Part shown: in pieces, positions 1-46,060 of the stretch | Layout of the letters: every line of letters starts with the position of its first letter | Position numbering within the stretch: position 1 is the first letter of the stretch | Origin: a virus | Reading direction: 5' to 3' (one strand) | Virus record (IMG/VR): IMGVR_UViG_3300010354_000151 | Span: 1-46,060 of that record | DNA length: 46,060 nucleotides | Position numbers and translations under genes: made by a program | Notes under the pieces: model-generated | What the model saw: the letters and a program-made list of their open reading frames with translations, nothing else | Database searches by the model: none | Told to the model about the DNA's origin: nothing

Positions 1-1524
1 TCACAATTGGAAGCAGCAGGGGCACGGAATGTCAATCTTACTGATATAGGTAGCGCAGCCAGACTTTCAAATACGAATGTGGTTCAACAAGCCGCTAGAG
101 CGGATGTTGCTGCAACCGCCACCAATTCTACCGTACCCCAAAATCCTAATCCCCCGGCGCCAGTGGTGCCCGCAAGCAACGCAAACGCAGTTCCTCCTGT
201 GGAAGATCCTCCAGTATCAAACGCTGCCCCAATAGCAGTAACGGGAGGGGCTGTAACAAACACATTGGGAAATGCGACTCCGACTGTATCGCAACCACAG
301 ACTACAACCCCATTGACTTCTTCAACAGCTAACGCAGAACAGCCCCCAGTGTCGCAACCGGCAAATGTTGATACAGAATTTGGAAATTTAGATGAAGCTA
401 TAGTAAGGCAACAGGGAACCACAACAGTATTGTCGGAAGATGGCACACCCGCCACAGGTGTTCTAAGAAATACGGAAACCGGTGATGTAATTTATACAGA
501 CCCACCAAAAGGAGATGATCAACCCTTTGATGAATTTGCGGGTGTAGATGAAGCTGTTCAACAGCAAAAAACAATCAATGAAAATACTTCAGGTATACCT
601 ATTAGAGCAGAAGATGGCACTGTAGCACAAGGTGTGGCAATAAATCCTGAAACAGGTGAAACATATTATACAACAGCAGCACAAGGCTTGGCTGCAACAA
701 AAAATGCAAGACAGCAAGCCACTAAACAAGATCAAGCAAACTTTGAACTTAAAAAAGACTGGCGTGTCCGTTTAAGTTTAACACCGGGTGCAAAATATCT
801 TTATAAAGCACCTAAACCTGGAATCTTAGCACCATTGGCAGCTACCGACGGAGTGTTGTTCCCTTATACACCTAGTATTCAAGTAAATTATGCTGCACAT
901 TATGATGCAACCGATCTAGTACATACAAACTATAAAGTGTATCAGTACAAAAATAGTGGTATTGATCAAGTTACCATTACTTGCGACTTTACTGCACAGG
1001 ATACTTACGAAGCAAATTATTTGCTTGCAGTCATACACTTTTTTAGGTCAGTGACAAAAATGTTTTATGGTCAAGATGATGGTCCTGCTCCCGGAACTCC
1101 TCCCCCATTGTGTTATTTGTATGGATTGGGAGCATTTCAATTTGAAGCACATCCATTGGCAATTACAACATTTAACTATAGTTTACCTACTGAAGTTGAT
1201 TATATTAGAGCTACAACCAATGAAACTACATTGGCTGGTGTAAACAAGTCAGCGTCTAACGTGCCTAATAACACATATAATCCCTCTAGTGCAAGAATGG
1301 CAGGTTCTGGTGTTGGATTCGGTGGTCTTACAGAGCCTCCGGATTTTAGCGAACAAACAGGAGGAACAGTTACTCCTACATATGTCCCAACCAAAATGCA
1401 AATAACTATCAATGCTGTTCCAATTATAAGTAGAAATAACATAAGCACTTATTTCAGTTTGAAAGAATATGCAACAGGAAAATTAATGCGCGGAACACAA
1501 ACTAAGCGCGGAGGTATTTGGTAA
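1..1524 (+). CDS. Baseplate tail tube cap, gp48-like (5' partial)
   Basis: The frame is open from base 1, so the gene starts upstream of the window; the TTG at base 7 is probably internal. The visible 507 residues fall into two parts. The first ~240 are rich in Pro, Ala, Thr and Gln and look disordered. They include two copies of a ~40-residue unit spaced 52 residues apart (residues ~125-164 and ~177-222 counted from base 7), each with a DEA(I/V) motif and a G-(D/E)-x-x-Y-T end. The second part starts near KDWRVRLSL and carries the segments FTAQDTYEANYLLAVIHFF, TKMFYGQD and LPTEVDYIRA, which I recognise from marine T4-like phage proteins annotated as gp48. In T4, gp48 caps the baseplate hub and starts tube polymerisation. 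The downstream gp53 fits. The long N-terminal extension is unusual. Assignment is from remembered family similarity, not from a search. Confidence 0.72.
   Translation, partial: SQLEAAGARNVNLTDIGSAARLSNTNVVQQAARADVAATATNSTVPQNPNPPAPVVPASNANAVPPVEDPPVSNAAPIAVTGGAVTNTLGNATPTVSQPQTTTPLTSSTANAEQPPVSQPANVDTEFGNLDEAIVRQQGTTTVLSEDGTPATGVLRNTETGDVIYTDPPKGDDQPFDEFAGVDEAVQQQKTINENTSGIPIRAEDGTVAQGVAINPETGETYYTTAAQGLAATKNARQQATKQDQANFELKKDWRVRLSLTPGAKYLYKAPKPGILAPLAATDGVLFPYTPSIQVNYAAHYDATDLVHTNYKVYQYKNSGIDQVTITCDFTAQDTYEANYLLAVIHFFRSVTKMFYGQDDGPAPGTPPPLCYLYGLGAFQFEAHPLAITTFNYSLPTEVDYIRATTNETTLAGVNKSASNVPNNTYNPSSARMAGSGVGFGGLTEPPDFSEQTGGTVTPTYVPTKMQITINAVPIISRNNISTYFSLKEYATGKLMRGTQTKRGGIW
1510..1515 (+). 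promoter_or_regulatory. Ribosome binding site that decides the gp53 start
   Basis: GGAGGT lies 8 bases before the ATG at 1524, which overlaps the previous stop as TAATG. This favours 1524 over the in-frame TTG at 1518. Confidence 0.7.
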
Positions 1525-1835
1525 TGGCTGTTAATAACTCATATCCGGCAACAAGTCCGTATAACGCAACTGATATTTACAAAGCTCAGTTTTTAGACAT
1601 AATGGTTAATCGTCCTATACCTATGCTATCCAGTGATGTGTATATGGAAATAAAACCAGTATATGAATACAGACCTGATTTATTAGCATATGACTTATAT
1701 CAGGATAGTAGATTGTGGTGGGCATTTGCGCAAAGAAATCCAAACAAGTTAAAAGATCCATTGTTTGATTTTAAAGCAGGGGTCAGTATTTATATACCTA
1801 AATTAGATACATTGAAGCAGATATTGGGAATATAA
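1524..1835 (+). CDS. 53: Baseplate wedge protein gp53
   Basis: The protein has 103 residues. The core, with YEYRPDLLAYDLYQDSRLWW, then FAQRNPN, then a DPLFDFKAG...IYIPK ending, is the typical signature of T4 gp53-family proteins, including the LysM-like fold segment. gp53 is a wedge component that helps neighbouring wedges join around the hub. T4 gp53 is about 196 residues, so this is a compact form covering essentially the conserved part. The ATG at 1524 overlaps the stop of the gp48-like gene (TAATG) and has a strong Shine-Dalgarno, so the two are translationally coupled. The stop is directly followed by the ATG of the next gene with no spacer. The identification is confident from sequence pattern and position. 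Confidence 0.85.
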   Translation: MAVNNSYPATSPYNATDIYKAQFLDIMVNRPIPMLSSDVYMEIKPVYEYRPDLLAYDLYQDSRLWWAFAQRNPNKLKDPLFDFKAGVSIYIPKLDTLKQILGI

Positions 1836-4178
1836 ATGCCAGTTACATTATTAGACGATGATAGTGGTACTCAGCAAAATAATACCACAGATACACAAAA
1901 TCAAGTTAATAGTGGAGTAAATCCTCCCGCACTTTCTCCACTAAACTCAACTAGTAGTCCAAACGCAGGCACTACAACTGCAGGAAAGTCAGGCACCCCG
2001 GCATCTACTCCGGCTTCTAAAAAACCCACTATAAGAAAAAATCCATTAAGTTTATTTTCAAGTTACACATATCAACTTTCTTTGTATATGCTTACACCTG
2101 ATGCTTTCAATGCGTTTGAAGAATCTGGTAGAAAAAATATTAAAGATTTAGTAATAGGTAAAACTACAACTGATAGTTCTAGTAGTAATTTAAAAGGCGG
2201 CGCCTATTTAATATTACAAAGCGGTGGATCAAATAACAAAACTACTCCAAGAGCACCCGGTTTTGAATTAGACTACGCCATTGATGAATTAAAAATTAAA
2301 AGCTTGATTGCCCCAAGCACAACTGGATCTACTACTATACAGACTACATTTTCATTTCAAGTTATTGAACCATATGGATTTAGTTTTTTAAATCGTTTAA
2401 AAATTGCAGCAGATGCTATCGCTCAGTATAGTCAAACATTAAATGCCAAAGAACAACGAAATCCGAGCAGACAAAAATTTGTGTTGGGAATAAGATTTCA
2501 AGGATACGACTCGGTTGGGAATTTACTAACCGGAAAAGAATTGATAAACGGAAGCATAACAGACCCTAACGGCTCGGGCAATGGAGTATATGAAACATTC
2601 TATACTATCAATTTAAACAAGATAAACTTTAAAATAGATGGTAGAGCTGTAGTTTATAATATAAGTGCAGTATCAATCGCCCCCTATGAAACATTCACAT
2701 TGATGCGTGGAGTATTTAATAAAAATGTAACATTAGAAGCCAGTAATGTTGAAGAAGCTTTAACTGGTCCTAATGGTATGATAGACCAATTAAATGCCTG
2801 GCAAAAAACTTCAGGCGCTTTAATCCCAAACGTTTATAAATTAGAATTTATTGGAGATACTGAAACATTACGAAATGCTAAAATTGTATTACCAAATGAT
2901 CTGGACAAGCTTAAAGCCGGTTGGACCCCTGCCAAAAACACTGCTGAAATTAATGAAGTGACCGCGGCAAGATCAAATCCAAATCTTACAAAAAAAACTA
3001 TAACATTATTAAGCAGTACTTCAATTATTGCATGCGTAGAAAGAGTTATTGTACAAAGCGAGTACATGACCCAGGCCTTAAAAACTGTTTATGATTCTGT
3101 AAATCAACCAGATCCAAATAAAAAAGATTTTGAAGAAGAACCAAATAAAGATAAACCCGATACTGTTAAATGGTATAATTTATCTAGTAAAGTAAAAGTA
3201 ATTGGATATGACACTAGATTAAATCAGTATGCATATGAAATTACACTATTAATTTCACCTTATGAAACGCCAGTATTAGTAAATGCATACTCAAACAATT
3301 CTCAAAAATATTATGGTCCAGTAAAAAGGTATGATTATTGGTTTACAGGAAAAAACAGTGAAGTTATTAGTTATGAACAAACAAATAACAATGGATATTT
3401 TATTGTAGCATTAGACCCCACAAATTCTACAACAGTGAAATCGGGGCAAGCGGGAATACCTGTAGTACAGGGTTTCCCTCAAAATGCAGATGTTACAGGT
3501 GCAAAAGGAGTAGGCATGCAAGCTCAGGGTGCATACCTAACAAATTTATTTGACCCAAAATCATTTAGTACAGCTAAAATTACAATATTAGGAGACCCTG
3601 ATTTTTTAATGCAAGATTCATTTACAGATGTTAAAACACTACCAGTTTATAAAACTTTTTATGAAGCCGATGGTAGAACTATTAATCCAAGAACAGGGCA
3701 AGTATTCATTGAATTAAATTTCAAAGAAGCAATTGATTATGAAAATAATACCGGCTTATTAGACATTAATGATCAAATAGTATTTTGGCAATATCCAGAA
3801 AGTATTAAAAAATTAGTTAATGGCGTGAGTTTTTGGGTTCGTAATGTTGATGCCACCTTTAGTAAAGGCAAATTTACACAAGAAATAACATGCTCTATTA
3901 ACACGTTTGGTCCTGATGAGAATGCATGGAGTAACGCATCCAATGATACAACTAATTCAGAAAATCAGCGTGAAGATACTCGCGAGGCTGAAGGAAGAAC
4001 AGGTAGCTCTCCTTCTGAATCTGGCAACGGAACTACAAGTAACACAGGCTTGTTACAAGAACCTCCAGAACAATACTCCGAGGTTCCCACAGAGACACCA
4101 CCCAATGTTTCACCGGCAGACAATGAAAATGAGGCATCTGGTGGACAACCGGTTGATCAGGGGGGTAGAGAAGAATGA
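1836..4178 (+). CDS. Baseplate hub-position virion structural protein
   Basis: A 780-residue protein with low-complexity ends. Residues ~1-70 are rich in Ser, Thr, Pro and Asn, and the last ~85 are rich in Glu, Asn, Ser and Pro. The ordered middle contains APGFELDYAIDELKIKSLI and TFSFQVIEPYGFSFLNRLKIA, segments that I associate with large virion proteins of marine T4-like phages. It starts immediately after gp53 and overlaps gp5 by ATGA. T4 gp27, the torus partner of gp5, would be expected near this place, so a gp27-like hub role is a reasonable inference from position only; I do not see direct gp27 sequence similarity. No enzyme motif was seen. It could instead be a lineage-specific baseplate component. 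Confidence 0.6.
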   Translation: MPVTLLDDDSGTQQNNTTDTQNQVNSGVNPPALSPLNSTSSPNAGTTTAGKSGTPASTPASKKPTIRKNPLSLFSSYTYQLSLYMLTPDAFNAFEESGRKNIKDLVIGKTTTDSSSSNLKGGAYLILQSGGSNNKTTPRAPGFELDYAIDELKIKSLIAPSTTGSTTIQTTFSFQVIEPYGFSFLNRLKIAADAIAQYSQTLNAKEQRNPSRQKFVLGIRFQGYDSVGNLLTGKELINGSITDPNGSGNGVYETFYTINLNKINFKIDGRAVVYNISAVSIAPYETFTLMRGVFNKNVTLEASNVEEALTGPNGMIDQLNAWQKTSGALIPNVYKLEFIGDTETLRNAKIVLPNDLDKLKAGWTPAKNTAEINEVTAARSNPNLTKKTITLLSSTSIIACVERVIVQSEYMTQALKTVYDSVNQPDPNKKDFEEEPNKDKPDTVKWYNLSSKVKVIGYDTRLNQYAYEITLLISPYETPVLVNAYSNNSQKYYGPVKRYDYWFTGKNSEVISYEQTNNNGYFIVALDPTNSTTVKSGQAGIPVVQGFPQNADVTGAKGVGMQAQGAYLTNLFDPKSFSTAKITILGDPDFLMQDSFTDVKTLPVYKTFYEADGRTINPRTGQVFIELNFKEAIDYENNTGLLDINDQIVFWQYPESIKKLVNGVSFWVRNVDATFSKGKFTQEITCSINTFGPDENAWSNASNDTTNSENQREDTREAEGRTGSSPSESGNGTTSNTGLLQEPPEQYSEVPTETPPNVSPADNENEASGGQPVDQGGREE

Positions 4179-7100
4179 GTTACGATAACTTATGGTTACC
4201 TAGAAAAGGGGTTAAAGGAGCTAAGCCAGACAGTGGTGGAGCTATTGTTAAGACAGTTCCAGTATTTGGAATTGTAAAAGATAATATTGATCCAATTAGA
4301 GCAGGAAGAATTCGTGTTTACATTTCAGGATTAAACGGCAAAGATCCTAATGATGAAAAAAATTGGACTCCCGTAAGTTATCTTCCACCTTTCTTTGGAT
4401 TTATACCATCGTCATCAGGTGAATCGGGAGAGGGTTCTTATCGGACTAACCCCACTAGCTATGGTTTTTGGAATAGCCCACCTGACGTAGGTACAACAGT
4501 AATTTGTATTTTCGTTAACGGTGACCCAAACTATGGTTTCTATATAGGATGTGTTCCTGAGCCAGAAGCTATGCAAATGGTTCCTGCTATTGGATCTTTT
4601 AATAATGTAACATTAAACGAAAGTGAAGCCGTAAAGTTTGGCGGGTCAACCCGTTTACCAGTTACTAATCTTAATACGAACGATAAAGCAAAAGCTGAAA
4701 ATTCAAACTTTTTAAATGAAGCCAAACCTGTACATACTTATGTGGCACAGGCAATGTGGCAGCAAGGTATTTTAAGAGATCCAATTCGCGGACCAATATC
4801 AAGTAGTGCTAACCGTGAAACTCCTAGTAGGGTGTTTGGTATAAGCACACAAGGTAGACCTATTTACGAAGGTGGATATGATGAAGATAAAATTGCAAGC
4901 TTAGTTAAAGAAGGCAAGCAAGTACCTGGTTTAAAAGTTATTTCAAGACGTGGTGGTCACACGTTTGTAATGGATGACGGAGATTTAATAGGTAATGATG
5001 CTCTTATACGATTGCGTACAGCATTGGGTCATCAAATATTAATGAGCGACAATGGTCAAACATTAATGATTCTTCATGCCAATGGTCAAAGTTATATAGA
5101 ATTAGGCAAAGAAGGTACTATTGATCTATTCTCAACTAACTCAGTTAACATCAGAACACAAGGTGATTTAAATTTACATGCTGATAGAGATGTTAATATC
5201 AATGCTGCTAAAAATCTAAATTTACAAGCTGAATCAATTAATATCAATTCAGAAAAAGATACAAATCATAAAATTGGTTCTAATTATTCAGTACACACAA
5301 CAGGAACTCATACGCACAAAGTAGACGGCCCTATGAGTTTAGGTTCTGAAGGCACTGCATCATTCGCTAGTACTGCAATTACATATATAAACGGGGAACG
5401 GATTAATCTGAATACTGGTCAAACATCGGTTACTCCTAAAGAAGTGAAACCAATTCCCGTGATTGCGCATACCGATACATTGTTTGACAGTCAAAAGGGA
5501 TTTGCTGCTGCTCCCGGAAAACTTTTAAGTATAACATCTAGAGCACCTGCACATGCACCTTGGGCTAGTGCAGGACAGGGTGTTGACATTAAAGTAGACA
5601 TGAATGCAAGTAGTCAATTGCCACAAGCGCCCAGTGCAGCAGTAGCCGGCGCTTACAACGCATCAGCAAGCGCACCAAATGCATCATTGGTCTCCCCTGC
5701 TACAGTTGCTACAGTACCAAGTACATCAGCAGTAAGTTCAGCTTTAGACAAAAATACAACTAAATCTGTAGTTGGTTCTTTGGCACAAGCAGCAGCAACT
5801 GGTCCAGCCGCCGCAGCAGTAGCAGCCGGTGCAGGTGTTGTGCAAACTCCGCAAGGTTTAAAAGCAGCGGTTGGTTCAACTGCATTAACTCCAAAACAAT
5901 TAGAAACAGCAAAAGTATTAAAACCCGGTTCTGCACCATTGGTTAATGCATTGGCTGCAAGTGGTGCAAAGATTCAATCAGCAATGTCAACTAATTTGTT
6001 CACAGGTAAACCCGGAGCAGAAAACTTACAAAAATTAGTTCAAAATCCAACTGCTCAAGTATCTGCAACGATTGATAATTTAAAATCTGCGCAAACTTCG
6101 CTCACTAGTGCAGGGGCAATTACAGGCAAAGAATCTCCTCAAGTATTAGCAGGTTTAGTGATGTCTGGATCTCAAAATGGAGTTAATGCTACATTAAATG
6201 CTGTAAAGAATATTTCAAATAATGTCACTGGAGCCGTTTCTAATTTAGTGGGCGGTGCAACAGCGGCTGTTGCCGGTGGTTTAGGCGCTGTCAGTAATAT
6301 TGCAAATACAATCAAATCAGGAAGTTTTGCCGCAGGATTAGCACAAAATGTATCAGGTGGATTGGGCGCAATAAGTGGTGCGGTTGGAGCATTAGGGAAA
6401 TCTACAGGAATAAGTGGTTTATTAGACGCAGCCAAAGGTGTAGCAGGATCTGCGTTTGCAGCAATTACTGCGTCATTTAAATCTTTCAAGCCAAATGTAC
6501 CGCAGAATTTAAAGTCCATTGCCGAAAGTGCAAATGCAGTTCCTGGAAATGTTACTGATCTGGCTAAAAATACAACAGCAAGTCTATCCTCAACTATTGC
6601 TAGTGGAGTGTCGGCATTACCGGGCGCCCAATCAGCAGTTGCTACTGTAGTCAGTAAAGCGGCGGGCGCTACAAATAAAGTTCCCGGAACTGAAGCTATA
6701 TCTGGATTGATTAGCAACTCAACCACAGCTTCAATGAATAATATATCATTGAATAGTGCGGTTGGTGCAGCTTCAGCTAGAGTTACTGGAGCAGTTGCAG
6801 GTGTAGCAGGTCAAGTAACTGGTACAGTTTCCGGAGCAGCAAGTCAAGTAACAGGTGCACTTGATAAATTAAAATCTGGTTCTTCGTTGACAAGTTTAGC
6901 AAGCGCCGGGTTACCTGCAGGATTAGCATCGCAATTGAATAGTGCATTGTCTAGTCTAAGTGCTTCAGGATCTACACCAATTAAACTGCCGGCGGTTGGT
7001 ATTGACACAACTAACCGAACTGAAATTACATCCGGTATCTCTAGCTTATTGGGTCCTGGAATTCCTACTCCAAATTACACTGGAACTATTAAAACAGAAA

Positions 7101-7339
7101 ATCCACTAGATAAAATTAGAGAGGAAAGAGACAAAAAAAATGCAGAAGCAAATAGATTATACAAAGTAGCAGAAGAAGCAGTAGCAAAACTAAAAATAGC
7201 ACAAACCAAATATCGTGAACTTAAAAATACATTACCCGAAGGTGATCCAGAATTGCAAGCTGCCTTACAAGAATACGTAGCAGCGTACAAAGACTCTGTT
7301 GAAAAATACAAGGCATACACGGCCTCTTTAGCAACATAA
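4175..7339 (+). CDS. 5: Baseplate central spike, gp5-like, without lysozyme domain
   Basis: A 1054-residue protein. Residues ~25-140 form an OB-fold-like gp5/VgrG N-terminal domain (VPVFGIVKDN, AGRIRVYISGL, a prolonged loop, then GTTVICIFVNGDPNYGFYIGC). After a linker, residues ~250-400 carry the spike beta-helix pattern (YIELGKEGTIDLFSTNSVNI, then repeated DLNLHADRDVNINAAKN-type strands). The T4 lysozyme domain between these parts is absent. Residues ~460-950 are extremely rich in Ala, Ser, Gly, Thr and Val. The last ~75 residues (from ~980) are charged and heptad-like, a probable coiled coil. In T4, gp5 is the trimeric needle under the tube. The ATGA overlap with the upstream gene supports coupled production of hub and spike. 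The function of the long Ala-rich tail is unknown. Confidence 0.8.
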   Translation: MSYDNLWLPRKGVKGAKPDSGGAIVKTVPVFGIVKDNIDPIRAGRIRVYISGLNGKDPNDEKNWTPVSYLPPFFGFIPSSSGESGEGSYRTNPTSYGFWNSPPDVGTTVICIFVNGDPNYGFYIGCVPEPEAMQMVPAIGSFNNVTLNESEAVKFGGSTRLPVTNLNTNDKAKAENSNFLNEAKPVHTYVAQAMWQQGILRDPIRGPISSSANRETPSRVFGISTQGRPIYEGGYDEDKIASLVKEGKQVPGLKVISRRGGHTFVMDDGDLIGNDALIRLRTALGHQILMSDNGQTLMILHANGQSYIELGKEGTIDLFSTNSVNIRTQGDLNLHADRDVNINAAKNLNLQAESININSEKDTNHKIGSNYSVHTTGTHTHKVDGPMSLGSEGTASFASTAITYINGERINLNTGQTSVTPKEVKPIPVIAHTDTLFDSQKGFAAAPGKLLSITSRAPAHAPWASAGQGVDIKVDMNASSQLPQAPSAAVAGAYNASASAPNASLVSPATVATVPSTSAVSSALDKNTTKSVVGSLAQAAATGPAAAAVAAGAGVVQTPQGLKAAVGSTALTPKQLETAKVLKPGSAPLVNALAASGAKIQSAMSTNLFTGKPGAENLQKLVQNPTAQVSATIDNLKSAQTSLTSAGAITGKESPQVLAGLVMSGSQNGVNATLNAVKNISNNVTGAVSNLVGGATAAVAGGLGAVSNIANTIKSGSFAAGLAQNVSGGLGAISGAVGALGKSTGISGLLDAAKGVAGSAFAAITASFKSFKPNVPQNLKSIAESANAVPGNVTDLAKNTTASLSSTIASGVSALPGAQSAVATVVSKAAGATNKVPGTEAISGLISNSTTASMNNISLNSAVGAASARVTGAVAGVAGQVTGTVSGAASQVTGALDKLKSGSSLTSLASAGLPAGLASQLNSALSSLSASGSTPIKLPAVGIDTTNRTEITSGISSLLGPGIPTPNYTGTIKTENPLDKIREERDKKNAEANRLYKVAEEAVAKLKIAQTKYRELKNTLPEGDPELQAALQEYVAAYKDSVEKYKAYTASLAT

Positions 7340-7347
7340 TATAAATA
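7340..7347 (+). promoter_or_regulatory. TATAAATA late-promoter-like box before gp25
   Basis: An exact match to the T4 late promoter element lies between the gp5 stop and the gp25 ATG at 7352. The usual spacing to the transcription start would place the start at about the ATG, giving a leaderless message, so its activity for gp25 itself is uncertain. Confidence 0.4.
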
Positions 7348-7351
7348 ATAT

Positions 7352-7801
7352 ATGCCTACATACATTGGATTTAGCACAATAGGGTCAAATCAACCACGAA
7401 CAACCAATGCTCCGGGAGGGGTAGACGGTGGATTTGGTAGTGTAGTAAAGCCTATAAACTTTGGAAAAAAGTATAGGTTAGTTGACCAACCCTTAGTTAT
7501 ACAAGATTTCGTCAACGCATTGAATATACAGCAAGGGCAGAAAGTTGGAAAGCCTGAATATGGGACAACTCTTTGGAGCTTTGTGTTTGAGCCTAATACA
7601 GCCGATGTTCAGTTTCAATTAGAAAATGAAATTCGTAGAGTTGCTAGTCTAGATCCAAGACTTATAGTTAATTATGTCAAAGCGTTCCCGCAAGAAAACG
7701 GTATTTTAATTGAAGTTGAATTAGCTATTGCTCCGTTTAATGACGCACAGATTTTAAGTGTATTCTTTGACAGAGATTTGAATCAAGCAATTATTCAATA
7801 A
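7352..7801 (+). CDS. 25: Baseplate wedge protein gp25
   Basis: A 149-residue protein of the GPW/gp25 family. Recognisable features are the central DFVNALNIQQGQKVGKPEYG segment, TTLWSFVFEPN, a following LENEIRRVASLDPRL helix and the terminal beta strands ending in a hydrophobic pattern. gp25 proteins connect the wedge to the first sheath ring and are among the most conserved parts of contractile injection machines. T4 gp25 has 132 residues, so the length fits; the first ~30 residues are a Gly- and Pro-containing extension. The gene precedes gp6, as in T4. The chosen ATG at 7352 is close to the gp5 stop, and no strong Shine-Dalgarno is visible. Confidence 0.88.
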   Translation: MPTYIGFSTIGSNQPRTTNAPGGVDGGFGSVVKPINFGKKYRLVDQPLVIQDFVNALNIQQGQKVGKPEYGTTLWSFVFEPNTADVQFQLENEIRRVASLDPRLIVNYVKAFPQENGILIEVELAIAPFNDAQILSVFFDRDLNQAIIQ

Positions 7802-7828
7802 CCCTTAAAAACGCCAGGTTTTAGGTAT

Positions 7829-7836
7829 GATAAATA
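7829..7836 (+). promoter_or_regulatory. GATAAATA late-promoter-like box before gp6
   Basis: A one-base variant of the T4 late box in the 53-base gp25-gp6 gap. Initiation would fall near 7842, leaving a short leader that contains the purine-rich AAAGAG before the ATG at 7855. This placement is compatible with a working promoter. Confidence 0.5.
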
Positions 7837-7854
7837 CTTAAAAGAGAATATTCT

Positions 7855-10800
7855 ATGGCAACAAGTTCAAGACAATCCGCACTTTTTGGGGTTAATGATT
7901 GGAAAGCCTTCTACCAGACATTTAGAGAGGCTGATTTCCGTAGCTATGACTACGAAACCCTGCGTAAAAGTTTCATTGATTACCTTCGTACTTACTACCC
8001 AGAAACATTCAATGATTATATTGAATCCAGTGAATTTATTGCACTATTAGATGTTATCGCCTTCATGGGCCAAGGTCTTGCCTTCAGAAATGACTTAAAT
8101 ACCCGTGAAAACTTTATTGATACTGCTGAACGCCGTGATTCAGTTATTAAACTAGCAAATTTAGTTAGCTATACTCCAAAAAGAAATTTAACAGCGCAAG
8201 GGTATTTGAAAGTTACCAGTATACAAACTACTCAGAATATTACTGATCTAAATGGAAACAATTTAAGTAACATTCCAATTTTATGGAATGACCCTGCTAA
8301 TTCAAATTGGTTAGAACAATTTAACACAATTATCAACGCTGCCTTGATTAATACACAACGAATCGGAAGACCCGGTAATGTTGCTGAAATCTTAGGAGTA
8401 ACTACTAGCGAATATTCGTTATCAATCCCACAGAACAGCTTACCTATCGTTCCGTTTAGTAGCGTAGTTGATGGCATCAATATGGGTTTTGAATTAGTTA
8501 GTGTGTCTAGTGTGGACAGCGATACTATCTATGAAATACCTCCTGCACCTAGTGGCAGATTTAACATGCTGTATAGAAATGACAGACTAGGCTATGGTAG
8601 CCCAAATACAGGATATTTTTTCTATTTCAAACAAGGTACTTTGCAAAATTCAGATTTTTCTTTAGAACAGCAAATTGCCAATCAGGTTATTGATATTGAC
8701 ATTCAAGGTATTAATAATACTGATACTTGGTTATATCAACTAAGTGATACAAATCAAACAAATGTATTGTGGAAAAAAGTAGATAACATTTATGCTGACG
8801 CATATCTTCAGACTGAGAGTAGCAGACGCGAAGTTTTCAGCGTGAATTCTAGATTCAACGACCAAGTAAGTTATGTATTTGGTGATGGTGTGTTTAGCAA
8901 GATCCCCGTTGGAAACTTTAGAGCATATGTAAGATCCAGTAATGGTATTACATATACTATTGATCCAAATGAGATGCAGGGCATTTCAGTTACCTTTAAC
9001 TATATTAGTAGAATAGGTAGAGTAGAATCATTAACTCTTAGCTTAGAGTTAACAACTCCTGTCAGCAACGCTCAAGCCCGTGAGCCTTTAGCACAAATTA
9101 AACAAAGAGCACCCACACGCTATTATACTCAAAACCGTATGGTCAATGGTGAAGATTATAACAACTTCCCATATACACTATACAGTTCAATTATCAAGTC
9201 AAAAGCAATTAACCGTAGTAGTATTGGTGTCAGTAAAAATTTAGATTTGTTAGATCCAACTGGAAAGTACTCAAGTACCAATACTTTTGCCAATGATGGT
9301 GCATTGTATGAAAACGATGCCTTAGGAAATCTTTCATTAACTATTACCAATACTGGTAATATTATTAGATTCTTAACTGACTCATTAGCAAATGCGTTAG
9401 CAAGCAACCGGGCTCTACAATATTATATTCAAACTTATCCTAGATATGCAGTTAATTCATCTACCGGAGATGGTACTGTTTATTGGCAAACAAAAACGGT
9501 AGATGCCAATTCAATTACAGGATATTTTTACATTATTCAAAATGGAATAGATACTCCTATTCCAATTGGAACTTATAGCTCTAATAATGTCAAGTATATC
9601 ACAAAGGGTGCTTTACTAAAATTCTATGCACCGATTGGTTATTATTTTGATGATAACAATCGCTTAGTTGCAGGAATTCCAGGACCAAATAATCCAACAT
9701 TTATTTGGACTACTGTTATAAATGTTATTGGTGATGGATACAATAACGGTAGAGGTGGATTTACAAATGGTACCGGCCCAGTTACATTAAATGGTTATGT
9801 TCCTAATGGCGCTACATTAACGGATCCAGTTAATAATAGTAATTCAACTAGTATTATACCGTCATTTGATAATACATTGTCAAACGACATTATTACTGAG
9901 TGCAGAATTAAAATGCAACTTCAGCAAAGTTTTTCATTGGTATTCAATAATTCATTAACGATTGCAGAAGATCGTTGGTTTATTGAGAATTACAATGCAC
10001 CAAATTATTTTGTAAACTTTTTAAGTTTAGGAAATAATAGATATGCAGTAACATATAGATCATTGGCATATTACTTTGGTAGCGTAGCAGATACAAGATT
10101 TAGTTTTGAAAGAGATAAACTAGTTTATGATCCTTTTACTGGAAAAATTCTTCAAGACTATGTAAACATTTTAAAAACTAATTCACAACCAAACTCTAGT
10201 AGTCCATTAAACATTGATGTAAAAACTAATATTATTGGTCAAACAGTAGAGAGTGATGGTTATATAAATGATTTTGAAGTTGAAGTTTCTACTACAGATG
10301 TTAATAACAGAACTATTATAACAAATCCAGATTTCTTTACTACTGTTACAGGATATGTATATGGCGGTAATAATACTGGAATTTATGTTTTCTTTGAATT
10401 AATTCAAGATGCTTTATCATTAACTAGATTTCAAATAGTACCTACAAGCGATGTTGTATATACATATGGTAATAAGTCTGATATTGAAATCATAAAATAT
10501 GATTATCCAGTCGGTCAATTATTTTACGCCTATGTAGAAAATAAATTCTATAAATCATTTCAAGATCAAACAGTTACAACACCTTCTTATACATTAGTTG
10601 AACAACCGCAATATAGTATTAAGCCTGGTCGTCAAGGATTGCAATTCCAGTACCGTCATAATAGCAATAATACAACACGAATTGACCCAGCTACAACAAA
10701 TATTATTGATTTATATGTAGTAACTCAAGCTTATTATACGGCTTATCAAAATTGGATTCAAGATGTAACTGGAACAGTAGCTGAACCTAATAAACCTACA

Positions 10801-11253
10801 ATTACTGAATTAAATCAAGAATATAGCCAAGTAAATAACTTTAAGATGTTGAGCGATAGTGTAATTCTTAACAGTGTAATTTTTAAACCATTGTTTGGTG
10901 AAAAGGCAGCGCCAGCATTAAGAGCAACAGTTAAAGTTATTAAAGATAGCACAACAAATGCCAGCGATAGCGAAATTCGTAGCGCAGTATTGACAGCAAT
11001 GAATAATTATTTTTCAATTAATAATTGGAACTTTGGTGATACCTTTTTCTTTAGTGAACTAAGCGCATATCTACACAATGAGTGTGGTGATTTAATAAGT
11101 TCAGCAGTTTTAGTTCCAAACGATCCAACAATGAATTTCGGTGATTTATATGAAATAAAATGTGCTCCTTATGAGATATTTGTAAATGCTGCAACAGCAA
11201 ACGATGTTTTGGTTATTCCGGCGCTCACACCCGCCGAATTACAAATAAGATAA
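7855..11253 (+). CDS. 6: Baseplate wedge protein gp6
   Basis: A 1132-residue protein. The N-terminus is the typical gp6 start (FREADFRSYDYETLRKSFID, then LRTYYPETFNDYIESSEF, LLDVIAFMGQGLAFRNDLNTREN and ERRDSVIKLANLVSYTPKRN). The C-terminal ~110 residues (from ~1020), with RATVKVIKDSTTNASDSEIR and the following YFSINNWNFGDTFFFSEL segment, match the end of this family. gp6 dimers form the inner ring that holds the wedges together. T4 gp6 has 660 residues, so this copy carries roughly 470 extra residues, mostly beta-rich material in the middle (about residues 450-950), possibly exposed decoration domains. It has its own upstream promoter-like box and is followed after 10 bases by the giant gene. 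Confidence 0.88.
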   Translation: MATSSRQSALFGVNDWKAFYQTFREADFRSYDYETLRKSFIDYLRTYYPETFNDYIESSEFIALLDVIAFMGQGLAFRNDLNTRENFIDTAERRDSVIKLANLVSYTPKRNLTAQGYLKVTSIQTTQNITDLNGNNLSNIPILWNDPANSNWLEQFNTIINAALINTQRIGRPGNVAEILGVTTSEYSLSIPQNSLPIVPFSSVVDGINMGFELVSVSSVDSDTIYEIPPAPSGRFNMLYRNDRLGYGSPNTGYFFYFKQGTLQNSDFSLEQQIANQVIDIDIQGINNTDTWLYQLSDTNQTNVLWKKVDNIYADAYLQTESSRREVFSVNSRFNDQVSYVFGDGVFSKIPVGNFRAYVRSSNGITYTIDPNEMQGISVTFNYISRIGRVESLTLSLELTTPVSNAQAREPLAQIKQRAPTRYYTQNRMVNGEDYNNFPYTLYSSIIKSKAINRSSIGVSKNLDLLDPTGKYSSTNTFANDGALYENDALGNLSLTITNTGNIIRFLTDSLANALASNRALQYYIQTYPRYAVNSSTGDGTVYWQTKTVDANSITGYFYIIQNGIDTPIPIGTYSSNNVKYITKGALLKFYAPIGYYFDDNNRLVAGIPGPNNPTFIWTTVINVIGDGYNNGRGGFTNGTGPVTLNGYVPNGATLTDPVNNSNSTSIIPSFDNTLSNDIITECRIKMQLQQSFSLVFNNSLTIAEDRWFIENYNAPNYFVNFLSLGNNRYAVTYRSLAYYFGSVADTRFSFERDKLVYDPFTGKILQDYVNILKTNSQPNSSSPLNIDVKTNIIGQTVESDGYINDFEVEVSTTDVNNRTIITNPDFFTTVTGYVYGGNNTGIYVFFELIQDALSLTRFQIVPTSDVVYTYGNKSDIEIIKYDYPVGQLFYAYVENKFYKSFQDQTVTTPSYTLVEQPQYSIKPGRQGLQFQYRHNSNNTTRIDPATTNIIDLYVVTQAYYTAYQNWIQDVTGTVAEPNKPTITELNQEYSQVNNFKMLSDSVILNSVIFKPLFGEKAAPALRATVKVIKDSTTNASDSEIRSAVLTAMNNYFSINNWNFGDTFFFSELSAYLHNECGDLISSAVLVPNDPTMNFGDLYEIKCAPYEIFVNAATANDVLVIPALTPAELQIR

Positions 11254-11263
11254 GTAATATATT

Positions 11264-14200
11264 ATGGCAACAAGAATTAGAACCTTAAACTTTCTTCCTG
11301 AAATATTTAAAACACCTACAAATGCGCAATTTTTAGCCGCGACGTTAGATCAGATTGTTGATCAGCCTAGTACTAAAAAAATAGAAGGTTATATAGGTAG
11401 TAAGTTTGGTTATGGTATAAATGCTAAAAATTATTATGTAACAGAACCAACCAAAACAAGAACAGATTATCAATTAGATCCAGGCGTTGTTCTTACTGAT
11501 GCAAATAAAAACACCCCTAAAGATTTTATAAGTTATCCAGGTATCATTGACTCATTAAAAGTTAATGGTGGGGTTACTAACAATAATAACCGTCTTTTTG
11601 AAAGCCAATTCTATTCTTGGGATAGTTTTACAGACTTAGATAAAATTATCAACTTTAATCAATATTATTGGTTACCATTAGGCCCTGAATCCGTTATTGT
11701 AAGTAGTGAGACAGTATTCAGTGCTATTGATTATATTGTTCAAGATGTTATTAATGGTTACTCAATTTATCCTGTTGGATCAACAGCTGGCTCTACTAAC
11801 CCGACATTAACTTTACTTAGAGGCGGAACCTATACCTTTGCAGTTAATCAAGATAGTGAGTTTTGGATTCAAGGCGTCCCGGGAGTAACTGGATTTAGTC
11901 CAACTCAGCCCAATTTACAAACACGCGAAGTTTATGGTGTAAGCAATAACGGTATAAGCCAAGGTGTAGTTACTTTTACTGTCCCATTTAAAAACGCACA
12001 AGATGAGTATAACTTCCCAGGCAACAATCTTGTGTCTGTAGTAAGTACCTTACCTTTTGCTGAGGTAAATGGCAAAAGATTAAGTGAACTAGGAAGCATT
12101 GACGGCATTACGGCACTAAATGGCCTTACAGTAATGTTTTATAACACGGGTGTTTCTAATGAAATTGGTTATGTATCTAATTTCTTTGATTACACTAATT
12201 ACGATCAAAATAATAACATAACAGCACCTCAGACTGTCACAGCAACAGCAACTAGTTCAATTGACAATTCCGTAACGATCACGGACACATCTGTGTTAAC
12301 CGTTGGTAACACAATAACTTTCACTGGAGTTCCGTTTGGTAATTTAGCAGTATATTCTGAATTTTCTGGTGGTACAATTTATTATGTCCGTAGTATTATT
12401 AACGGTACTAAATTTACTGTAAGCTCAACCCTAGGTGGACCTGCAGTTGTTTTAACAACAGCGTCAGGAACATTAACTGGTAATATTAATCAGGGTTTAT
12501 TAGAGCAAGGATTTTATACTACAGTAAATGAAAATTTTTACACAATTACATTTTTAGACAACAGTAGTGATCCTGTTATTAGCTTGTCTCCGGCTGGTGC
12601 TATTCCAACCAATCAAAAAATTACTGCCAGTTTTGGTACCAATTATAGTAACAGAAACTTCTATAAAAATGAATTCGGTACTATAGTTTTAATTCCATAC
12701 CTAAGTGCTCAATTAGATACGCTATATTATCAAGATGGCACAAGTGCTAATAAAGTTGGTATTATTAAATTAATTGAAAGCAATGCTACTAATACATTAG
12801 ATGTAGAAACAGAAATTTTAGGTAAAAAGAATTTTAGTTCAACAAATGGGGTAGTATTTACAAATGGATTGAAGGTCTCATTCCAAGGAGATGTAGTACC
12901 AACTAGCTACCTGTCAGGTGAATATTATGTAGAAGGAGTAGGATCACATATTGAACTTATTCCTGTAGATACCCTTGTAGTACCGGAAGCATTTACTGAA
13001 AGTGTTTTAATACCATATGACACTACACCTTATGATTTTGGGAATTTTGATGGCGACAGTTTTATTCCAGTAAGTCCTGATTATATTACTATAGCTAGAA
13101 ATTCTGTTAATAAAAATGCATGGTCACGAAGCAATCGTTGGTTCCATATTGATGTTATAAATGCAACAGCGCAATACAATAATGACCCAGAATCTGTAGC
13201 CATCTATGCAACTGCGGCTGCAAAGGCTAAGAGACCTATCATTGAGTTTTATCCAAACTTAAAATTATTCAATCAAGGTTCTAGTGGAAAAAATCCAGTA
13301 GACTTTGTAGATTTTAGAACTTCAGATGCGTTTACATATGTAGCCGGTCAAGAAAGTTATTACCCTGATGTTGCTGTTTACACAGATTATACGTCAGTCA
13401 TTGCAAGCACAAATTATACTCAAAATAGAACTATTACTAATACTGACGGCCCCTCAGATACAATAACAATCAATAGTACAACCGGTTTCAGAGTAAATGA
13501 CATAATTATTTTAGATCCACCATTTAGTATTGGTGGTCTAACATATAACACAAATTATTATGTTGCGGAAGTTGTAGATGGTACTACAATTAAAGTTAGC
13601 CTTTCTAAAAATGGTGCTGTTATTAACTTAACTACGGCTGCTAGTATCTGCACAGCTAAATGGTATCCACAAAGCACAACCATTCAAGTAACTACTGCTG
13701 ATATCGGTAACAATGAGTTTGTGGGCGTGGGAACATTCACCGTTGGTCAGTATGTTGCTGATTCTACTAATTTATTACCACCTAATACTATCATTGAATC
13801 TGTTACAGGTATATCAACAAAAACTCTTGTTGTATCTTGGGGCGAAGATCAATCTGCTTACTTCAATGGTACATCAGTGGCATCTATAATTGCAGTACCC
13901 GAAGGTGTAAACAGCTATGCAGTTTTTGATGGTGCCAGAATTATCTTTGCAGCAGACACAGATGAAAATGTTCGCAACAAAATCTATGTTGTAAGATTCT
14001 CATCTATAACTGGCTCAAGTGTTCCGGTAATTACTTTGACTGAAGCGGATGACGGACTTGTCTTACCCGATCAACAAACAGTTGCATACAGAGGTTATAA
14101 TTATTTAGGCTTAGAATTTTGGTATGACGGTATTGAATGGATCAAGGGACAAGAAAAGGTAACAGTAAATCAAGCACCATTATTTGATATTTTTGATAAT

Positions 14201-17200
14201 AATGGAATTAGTTTTAGCGATAGCACAGTATATACTGGAACTGACTTCAGTGGATCAACTTTATTTCAGTATGGTATCGGATCAGGGTTAGACGATAATG
14301 TTTTAGGCTTTCCTTTAAAGTACTCATCAATTAACAACATCGGTGACATTAGCTTTGATATTACTTTTAACTCCGACATATTTAATTATGTAAGTGGATC
14401 AACACCTATTACTGAACAAGTGAACAAAGGTTACGTCTACAATTACAATTATTTTGGAACACTAGAAAGATTACTAGGATGGCAAACTGCGGTAAGCCCA
14501 AGTGTTCAGTATCAATTGTTTAGCTTTAATTACACACTTGGTTCAGAACCAGTATTTACAGTTGATGTTGGATTAATTCCCGACACACAGACCGAATGGC
14601 CAATCATACAAGTTTTCAATAATAACACATTATTAGAAACATCAGCATATTCTGTAACTAGTTTAGACACAAGTACGGTAGTAATTATTGATTCTGCACC
14701 AGTTGAAGATACAGTTATTCAAATTACAGTATTAAGTTCACAAGTAAGTGAGAATGCTTATTTTACGATTCCAATTAACTTAAACAACAACCCATTAAAT
14801 CAGGATATAACAGTTGCTAACTTAGGTGATATAAGAGGTCAATATCAAAGTATTTTTTATAACAATCCTAATTTGACAGGTCAAATTTTTGGATCAAACA
14901 ATTATCGTGATTCAGGTAATCTAGTACCATGGGGCAATAGAATTATTCAGAATAGTGCAAGTCTAGTATTACCGGGCGCATTCTTAAGAGATCCTAACAC
15001 AAATATTTTCAATGCGTTATCATTTAACAGTAAAGAATATATTAAGTTTAAAACTCTATTAGTAGATACTATTAATAATACAGATTATTCTCAACAATTT
15101 GATCCATCATTTATTTTAGATGATGCGTTGGATCAAATGACCGCAAGTAAAACTGATAATCAGTCGTTCTTCTGGTCTGATATGATTCCTAGCAAGGCTG
15201 CATTTGTTACTAATGTTTATTCATTCGCAAATAGTCTTGATATTTCTAGATATCCATTAACTAAAATTTATGATTTTAGTTCGGCAAATTATAGTGGAAT
15301 ATTAGTTTATCTAACTAGAACCATTAACAATATTACAACCACACAACAATTAATCATAAACCAGGATTATACAGTTAGTGTTGATAGCCCTTCGTTAACT
15401 GTAACCTATGATTTGTTACCAAACGACATTATTACAGTTAAAGAATATAATCAGACATATGGATCATATGTACCAAATACTCCTACTAAGTTAGGAATGT
15501 ATCCTGCTTCTATTCCTGAAATTGTTCTTGACAGTGATTACAGCACTCCAACATATTTTATAAAGGGTCACGATGGTTCATATACTAAGTTATATGGTGA
15601 TTATAATCCACAAACTGGAATTCTTGTTGATTTCCGCGATCAAGCATTATTTGAATTTGAAAAACGAGTTTACAATAACTTAAAATTAAGTAATGTAATT
15701 CCAATTAAAGAATATGAAGTAACACCCGGATTCTTTAGAACAACAGACTATTCTTATGACGAATGGTTGCAAATTTACACAACCAATTTCTTAGCTTGGG
15801 TTGGTGAAAACCGCTTGAATTATAAGAGACAGGTTTATAACAAGTTTGATCAATATACATACAACTATACCGACAGCGGTAACAAGTTAAATGGACAGCC
15901 CATAGAACAAGGTTATTGGAGAGGCATATATCAATATTTTTATGATACTACAACTCCCAATTTAACGCCATGGGAAATGATTGGTTACACAAACAAGCCA
16001 GCATGGTGGGAAGATAGATATGGTCCTGCACCATATACTAGTGACAACTTGGTGTTGTGGGAAGATTTAGAAAATGGTATTGACTATAACAACGGTAACC
16101 CAGTAGTTATAGAACAAGCTATTAGACCTGGATTACTAGAAGTGCTTCCAGTTAATAGTGCTGGTAATTTACTATCTCCCTTTGCATCTGTTGTAGGCAA
16201 TTATAATCCTAATCTTTTCCAAAGAGATTGGAAAGTCGGCGATGATTCTCCTGTTGAGTTGAGCTACCGTAGAAGCAGTTCATATCCATTTGATTTAATG
16301 CGAATTTTAGCATTGATGAAGCCTGCTAAGTTCTTTAACTTAGCTGCCGACATTGACAACTACAAGTATAATTACGAATTCAATCAATATCTTGTAAACG
16401 ATAGAAGCCATTTAGTTATATCAGATATTCAAATTTATGGCAATGGTATTGCCAAAACATCATACATTAACTGGATCGTTGATTATCAAAAGCAAATCGG
16501 TATTGATGCTACAACCAAAGTTACAGAATTACTACAGAATTTGGATGTCCGTCTAGTGTACAGAATGGCGGGCTTTAGTGACAAGACCTTCTTGAAATTC
16601 TATGTTGAGAAGGGAACACCTAACTCACGCAACGCCTCATTGTTAATACCTGATGAAAGTTATTCTTTATTACTATATGAAAATCAACCGTTTACAAAAT
16701 TAATTTACAGCGGTATTATTATTCAGATAGTACCAGAGGGTTATGCCGTATATGGTAATTCTCAGACACAGGCATACTTCACCACATTAGCACCAAGAAT
16801 AAATGTAGACTCTGAAATTATTAATGTAGAAAGCACCTCAGTAACTGTATATACAAAACCTTCTGAAACTGAAGTTATAGTACCATACGGCACTATATTT
16901 TATACTATTCAAGAAGTATCACAGTTCTTAATAAACTATGGTTTCTATTTAGAAGCTAATGGTATGGTGTTTGAAGAAGTTGAAAACGGTTTAGAAGTCA
17001 ATTGGAAACAAATGGTTGCCGAGTTCTTGTACTGGGCGCAAACTGGTTGGGAACAAGGAAGTATTGTTACAGTAAATCCTGCTGCAAAGAGTTTAACAAT
17101 TAATAAAGACGGTTATGTAGTTCAGCCATTAACTTTCCAACAATCTAATTTCATCTTAAATGAAAATTTATATCCAATACAAACTAAAGACTTGAGTATC

Positions 17201-20200
17201 GTAAGAGACCAAACATTGTTTAATGTTGTTCCGCAGAATACAGGAGATACACTTGCATATGGTCAATTCAATATTAATAATATTGAACATGGAATTGTAT
17301 TTGACAACATAACATTATTTGATGATGTAATCTATAATCTAATCACTGGATTAAGACAGTTAAGAATTACATGTCGTGGTACTAAGACAGCCGAGTGGAA
17401 TGGTACCGTAACCACTAGTGGATTCATTTTAAATCAAGACAATATAACCGAGTGGAGTAAAGAATTTAAGTACACTAAGGGCAGCATTGTAAAATACAAA
17501 AACAAGTATTGGACTGCTTTAAAGGTCGTTCAACCTAATAATATTTTTAACGAACTAGATTGGAAATTAACTGAGTACGGTGAAATTCAAAAAGGGTTAC
17601 TATCTAACTCAAGTACTCGCAGTTATGAGAGCACATTGTATTATGATGTAGATAGGGCTAATCTAGAAAAAGATGCAGACCTGTTAAGTTTTAGTTTGAT
17701 TGGCTATCGTCCTCGTGATTATCTTGCACTTGCAGACTTGACTGATATTACTCAAGTCAATGTTTACAAAAACATGATTAAGAATAAAGGTACACTTAAT
17801 GCTGTTAGTGCCTTTAGGGGAGCTAATTTACCGCAAGGTGGAATTGATTATGAAGTCTATGAAAACTGGGCTATTAAGTCTGGAGAATTTGGTGGAGTAT
17901 TAAACTCTAACTTTGTAGATTTTAAACTTAATCAAAACAGTCTTGTTGGAAATCCAAGCATTGTTTCACTAACTGATGGATCAAATACAGAAGGTTCACA
18001 ACAAGAAGTTCCGTTAAGCAGTCTGTATAATTATGATAGACCAATAACTGATCCTAATATTCTAGCTACTGTCCCAAGTGAAGAGCCTTCAACATTATTC
18101 CCTGATGCTGGTTATGTGAACTTAAATGATGTAAAAATGTCATCATTCTATCTGTCACAGATTGCAGCGGCCGTTGATAAAAATGGATTGATAGTTCCAC
18201 TAGACAGATTCTATGTTGGCGATTATGTTTGGATTGCAAATTATTTAGGAACATGGAATGTTTATTCTCCAGTAAGCATGGGGCAAGTAATTGGTGCATT
18301 GAATAATCTAAATGGCACTGTAACAATTACATTTAAAGAACAACATAACTTAACACAATACGATCCATTAGCGATATTAAATTTTGACACAGCCGTTAAT
18401 GGGTATTACATCGCTGCTCTTATAGTAGATCCATACAGAATTATTATTAATTTACAAATGGATCCTTCAATTATAACATTGACAGGACAAGGTGTAGGAT
18501 TTAAGTTCCAGCAACAAAGAGTTGCAACCCCTGCAGATATTATCAATCTACCATTACTGAACACTGAATTTGAAAAAAATAAAGTTTGGGTAGATACAAA
18601 TAATAATGGTTCTTGGGCTGTATTTAGAAAAGACCTTAATTACACTTATCAAAAGCAATTTACAAGACCTACTGGTCAAGCGTTCGGTAGTGCAGTTGCG
18701 TATTCTACCAATTTAGGATATTTAATCGGAGATGAAGCCGAAGGTGCTGTTTACCGTTATACTTATAATGAATTATTACAAGATTGGCAATTAATACAAA
18801 CTATCACCCATGGCACATCATTTGGTACTACAATTGAATATGCTGATGATATTTTTGTAATAAGTGAGCCAACTGGTTCTAAGCAAGTACATATCTATAG
18901 ACTAGATCAAACTATATCATCTGATGACTTAGTAGTATATCAAACACCTATTAGTGCTCCTGCTAATTCAGTTAACTGGGGCCAAGCAGTTGCAATTTCA
19001 GGTGATAAAAATTGGATCTTTATTAGTGACTTTGACAATACAGTATCTCCAAATTTGGTACATGTATATAGAAAGTCACAACTTACTGATGAATATGAAT
19101 TTGCAACAACAGTAACAGTATCTGGTTTGGTTGCTGGCGACAACTTTGGATATGCTATTGCAACTGATTACACTGGCGAAAATATTGTTATTAGTGCTCC
19201 TAATGTAAGTTACAGCGTAAGTATTGATGACTATGGTTACGCATATGCATTCAACCGTATAGTTCAAAAAATTGAAGTACAAAATAATAGTCAACCCGAC
19301 ATACCGCAATCATTTGAATTAGCGTATACCCCTACAACTGTCAGTAAAGTTTTGGCTTCTACCACTGCACCAAGTACTCTAACATTGACAACCAGTGCAG
19401 CCTCATTAAATGTTGACGATCCAATTGTATTCTTGGGAGCAGGACTGCAAAATACTTTAATCAGTCCTAATCAAGTGTATTACATTGCAAGCAAGTCTGG
19501 CAATGACATAACTATCAAAACATCTAGGGCAAGTCTTTCTGCATTTACTGTTACAACACAAGGTTCAGTAAACGCAACAGTAAGCGTACAAAATACTCCT
19601 ATATACTTAAGTGTTAATAATACTTTAATTGATGACAATCAATATGCAATTATTGGTAGTGATTTATATTACTATGGATCATTGACTGCAGGTGATATTA
19701 TTACAGTTAGTGGTCAATTGTTTGTTAATACACAAAGATTCAGTACAGATACTACCCCATTAATAGGTGTAGAGTTTGGCCATAGTTTGGATATTGCAAC
19801 AAAGGGTAATGAAATTATTGTTGGAGCTCCGTTCCAACTAAACACACAATTACAAGAAGGTGCAGTTTATAGATTTACTAACAGTGGATCAAACTATGGT
19901 TACATCATAGGAACAGACCCGGTAGCATTAACAACAAATGCAAATATATTAATCAACGGATATCTGGTTAAATTAACACCTGGAAATGCATCTAGTGTAG
20001 CAAGTACCATTAATCAAACTAATATCACAAATGTTACTGCAACAGCAACTCCTGATAATAGACTGATAATCGGATTGATTAATAACGATTTATCAGTACC
20101 CAATCAACAGTTAACTCTTGGTGTAATGAACAATACAGTTCTAGCTGAGTTGGGGATTACACTATTTACAGAAACACAAGTTATACAGTGCCCACATACA

Positions 20201-23200
20201 GAAGGTCCCACTCAGTTTGGATCAACTGTTAAGTTTGGATCTAATGGCTCTTTTGTTGCAAGTGCACCAACTGGATCTAGATTTAGTGAAACAACATTTG
20301 ATTTCTCTGATGACAATTACTTTGATAATGATACCATATTTGATAACAATACAACTCAATTCATAGAAGAATTTGACAATGCTGGTGCTGTCTATATGTT
20401 TGATTATTTACCTGTATATGCTGAAAGTATTAATAATACAGGTAAGTATGTGTATGCTCAAAGTGTAAATGCAAGAAACTTAGATTTTGGTGCACAACCA
20501 TTATACGGTCATGCTTTAGATTTCAATGATAACACCGTTGCAATCGGCACCCCAACATTCAGACCTGGATTTGATAATGGTCAAGTCATAGGTTATAACA
20601 ACATCACAGGTAAACAAGATTGGAGTGTTTACAGAAGTTCAAGTGCTGTAGTAGATATTGATAAAATTAACAACGCACGAATTTACAGTGCTCAAACTAA
20701 TGAAACTTTAGTAAACCTAGATTACATTGACCCATTGCAAGGTAAAATACTAGGTGCTGTTAGACAGAATATTGATTTTGTTTCTAACAATGATCCTGCA
20801 AGATACAACAATCAGGGTAATATAGAAACTAGCATCACATGGGGACCAGTGCAAGTTGGACAGATTTGGCTTAACACTTCAACATTAAGATTCGTTAACT
20901 ACCATCAAGATGATGCAGTATATAACAGCCAATATTGGGGTACATTATTCCCTGGTAGCACAGTTCAAGCGTTTACTTGGATTGAAAGCACACAACTACC
21001 AGTAGATTATGCAGGACCCGGAACACCATTTGATATAACTCAATTTGTAATTAATTACAATGTCAACGATGCGGGCAATTTAATACCTACATATTATTAC
21101 TGGGTCAGAAATACAAACACTGTTTATACACTAGCTGGAAAGAGTTTAGCAGACTCTGTGATAGAGTCTTATATTGCTAATCCTGAAGATTCAGGCATCA
21201 GCTATTTTGTTCCATTGTTACCAAATGCATTTGGCTTGTATAACATCCAAGAATATTTAAACGCTAATGACAGCGTATTCCATATTGGATTTGCTACTGG
21301 AACAAATCAGGATGTGGCACACAATCAGTTTAGCTTGATCAGAGCAAATTATGCTGATGATTTCTTACCAGGTATACCTACTAACTTAAACAATCAAAGT
21401 GTAAACAGCGATTATAATTTTAGTGTTAATCCTCAAGGTTTATATGACAGATTGCTAGACAGCTTATCTGGTGTTGACGAAACCGGTCAAGTGGTTCCTA
21501 ATCCATACTTACCAAAAGCAGTTCAAACAGGTATCTTGGCTCGTCCTAGACAGAGTTTCTTCTTAAACCGTTTTATGGCACTTAAGAATTATTTGCTATA
21601 TGCAAATGAAATTCTTTCGCAATTCCCAATAGCTGAGATTAGAGAAAACATAACTTTCTTAAATGAAAAAAATCCTACAATATATGATCCAAATGATCCT
21701 ACAGTAATCTTATTTGAAGAAGGTGAAAAGTATGATGTAAGCGATGGCAGATATTGGGAATTCACAAACTGGTGGGCAGATGGATATAGTGACAGTACAA
21801 AGTCTGCACTTCAAGTTCCGTTGTACTCCGACTTGTCTACATTGTCTGTACCCAACGGCACCATCGTTACTGTAAAACAAAATTCACGTGGTTTCAGCGA
21901 AACATACATCAAAGATGTAACCGGTTGGACACGAATTGGTTTGCAAAATGGTACTATTAAATTTAATTCTGCATTATGGGATTATGCATCTGCTAGATTG
22001 GGTTTTGGTGATAATTTCTATGACACGACCCCTTATGATGAGTATCCAAGTGAAGAAACACGCTTTATTATTCGTGCGTTGAATGAGCAAATCTACACCA
22101 ATGAACTATTAATTTATAGAAATAGGTCATTAATACTGTTGTTTGAATACATTCAAAGTGAAACTATAGAAAATCAAAATTATTTACCTTGGTTGAATAA
22201 AACATCATTCGTTGATGTTGCACATAAGATTCGTGAATTAAGACCTATTGAAGTGTTCCAAAGTGATAATCAAGATTTCTTATCAGGCTACTTAAATGAA
22301 GTTAAACCATATCATGTGGTAATTAAAGAATTCTTATTTGAATACACTGGATCTGACACATTTGAAGGTGATGTAACTGACTTTGATTTACCAGCTCAAT
22401 ACAGTTCAACAAGCCGAGAATTTATTACACCTGAATTGGTGTATATAAATCCAAATACTGATAACCAGTTTACTCCTGATAATAGTATTTGGAGCAATCC
22501 AAACTATACGCAATGGAAACAAAACTATGGCGTTAAAATTGGTCAAGCTGTTCAACAAGGTGATTCAACACAATTGTTTGGACAATTGAATTATCCAATG
22601 TCCCGTTTAACTTCCTATGTTACATTGAATTCAACTTCTTTAACTGTTGGCAATGCATACGGTTTCCCTATCAATGGTGTTATAAAAATTGGAAATGAAG
22701 AAATCGGTTATTCTAGTGTTGACTCTGCAACAGGAAGCTTACTTGGACTAACACGCGGCGTTAATGAAACTACTATTACTACTCATCTACCAGGTACGGA
22801 AATATTTATGGATTTACCTCCTGTAGTGGTAGTTGATGCAGGACGAGGATATGTGAATCCGCCAAAAATTACAGCTTATGTTGATCCACAGATTACTAAA
22901 ACTGCTGAATACTATGGATCTATAACAGGAAGCACATTAACAATTACAACCATTGTCAATGGACAAATAAATGTAGGTGACTATTTAGACGCACCAGGCA
23001 TAATACCTCAAACTATAATTGTTTCGCAATTAACAACCAACACATACCAAATAAATGTAGCACAAGAATTAACAACAGAGGTACTATTTACTCAGTACAG
23101 CGGCCCTGTAGTTCCTGCGCAATTGCAAGCAGTTATGGCATTGGATTCAGTGCTTAGAATTGATGTAATTAATCCAGGCAGTGGTTATGCAGCAACCCCT

Positions 23201-26200
23201 CAAATAATTATTGAGCCTGCAACTGTAATTACATTCTCTAGTGATGATGTTATCATAAGCACTGATTCAGTTAGATTATATGCACCTCTACTACAAACGG
23301 GAGATTTGGTTCAGTATGTAGTCGGGGCTGATAGCACCCGCATACCGGGATTAGTCAACAACCAATGGTATTATGTTAATGTTTTAGAAAATAACCCAAC
23401 TGTTATTATAGCATTTTATAACAACTATGCTAATGCTATTAATGATCATGACCGAGTACCTCTACATGGTATTGGAACAGGTAATAACCAAAATCTAAAC
23501 TTAGGTGCAAGAGCATATGCTATTGGCACAAGCTCACCAGTTCGTGAAAATAATATCACATTGAGGTTTGATAGAACAACTTACGATTCGCAAATTATAG
23601 ATTGGCAAGCTGGCAATTTCTATGGTGCATATTACGCAGGTCAGTATAATAATAGTGAATCTGTTTCAAGTTCTTCTATATTATTGCAAAGCACTCAACC
23701 ACCAATTGAAAGCATTTTAGCTAGCGGTCAGGGTGTAGCATTTGAAATTGTAAGTGTAGCAAATGACCAACAAGTTACATTCTCAAGCCTCGCTAGAAAT
23801 GTGGTAGCTACACATGCCGGAACTGACATTATTGACTTAGCGCCTCTAGGTGGAGGAACAGGTGATACCGCTTCAGGTACTACAATTGGTTTCTATATTG
23901 GAATGCCTGTTAAATTTATCGGTGCAGTCGGAGCTAGCAATATAGTTTATGGTGAAGTTTATTATGTTACAGAAATTGTAAGTGCTACAGAGTTTAAGAT
24001 TAACAACACTTTAGGAAATCAAACTATCTCTGCCGCCGGATTAAATTGTTTTGTAGGAGAGGTAGTTAATACTGCTGTCTTAACTATCAACTATCCCGGA
24101 ATTTACAGTTGCACAGCAACAAATAAAACAACTAATACTATTACTGCACCATTGTCATTATTGGGCACAGGCGGAACAATAGGATTCTACACTGGTTTAC
24201 CTGTATTCTTCACGGGCGATGTATTCGGCGGTGTAGTAGAAAATGATGTATACTACATCACTTCAGTATGTGACAAGCAGACATTTACCGTTTCAAGAAA
24301 TCCTGACCCGTTAATCGTATCAGTGCAGGGAACTCAAAGTCCAAATATTGTTTTATTAGCTGAAGAAACAACAAAACTACAAGTTAACAATCCAATAATT
24401 TTCAACGAATCAGTCGGTGGAATTGTTGCAGGTACTGTATACTATGTTGCTACTGTATTGGGGTTAGACCAAATACAAATTTCTACACAAGTTAACGGTT
24501 CAATCTTGTCATTAAGCACAGCGTCCGCTTCATCAAGTGCAACATTGACTAGCCAAGTAGATGTGTTACAAATTACTGAAACTTTAACCGGTAATATGAC
24601 AATAAATGTCAATCTACCAGTAAGTCCAGGACAAATCAATGGTCAAAAGTTTACCCTTTACCCAACTAGTGGTATATTCTCAGGACCATTTACCGGTGAG
24701 ACAACTAATAATTTAATTGAAAGAGATATCAACGCAACGATTGCGACTGTTAATAGAGTAGCGTTATCTACCACCAGTGGCGGGTTAACTAATGTTTATG
24801 TAAATATGCCATTTACAATAGACACAAACATAGGCGGACTAACTACTGGCACAACATACTATGTTTTAGACACTGGTGTAATATCAATCGCAGCTACAAG
24901 CACTAGTTCATCTACAAATGAAATAACATGTGACACTACCGAATCCTTGTATGTAGATATGCCTATCACATTCTCTGGATTTGGATTAGGTGGAATACAG
25001 ATAGATCAAACTTATTATGTTGAATCTATCATAGATAGTACGCACTTCAAAATTACTGATTTTCCTGGCGGTGTTGTGGTAACATTGACTACTCAGAATG
25101 GCTCAATGACCGGTACTGGAGAATCATACATTACAGTAAGTACCTCGGCTGGTGGTGCTGAAGTATCATTATCTAGTGCAACAGCAACAGTAACATTGAC
25201 ACAAGAAATAACTACTTCAGCTACTTATGACATAAGCTGGATATTAGGTGGATACAAAGTTACCATTATCAACGCGGGCGAAGGATATGCGTTAGAAAAT
25301 ACGATTAACATACCCGGTACAAACTTTGGTGGAACAACTCCTGCTAATGATGTAAACTTAATTGTAAATAGTATTGGTGTAGACGGCGAAGTCACATCAT
25401 TTACTGTAAATGGAACAATTCCGGTAACATCATCGGATTACTACTTAAAGGTAATAAGCGAAAATGAATTAGAAGTTTATTCTAACTCATTAATGACTAT
25501 TCCAGTTAGTGGCATAGGATTTGGATACAGTGGTATAACTTCTACTGAGGTTACTGCATGCACCGCGTCAACTGATAGATTTACTGTAACCAGTTCTAGT
25601 GATTTTGACTTGAATGATCCTGTAGTATTTACCGGTACTGTATTTGGTGGAGTAACTTTAGGACAAACTTATTACATCAAGTCAAAGCCAACATCTACTA
25701 CAATTACAGTATCAGAGATTCCAGGGGGCACTACATTTAATGTTTCTGCTGATGCAACAGGATCTATGATAGTTGCTAAATCAGGAGATTATGCATTACT
25801 TCCGGAACCCTTCTACTTCAATCAAAGTATTGTTAAGTTCAACAATCAAGTATATGTTTGTGTTGTAAGTAACAATGACACTGAATTTGTTTTAGGAAAA
25901 TGGGAGCTATTAGACTCCGGTGACCGTAGATTGAATGCACTTGACAGAATCATGGGTTATTATCAACCTACTGTTAACATGCCGGGCTTAGATTTAACTC
26001 AGCTAGTTACTGGTATTACTTATCCAAACAGTACATATTTGGGTAATGCGTTTGCGCCAGACGATCAATATTCATTAGATGTTATACTACCCTCAACCAG
26101 TTTTACACAAACTGATGTAGATTCAACCAGTGCAGTATATGGCTTAGATAAATTCTATGTAACTTTCAATACCGCTGATTACTCTGCAATTGCGACAGAA

Positions 26201-29200
26201 ACAAATAGTTGGGCATCTACGAAGTTAGCCGGAAGTAATGTAAATCTTACAGATAGTTTATATCACGATGGTGTGTACTTAGTAACATCTACAAATTATG
26301 CAACTCCAATATTTAAGAGCACAGATGGAGAAATTTGGACTGTAAGGGGTACGGCTGGAAACTATAATATTAATAGTATCGGTGTATATAATAATGGCAG
26401 TCAAAATTATTATGCAGCCGGCGGCACAAACGCAATATTAATTAGCTCGGATACAAATAATTGGTCAACAATTAATCCTTATTATTTACCCTCATTAAGT
26501 TATACTGTTTATAGTGTAACAGGAGCCGATATAAATTCCGGATTTACCGGATTAATAGCAGTAGGATCCGGAGAACAACAAATAGGTGGAAATATATATC
26601 CAAGAGGCACTTTTATTGCTGCATTAAATGGTTCTAACTGGACACAGTTTAATCCTATAAATTATAAAGGATTAAGAGCAGTTACTAGTGGTACCTTCAC
26701 AAGTACTGGTGTTGGAAACATTATTGCAGTAGGTGAAGATGGTATAATTTATAAATCATTTGATGGCAATAATTGGAATGGTTTAAATGAAGCAGTAGTT
26801 TTAAACTCTTATGGAACTGCAAACAAAGTTCAAATTGTTCCAGGAACTACATTTACAGTGGGACAAAAAGTAAAATTCACCGGCTCTAGCTTCGGTGGTG
26901 TAGCTACTGGCACAAATTATTGGGTCAAGTCAGTTGACACGGGCGACAATACAATTGTTTTAAGTTCTGCATCATCATTAATACCTACAGTAGTATTAAC
27001 TACCGCATCTCCTGCATTCTTGACCACAGTTACAGTAGCAGATGAAGGAACACTTAATGATGTTAAATTTGTTTCTCCTATTATTACTGCCGGTAACTTT
27101 ATCATTGGACAAGTTTATATTATTGCAACCTCAGGCACTACAGACTTTATTTCACTTGGTGCTGCAAATAATAACCCAGGTACAATCTTTGTGGCTTTGG
27201 GAACAGGATCGGGAACTGGAACAGCCACTTTTGAAACTTTAATAGCAGTTGGAAATAATGGTACTATCATAACAAGTACTGACTTTACCACATGGACAAC
27301 TCAAGTTTCCAATACAACTAACAATTTAAAAGGCATCGCAGTTGACGAAACAAATGGAAGAATATTAGTAGTTGGGGAAAACAATACAGCATTAATTAGT
27401 CATGACGGCGGCGTAACTTGGGTAGACGATACCATCATTATTCAGTTGGAATCAACTTACGATATCCAAGGTGGTGAATTTACTGATGGTTATGGACCAG
27501 AAGAACTAGTGCCTGGCGTGGTTACGGACACATTAATGATGACTGTTGCTACCCGCCCCGGCACAACTTGGGAAGCAACAGAATATCAACATGTTGGATT
27601 TAATGTAATATCGTTAGAATTGACTCCTTCATTTGAACTTCAAACTGAATATACATTCCATAATGTTGCTCAAACACCCGCACAAATAAGTGTATATCAA
27701 ACCAGTGGAGTAACAGGTTTATCTACCCGTTTATATGAAACTATTGATTATACCGTTAATTGGATTGATTCTATCATTACACTGAACAATGCACTCCCAT
27801 TCAGTCCAATTACAGATTCATTGCGTGTAGATATATACGAAACAGGCAACGGTAATCAGTTAGTAAAGGCTGATACACAGACTGATCCTATCAGATACAA
27901 TGAAACTACTGGATTTAACGAGATATTTGTAAATTGTAATTACTCTGCACCTTCTTTTAATGGCAGTGGGGTAATTCAACCCAATACTAATCCAGTTTCG
28001 GTTCAAGCTACTGAAACAATAAGTCTATCAAATTCTATTGTATGCGAAAGTGTACGAGAATTTAACTTGAACGATCCAATTAGATTCCAAGGTATTACTT
28101 TTGGTGGACTATTAGAGGATACAAATTATTATGTAAAAACAATAAGTTTGGCAAGTTCAAGCATTACAGTTTCTACTAGTATTGACTTATCTACTGGCGT
28201 AGCCGGACCAACATTTACCGTAACAGATGACACTGGATCTATGTATGCTATTATACAGGTTGGATCAGGTGTTACTTGGACAGATCCTTTAATGTATCAT
28301 AATGGTGCAAAGTTAGTACATGGAACAACAGGAACTGTTACAAGAACTAACGGAGCAACTAATACAGTTACTTGCAATACGACTAGTTCTATGGTAGTTG
28401 GAGATAAGATTGTGTTCAGCAATACAATCTTTGGTGGCGTAATTCAACCCTTAACAACTTACTATATTGAATCTATTGTAGACAACAATGAGTTTACAAT
28501 TAGTTTAACTCAAGGTGGTCCTGCTATTGCTCTAACAACAGACACTGGTGGTGCTCAACTAATAACCCGTGACTATGCATTTGGATTACAGCCAAACGGA
28601 ATTCAAGCTAAGATTATTTTTAGCGCACCATATGTAAACGGTATTGACTTCTTAAGCTATACATTGTTTGGAGAAACTAACCCTCAACAATACGGATATT
28701 CTATACCTGAACTTCAAATGTTTGTTGGTGATGGAGTTACAGCTACATTTAACTTAACCAACTTTGTTGACTTGAACAATGCAGCAAATGCAGTAGTGGA
28801 AATAAATGGATTGCGTCTTGATAATACTGATTACACTATCAATTCTAGTGCCGACACAATTACCTTTACTGCTATTCCTGCTCTAAATGATAACATTGCT
28901 GTTACAACATACAATGATACAAGTAGACAGTATTTGAATAGTCAATTTGGCATTACTGGTGAAACTGTAGCAAATATTGTTTCTATTAACAATAATATTT
29001 CTTCACCTTCTGCATCTACTCAAGCAACAGCAACAACGTCGGCGACAGATTATATAACTGTGATTAGTACAGCTAATTTCACCGTTAATGATATAGTAAT
29101 ATTCCAAGGTACTAGCTTTGGTGGAGTATTAACAGATGGCACTGTATATTTTGTAAGAAGTGTTGATAGTCTAACCGAATTTACTATTAAAGACAGTAAT

Positions 29201-30754
29201 GGAACACTAGTCCCGGTATCAGACGCTGTAGGTACGATGAATGTAGTTGTTGGTGGAAATCCTGCAGTAAGAATAACAACAGGAATAAATCATAACTTTG
29301 TTACAAACGATATAGTTAGAATTGACGGCACGACTGGTTCTACGCAGTTAAACAACAATGTATATTATGTTCAGGTTATTAATGATACATCATTCTGGAT
29401 TTATCAAACTGAATATGATCCTGCATTTAATGCTGTCAACAGTCCAATAACTCAGATTACTGCTTACACCGGTGCTGGATATGCATGGGTTTCTGACACA
29501 TTTACATTGCAGACTAGTACAGTAACATCAACCAGTTCAACTGGAAATATAATTACGGTAGCCGATGGTTCTAGTTTAGTTGCAGGAACACCAATAGTGT
29601 TTACTCAGATCGGTGATCCACTTGGTACAACTATCATTGGTGGTTTGGTTACAGGAACTGTTTATTATATTAAGACCAGAGCAAGTAACGATATTACTAT
29701 AAGTGAAACATATGATGGCACAGTTAAGACGTTAACAAGTGGTACTGCAGCACCGAACACTATTACTATTTCTCAATGGGAACAAGTAAATGTAGATAGA
29801 CTTTGGGTAACTATCAACGGTTACAGAGTACCGTCATCAAGCTTACGCATCAATACTGGTAATCAGATTAGCATCTTGGAAACAATAACCACTACTGATG
29901 TTGTGATTATTACAAGTATGATGCCAAGTGCAACTCCGAACGAAGAAGTTTATACATTAATTGTAAATTCAGTAAATGAAGCAACTGTGTATCGTGCTAA
30001 CTCATTATCTAGAACTTGGATGACACAGGATCTTTACAATACAGATAACATTATATATGTAAACGATATTGTTCATTTGACCGATAATGTAATTCAAAAT
30101 GTTACAACTCCTTCATTATTGAATGGTGTTTATGATATCGGATTGACCGCAGATAAGAGAATTATTACAGGAATTTCAGTCTACAATAACACAACATCAC
30201 AACTCATTGAAAGCTCAAATTATGAAATTGTCGTTGAAGAATTGTCTCCGATATTGAGAATTAATCAGGGAAATTACATAACCGCAGGGGACAGTTTAAC
30301 AATTGTAGTTCTAGAAGGTAATTTGGTATCTATCAATGGTGAACAAATTAGATTTAGAACTGTTAATCCGGTGATCCCCGCAGGAGAAATAGTGTATGGT
30401 CAAAAATATACAATAGAAACAGTAGGATCTACCGATTTTACACTATATGGGGCCAGCTCAAATACTGTTGGGGTCACATTTACTGCGACCAATAACAACA
30501 CCATTATTCCTGGATCAGGGACCGTAATAGCGTTAAATGCGTTGTATAACTTGCAAAGAGGTGCTAATGGTACCGGAGAACAAGTAATTATTCCTAAATA
30601 CTCTGAGGTATACAGCTATTTGTCTAATAACCGTATGACAGATATACAATATAACCAGACTTGGAATAGCTACACCTTTAATACAACATTGGGCGATCCA
30701 TTACAGATAAGCACAACTGCAAGTGCAATTTTCTTAAACCAAGACCAAACTTGA
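11264..30754 (+). CDS. Giant multidomain baseplate/tail protein, 6496 aa
   Basis: One uninterrupted frame in the gp7 position. Approximate residues: 1-160, N-terminal domain starting MATRIRTLNFLPEIF; ~1260-1620, conserved-looking Trp/Tyr-rich baseplate-type segments (for example NKPAWWEDRYGPAPYTS); ~2460-3115, FG-GAP-like repeats with FGSAVA, WGQAVAIS, FGYAIA, FGHSLDIA and FGSTVKF; ~3425-3730, another Trp/Tyr-rich segment (YWEFTNWWADGY, LPWLNKTSFVDVAHKIREL); ~3775-4850 and ~5580-6180, arrays of a ~75-residue beta module; ~4975-5395, five Asp boxes. No signal peptide, membrane segment or protease motif was seen. T4 gp7 has 1032 residues, so this is about six times larger. The likely role is a wedge-attached surface protein with many adhesive or spacer domains. 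Homology to gp7 is inferred from position only. The frame itself is certain; the function is not. Confidence 0.65.
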   Translation: MATRIRTLNFLPEIFKTPTNAQFLAATLDQIVDQPSTKKIEGYIGSKFGYGINAKNYYVTEPTKTRTDYQLDPGVVLTDANKNTPKDFISYPGIIDSLKVNGGVTNNNNRLFESQFYSWDSFTDLDKIINFNQYYWLPLGPESVIVSSETVFSAIDYIVQDVINGYSIYPVGSTAGSTNPTLTLLRGGTYTFAVNQDSEFWIQGVPGVTGFSPTQPNLQTREVYGVSNNGISQGVVTFTVPFKNAQDEYNFPGNNLVSVVSTLPFAEVNGKRLSELGSIDGITALNGLTVMFYNTGVSNEIGYVSNFFDYTNYDQNNNITAPQTVTATATSSIDNSVTITDTSVLTVGNTITFTGVPFGNLAVYSEFSGGTIYYVRSIINGTKFTVSSTLGGPAVVLTTASGTLTGNINQGLLEQGFYTTVNENFYTITFLDNSSDPVISLSPAGAIPTNQKITASFGTNYSNRNFYKNEFGTIVLIPYLSAQLDTLYYQDGTSANKVGIIKLIESNATNTLDVETEILGKKNFSSTNGVVFTNGLKVSFQGDVVPTSYLSGEYYVEGVGSHIELIPVDTLVVPEAFTESVLIPYDTTPYDFGNFDGDSFIPVSPDYITIARNSVNKNAWSRSNRWFHIDVINATAQYNNDPESVAIYATAAAKAKRPIIEFYPNLKLFNQGSSGKNPVDFVDFRTSDAFTYVAGQESYYPDVAVYTDYTSVIASTNYTQNRTITNTDGPSDTITINSTTGFRVNDIIILDPPFSIGGLTYNTNYYVAEVVDGTTIKVSLSKNGAVINLTTAASICTAKWYPQSTTIQVTTADIGNNEFVGVGTFTVGQYVADSTNLLPPNTIIESVTGISTKTLVVSWGEDQSAYFNGTSVASIIAVPEGVNSYAVFDGARIIFAADTDENVRNKIYVVRFSSITGSSVPVITLTEADDGLVLPDQQTVAYRGYNYLGLEFWYDGIEWIKGQEKVTVNQAPLFDIFDNNGISFSDSTVYTGTDFSGSTLFQYGIGSGLDDNVLGFPLKYSSINNIGDISFDITFNSDIFNYVSGSTPITEQVNKGYVYNYNYFGTLERLLGWQTAVSPSVQYQLFSFNYTLGSEPVFTVDVGLIPDTQTEWPIIQVFNNNTLLETSAYSVTSLDTSTVVIIDSAPVEDTVIQITVLSSQVSENAYFTIPINLNNNPLNQDITVANLGDIRGQYQSIFYNNPNLTGQIFGSNNYRDSGNLVPWGNRIIQNSASLVLPGAFLRDPNTNIFNALSFNSKEYIKFKTLLVDTINNTDYSQQFDPSFILDDALDQMTASKTDNQSFFWSDMIPSKAAFVTNVYSFANSLDISRYPLTKIYDFSSANYSGILVYLTRTINNITTTQQLIINQDYTVSVDSPSLTVTYDLLPNDIITVKEYNQTYGSYVPNTPTKLGMYPASIPEIVLDSDYSTPTYFIKGHDGSYTKLYGDYNPQTGILVDFRDQALFEFEKRVYNNLKLSNVIPIKEYEVTPGFFRTTDYSYDEWLQIYTTNFLAWVGENRLNYKRQVYNKFDQYTYNYTDSGNKLNGQPIEQGYWRGIYQYFYDTTTPNLTPWEMIGYTNKPAWWEDRYGPAPYTSDNLVLWEDLENGIDYNNGNPVVIEQAIRPGLLEVLPVNSAGNLLSPFASVVGNYNPNLFQRDWKVGDDSPVELSYRRSSSYPFDLMRILALMKPAKFFNLAADIDNYKYNYEFNQYLVNDRSHLVISDIQIYGNGIAKTSYINWIVDYQKQIGIDATTKVTELLQNLDVRLVYRMAGFSDKTFLKFYVEKGTPNSRNASLLIPDESYSLLLYENQPFTKLIYSGIIIQIVPEGYAVYGNSQTQAYFTTLAPRINVDSEIINVESTSVTVYTKPSETEVIVPYGTIFYTIQEVSQFLINYGFYLEANGMVFEEVENGLEVNWKQMVAEFLYWAQTGWEQGSIVTVNPAAKSLTINKDGYVVQPLTFQQSNFILNENLYPIQTKDLSIVRDQTLFNVVPQNTGDTLAYGQFNINNIEHGIVFDNITLFDDVIYNLITGLRQLRITCRGTKTAEWNGTVTTSGFILNQDNITEWSKEFKYTKGSIVKYKNKYWTALKVVQPNNIFNELDWKLTEYGEIQKGLLSNSSTRSYESTLYYDVDRANLEKDADLLSFSLIGYRPRDYLALADLTDITQVNVYKNMIKNKGTLNAVSAFRGANLPQGGIDYEVYENWAIKSGEFGGVLNSNFVDFKLNQNSLVGNPSIVSLTDGSNTEGSQQEVPLSSLYNYDRPITDPNILATVPSEEPSTLFPDAGYVNLNDVKMSSFYLSQIAAAVDKNGLIVPLDRFYVGDYVWIANYLGTWNVYSPVSMGQVIGALNNLNGTVTITFKEQHNLTQYDPLAILNFDTAVNGYYIAALIVDPYRIIINLQMDPSIITLTGQGVGFKFQQQRVATPADIINLPLLNTEFEKNKVWVDTNNNGSWAVFRKDLNYTYQKQFTRPTGQAFGSAVAYSTNLGYLIGDEAEGAVYRYTYNELLQDWQLIQTITHGTSFGTTIEYADDIFVISEPTGSKQVHIYRLDQTISSDDLVVYQTPISAPANSVNWGQAVAISGDKNWIFISDFDNTVSPNLVHVYRKSQLTDEYEFATTVTVSGLVAGDNFGYAIATDYTGENIVISAPNVSYSVSIDDYGYAYAFNRIVQKIEVQNNSQPDIPQSFELAYTPTTVSKVLASTTAPSTLTLTTSAASLNVDDPIVFLGAGLQNTLISPNQVYYIASKSGNDITIKTSRASLSAFTVTTQGSVNATVSVQNTPIYLSVNNTLIDDNQYAIIGSDLYYYGSLTAGDIITVSGQLFVNTQRFSTDTTPLIGVEFGHSLDIATKGNEIIVGAPFQLNTQLQEGAVYRFTNSGSNYGYIIGTDPVALTTNANILINGYLVKLTPGNASSVASTINQTNITNVTATATPDNRLIIGLINNDLSVPNQQLTLGVMNNTVLAELGITLFTETQVIQCPHTEGPTQFGSTVKFGSNGSFVASAPTGSRFSETTFDFSDDNYFDNDTIFDNNTTQFIEEFDNAGAVYMFDYLPVYAESINNTGKYVYAQSVNARNLDFGAQPLYGHALDFNDNTVAIGTPTFRPGFDNGQVIGYNNITGKQDWSVYRSSSAVVDIDKINNARIYSAQTNETLVNLDYIDPLQGKILGAVRQNIDFVSNNDPARYNNQGNIETSITWGPVQVGQIWLNTSTLRFVNYHQDDAVYNSQYWGTLFPGSTVQAFTWIESTQLPVDYAGPGTPFDITQFVINYNVNDAGNLIPTYYYWVRNTNTVYTLAGKSLADSVIESYIANPEDSGISYFVPLLPNAFGLYNIQEYLNANDSVFHIGFATGTNQDVAHNQFSLIRANYADDFLPGIPTNLNNQSVNSDYNFSVNPQGLYDRLLDSLSGVDETGQVVPNPYLPKAVQTGILARPRQSFFLNRFMALKNYLLYANEILSQFPIAEIRENITFLNEKNPTIYDPNDPTVILFEEGEKYDVSDGRYWEFTNWWADGYSDSTKSALQVPLYSDLSTLSVPNGTIVTVKQNSRGFSETYIKDVTGWTRIGLQNGTIKFNSALWDYASARLGFGDNFYDTTPYDEYPSEETRFIIRALNEQIYTNELLIYRNRSLILLFEYIQSETIENQNYLPWLNKTSFVDVAHKIRELRPIEVFQSDNQDFLSGYLNEVKPYHVVIKEFLFEYTGSDTFEGDVTDFDLPAQYSSTSREFITPELVYINPNTDNQFTPDNSIWSNPNYTQWKQNYGVKIGQAVQQGDSTQLFGQLNYPMSRLTSYVTLNSTSLTVGNAYGFPINGVIKIGNEEIGYSSVDSATGSLLGLTRGVNETTITTHLPGTEIFMDLPPVVVVDAGRGYVNPPKITAYVDPQITKTAEYYGSITGSTLTITTIVNGQINVGDYLDAPGIIPQTIIVSQLTTNTYQINVAQELTTEVLFTQYSGPVVPAQLQAVMALDSVLRIDVINPGSGYAATPQIIIEPATVITFSSDDVIISTDSVRLYAPLLQTGDLVQYVVGADSTRIPGLVNNQWYYVNVLENNPTVIIAFYNNYANAINDHDRVPLHGIGTGNNQNLNLGARAYAIGTSSPVRENNITLRFDRTTYDSQIIDWQAGNFYGAYYAGQYNNSESVSSSSILLQSTQPPIESILASGQGVAFEIVSVANDQQVTFSSLARNVVATHAGTDIIDLAPLGGGTGDTASGTTIGFYIGMPVKFIGAVGASNIVYGEVYYVTEIVSATEFKINNTLGNQTISAAGLNCFVGEVVNTAVLTINYPGIYSCTATNKTTNTITAPLSLLGTGGTIGFYTGLPVFFTGDVFGGVVENDVYYITSVCDKQTFTVSRNPDPLIVSVQGTQSPNIVLLAEETTKLQVNNPIIFNESVGGIVAGTVYYVATVLGLDQIQISTQVNGSILSLSTASASSSATLTSQVDVLQITETLTGNMTINVNLPVSPGQINGQKFTLYPTSGIFSGPFTGETTNNLIERDINATIATVNRVALSTTSGGLTNVYVNMPFTIDTNIGGLTTGTTYYVLDTGVISIAATSTSSSTNEITCDTTESLYVDMPITFSGFGLGGIQIDQTYYVESIIDSTHFKITDFPGGVVVTLTTQNGSMTGTGESYITVSTSAGGAEVSLSSATATVTLTQEITTSATYDISWILGGYKVTIINAGEGYALENTINIPGTNFGGTTPANDVNLIVNSIGVDGEVTSFTVNGTIPVTSSDYYLKVISENELEVYSNSLMTIPVSGIGFGYSGITSTEVTACTASTDRFTVTSSSDFDLNDPVVFTGTVFGGVTLGQTYYIKSKPTSTTITVSEIPGGTTFNVSADATGSMIVAKSGDYALLPEPFYFNQSIVKFNNQVYVCVVSNNDTEFVLGKWELLDSGDRRLNALDRIMGYYQPTVNMPGLDLTQLVTGITYPNSTYLGNAFAPDDQYSLDVILPSTSFTQTDVDSTSAVYGLDKFYVTFNTADYSAIATETNSWASTKLAGSNVNLTDSLYHDGVYLVTSTNYATPIFKSTDGEIWTVRGTAGNYNINSIGVYNNGSQNYYAAGGTNAILISSDTNNWSTINPYYLPSLSYTVYSVTGADINSGFTGLIAVGSGEQQIGGNIYPRGTFIAALNGSNWTQFNPINYKGLRAVTSGTFTSTGVGNIIAVGEDGIIYKSFDGNNWNGLNEAVVLNSYGTANKVQIVPGTTFTVGQKVKFTGSSFGGVATGTNYWVKSVDTGDNTIVLSSASSLIPTVVLTTASPAFLTTVTVADEGTLNDVKFVSPIITAGNFIIGQVYIIATSGTTDFISLGAANNNPGTIFVALGTGSGTGTATFETLIAVGNNGTIITSTDFTTWTTQVSNTTNNLKGIAVDETNGRILVVGENNTALISHDGGVTWVDDTIIIQLESTYDIQGGEFTDGYGPEELVPGVVTDTLMMTVATRPGTTWEATEYQHVGFNVISLELTPSFELQTEYTFHNVAQTPAQISVYQTSGVTGLSTRLYETIDYTVNWIDSIITLNNALPFSPITDSLRVDIYETGNGNQLVKADTQTDPIRYNETTGFNEIFVNCNYSAPSFNGSGVIQPNTNPVSVQATETISLSNSIVCESVREFNLNDPIRFQGITFGGLLEDTNYYVKTISLASSSITVSTSIDLSTGVAGPTFTVTDDTGSMYAIIQVGSGVTWTDPLMYHNGAKLVHGTTGTVTRTNGATNTVTCNTTSSMVVGDKIVFSNTIFGGVIQPLTTYYIESIVDNNEFTISLTQGGPAIALTTDTGGAQLITRDYAFGLQPNGIQAKIIFSAPYVNGIDFLSYTLFGETNPQQYGYSIPELQMFVGDGVTATFNLTNFVDLNNAANAVVEINGLRLDNTDYTINSSADTITFTAIPALNDNIAVTTYNDTSRQYLNSQFGITGETVANIVSINNNISSPSASTQATATTSATDYITVISTANFTVNDIVIFQGTSFGGVLTDGTVYFVRSVDSLTEFTIKDSNGTLVPVSDAVGTMNVVVGGNPAVRITTGINHNFVTNDIVRIDGTTGSTQLNNNVYYVQVINDTSFWIYQTEYDPAFNAVNSPITQITAYTGAGYAWVSDTFTLQTSTVTSTSSTGNIITVADGSSLVAGTPIVFTQIGDPLGTTIIGGLVTGTVYYIKTRASNDITISETYDGTVKTLTSGTAAPNTITISQWEQVNVDRLWVTINGYRVPSSSLRINTGNQISILETITTTDVVIITSMMPSATPNEEVYTLIVNSVNEATVYRANSLSRTWMTQDLYNTDNIIYVNDIVHLTDNVIQNVTTPSLLNGVYDIGLTADKRIITGISVYNNTTSQLIESSNYEIVVEELSPILRINQGNYITAGDSLTIVVLEGNLVSINGEQIRFRTVNPVIPAGEIVYGQKYTIETVGSTDFTLYGASSNTVGVTFTATNNNTIIPGSGTVIALNALYNLQRGANGTGEQVIIPKYSEVYSYLSNNRMTDIQYNQTWNSYTFNTTLGDPLQISTTASAIFLNQDQT
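12235..12483 (+). repeat. Beta module copy, first in the giant gene
   Basis: This encodes the first clear copy of a ~75-80-residue module with the pattern: short Thr/Ser strand, then L-x-V-G/N-D-x-I-x-F-x-G, then FGG or FGN, G-T-x-YYV, a short x-F-T-V-S strand, and a final LTT-A-x-G-x-x-T. Related copies lie at about 13432-13650 and 19346-19590. Confidence 0.6.
18640..20620 (+). other. FG-GAP-like beta-propeller segment in the giant protein
   Basis: About 660 residues hold at least six blades that begin with an FG- or WG-type motif (FGSAVAYS, FGTTIEYA, WGQAVAIS, FGYAIATD, FGHSLDIA, FGSTVKFG) followed by a strand and then VISAP, VGAP or ASAP and a VY(R/A/M)F strand. The order resembles FG-GAP repeats of integrin-alpha-like propellers. 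One beta module (19346-19590) interrupts the series. No calcium-binding loop was confirmed. Confidence 0.55.
23800..25775 (+). repeat. Tandem array of diverged ~75-residue beta modules
   Basis: Six copies follow each other in the giant gene at about 23800-24045, 24105-24340, 24340-24548, 24745-24895 (short), 24893-25120 and 25550-25775. Each carries a recognisable G-x-x-V-x-F-x-G, a GG-(V/I/L) turn and a YY(V/I) core. Copies differ strongly in sequence, so this is an old or diversified array and not a recent DNA duplication. Confidence 0.65.
26311..27424 (+). other. Asp-box (BNR-type) propeller segment in the giant protein
   Basis: Five Asp-box-like motifs are encoded at about 26311-26340 (KSTDGEIW), 26431-26469 (ISSDTNNW), 26744-26780 (KSFDGNNW), 27265-27300 (TSTDFTTW) and 27388-27424 (ISHDGGVTW). 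Each follows a small-residue strand such as AAGGTNAI, AVGEDGII or AVGNNGTI. The pattern resembles sialidase- or Ycf48-like propellers. One beta module (26805-27040) and one G-x-x-Y-x-I module (27080-27232) are inserted between boxes 3 and 4. Catalytic sialidase residues were not recognised, so a binding or scaffold role is more likely than an enzyme. Confidence 0.6.
28000..29758 (+). repeat. Second array of beta modules near the giant protein C-terminus
   Basis: Five related copies lie at about 28000-28255, 28339-28570, 29018-29253, 29269-29475 and 29515-29758. The most canonical have L-N-D-P-I-x-F-x-G followed by FGG and YYV. The copy at 29269-29475 is of a second subtype (HNFVTNDIVRI...LNNNVYYV), which also appears far upstream at about 18285-18520. 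Confidence 0.6.
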
Positions 30755-30756
30755 AT

Positions 30757-30764
30757 GATAAATA
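30757..30764 (+). promoter_or_regulatory. GATAAATA late-promoter-like box after the giant gene
   Basis: It lies in the 16-base gap before the ATG at 30771. With T4-like spacing the transcript would start at about the ATG. Confidence 0.4.
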
Positions 30765-30770
30765 AATATT

Positions 30771-30923
30771 ATGAGTAAAATTATCCCAAAATCACAGCAG
30801 AAACCTGAAAAAATTGCTGAAAAGAAACCCAACGAAGTTGGTGGGTTTTATTTTTCCTCACACATCAAAATATTTGATCCCAATACAAAGCAAGTTTTAG
30901 TTCAAAAAAGAGGCGATAACTAA
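30771..30923 (+). CDS. Small protein resembling the N-terminus of the next gene product
   Basis: A 50-residue frame. The first half is Lys/Gln/Pro-rich and likely flexible (PKSQQKPEKIAEKKPNEVGG). The second half, with HIKIFDPNTKQVLVQKR, resembles residues ~12-30 of the downstream protein, FLKIYDPNNGEIFVDKK. It ends just where that similarity stops. The stop overlaps the next start as TAATG, so the pair should be co-translated. The function is unknown; a small baseplate or fibre-attachment factor that mimics or competes with the neighbour's N-terminal strand is possible. It fills what would otherwise be a 168-base gap. Confidence 0.65.
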   Translation: MSKIIPKSQQKPEKIAEKKPNEVGGFYFSSHIKIFDPNTKQVLVQKRGDN

Positions 30924-31543
30924 TGTCAGTCATTACTTTATCATATAAAATAGAAGGTTTTCTAAAAATCTATGACCCCAATAATGGGGAAATCTTTGTA
31001 GATAAAAAGAATGCCATCAACTATGAAAATATGTCAGAGGCGATTGCTGACACACTAAGTAGTCGTGGTTACGGTGAAATCTATCAAATGGCTTTTGGAA
31101 ACGGTGGCGCAAGCGTAGACGAAACAGGTGTTATTACATACCTGCCCCCAAATACAACGGGGCAAAATGCTGCTCTTTATAACCAAACCTACGCTAAAAT
31201 TGTAGACGATACTAGCGTTTTCAACCTAGATCCAACAAGAAACAAGATGACAGTTTCTCACACTACTGGTAAGGTTTACACAGATATCTTAGTTCAGTGT
31301 TTACTTGATTATGGTGAGCCTGCAGGCCAAGCTGCATTTGACAACAGCACCCAAACTGATTCTAGCTTCATTTTTGATGAATTGGGACTTTTGGCAAATT
31401 ATGGTACAGACAATGAAGGTAATGTAATTACCAGACTTTTGACCCATGTGATTTTTCACCCGGTTCAGAAGTCATTAAACAGACAAATTCAAATAGATTA
31501 CACAGTTAGAATTCAAAGCTTGACTAACCTGGTAACGATTTAA
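30923..31543 (+). CDS. Virion structural protein, probable baseplate/tail appendage component
   Basis: A 206-residue protein without a clear T4 counterpart. It begins with a strand-rich segment (GFLKIYDPNNGEIFVDKKNA), then a short helix (MSEAIADTLSSRG), a YQMAFGNGGASVDETG segment, and a C-terminal FDELGLLANYG...LLTHVIFHPVQKS...YTVRIQ pattern. That C-terminal pattern, with a domain ending in a beta strand after HVIFHPV, recalls tail-fibre N-terminal or adaptor proteins of other phages, but I cannot name the family. T4 gp8 might be expected around here, and I see no match to it. Neighbours on both sides are structural, which supports a virion role. Confidence 0.6.
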   Translation: MSVITLSYKIEGFLKIYDPNNGEIFVDKKNAINYENMSEAIADTLSSRGYGEIYQMAFGNGGASVDETGVITYLPPNTTGQNAALYNQTYAKIVDDTSVFNLDPTRNKMTVSHTTGKVYTDILVQCLLDYGEPAGQAAFDNSTQTDSSFIFDELGLLANYGTDNEGNVITRLLTHVIFHPVQKSLNRQIQIDYTVRIQSLTNLVTI

Positions 31544-31546
31544 ATA

Positions 31547-31554
31547 GATAAATA
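31547..31554 (+). promoter_or_regulatory. GATAAATA late-promoter-like box before the tail fibre gene
   Basis: It lies 19 bases before the ATG at 31574. Initiation near 31560 leaves a leader containing GCGGAG (Shine-Dalgarno). This is the best-placed late-type promoter candidate in the window. Confidence 0.55.
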
Positions 31555-31573
31555 TATAGCGGAGCATTAAAAC

Positions 31574-32818
31574 ATGGCATATACAATTGTTAAGAGCGAC
31601 GGTACAGTTCTAACAACAATACCCGATGGTACTATTAACACTACAAGTACTCCATTAGGCCTACCAGGTCGTAATTATGCTGGTTATGGTCAATCGTTAG
31701 ACACTAACTTTACACACATGGTAGAAAACTTCGCAGATTCTACCCCTCCAGCGAACCCACTGCGTGGTCAACTTTGGTATGATACTAACAATAACGCATT
31801 AAAAGTTTGTCCATCTGATGGTGAAACTAACGCAAGTGCATGGTCTACATTGACCTCAACATCAAGCGGTGGTGCAACAACCTTTAGCGCAGTAACAGTA
31901 ACTGGCAATTTAACTGCTAATAATATTACAGCAACTAATAATAGTAATGCCAATGCAGCATCATTTAACTACTTAACCGTTTCTGCAAGTGCAAACATTG
32001 CTGATGGCAATATAACCACTGCAAATATTGGCACATTGAGAACTCAGGCAATTACTACTGGCGGAACAACGACTGCAGGTACGTTAACTGGAACTTGGAC
32101 TGCAACCGGTACCGGAACAGCAAACGGTGTTGCTGGAACAACAGTGTGGATGAATACTGGTAATTTAGTTATTTCAGGTGCAGGGACTTTAGGTATTAAA
32201 GTTGCAAATGCTAACTGTATCATGGATTTATCTGGTAACCCAATTACATACGCTGGAACATATAACGACAGTAATGTTCAAGCTTATTTACCAACATACA
32301 CTGGTAATTTAGGCGTCGTAGGTGGAAGCTCAGTGTTTAATGGTAGAACAATTTCTACCGGAGCTAATACAACTACAGGTAGCATTACTGGTAACTGGAC
32401 ATTGACTTCCGGATCAAGACTCAACGCAACATATGCTGACTTGGCAGAACGCTTTGAAGCAGACCGCTATTATGATGCCGGAACTGTTGTTGAACTAGGT
32501 GGTGAAAAAGAAATTACTGCTGTTCAATATGAATTAAGCGATGATGTATTTGGTGTTGTATCTGAAACAGCCGGATATTTGATGAATGCAGGCGCCGGCG
32601 ACAACAGCACACATCCTCCAATTGCTGTGGGCGGAAGAGTAAAAGTAAAAGTAACCGGTAAAGTTAAGAAAGGCCAACGATTAGTTAGTGCAGGTAATGG
32701 TATGGCCCGTGCAGCAGAACAAGGTGAAGCTACAGCATTTAATATAATTGGACGATCATTAGAAAATAAAAATTCAAATGACATTGGCACAGTTGAAGCA
32801 TTTGTTAAAATAAATTAA
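31574..32818 (+). CDS. Tail fibre-like protein
   Basis: A 414-residue protein. The N-terminal ~95 residues (LGLPGRNYAGYGQSLDTNF, HMVENFADSTPPANPLRGQLWYD) are a module that I know from appendage proteins of marine T4-like phages and probably anchors to the baseplate. The middle (residues ~95-285) is rich in Thr, Gly, Asn and Ala with short periodic strands (NLTANNITATNN), typical of a fibrous trimeric shaft. Residues ~286-414 start with ADLAERFEADRYYDAGTVVELGG and form a compact beta domain also seen at the ends of other phage fibres, resembling domains annotated as peptidase G2/autoproteolytic, although I see no proven catalytic residues. It has a good promoter-like box and Shine-Dalgarno. 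The receptor is unknown. Confidence 0.65.
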   Translation: MAYTIVKSDGTVLTTIPDGTINTTSTPLGLPGRNYAGYGQSLDTNFTHMVENFADSTPPANPLRGQLWYDTNNNALKVCPSDGETNASAWSTLTSTSSGGATTFSAVTVTGNLTANNITATNNSNANAASFNYLTVSASANIADGNITTANIGTLRTQAITTGGTTTAGTLTGTWTATGTGTANGVAGTTVWMNTGNLVISGAGTLGIKVANANCIMDLSGNPITYAGTYNDSNVQAYLPTYTGNLGVVGGSSVFNGRTISTGANTTTGSITGNWTLTSGSRLNATYADLAERFEADRYYDAGTVVELGGEKEITAVQYELSDDVFGVVSETAGYLMNAGAGDNSTHPPIAVGGRVKVKVTGKVKKGQRLVSAGNGMARAAEQGEATAFNIIGRSLENKNSNDIGTVEAFVKIN

Positions 32819-32827
32819 GGATAAAAG

Positions 32828-33778
32828 ATGAGTTACGCACAATATGGTTTAATTGAAGCAGCAGACTTCAACAATCTTGTTGGTGGTAACCCAGTCACCA
32901 CAGCTAACAGACTTAATACTGTATGGGCTACAGGTGGAACAAATGCAGGTTATGGACAGACACCAGTTGCAAACGTGGCAATAGGAACTACAGTTACTGC
33001 TACTAATTGGGCATCATTAGTTAACAATACGTCTAATGCGGCACAGCATCAAGGATCTTCAATAACGTCTGTTACAGCACCGGCAACAGGAAATACTGTT
33101 GCTTTTTTAAGTGCTGTTCCGACCAATTTGTCTACAATATACACAAACAGATTAAATGCAGCTAGTCAAGGCTCAACCAGTTCAAATACTGCAACATTTG
33201 GTTCTGCATGGAGTTCGGCAATAACTTTCACTCATACTGTTACTTTTAGTTCAGGTGATGCTGCAAGATATTTCTTTAACGCTGGCGGACAGTTAGCAGT
33301 TACTTGCTCACATCCATCAGGTACTGGAATAAATTTATTGTTTAACGGGTTGGCTAGTAATGTGGGAACAATTGTTTTAAGTAGCCCAACATCAGGGGCG
33401 GTTACAATAGCCGGAACTAGTTACAATGGCGTAACTAAGATCGGCGGTGGCGGAAACTCCCCCACAATATCAACTAATTCAGGTTATTTTGGATTGTCTA
33501 CAGCCAATACAACATTGTTTACGCAAACAGCAAGTACAGGTCCATCTGGATACCTAAGCACTTTCATACGAGTAATTGCCGCGACTAACGGAACACAGGG
33601 TTCAAATGGTGACGCCGGCTCTGTAATTACATTGTACACTCTTTGGGATGAAATTCCTAATGGACTGTCAGTATCTTCGGGTTCAGCTACAACTGTAACT
33701 ATAAGACCTCCGAGCACTACTTATATTTCAAGTACTTGGGGATCTCCTACAGTGTCTGGTACTGTATCCGGTTCATAA
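32828..33778 (+). CDS. Structural appendage protein, fibre-associated
   Basis: A 316-residue protein of low charge, very rich in Thr, Ser, Ala, Asn and Gly. The N-terminus (LIEAADFNNLVG, TTANRLNTVWATGG, GYGQTPVANVAIGTTVTATNW) is a pattern I have seen in uncharacterised virion proteins of aquatic phages. The second half is predicted beta-rich (ARYFFNAGGQLAVTCSHPSG, then repeated GT/ST strands). There is no signal peptide or enzyme motif. It follows the fibre gene after 9 bases with GGAT as a weak ribosome binding site, so it is probably co-transcribed and may be a fibre tip or short fibre. It is the last structural-looking gene before the accessory cassette. Confidence 0.55.
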   Translation: MSYAQYGLIEAADFNNLVGGNPVTTANRLNTVWATGGTNAGYGQTPVANVAIGTTVTATNWASLVNNTSNAAQHQGSSITSVTAPATGNTVAFLSAVPTNLSTIYTNRLNAASQGSTSSNTATFGSAWSSAITFTHTVTFSSGDAARYFFNAGGQLAVTCSHPSGTGINLLFNGLASNVGTIVLSSPTSGAVTIAGTSYNGVTKIGGGGNSPTISTNSGYFGLSTANTTLFTQTASTGPSGYLSTFIRVIAATNGTQGSNGDAGSVITLYTLWDEIPNGLSVSSGSATTVTIRPPSTTYISSTWGSPTVSGTVSGS

Positions 33779-33796
33779 ATTTTATCTCGCATACTC

Positions 33797-33831
33797 ATCC
33801 ATCTAAATACTTTTAGGAGTTTTAGATGGAT
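33797..33831 (+). promoter_or_regulatory. Stem-loop over the start codon of the first cassette gene
   Basis: Arms at 33797-33807 and 33821-33831 are a perfect 11-base inverted repeat separated by 13 bases. The Shine-Dalgarno AGGAG (33815-33819) is in the loop and the ATG (33826) lies in the right arm. The left arm overlaps a CTAAATA box at 33803-33809, a late-promoter variant. If transcripts start upstream, the hairpin could mask the start codon; if they start at this box, the left arm would be missing and the start would be open. Confidence 0.6.
33803..33809 (+). promoter_or_regulatory. CTAAATA late-promoter-like box heading the accessory cassette
   Basis: It sits in the only sizeable gap (47 bases) between the structural genes and the following overlapping gene string, so it is the natural candidate for the cassette promoter. 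Expected initiation would be about 33815, giving a very short leader. Confidence 0.4.
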
Positions 33832-34131
33832 ACCACAACCTTAATTTTAGAGGCAAAAGCTAGATTTAATCACAACGCAACCAAGGCATACCTAAAAGAA
33901 AAATATGAAAGTAAATTAATAATAGCAGAACAAGGTGGTTTGTGGAAGGCAGACAATATTACCATTACATTACTATCAGCATTAACTAATGAACGGGTAG
34001 TTTTAATTGACACTTTTGGCAATCCAGTTGAAGTTAACCGTCAAGAATTATTTGATTCTTTGTCTAACACATATAACTCTGTGATGCAAGAATGGCATGC
34101 AGAATGGAAAAATTTAGAAGGCAATAGATGA
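33826..34131 (+). CDS. Small uncharacterised protein
   Basis: A 101-residue, mixed alpha/beta, moderately charged protein that I do not recognise by name. It has an N-terminal helix (TLILEAKARFNHNATKAYLKE), a central strand pair (KADNITITLLSAL, RVVLIDTFGNPVEV) and a C-terminal amphipathic helix (QELFDSLSNTYNSVMQEWHA). There is no cysteine, signal peptide or membrane segment. Its start codon lies inside a strong inverted repeat, and it overlaps the next gene by ATGA. Its placement between fibre genes and glycosyltransferases would suit a fibre chaperone or a regulatory factor, but this is a guess. Confidence 0.6.
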   Translation: MDTTTLILEAKARFNHNATKAYLKEKYESKLIIAEQGGLWKADNITITLLSALTNERVVLIDTFGNPVEVNRQELFDSLSNTYNSVMQEWHAEWKNLEGNR

Positions 34132-34931
34132 TACGTGGAGCCTTATTATTTGCGTTTAACAGTGGCCGTTACGATTATTATAGAATGGCAGAAGAGACTG
34201 CAAAAAGAATCAACCACTTCTTAAACTTACCAGTCACTATTGTCACAGATGAAAAATCACGGACATCATCTACCGGATATAACTTTGACAAAATAATCAT
34301 TACAGAACCGGACAAAAATAATTTGAGAGATTGGGGTGTATGGATTAACAAGGGTAGATACCAAGCCTTTGAATTAAGCCCATATGATGAAACAATCTTA
34401 GTTGATACAGACTACATGATTAATTCAAACAAGTTATTGAAAACCTTTGATGTATCAATTGACTTTTGTTGCCATGACACTACAAGTTTTTTAATGTATC
34501 CCGATGCACCTCAAGAAATTTTAAGCGCCTACAGTTTTAAGACACTATGGGCAACTGTTGTTACTTTCAGAAAAACCAAAAGAGCAAAACAAATATTTGA
34601 ATGTTTAGAAATGGTTCAGAAAAACTATGACCATTATGCAAATATTCATAGTTTTGTGGGAGGTGTATACAGAAATGATTATGCACTGACACTAGCACTT
34701 AGAATTGCTAATGGTCATACTGTTTTACCCGGGGATATTATTCCTTGGAATTTAGTTCATGTTGGTAAAAAAACATCAGTTTATAAAAATTCTGATCTAC
34801 CATTTAATACAGAATATACTGTACTATTTGATAATTGGCGCCGCGGCAAAATCCGTAAAGAATATGCGATTATAAAAGATATGGACTTTCATGTCATGAA
34901 TAAAGATAACTTTATGGAGCTTATTCTATGA
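34128..34931 (+). CDS. Glycosyltransferase-like protein (GT-A type) 1
   Basis: A 267-residue protein. The N-terminus (GALLFAFNSGRYDYYRMAEE, ...LNLPVTIVTDE) looks like a nucleotide-sugar transferase entry strand-helix. SPYDETILVDTDYM contains a D-T-D motif at residues 93-95, placed as the metal-binding DxD of GT-A enzymes. Later HSFVGGVYRNDYALTLALRI and LPGDIIPWNLVHVG fit the acceptor side of this fold. It shares the layout x-SPY-x-x-T-I-x-(L/V)-(D/E)-x-D with the next gene, so the two are probably paralogs. It overlaps both neighbours by ATGA. No membrane segment was seen, so it should be cytosolic. Sugar and acceptor are unknown; late virion or host-glycan modification is inferred from context. 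Confidence 0.6.
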   Translation: MIRGALLFAFNSGRYDYYRMAEETAKRINHFLNLPVTIVTDEKSRTSSTGYNFDKIIITEPDKNNLRDWGVWINKGRYQAFELSPYDETILVDTDYMINSNKLLKTFDVSIDFCCHDTTSFLMYPDAPQEILSAYSFKTLWATVVTFRKTKRAKQIFECLEMVQKNYDHYANIHSFVGGVYRNDYALTLALRIANGHTVLPGDIIPWNLVHVGKKTSVYKNSDLPFNTEYTVLFDNWRRGKIRKEYAIIKDMDFHVMNKDNFMELIL

Positions 34932-35674
34932 ACAAGGGTTTTGTAATACTTGCACAAAATACAATAACAACAGATTATGTTAAGTGCGCGGAAGTTCTAG
35001 AGGCTAGCATCAAAAAAGTTATGCCCGAGTCTAATGTTACAATCATCACAAAATTGCCATATGGAGATTTGGCACCCAATAGTGACTGGAAACTAATCAA
35101 CGATTGGCAAGTTTATGAGGCAAGTCCCTATGAATACACAATCAAACTAGAAGCTGATATGTATGTGCCCACTTCTATTGAGTATTGGTGGGATATCCTT
35201 AAAAATCATGATTTAGTTGTAAGCACTACAATTAGAAATTTTAAACAAGAAATATCATCGTCTAGGGCGTACCGTAAGTTTATAGATGAAAATAAATTAC
35301 CTGATGTTTATAATGCTATCACTTACTTTAGAAAAAGCGAAAAGTCTAAAAAGTTTTTCGGTTTAGTTAGAAACATTTTTGAAAACTGGGACGAATACAA
35401 GAAAGTATTAAAGTGTAATGTTGATGAAGAAGCAACTACCGATTGGGTATATGCATTGGCATGTCATATTATGGGCGAAGAAAATACAACATTACCTGCA
35501 TTCACCCAAATGAGTATGGTGCATATGAAGCAGTTTATAAATGACTTACCCACTGAAAACTGGACAGATACATTAGTGTATGAAATTTTATCTGATCAAT
35601 TTAGAATCAATACAGTTCCACAAATGTATCCGGTACACTATCATGTTAAATCTTTTGCAAATAAATTTATATGA
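34928..35674 (+). CDS. Glycosyltransferase-like protein (GT-A type) 2
   Basis: A 248-residue protein that begins GFVILAQN, followed by YVKCAEVLEASIKKVMPESN and NVTIITKLPYGD, a Rossmann-like start. EASPYEYTIKLEADMYVPTS holds E-A-D at residues 75-77 where a DxD-type motif would be, and aligns by eye with SPYDETILVDTDYM of the gene before. The rest (NAITYFRKSEKSKKFFGLVR, WVYALACHIMGEE) is helical. The altered first acid (E instead of D) could still bind metal. ATGA overlaps on both sides indicate coupled translation. The likely role is a cytosolic glycosyltransferase working with its paralog; an inactive partner subunit is an alternative. Confidence 0.55.
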   Translation: MNKGFVILAQNTITTDYVKCAEVLEASIKKVMPESNVTIITKLPYGDLAPNSDWKLINDWQVYEASPYEYTIKLEADMYVPTSIEYWWDILKNHDLVVSTTIRNFKQEISSSRAYRKFIDENKLPDVYNAITYFRKSEKSKKFFGLVRNIFENWDEYKKVLKCNVDEEATTDWVYALACHIMGEENTTLPAFTQMSMVHMKQFINDLPTENWTDTLVYEILSDQFRINTVPQMYPVHYHVKSFANKFI

Positions 35675-36012
35675 ATAACGATGAAATGATTGTTATTTGG
35701 GAAGCTCCCCAGATTCAGCCTCCCGAATTCAGACTATATTATGATGACACAGGTAAAGTAGTGTGCTATACTTGTGAAAAGTTACCTGGTAATTTTATTG
35801 TCGTTGACGCTCAGACATTTGCACAAGCAAGACCGGATGTTCGTGTTATTGATGGGAAAATTTCTACAGTGAATCCCAATGCAATAATATCCAAATTAAT
35901 GCCCAACACTGTGGGACAAAAATGTGCAAAAGAAGATATAAGCATTGTAGTTGACGATAGTTATTCGGGTGATGTAACACACTGGAAGTTGCAAACATAT
36001 GAATACAGATGA
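35671..36012 (+). CDS. Small uncharacterised protein
   Basis: A 113-residue protein. It contains PPEFRLYYDDTGKVVCYTCE, LPGNFIVVDAQTFAQARPDV, RVIDGKIS and the C-terminal ISIVVDDSYSGDVTHWKLQT. The regular strand-turn-strand pattern predicts a small all-beta or alpha/beta domain. Two cysteines form a C-Y-T-C pair that could bind metal, although a third and fourth ligand were not identified. I do not recognise the family with certainty, but similar short proteins occur near structural genes of aquatic phages. It overlaps the upstream gene by ATGA and the downstream gene by 14 bases. Confidence 0.55.
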   Translation: MNNDEMIVIWEAPQIQPPEFRLYYDDTGKVVCYTCEKLPGNFIVVDAQTFAQARPDVRVIDGKISTVNPNAIISKLMPNTVGQKCAKEDISIVVDDSYSGDVTHWKLQTYEYR

Positions 36013-36958
36013 TGACATTGTTGATATCGTAGATTTGGATTGCATTTATCTTAGCTACGATGAACCGCAAAAAGAAGAATTTTGGCTCAAGATTAAAAAC
36101 ATGGTGCCTTGGGCAAAAAGAGTTGATGGGGTCAAAGGAAGTGATGCAGCACACAAAGCTGCCGGGGAAGCAAGCGACACAGAAAGGTTTATTCTTATTG
36201 ACGGCGACAACATGCCGGATGAATCATTCTTTAACTTGCAACTTGACTTTACTGACAAAGATCCTAACTATAAACTTGCGCAATATCGTTGGAAAGCTAT
36301 CAACGCAATCAATGGTCTACGATATGGCAATGGTGGCATGAGTAGTTGGACAAAAACTTATGTTGCTAACATGAAAACTCATGAGGCTCAAACTGAGGGT
36401 GATGTAACACGCATTGCAGACTTTTGTTTAGATAGCACTGACAATTTGTATTGGGCCATGTATGATTGCTATTCAACTACATATCCTAACTATACTCCAT
36501 TTCAAGCTTGGCGTGCAGGTTTTAGAGAAGGTGTAAAGATGTGCCTAGATCGTGGCGCAGTACCCACAGTAGAACACTTTAAAGAAACAGTTTCAAGTAG
36601 AAATCTTAATAACTTGACAATATGGCAGAATGTTGGCAGTGATGTAGATAATGGATATTGGGCAATATATGGCGCACGATTAGGTACATTCTTAACGATG
36701 TTAAGTGACTGGGATCATACTAATGTGCAATGGTTTGATAATTACCCTGAACTATGGAAAGAATATGGTGAAGGCAAAGATCCTAAAGATGCAGCCGAGC
36801 AAATTGGATCACAATTAGAAAATAAACTAGGGCTACCTATCTGTACATTAAGCCCCGAGCAAAGCAAATTCTTTAAACGACACTATGGTGCCGATAAGTA
36901 TAACAGAGGTCTGTTAGTTAAAGAAATGGATGTTGTTCGCCAAATTGAAGGATGGTAA
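35999..36958 (+). CDS. Glycosyltransferase-like protein (GT-A type) 3
   Basis: A 319-residue protein. The start (DIVDLDCIYLSYDEPQKEEF, then MVPWAKRVDGVKGSDAAHKA) resembles a nucleotide-sugar binding fold, and TERFILIDGDNMPDESF carries D-G-D at residues 68-70 as the candidate DxD metal site. Further on, RYGNGGMSSWTKTY and the Trp/Tyr-rich segment to about residue 240 may form the acceptor site; the last ~60 residues are charged and helical. It is not obviously paralogous to the two GT-A candidates upstream. The 14-base overlap with the preceding gene suggests re-initiation. No membrane anchor was seen. The substrate is unknown. Confidence 0.55.
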   Translation: MNTDDDIVDIVDLDCIYLSYDEPQKEEFWLKIKNMVPWAKRVDGVKGSDAAHKAAGEASDTERFILIDGDNMPDESFFNLQLDFTDKDPNYKLAQYRWKAINAINGLRYGNGGMSSWTKTYVANMKTHEAQTEGDVTRIADFCLDSTDNLYWAMYDCYSTTYPNYTPFQAWRAGFREGVKMCLDRGAVPTVEHFKETVSSRNLNNLTIWQNVGSDVDNGYWAIYGARLGTFLTMLSDWDHTNVQWFDNYPELWKEYGEGKDPKDAAEQIGSQLENKLGLPICTLSPEQSKFFKRHYGADKYNRGLLVKEMDVVRQIEGW

Positions 36959-38529
36959 TGAGTAAGAAAAAATTAAATGATGTTATTTGGATTAGAAATA
37001 AAAGTAACTATATTGATTCAAGTAATGAAAATCTAGATAAAGTAAAAGATTTACTGGGTGAGACTGGTAAAGGATTTTGTCTAGCCAAATTCACTCAAGT
37101 TACAATGCATTTGGGAACAGGGATGACGCATTCTTGTCACCATCCTAGCCCACATAAAATTCCATTAGAAGAAATTGAAAAAAATCCGGCAGCATTGTTC
37201 AATACGAACCGCCTTAAAAAGGCCCGTAGAGAAATGTTTGAAAATGAAAGACCAAGCGAATGTGATTACTGTTGGAGAGTTGAAGATACCAATGGATATA
37301 GTGACAGATTCTTTAAAAGCCTAGAGCCTTGGGCGTTAAATGAGCATGACAGAATTGTTAATACTGATCCAGAAGATAATATAGTACCAACCTACTTAGA
37401 AGTTGATTTCAGTAATGTTTGTAATTTTGCCTGCACATATTGCGGACCTGAATATAGTTCAAAATGGGTGGAGAATTTAAAGCAGCATGGGCCTATTAAG
37501 TTATTAGACAATACAAAGTATTCTCAATGGAGTCATGGCTGGCAAGATTTAGATAGCCTCACCTATAAGAGTAGTGAGTTTAATCCGTATGTAGATGCGT
37601 TTTGGAAATGGTTCCCTGAAGTTTACAAGCAGTTAAAGGTATATCGCATTACTGGCGGCGAACCTTTGCTAAGTAAAGAAACCTTTCGCAGTATAGATTG
37701 GTTTATTGATAACCCTAATCCTGAGCTTGAATTTAGCATTAACAGTAATCTAGGTGCTCCACAAAAGTTGTGGGATCAGTTTATAGAAAAGATTCAGATA
37801 CTCACAAACAACAAGTGTGTTAAAAGATTTACGGTATTTACTAGTGTAGACGGTTGGGGTGAAAGAGCCGAATATGCTCGTCCTGGATTAAATTTTGAAC
37901 TGTTTAAAACTAGATACGAGCAATTGCTTAAAATTGGAAATATTCGTGCAACCATAATGTGTACTTACAATATTTTCAGTGTCACTAGCATGAAGCAATT
38001 ATTAGAGTGGCAAGCTAATTTGAAATCAATTTATAATCCAGACATGGCATTGATTGACTTGGAAGAGCAATTTGGGTACAGATTAGCAGATGGTGACTAT
38101 ACGCAACGACAGCGCAAAGAACGGTGTCAAAATCATCATGGTCTAGTTGGTTTAGATGTTCCTTATTTAAGAAGCCCGGGCTTTTTAGATGCTCACTATA
38201 TTGACAAAAATTTGATACAAGATTACATGATTCCTAGCTTTAATTATATGATAAGATTTGCTAGTGGAAATGTTAATGGTATGGGCCTACATCAGGGCTT
38301 TGAAGATTATGAAATAGAAAAATTCAAACGCATTGTTATTGAGGCAATGAATTTTAACAAAATTCATGAAGAAGATCATGAAACCATTCTATTACACAGA
38401 GCAAGATTTTTTGATTTTGTAAATGAAATTGACAAGAGACACAACAGAAACTTTGTTAAAACTTTCCCTGAAATGGCAGAGTTCTATAATAAGTGTAAAA
38501 TGGCAAAAGAAAAACTAATACCCAATTAA
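36958..38529 (+). CDS. Radical SAM protein with N-terminal auxiliary cysteines, copy 1
   Basis: The ATG at 36958 overlaps the previous stop (TAATG) and is preferred to the in-frame ATG two codons upstream; this gives 523 residues. The radical SAM motif CNFACTYC (C155, C159, C162; CX3CX2C) binds the 4Fe-4S cluster that cleaves S-adenosylmethionine. ITGGEP (from residue 231) is the expected SAM-contact motif. Before the core, C41, C60, C102 and C105 (GFCLAK, SCHHP, CDYC-W) give four cysteines, which suggests an auxiliary cluster as in twitch- or SPASM-type enzymes but placed at the N-terminus. The C-terminus ends with a RHNRNFVKTFPE motif shared with the next gene. The substrate is unknown; modification of a sugar, lipid or protein is possible. 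Confidence 0.8.
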   Translation: MSKKKLNDVIWIRNKSNYIDSSNENLDKVKDLLGETGKGFCLAKFTQVTMHLGTGMTHSCHHPSPHKIPLEEIEKNPAALFNTNRLKKARREMFENERPSECDYCWRVEDTNGYSDRFFKSLEPWALNEHDRIVNTDPEDNIVPTYLEVDFSNVCNFACTYCGPEYSSKWVENLKQHGPIKLLDNTKYSQWSHGWQDLDSLTYKSSEFNPYVDAFWKWFPEVYKQLKVYRITGGEPLLSKETFRSIDWFIDNPNPELEFSINSNLGAPQKLWDQFIEKIQILTNNKCVKRFTVFTSVDGWGERAEYARPGLNFELFKTRYEQLLKIGNIRATIMCTYNIFSVTSMKQLLEWQANLKSIYNPDMALIDLEEQFGYRLADGDYTQRQRKERCQNHHGLVGLDVPYLRSPGFLDAHYIDKNLIQDYMIPSFNYMIRFASGNVNGMGLHQGFEDYEIEKFKRIVIEAMNFNKIHEEDHETILLHRARFFDFVNEIDKRHNRNFVKTFPEMAEFYNKCKMAKEKLIPN

Positions 38530-38530
38530 T

Positions 38531-39967
38531 ATGTCAACAAATTTGATCCAATGGCGCAAAAATGTTTTAGATGCTATCAGCCCTAGCTTTTGCGCAGCTA
38601 AGTGGTATAATGCTTCTATTTTCTTAGGATCAGGTTACACTGGGTCTTGTCACCTGCCCTTACCACATTTAATGGATAAGGATCAGGTCGCACAGAATCC
38701 ATCGGCATTGCACAACACAGATCATAAGAAAAATGTAAGAAAAATGATGCTAGAAGGTGTACGACCGGCAGAATGTAACTACTGCTGGAAAGTTGAAGGC
38801 ATACAAAGAGATAATGTTAGTGATCGGGTTTATAAAAGCATATTTTACAAATATGAAGATATTGTAAAGTTAAAAGAACTGCCTTGGGACCAAGATGTTT
38901 TGTTAAAGACTTTGGAGATAAGTTTTGACAGACAATGTAACTTTGCATGCAGTTACTGTAATGCAGGTTATAGCACGACTTGGGCACAGGATTTAGAAAA
39001 GAACGGTGCATACCAAAACTTTATTGCACCCGGTGGCGGTGGTGGGGCATATCAAACAGATGGAAGTTGGGCTGAAGCATACGGCAAACATTTAGATGAA
39101 AATCCATATGTAGATGCCTTTTTTAAATGGTGGCCTGAATTGTCGCAATCCTTAATGGAATTAAGAATTACAGGCGGCGAAGCAACTGTGAGTCAGAACT
39201 TTTGGCGATTTGTTGATAAAATGCATGAGTTCGCATCACCCAACATGAACTTTGCGGTAAACACCAATTTGGGAATGTCAGAGAAGGCATTGCAAAAGTT
39301 GATAGATGTTACAAAAACTTTACCTGTTAAAGAAGTAAGAATATTTACAAGCAATGAAAGTTACGGCAAACATGCCGAGTATATACGAGATGGTTTAGAT
39401 TATGTAAAGTGGCGAGAGAACATGGTTAAGTTGCTTGATAATGCCAATTTAAGCATGCTAACAATTATGATGACTATTAATAATTTGTGCTTATTCAGCA
39501 TCACAGAATTTATGGATGACATGCTTAAATTAAAGGCAAAGTATGGTACAGTTAAACCATTGTTAGATTTAAACATTTTAAGATGGCCTGGCATGATGAG
39601 TCCTGTAACTCTACCGGATGATATAAAAAGTACTTTACACGCAAAATTATTAAAATGGTTTAAAAAGCACAAACAAAGCAAATTGCTATCTGAGGGAGAG
39701 AAGGCGCAAATTCAAAGATTACTTGATTATATTGAAGTAGTAAAAACCGGTCATACTTTTGTGACTGACGACAAAGCCTTATTATTTCATGATTTTAAAA
39801 GTTTCTTTACTCAGTATGATGAAAGAAGAAATAAAAATTTAGTTGAAACCTTTCCTGAGTTAAAAGATTGGTACGAATCTATAGAGTTAAATAAAACCTT
39901 TGAAATAAAACCACTGCACAATATAGGTATAAGCCACCATGAAGAAGGGGAGTATAAAGACGAATGA
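38531..39967 (+). CDS. Radical SAM protein with N-terminal auxiliary cysteines, copy 2
   Basis: A 478-residue paralog of the gene before it, one base after its stop. It keeps the same framework: C21, C40, C82 and C85 (FCAAKWY, SCHLP, CNYC-W) at the N-terminus, CNFACSYC (C136, C140, C143) for the catalytic cluster, ITGGEA from residue 213, and a C-terminal RRNKNLVETFPE motif. Between the core and the GGE motif there is a Gly-rich insert (APGGGGGAY) absent from copy 1, and the rest differs substantially, so the pair is not recent. All eleven expected features for activity in the two copies are intact. Two different substrates or two steps on one substrate are more likely than redundancy. It overlaps the next gene by ATGA. 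Confidence 0.8.
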   Translation: MSTNLIQWRKNVLDAISPSFCAAKWYNASIFLGSGYTGSCHLPLPHLMDKDQVAQNPSALHNTDHKKNVRKMMLEGVRPAECNYCWKVEGIQRDNVSDRVYKSIFYKYEDIVKLKELPWDQDVLLKTLEISFDRQCNFACSYCNAGYSTTWAQDLEKNGAYQNFIAPGGGGGAYQTDGSWAEAYGKHLDENPYVDAFFKWWPELSQSLMELRITGGEATVSQNFWRFVDKMHEFASPNMNFAVNTNLGMSEKALQKLIDVTKTLPVKEVRIFTSNESYGKHAEYIRDGLDYVKWRENMVKLLDNANLSMLTIMMTINNLCLFSITEFMDDMLKLKAKYGTVKPLLDLNILRWPGMMSPVTLPDDIKSTLHAKLLKWFKKHKQSKLLSEGEKAQIQRLLDYIEVVKTGHTFVTDDKALLFHDFKSFFTQYDERRNKNLVETFPELKDWYESIELNKTFEIKPLHNIGISHHEEGEYKDE

Positions 39968-40638
39968 TTTCAGAGATTTATGCGTATGGCTGTAGTTTTG
40001 TGTACGGTGATGGGGTCAAAAAAGAGGATGCCTGGCCGCAGCTTTTGGGTAATAAATTTAATGTTCCCGTCTTTAATCGCGGGGAAAGAGGTGGCTCTAA
40101 CAAATTTTCTTTAATTCGCTTCTTTGAAGATTTAAAAAAATTTACACCAGACACCTTCATTATTTTTTCTTGGACAGGGTTCACCCGAACTATGTTCTAT
40201 AGTAGAAAATTTAATAATTGGAATATGTACCTACCTGGACATGTACCATTAAATGAAGATAACACAATTTCTGAAGATGGCGAAAATATGAAGTATTTTT
40301 ATGCCAATATATATTCTGATTACGATTCTCTAACTACTCTTTATCAACAACAATTGTTGTTGCAAAACTTTTTAGAAAATAATAAATTAAATTATGCTTT
40401 TATGAATGCAGTAGATGATAATTTATTATTAAGGTATAGATTTTGGGAAAATGATTCATTAACTAAAAACCTGCACAGTGGAATAAAGAAAGAAAAGTAT
40501 TTCTTAGGATACAACAATTCACTTAATAAAATTGTGTGCAAGGATATGAAATTAATTGCCCCAGATGGGTATCATCCCAGTGAAGGCGGGCATAAATGGA
40601 TCGCTGATAATTTATATAATTTTATAAACGCACAATGA
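39964..40638 (+). CDS. SGNH-hydrolase-like protein 1
   Basis: A 224-residue protein with the SGNH/GDSL blocks in order: YAYGCSFVYGDG with the nucleophile candidate S11, GERGGSNKF (residues 40-48) with G and N for the oxyanion hole, and DGYHPSEGGHKW (residues 201-212) with D201 and H204 as the DxxH pair. No signal peptide is present, so it should act in the cytoplasm. SGNH proteins hydrolyse or transfer acyl groups, including O-acetyl groups on sugars. In this setting a carbohydrate O-acyl esterase or transferase is a plausible role. It overlaps both neighbours by ATGA. Confidence 0.7.
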   Translation: MISEIYAYGCSFVYGDGVKKEDAWPQLLGNKFNVPVFNRGERGGSNKFSLIRFFEDLKKFTPDTFIIFSWTGFTRTMFYSRKFNNWNMYLPGHVPLNEDNTISEDGENMKYFYANIYSDYDSLTTLYQQQLLLQNFLENNKLNYAFMNAVDDNLLLRYRFWENDSLTKNLHSGIKKEKYFLGYNNSLNKIVCKDMKLIAPDGYHPSEGGHKWIADNLYNFINAQ

Positions 40639-41444
40639 AAACACGATTATTTGCATTTGGTTGCAGCATGACCAAATATGTATATGGCACCTGGGCTGAC
40701 TTTTTATCAGCAAATTTTGACGAATACTATAACTATGGTCGGTCTGGATCAGATATGCGACTTATTAGCAATCGTCTAATAGAAGCAGACACTAAGTTGA
40801 ATTTTAATTCAGAAACAGATTATGTAGTTGTAATGCTTACAGGCATTGGTAGATTTTCTTATATGAAATCTGATAGCCTACAAACTCACGGGGATCTGGT
40901 AGTACATGCGGCAAGTAATCCAGGTAACAAAGATGTAGTTTGGATTGTTGATAATATTTGGTCTGAAAAATGGCAAGTATATAATGCCTGGGTAGCCGCA
41001 CACACAATTAAAAAGATTTTAGATTTAAAGAAAATCAAACATAAAATTTTATTAGGACTTGACTATGACTGGTATTTAACTAACACAAAAGAATTATCTA
41101 ATGACGATATATTCAAAGTTAGTGACATGATTTATAGTATTGCAGACGATCCATTGTCACTAACGACTTTTTTTTCAGATTTAGATCAAATTGAAAATAA
41201 AGAAAAAACTCAACAGTTTTGGAAAGATAAAAATAATTTTGACGGACATCCCTCACAATATGTGCATTATCAATATATGAAAAAAATGTTTCCGGAATTT
41301 AATACACCATTATCTGAAAAATTATTTTATTATTGTGAACAAATTAACATTAAAGATAGTCAACGAGAACAAGGTATAAAATTTTATGATCTTTTTAGTA
41401 AAAAATATGACAAATCAATCTACTTTAGGCCATTTGGGGAATAA
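40635..41444 (+). CDS. SGNH-hydrolase-like protein 2
   Basis: A 269-residue relative of the gene before it. It begins LFAFGCSMTKYVYGTWADFL with S11 at the nucleophile place, then YYNYGRSGSD (residues 31-40), where block II would be, and FDGHPSQYVHYQYM with D203 and H205. The D-H spacing is DxH here and not DxxH as in copy 1, and the block III Asn is not obvious, so activity is less certain. No signal peptide. It could be a diverged acyl esterase/transferase or a non-catalytic partner of copy 1. Confidence 0.6.
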   Translation: MKTRLFAFGCSMTKYVYGTWADFLSANFDEYYNYGRSGSDMRLISNRLIEADTKLNFNSETDYVVVMLTGIGRFSYMKSDSLQTHGDLVVHAASNPGNKDVVWIVDNIWSEKWQVYNAWVAAHTIKKILDLKKIKHKILLGLDYDWYLTNTKELSNDDIFKVSDMIYSIADDPLSLTTFFSDLDQIENKEKTQQFWKDKNNFDGHPSQYVHYQYMKKMFPEFNTPLSEKLFYYCEQINIKDSQREQGIKFYDLFSKKYDKSIYFRPFGE

Positions 41445-41446
41445 TC

Positions 41447-42862
41447 ATGAGAGTTAAAATTCCCCTATTTTACGATTATGTATTTCCGGCTTATGTTATT
41501 CCTAATTGTATGAAAATGGATTTTGTTTTGATCAATTATATTCACAGTCAACATAGTAACAGAAGTAACGGAAATGATTTGTTTATGTCAAATCAAAGTA
41601 ACGATTTATTTCAAAAAATATTCGGAGATAGTTTAGGGAATGGTCATTGGCCAGCATGCTGGAATTCTGACTCACAGCTTAGAACAGGAAGCCTACGAGA
41701 CTATATTGAAATTGATTCAACATCCTTGTTTATAGGTAAAAAACAATATAATAAGTATTTGTATCCTGTTAGTATGACGCCATACATTGATGATTTTACC
41801 GGGGACACGTGCACTGGTAGCAAACTCAATGGTGAGTATTTTTGGAAATATATGTCACATGAAGCTCTTACTGACGCCAGACAAGGTAGGGCTTTTATTG
41901 TTCTTGACTACTTACAAGAAAACGAAGTTCCAAAATACATTTATGAAAATTTACACCGTGGTTTACGAAAAAGCGGTATTTCCCCATCGCAAGTGTTTTT
42001 ATTGTTTAACACATTTAATGGTGCAGATGTTTATAAAGAATGGTTTTCTGAAGAGGAGAGAATGTTAAATGTAGTTAATTTTCCCTACATGATTTTAAAT
42101 TCGTCATTTCATTACGGTGAAAATAAACATATAAAAACATTGAATAGAGAGGATTTTCTATCTTCTAAAAATCAGCTAAGACCTAAACATTTCTTGTTTA
42201 AGATTCGTAGACCCAGAGACCATAGACAAGTATTATTAGCTCAATTGTATAATGATGGGTATTTAAATAAGGGTAATTGGTCTTGCCTACAAAAATTAAA
42301 CCATGATATTAATCATTTGAACCTAACCCTAACAAATTTTGGATTCAATAAAATTGAACCAGAAAAAATAATGGAATTACATAACGAGCTTCCTAAAACC
42401 TTAAGTGATGAGGTCAATGAAGATTTTTACTCATTAGGCGGCTGGGCAGATGTACCTAACAGTTATCTTAGTAGTTATTTGTATATCGCCACAGAAACAT
42501 ACATGGATTTATCCAACAAATCCTTAACTGAGAAGGTATTCAAGCCCATCGCACATTTTATGCCCTTTGTGTTTGCATCGTGGCCAGGTTCGCTAAAATT
42601 GTTACGAGAACTGGGTTTTAAAACTTTTTCTCCGTTCATTGATGAAAGCTATGATAATGAATCAAATAACAGTATTAGACTGCAAAAGATATACCAAGAA
42701 ATAAAACGTTTGTGTGATATGCCTATCCAAGAACTACATAATTGGTATTGGTCTATGGAAGATATATTGATGCACAATCAGAACCATTTAGTTAATTTTT
42801 ACAAAAATAATCCATACTCAAAAAATCTTACAAACATCCTTAGAGATAAATTATATTCATGA
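41447..42862 (+). CDS. Glycosyltransferase-like protein with C-terminal LTEK/DESYD domain, copy 1
   Basis: A 471-residue protein. The first ~260 residues are not recognised. From KHFLFKIRRPRDHRQVLLAQ on, it shares an architecture with the protein at 44012-45451: a basic R-x-x-R/H motif, then ETYMD...SLTEKVFKPIAHFMPFVF, WPGSLKLLRELGFKTF, DESYDNE and HNWYWSMEDILMHNQNHL. The (T/S)EK-x-x-(K/R)P-x-x-x-x-x-PFV pattern is typical of donor-nucleotide sites in fucosyltransferase- or exostosin-like GT-B proteins, known also from phage genomes. It starts two bases after the previous stop and overlaps the RmlC-like gene by ATGA. The catalytic assignment is by pattern only. Confidence 0.55.
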   Translation: MRVKIPLFYDYVFPAYVIPNCMKMDFVLINYIHSQHSNRSNGNDLFMSNQSNDLFQKIFGDSLGNGHWPACWNSDSQLRTGSLRDYIEIDSTSLFIGKKQYNKYLYPVSMTPYIDDFTGDTCTGSKLNGEYFWKYMSHEALTDARQGRAFIVLDYLQENEVPKYIYENLHRGLRKSGISPSQVFLLFNTFNGADVYKEWFSEEERMLNVVNFPYMILNSSFHYGENKHIKTLNREDFLSSKNQLRPKHFLFKIRRPRDHRQVLLAQLYNDGYLNKGNWSCLQKLNHDINHLNLTLTNFGFNKIEPEKIMELHNELPKTLSDEVNEDFYSLGGWADVPNSYLSSYLYIATETYMDLSNKSLTEKVFKPIAHFMPFVFASWPGSLKLLRELGFKTFSPFIDESYDNESNNSIRLQKIYQEIKRLCDMPIQELHNWYWSMEDILMHNQNHLVNFYKNNPYSKNLTNILRDKLYS

Positions 42863-43404
42863 ACTACAAATTAAAAAAATGGCAAGATTTTGAAACATCT
42901 TACCTTAGCACATTTGGTAAGGAAGTTCCTATCTATTCGCCTTCCGTCTTTCATGAATATCGTGGAGAAATTTTTACAACCTACCATGATGAGTTGCATC
43001 CTGTACATTCGGTATTACCAAAAAAATTGCATTTTCACAGTAGATTTAGCAAGTCTTATAAAAATGTACTTCGTGGCCTACACTATGATACTAAAACATA
43101 TAAGTTGGTACAAGCATTAGTTGGTGACATATATTTGGTAGTGTTGGATGTAAGAGAAGGATCAGAGACATATGGAAAATATGAATCTTATATCTTATCT
43201 GAAAAGCACAGGCATCAAGTTTTAATACCGCCGGGATTCGCCAATGGCCATTATGCATTGACTGATTGCATCTTTCATTATTATCTATTCTATGAAGGTG
43301 AGTACTATGATGTGAAGGATCAGGGAGTTATAAAATTTAATGATTCTAGATTTAATCTAGAGTGGCCCACCACAACGCCCTTATTACAAGAACGGGACAA
43401 ATAA
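42859..43404 (+). CDS. dTDP-4-dehydrorhamnose 3,5-epimerase-like sugar epimerase (RmlC family)
   Basis: A 181-residue cupin of the usual RmlC length. It has the family motifs in order: NVLRGLHYD (H75, candidate catalytic base), KLVQALVGDIYLVVLDVREG (K82 and the beta-strand core), SETYGKYESYILSEKH, LIPPGFANGHYAL (residues 123-134, where FAHG is usual) and DSRFNLEWP near the end with D162 at the family DP-x-x-x-I-x-WP position. Tyr149/150 (EYYDVKDQG) is the candidate proton donor. These enzymes epimerise C3 and C5 of NDP-4-keto-6-deoxy sugars; a C3-only variant is possible. No RmlA, B or D is visible in the window, although an NAD-dependent epimerase starts downstream. The host may supply the 4-keto sugar. 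Confidence 0.82.
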   Translation: MNYKLKKWQDFETSYLSTFGKEVPIYSPSVFHEYRGEIFTTYHDELHPVHSVLPKKLHFHSRFSKSYKNVLRGLHYDTKTYKLVQALVGDIYLVVLDVREGSETYGKYESYILSEKHRHQVLIPPGFANGHYALTDCIFHYYLFYEGEYYDVKDQGVIKFNDSRFNLEWPTTTPLLQERDK

Positions 43405-43410
43405 ACAGTT

Positions 43411-44040
43411 ATGATTAAAAACTTGCAAAATTATCCAATAGTTAGAGATATTGGATTTACTGAAAATGATCTTATTAACTTTGAACTTAAGATCATAGAC
43501 CATTGGGAAAATGCTAAAATCAGAGGCCCGGTACATTTGAGTAATGGTAACGAAAGTCCACTGATTGAAATTTTTAAAAGAGTAAACAAAAACGATTGGG
43601 TTTTTAGTACTTGGAGATCACATTATCACGCACTTTTAAAAGGTCTTGATACTAGTTGGCTTGAAGAAGAAATACTTAAAGGAAAATCAATTACGATATG
43701 CAATCATCAAGAAAAGTTTTATTCGTCTGCTATCGTGGCATCAACCTTATCTATAGCACTGGGTGTAGCTCAATCAATTAAATTAGATAATAAACAAGAA
43801 AAGGTCTGGTGTTTCATCGGTGATATGTGTTTTGAAACTGGTGCATTTTACGAAGTTCATAAGTATGCTAGAAATTTTGATTTACCTTTATACTTTGTTG
43901 TTGAAGATAATGGCATTTCAACTTACACCCCGACAGTTAAAACATGGAATGTGCAACGTGACATACCCAATGATGTAATTTACTACACATACAAATCAAA
44001 ATACCCGCATTATGGCTCTGGTAAATGGATCGCATTTTAA
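43411..44040 (+). CDS. Thiamine-diphosphate-dependent E1-alpha-like subunit, short form
   Basis: A 209-residue protein. WVFSTWRSHYHALLKGLD (residues 63-80) corresponds to the Y/W-R-x-H-x-H-A-L-x-x-G stretch of E1 alpha subunits. GDMCFETGAFYEVHKYARNF then VVEDNGIST gives the GD-x28-N thiamine-diphosphate motif (G137, D138, N167). Standard E1 alpha has ~320-360 residues, so the last third is missing; the ending YPHYGSGKWIAF looks like a proper C-terminus and not a frameshift scar. E1 enzymes need a beta (pyrimidine-binding) partner, which is not seen here. In a glycan cassette it may belong to a C-C bond-forming or dehydrating enzyme for a branched or acyl-modified sugar. It overlaps the next gene by 29 bases. 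Confidence 0.7.
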   Translation: MIKNLQNYPIVRDIGFTENDLINFELKIIDHWENAKIRGPVHLSNGNESPLIEIFKRVNKNDWVFSTWRSHYHALLKGLDTSWLEEEILKGKSITICNHQEKFYSSAIVASTLSIALGVAQSIKLDNKQEKVWCFIGDMCFETGAFYEVHKYARNFDLPLYFVVEDNGISTYTPTVKTWNVQRDIPNDVIYYTYKSKYPHYGSGKWIAF

Positions 44041-45451
44041 GTTTGTTTACACAAGTTGGTTAAAAACTTCCCACGGCAATTACCCCATTGCCAATGGTAT
44101 CCATCCAGAGGGCATTAACAAATACTACGAATTTTACAATGAAACTATTCAAATAGGATTCGGCAGTCAAGATAATTTAGAAAAAAAAATACTTGAAAAA
44201 TATCCTGCATATGAAAATTTTTTCATGTTGGGGCATTCTTTGTTAATGACTTATTTGGAAGAATTTTTTCCAACGTCATGTTTTATTGGGGAAGATAAAA
44301 TAAAAGACGATGATTGTGCCTATTTCTATCCTATTGAAACAAACAAGGGTAATTACGTATTATATAATAATTATCAGGTTAATGTTGATGGCAGTGATAC
44401 TGAATGTTCTTTTACGGATAGCATACCAGAAAAAATAATTTCACTATTAAGAACAAACAAAATTAGACTATTAATTTGTGGAATTCAAGATCCTTGTCAT
44501 CATGATAGGCACTTAGAATTTTTTATGTCAAATTTAGAAAAAGTTGGCATACCCAAAAATAATCCAATATTCATTGCCGGGAATAAGCAACTTGATTCTG
44601 AATACAATACGGTGACTGGTATTTTGGCACTATATGAGGGTGGAAAATTATTCAGTCGGTACCCACGACAGACACAATTGGGATACATATCTGATTTAGT
44701 TAGAGAGCAAGAATTAACCGGTGTACTCAGAACTAAACGTTTTTTATGCTTTAACCGGCATTATGGAAAAAGCCACAGGATTTATTTGGCTTATCTATAC
44801 TTAAAGCATAAACTATACGAAAACAGTTATTTTAGTTTTTTAGTTATAAACGACATCAATAACATTGCTAATAATTTTTACAACATAACAAATATTTTGG
44901 ACGATTTAGATCAACTTAATATTCACAAATATATTGATGACTTAAAATCTAGAGTTCCAATTCAATTGGATACCCAGCATTTGTCATATAAAGAATTGTC
45001 CGGATTTGGTACAGTAGACAATTACAATAAAGATTTTTATAGTAGCACATATGTTCATATTGTAAGTGAAACATGTATGAACAACGAAAATTTTACTCCT
45101 TTCTTTTCAGAAAAAACAGTAAGACCTTTTATGAATTTGCAACCTTTTGTATATTTTGGGGATTACCATGCCTTAAAAACGTTAAAAGATTTGGGATTTA
45201 AAACCTTTCACCCCTTCATTGACGAGTCATACGATGACGAACCTGATCCATTAAAGAGAATGAAATTAGCAGGGGAGCAGGTTAAACAACTAAATAATAT
45301 GCCTGTAAGTCAACTTCACGACTGGTATTACTCAATAACAGATATATTGGTTCACAATCAAAAACATCTCCAAACGTTTAATCATTTTGATGTTTTACAT
45401 CAGGCTTTAAAAGACGCCGAGGCAATTTATAAAAATGGATTTAAAAAGTAA
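44012..45451 (+). CDS. Glycosyltransferase-like protein with C-terminal SEK/DESYD domain, copy 2
   Basis: A 479-residue protein that shares its last ~240 residues with the protein at 41447-42862: RFLCFNRHYGKSHRIYLAYL, then HIVSETCMN...FFSEKTVRPFMNLQPFVYFG, LKDLGFKTFHPFIDESYDDE and HDWYYSITDILVHNQKHL. The N-terminal ~230 residues are unrelated by eye and carry a Rossmann-like IRLLICGIQDPCHHDRHLEF segment. A GT-B-like enzyme with a donor site in the shared C-terminal part is the best guess. Its ATG lies inside the previous gene with no good Shine-Dalgarno, so translation is probably coupled; a later in-frame TTG is an alternative start. It overlaps the next gene by 17 bases. Confidence 0.55.
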   Translation: MALVNGSHFKFVYTSWLKTSHGNYPIANGIHPEGINKYYEFYNETIQIGFGSQDNLEKKILEKYPAYENFFMLGHSLLMTYLEEFFPTSCFIGEDKIKDDDCAYFYPIETNKGNYVLYNNYQVNVDGSDTECSFTDSIPEKIISLLRTNKIRLLICGIQDPCHHDRHLEFFMSNLEKVGIPKNNPIFIAGNKQLDSEYNTVTGILALYEGGKLFSRYPRQTQLGYISDLVREQELTGVLRTKRFLCFNRHYGKSHRIYLAYLYLKHKLYENSYFSFLVINDINNIANNFYNITNILDDLDQLNIHKYIDDLKSRVPIQLDTQHLSYKELSGFGTVDNYNKDFYSSTYVHIVSETCMNNENFTPFFSEKTVRPFMNLQPFVYFGDYHALKTLKDLGFKTFHPFIDESYDDEPDPLKRMKLAGEQVKQLNNMPVSQLHDWYYSITDILVHNQKHLQTFNHFDVLHQALKDAEAIYKNGFKK

Positions 45452-46060
45452 AAATATTATCGTAACTGGAGCAAACGGATTGGTTGGACTACCAACAGTT
45501 GAAAAATTATTAAATGAAAATGTTAGCAAAATTTACGCAGTTGACTTGCGGTTTAATCAAGAATTAATCGCATTACAACAGTTAAATCCTGATATTATTG
45601 AATTAGTTCAAACTGATTTGTGCTATTTGACCAACTGCGAGAACCTGTTTAAAAATAAAAATATACATGTTGTATTGCACTTAGCAGGTATCAAGGGCTC
45701 ACCCCAGAGAACAAAAACATCGCCGGCAGATTATATGTTTCCTATGCTAATGTTTAATACGAATATTTTTAAAGCAGCATTTGAAGCAAATGTTGAATGG
45801 CTAGTATACATGTCAAGTGTGGGCGTATATGCTCCGGCAGATGTGATGGTTGAAGATACTGTTTGGGAAACAATGCCTAGCAAAAATGATTGGCATCCGG
45901 GTTGGGCAAAACGCATAGGAGAGTTGGCGTTAGATGCTCTAAAGATTCAGTATAATTTTGATAGATATACTATCATTCGTCCCTCTAACATATATGGAAA
46001 GAATGACAACTTCGCACAAGATGCTACAGTAATAAGTTCAAATATTTGGAAACTATTTAA
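45435..46060 (+). CDS. NAD-dependent sugar epimerase/dehydratase (3' partial)
   Basis: The gene starts at the ATG at 45435 and runs off the window after ~208 residues. It is an extended SDR protein: IIVTGANGLVG gives the GxxGxxG NAD(P) loop (G12, G15, G18), VDLRF the acidic residue after beta-2, VLHLAGIKG the N-A-G-type strand, YMSSVGVY (S127/S128, Y132) the serine region, and IIRPSNIYG the substrate-side motif. The lysine of YxxxK is K159, but the position four residues before it is Pro155 (HPGWAKR), so the usual catalytic Tyr is absent there. Within this cassette it should work on a nucleotide-activated sugar, possibly together with the RmlC-like epimerase. Confidence 0.75.
   Translation, partial: MDLKSKNIIVTGANGLVGLPTVEKLLNENVSKIYAVDLRFNQELIALQQLNPDIIELVQTDLCYLTNCENLFKNKNIHVVLHLAGIKGSPQRTKTSPADYMFPMLMFNTNIFKAAFEANVEWLVYMSSVGVYAPADVMVEDTVWETMPSKNDWHPGWAKRIGELALDALKIQYNFDRYTIIRPSNIYGKNDNFAQDATVISSNIWKLF

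Follow-up and report, generated by a model that had tools for sequence, protein, structure and literature searches.

Directly behind the tail fibre genes of a T4-superfamily jumbo phage, represented by environmental DNA records only, the 46,060-base window (the whole stretch of DNA analysed here) carries a run of 14 ORFs, A to N (all on the + strand, 33826-46060), which comparison with related phages shows to consist of two layers of predicted genes. The conserved core comprises u_tf1-u_tf2-u_tf3, the small proteins A and D, three GT-A-like transferases (B, C and E) and at least one twitch radical SAM enzyme (F, G), the second layer is a recurrent, plug-in nucleotide-sugar module of K (epimerase), L (TPP PP-half), M (GT-B-like) and N (SDR). 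We read the cassette as a glycan island that accompanies the late fibre genes, with the phage's own fibre as its most likely acceptor, and give this explanation as a whole a probability of roughly 0.45. That the island makes and transfers a glycan is highly probable, and a virion fibre as its target falls just short of an even bet.

Integrity of the locus and its conserved core

The ORF positions bear out the initial annotation, which had described 14 co-directional genes after the fibres with overlaps or gaps of at most 6 bases (spacing of neighbours from A to N: -4, -4, -4, -14, -7, +1, -4, -4, +2, -4, +6, -29 and -17 bases); 47 bases lie between the end of the last fibre ORF (33778) and the start of A. 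Its four paralogue pairs (GT-A-like, radical SAM, SGNH and SEK/DESYD) are all real, the SGNH pair at profile level only, and its single RmlC-like (K), E1-alpha-like (L) and SDR (N) genes match those families (Pfam scores below), a third GT-A-like protein, E, had been overlooked. The independent IMG/VR contig G001 (88,986 bases), a fragment like the window itself, is collinear with window positions 109-46060 at 96.7% identity, and because this separate contig carries the same gene order an assembly join between phage and host can be ruled out. Recent import of the block from a bacterium was also rejected, as the cassette GC of 31-37% is inside the range of the window and phages carry the core unit in a fixed form. 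A scan for promoters and terminators gave matches not above chance, and the label 'late' is taken from position only.

Of the three genes upstream of the cassette, u_tf1 (30923..31543, +) is a virion-associated protein beside the fibres (phrog_11259, 229 bits) with relatives in 87 phage records (44-52% identity among the matches listed), and is conserved in cultured jumbo phages of the 121Q/GAP32/Atu_ph07 type. The fibre-like u_tf2 (31574..32818, +) contains a Peptidase_G2 (IMC autoproteolytic) domain (PF11962, 30 bits), and its PHROG matches are virion structural or tail fibre proteins. The proposed acceptor, the fibre-like u_tf3 (32828..33778, +), is rich in Ser and Thr (31% S+T, 4% charged residues), a composition shared by its homologues (n = 88; median S+T 29%, charged 6%) and distinct from that of the comparison set of unassigned ORFs in the same loci (12% and 22%); no conserved site for modification could be picked out in its sequence.

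In a scan anchored on E, 72 of 80 contigs share the same-strand order u_tf2-u_tf3-B-C-E, so the co-occurrence of homologues beside tail fibre genes that the initial annotation had suggested checking holds across relatives. A radical SAM gene lies downstream of E in 77 of the 79 contigs with E (directly adjacent in 48); in the two without it the contig stops at E or one gene later, and in the reciprocal scan anchored on F, E was present within 6 kb upstream in 50/80. Between the fibres and the transferases sits A (33826..34131, +), a small conserved protein and possible assembly factor present in 69/80 E-anchored loci, which had no match in family profile searches; the second small conserved protein, D (35671..36012, +), is present in 61/80. 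The GT-A-like transferase B (34128..34931, +) has an invariant DxDY (D93, D95 and Y96), and its paralogue C (34928..35674, +) also matches phrog_1903 (unknown function; E 2e-7). B and C share 20% identity (E 3e-7; profile-profile probability 99.6%, E 1.6e-24), their putative GT-A assignment being based on the invariant DxD of B, and no profile link joins B to E. The marker of the conserved unit is E (35999..36958, +), a candidate GT-A-fold transferase-like protein with invariant D(G/A)DN and YGNGG motifs, whose AF2 model (pLDDT 84) has PBCV-1 A064R (2p6w; E 1.5e-4, low TM of 0.3-0.4) as its top match among PDB folds, followed mainly by other GT-A structures. None of 50,697 annotated phage records matched the E family, and profile searches of PDB sequences with E, J/M and B returned nothing meaningful, with no solved relative of B.

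The core closes with F (36952..38529, +) and G (38531..39967, +), paralogous radical SAM enzymes with an N-terminal twitch domain (29% identity, E 1e-63) which score 298.5 and 288.5 bits against NF033640 (N_Twi_rSAM; curated cut-off 170 bits). In F, the CxxxCxxC cysteines C157/C161/C164 and the twitch cysteines C43/C62/C104/C107 are invariant across 19 sequences, and a GGE motif is located at 235-237. Some related phage records hold 10-17 radical SAM copies, up to 17 per phage. NF033640 was above its cut-off in 2/399 sampled Pseudomonadota genomes and in 15/15 phage records checked, the latter drawn from the E- and L-anchored scans and so not an unbiased rate; the family looks virus-rich, and the cassette is a likely context for it.

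The nucleotide-sugar module and accessory enzymes

K (42859..43404, +) is an RmlC-like 3,5-epimerase (PF00908, dTDP_sugar_isom, 117 bits) that scores 112.3 bits against the equivalog TIGR01221, under the cut-off of 155.75, and is by this measure a predicted member of the wider epimerase family, not RmlC itself. L (43411..44040, +) is an E1-alpha-like TPP subunit of 209 aa (E1_dh, 57 bits; pyruvate dehydrogenase E1-alpha in the PDB, E 1.8e-13) which reaches 85.6 bits against TIGR03182 (pyruvate dehydrogenase E1-alpha), under the cut-off of 393.85. A full-length E1-alpha has about 320 aa, and L corresponds to the TPP-binding (PP) half only; origin from a frameshifted E1-alpha was rejected since relatives are also about 209 aa. 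Catalytic-type residues of L are conserved across relatives, and the phage proteins form their own supported group apart from bacterial ones. N (45435..46058, +), an NAD-dependent epimerase/dehydratase (SDR; PF01370, 91 bits), is cut by the window end and is complete at 329 aa in L004/G001. Downstream of the window, near-identical phage sequence encodes two more SDRs and a TPP Pyr-half (E1-beta), the latter a 179-aa Transket_pyr-like ORF (G001 54305-54844; E 2.8e-5, below the Pfam cut-off). The near-identical phage further encodes an LpxH-like phosphoesterase, a GT4 and HldE-like functions on split genes.

Among 80 L-anchored loci K was found in 71, L in 78, N in 65, SDR2 in 64, SDR3 in 62 and the E1-beta half in 62, which points to a separate Pyr-domain partner encoded nearby. 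Fibre genes are often absent from the 10-kb flanks of these loci (u_tf3 is present in 9/80), and the sugar module on its own therefore lacks a fixed link to fibres. Its bacterial kin lie in polysaccharide clusters of SAR11, gammaproteobacterial, Chloroflexi and Parcubacteria genomes, where the E1-alpha and E1-beta halves adjoin in most and homologues of K, N and SDR2 occur in many.

Two further pairs flank or interrupt the module. H (39964..40638, +) is an SGNH/GDSL-type hydrolase or acyl transferase (DUF6071, 31.7 bits, cut-off 27; Lipase_GDSL weak, with Pfam GDSL scores under cut-off), and I (40635..41444, +) is a remote SGNH-type paralogue: BLAST between them is not significant (E 0.42), and their profiles match at 98.5% probability (E 2.6e-15). 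The block I Ser and C-terminal Asp-His pair of SGNH proteins are represented by the invariant S11 and H204 in H, and in I by S11 of an invariant GCS (9-11) with D203 and H205 of an invariant D203-x-H205-P206. J (41447..42862, +), of the uncharacterised SEK...DESYD family, and M (44012..45451, +) are putative GT-B-like glycosyltransferase paralogues sharing 42% identity over 133 aa (E 2e-27). Profile searches placed M in no sequence family; its AF2 model (pLDDT 88) finds almost only GT-B structures among the top 50 PDB matches (best E 6.4e-4, low TM of about 0.3-0.4). The suggestion that the pairs make two related sugars or serve two steps did not survive as a design rule, because copy numbers vary among the 80 L-anchored relatives (J/M 0-4, SGNH 0-4 and radical SAM 0-4 per locus).

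Proposed function and its rivals

Families, folds and conserved synteny all support the first annotation, a single run beside the fibres for making sugars, transferring them and editing acyl groups. N, SDR2, SDR3 and K would oxidise, epimerise and reduce an NDP-sugar, and L with the E1-beta half is predicted to form a complex active as a minimal TPP enzyme, which would probably transfer two carbons from a 2-oxo acid to a keto-sugar to give a branched sugar (a literature search for TPP-made branched nucleotide sugars found no matching paper). B, C, E, J and M may then transfer sugars, H and I may add or trim acyl groups, and F and G may alter the sugar or the peptide by radical chemistry. The presumed acceptor is the phage's own fibre, u_tf3 and perhaps u_tf2, modified in the cytoplasm; this choice is made because the cassette products, none of which contains a hydrophobic segment of the membrane-helix type, are encoded in the fibre run behind a low-charge protein of about 30% Ser+Thr.

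Editing of the host O-antigen is a close rival to fibre decoration, and we hold it plausible if somewhat doubtful that an O-antigen or core sugar is made and moved to a host lipid-linked glycan on the cytoplasmic face, altering receptors for superinfection exclusion or for release from debris. The kinship of the K-L-N-SDR-E1-beta module with bacterial surface-polysaccharide genes, and the HldE-like, GT4 and LpxH-like genes of near-identical phage, speak for it, and similar phage islands have been interpreted as host O-antigen editors (PMC7824862, PMC7029224). However, the cassette contains no flippase, polymerase or other membrane protein, it is the B-C-E-radical SAM unit and not the sugar module that is fixed to the fibre genes, and placement with virion genes would be odd timing for remodelling a doomed host.

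It is improbable that the twitch enzymes instead mature the protein, acting on fibre side chains or backbone (epimerisation, cross-links) with glycosylation secondary or separate. The radical SAM genes do adjoin fibre and glycosyltransferase genes and are amplified in some records, and in the cultured phages Phosso and Atu_ph07 the corresponding site is occupied by SPASM-type radical SAM genes, next to one for a virion-type protein that ends in a CHxSCHxSCH tail, but these radical SAM genes belong to another family, no conserved core motif or Cys-rich substrate tail was seen when looked for in u_tf3, A and D of the present group, and radical SAM genes also accompany the sugar genes (63/80 L-anchored loci). 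It is very improbable, finally, that the island produces a diffusible metabolite or serves to modify phage DNA: the carbamoyltransferase, SGNH and radical SAM genes are reminiscent of gene sets for secondary metabolites, and a comparable idea has been published for some cyanophage clusters (PMC7824862), yet none of the cassette families is of a nucleobase-modifying, NRPS/PKS or exporter type, and the core is tied to fibre genes.

Fibre decoration, our preferred reading, can be extended to a conserved virion-maturation system of uncultivated jumbo phages: the three GT-A-like enzymes, together with a twitch radical SAM array able to expand, would modify a Ser/Thr-rich fibre, fed by interchangeable sugar modules including a half-size TPP enzyme, so that receptor-binding surfaces are diversified chemically and not by sequence, an extension we consider unlikely. 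Host range of phages is usually ascribed to fibre sequence; a conserved, fibre-linked enzyme set found across many jumbo phages of aquatic origin suggests that virions (or the host surface) may commonly receive a further, chemical layer of decoration.

Comparison with known systems

Virion glycosylation in mycobacteriophages and PBCV-1 is not known to involve radical SAM enzymes or a comparable sugar-synthesis module. The likeness lies in virus-encoded glycosyltransferases decorating virion proteins, as in mycobacteriophage capsid and tail glycosylation (Freeman 2023, as cited in PMC12619734) and PBCV-1 A064R, a major-capsid glycosyltransferase which, as the best solved fold match of E, is a remote fold similarity only. 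Bacterial surface-polysaccharide clusters (SAR11 and others) likewise hold homologues of L, E1-beta, K, N and SDR2 together, and contain in addition a GHMP kinase, a GMD-like SDR and transketolase halves.

With glycosyltransferase and NDP-sugar genes by the fibres of a T4-superfamily phage, the cassette has the make-up of a host-recognition/polysaccharide island. The initial claim that it is not a described phage system stands in part: polysaccharide-synthesis islands of phages (PMC7824862), radical SAM cassettes in a fibre region (PMC7029224) and a T4-like genome with multiple radical SAM genes (PMC5332604) have been published, whereas the literature searched yielded no description of the fixed fibre-A-B-C-D-E-radical SAM unit. 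Polysaccharide-synthesis clusters of cyanophages and jumbo phages share paralogous SDRs, cupin isomerases and several glycosyltransferase families in one run, but the available text of that overview describes no fixed fibre link and the word 'radical' is absent from its main text (PMC7824862); the cyanophages S-SM2 and P-TIM68 encode one transketolase-type ORF of about 400 aa, where two half-subunits are present here. The 12 radical SAM genes of TARA_ERS488813_N000010, a T4-like marine genome, show the same amplification in an environmental phage, read in the accessible part of that paper as part of Fe-S metabolism with no link made to fibres or glycosyltransferases (PMC5332604). The host-recognition clusters of pelagimyophages, also T4-like aquatic phages, likewise combine glycosyltransferases with radical SAM cassettes around the fibre genes (PMC7029224); those clusters are called hypervariable, whereas the cassette described here keeps a fixed order in dozens of contigs and adds a TPP half-enzyme module.

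The gene run and a collinear contig

The 46,060-base window is a linear IMG/VR virus record in which no end repeats were found. T4-superfamily tail genes lie to the left of the cassette (33826-46060), comprising a gp25-like gene, a gp6-like baseplate wedge gene with matches in cultured jumbo phages (including Phosso, Atu_ph07, GAP32, 121Q and BF) and a 6,496-aa structural ORF; the latter is a single ORF (11264-30754) with the wedge gene on one side and fibre genes on the other. The 14-gene, one-direction run described in the initial annotation was recovered as 14 ORFs (A-N) after three fibre-type genes; neighbouring ORFs overlap by 4-29 bases or are separated by no more than 6. The second fibre-type gene, u_tf2 (31574-32818), is fibre-like and carries a Peptidase_G2 autoproteolytic (IMC) domain.

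An artefactual origin of the cassette was ruled out by an independent contig, G001 (88,986 bases), which matches window positions 109-46060 collinearly at 96.7% identity. Beyond the window, G001 encodes two SDRs (SDR2, SDR3), a 141-aa protein, SGNH3, an E1-beta-like Pyr half, SGNH4, a third radical SAM, a carbamoyltransferase, then a 1,885-aa protein (58402-64059), for which 53 of the searched loci encode relatives and a Pfam search gave no family over cut-off. Farther along are a Gram-negative porin and a phosphate-binding-type solute-binding protein (67400-69425; L087:7400-9425), a GT4 and a DegT aminotransferase, and HldE-like functions are split into kinase and nucleotidyltransferase.

A fibre-linked unit and radical SAM genes

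BLAST confirmed the proposed paralog pairs F/G (twitch radical SAM), J/M and B/C (GT-A-like), and profile comparison confirmed B/C and H/I (SGNH). E brings the GT-A-like proteins to three: it conserves DxDN and its model is of GT-A type, although profile comparison with B gave no link (6.6%). J and M belong to an uncharacterised family, many of whose members are viral and whose model matches GT-B enzymes; both fold assignments are only moderate because E-values were near 1e-4 and TM-scores low.

A scan for loci carrying E returned at least 600 stretches, 598 of them relatives; our counts come from the best 80 of at least 598 and therefore describe this group of closest relatives. C was present in 80/80, u_tf2 and u_tf3 in 79, E in 79, B in 73, A in 69 and D in 61 (A and D being small proteins), and the order u_tf2-u_tf3-B-C-E was kept on a single strand in 72/80. 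Radical SAM genes lay downstream in 77 of the 79 loci with E (48 directly adjacent), most commonly in 4-5 copies; in the other two the contig ended there or one gene later. When more distant cases were added by anchoring on F, E lay within 6 kb upstream in 50/80. Among 50,697 annotated phage records E and C had no match, and F a single weak one.

The twitch radical SAM family was over cut-off in 15/15 phage records, which is no unbiased rate because these came from E- and L-anchored loci, and in 2/399 genomes of a Pseudomonadota sample; one 320-kb record had 17 such genes, the highest number. Counting the twitch family or its kin, 10-17 genes per phage record occurred in G425 (320 kb), G003-G006, G010 and G011.

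At the position matching the cassette, cultured Phosso and Atu_ph07 encode radical SAM enzymes of the SPASM type together with a virion-type protein that ends in CHxSCHxSCHxSRSRR, and Burkholderia phage FLC6 and Pseudomonas phage DT01 are arranged similarly. In these four cultured phages the gene for this protein adjoins a cupin gene and SPASM-type radical SAM genes, after virion genes. The jumbo-phage protein bears CH-x-x-CH-x-x-CH-x-x-R-x-RR at its exact C-terminus, and a DNA pattern derived from this tail found 35 stretches in viral contigs, in 34 of which the tail terminates an ORF. The loci concerned are L296:19300-20220, L298:21098-21988, L299:9060-9620, L300:9025-9561 and L301-L335. This C-terminus is possibly a virion tail matured by radical SAM enzymes.

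The sugar module

Judged by its sequence, L corresponds to the half of E1-alpha that binds TPP; nearly all relatives have a length of ~209 aa, and a conserved PHYGxGKW motif closes the protein. In 80 L-anchored phage loci we found K (RmlC-like epimerase) in 71, M in 70, N (SDR) in 65, J in 65, SDR2 in 64, SDR3 in 62 and E1-beta in 62, with K upstream of L and at most two genes away in 64/78. L and E1-beta would together add a two-carbon unit, as the TPP family suggests. Most bacterial records have adjacent E1-alpha and E1-beta halves with K, N and SDR2 homologs; those with both halves also hold GHMP kinase-like and GT-like genes (named from sequence by eye). In the L tree, the phage rows sampled fall into a single supported group together with L104 and L105, with SAR11, gammaproteobacterial and Chloroflexi rows outside it. 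Radical SAM, J/M and SGNH genes suggest that four MAG records (L104, L105, L106 and L117), assigned among Pelagibacterales, Saccharibacteria, Flavobacteriales and Gammaproteobacteria, are misbinned phage contigs.

Target and known systems

We favour the virion as target (probability about 0.45), because the conserved unit is fixed to fibre genes, the fibre protein is Ser/Thr-rich (median 29% over 88 homologs vs 12% in unassigned ORFs) and the best fold match of E is a viral capsid glycosyltransferase; none of the cassette products is a membrane protein, which we also count for this reading. The cassette might instead modify the host surface, a close but less favoured alternative to which the kinship of the sugar module with polysaccharide genes lends support, as do readings in two published accounts (PMC7824862, PMC7029224).

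Those same accounts already describe phage glycan islands, as PMC7029224 and PMC5332604 do radical SAM-rich T4-like phages, and moraphages with four core GTs are also published (PMC12619734). In cyanophages S-SM2 and P-TIM68, the first half of a ~400-aa ORF (L119:12001-13209, L120:10049-11194) is related to L, and this ORF adjoins alcohol dehydrogenase and heptose-type genes.
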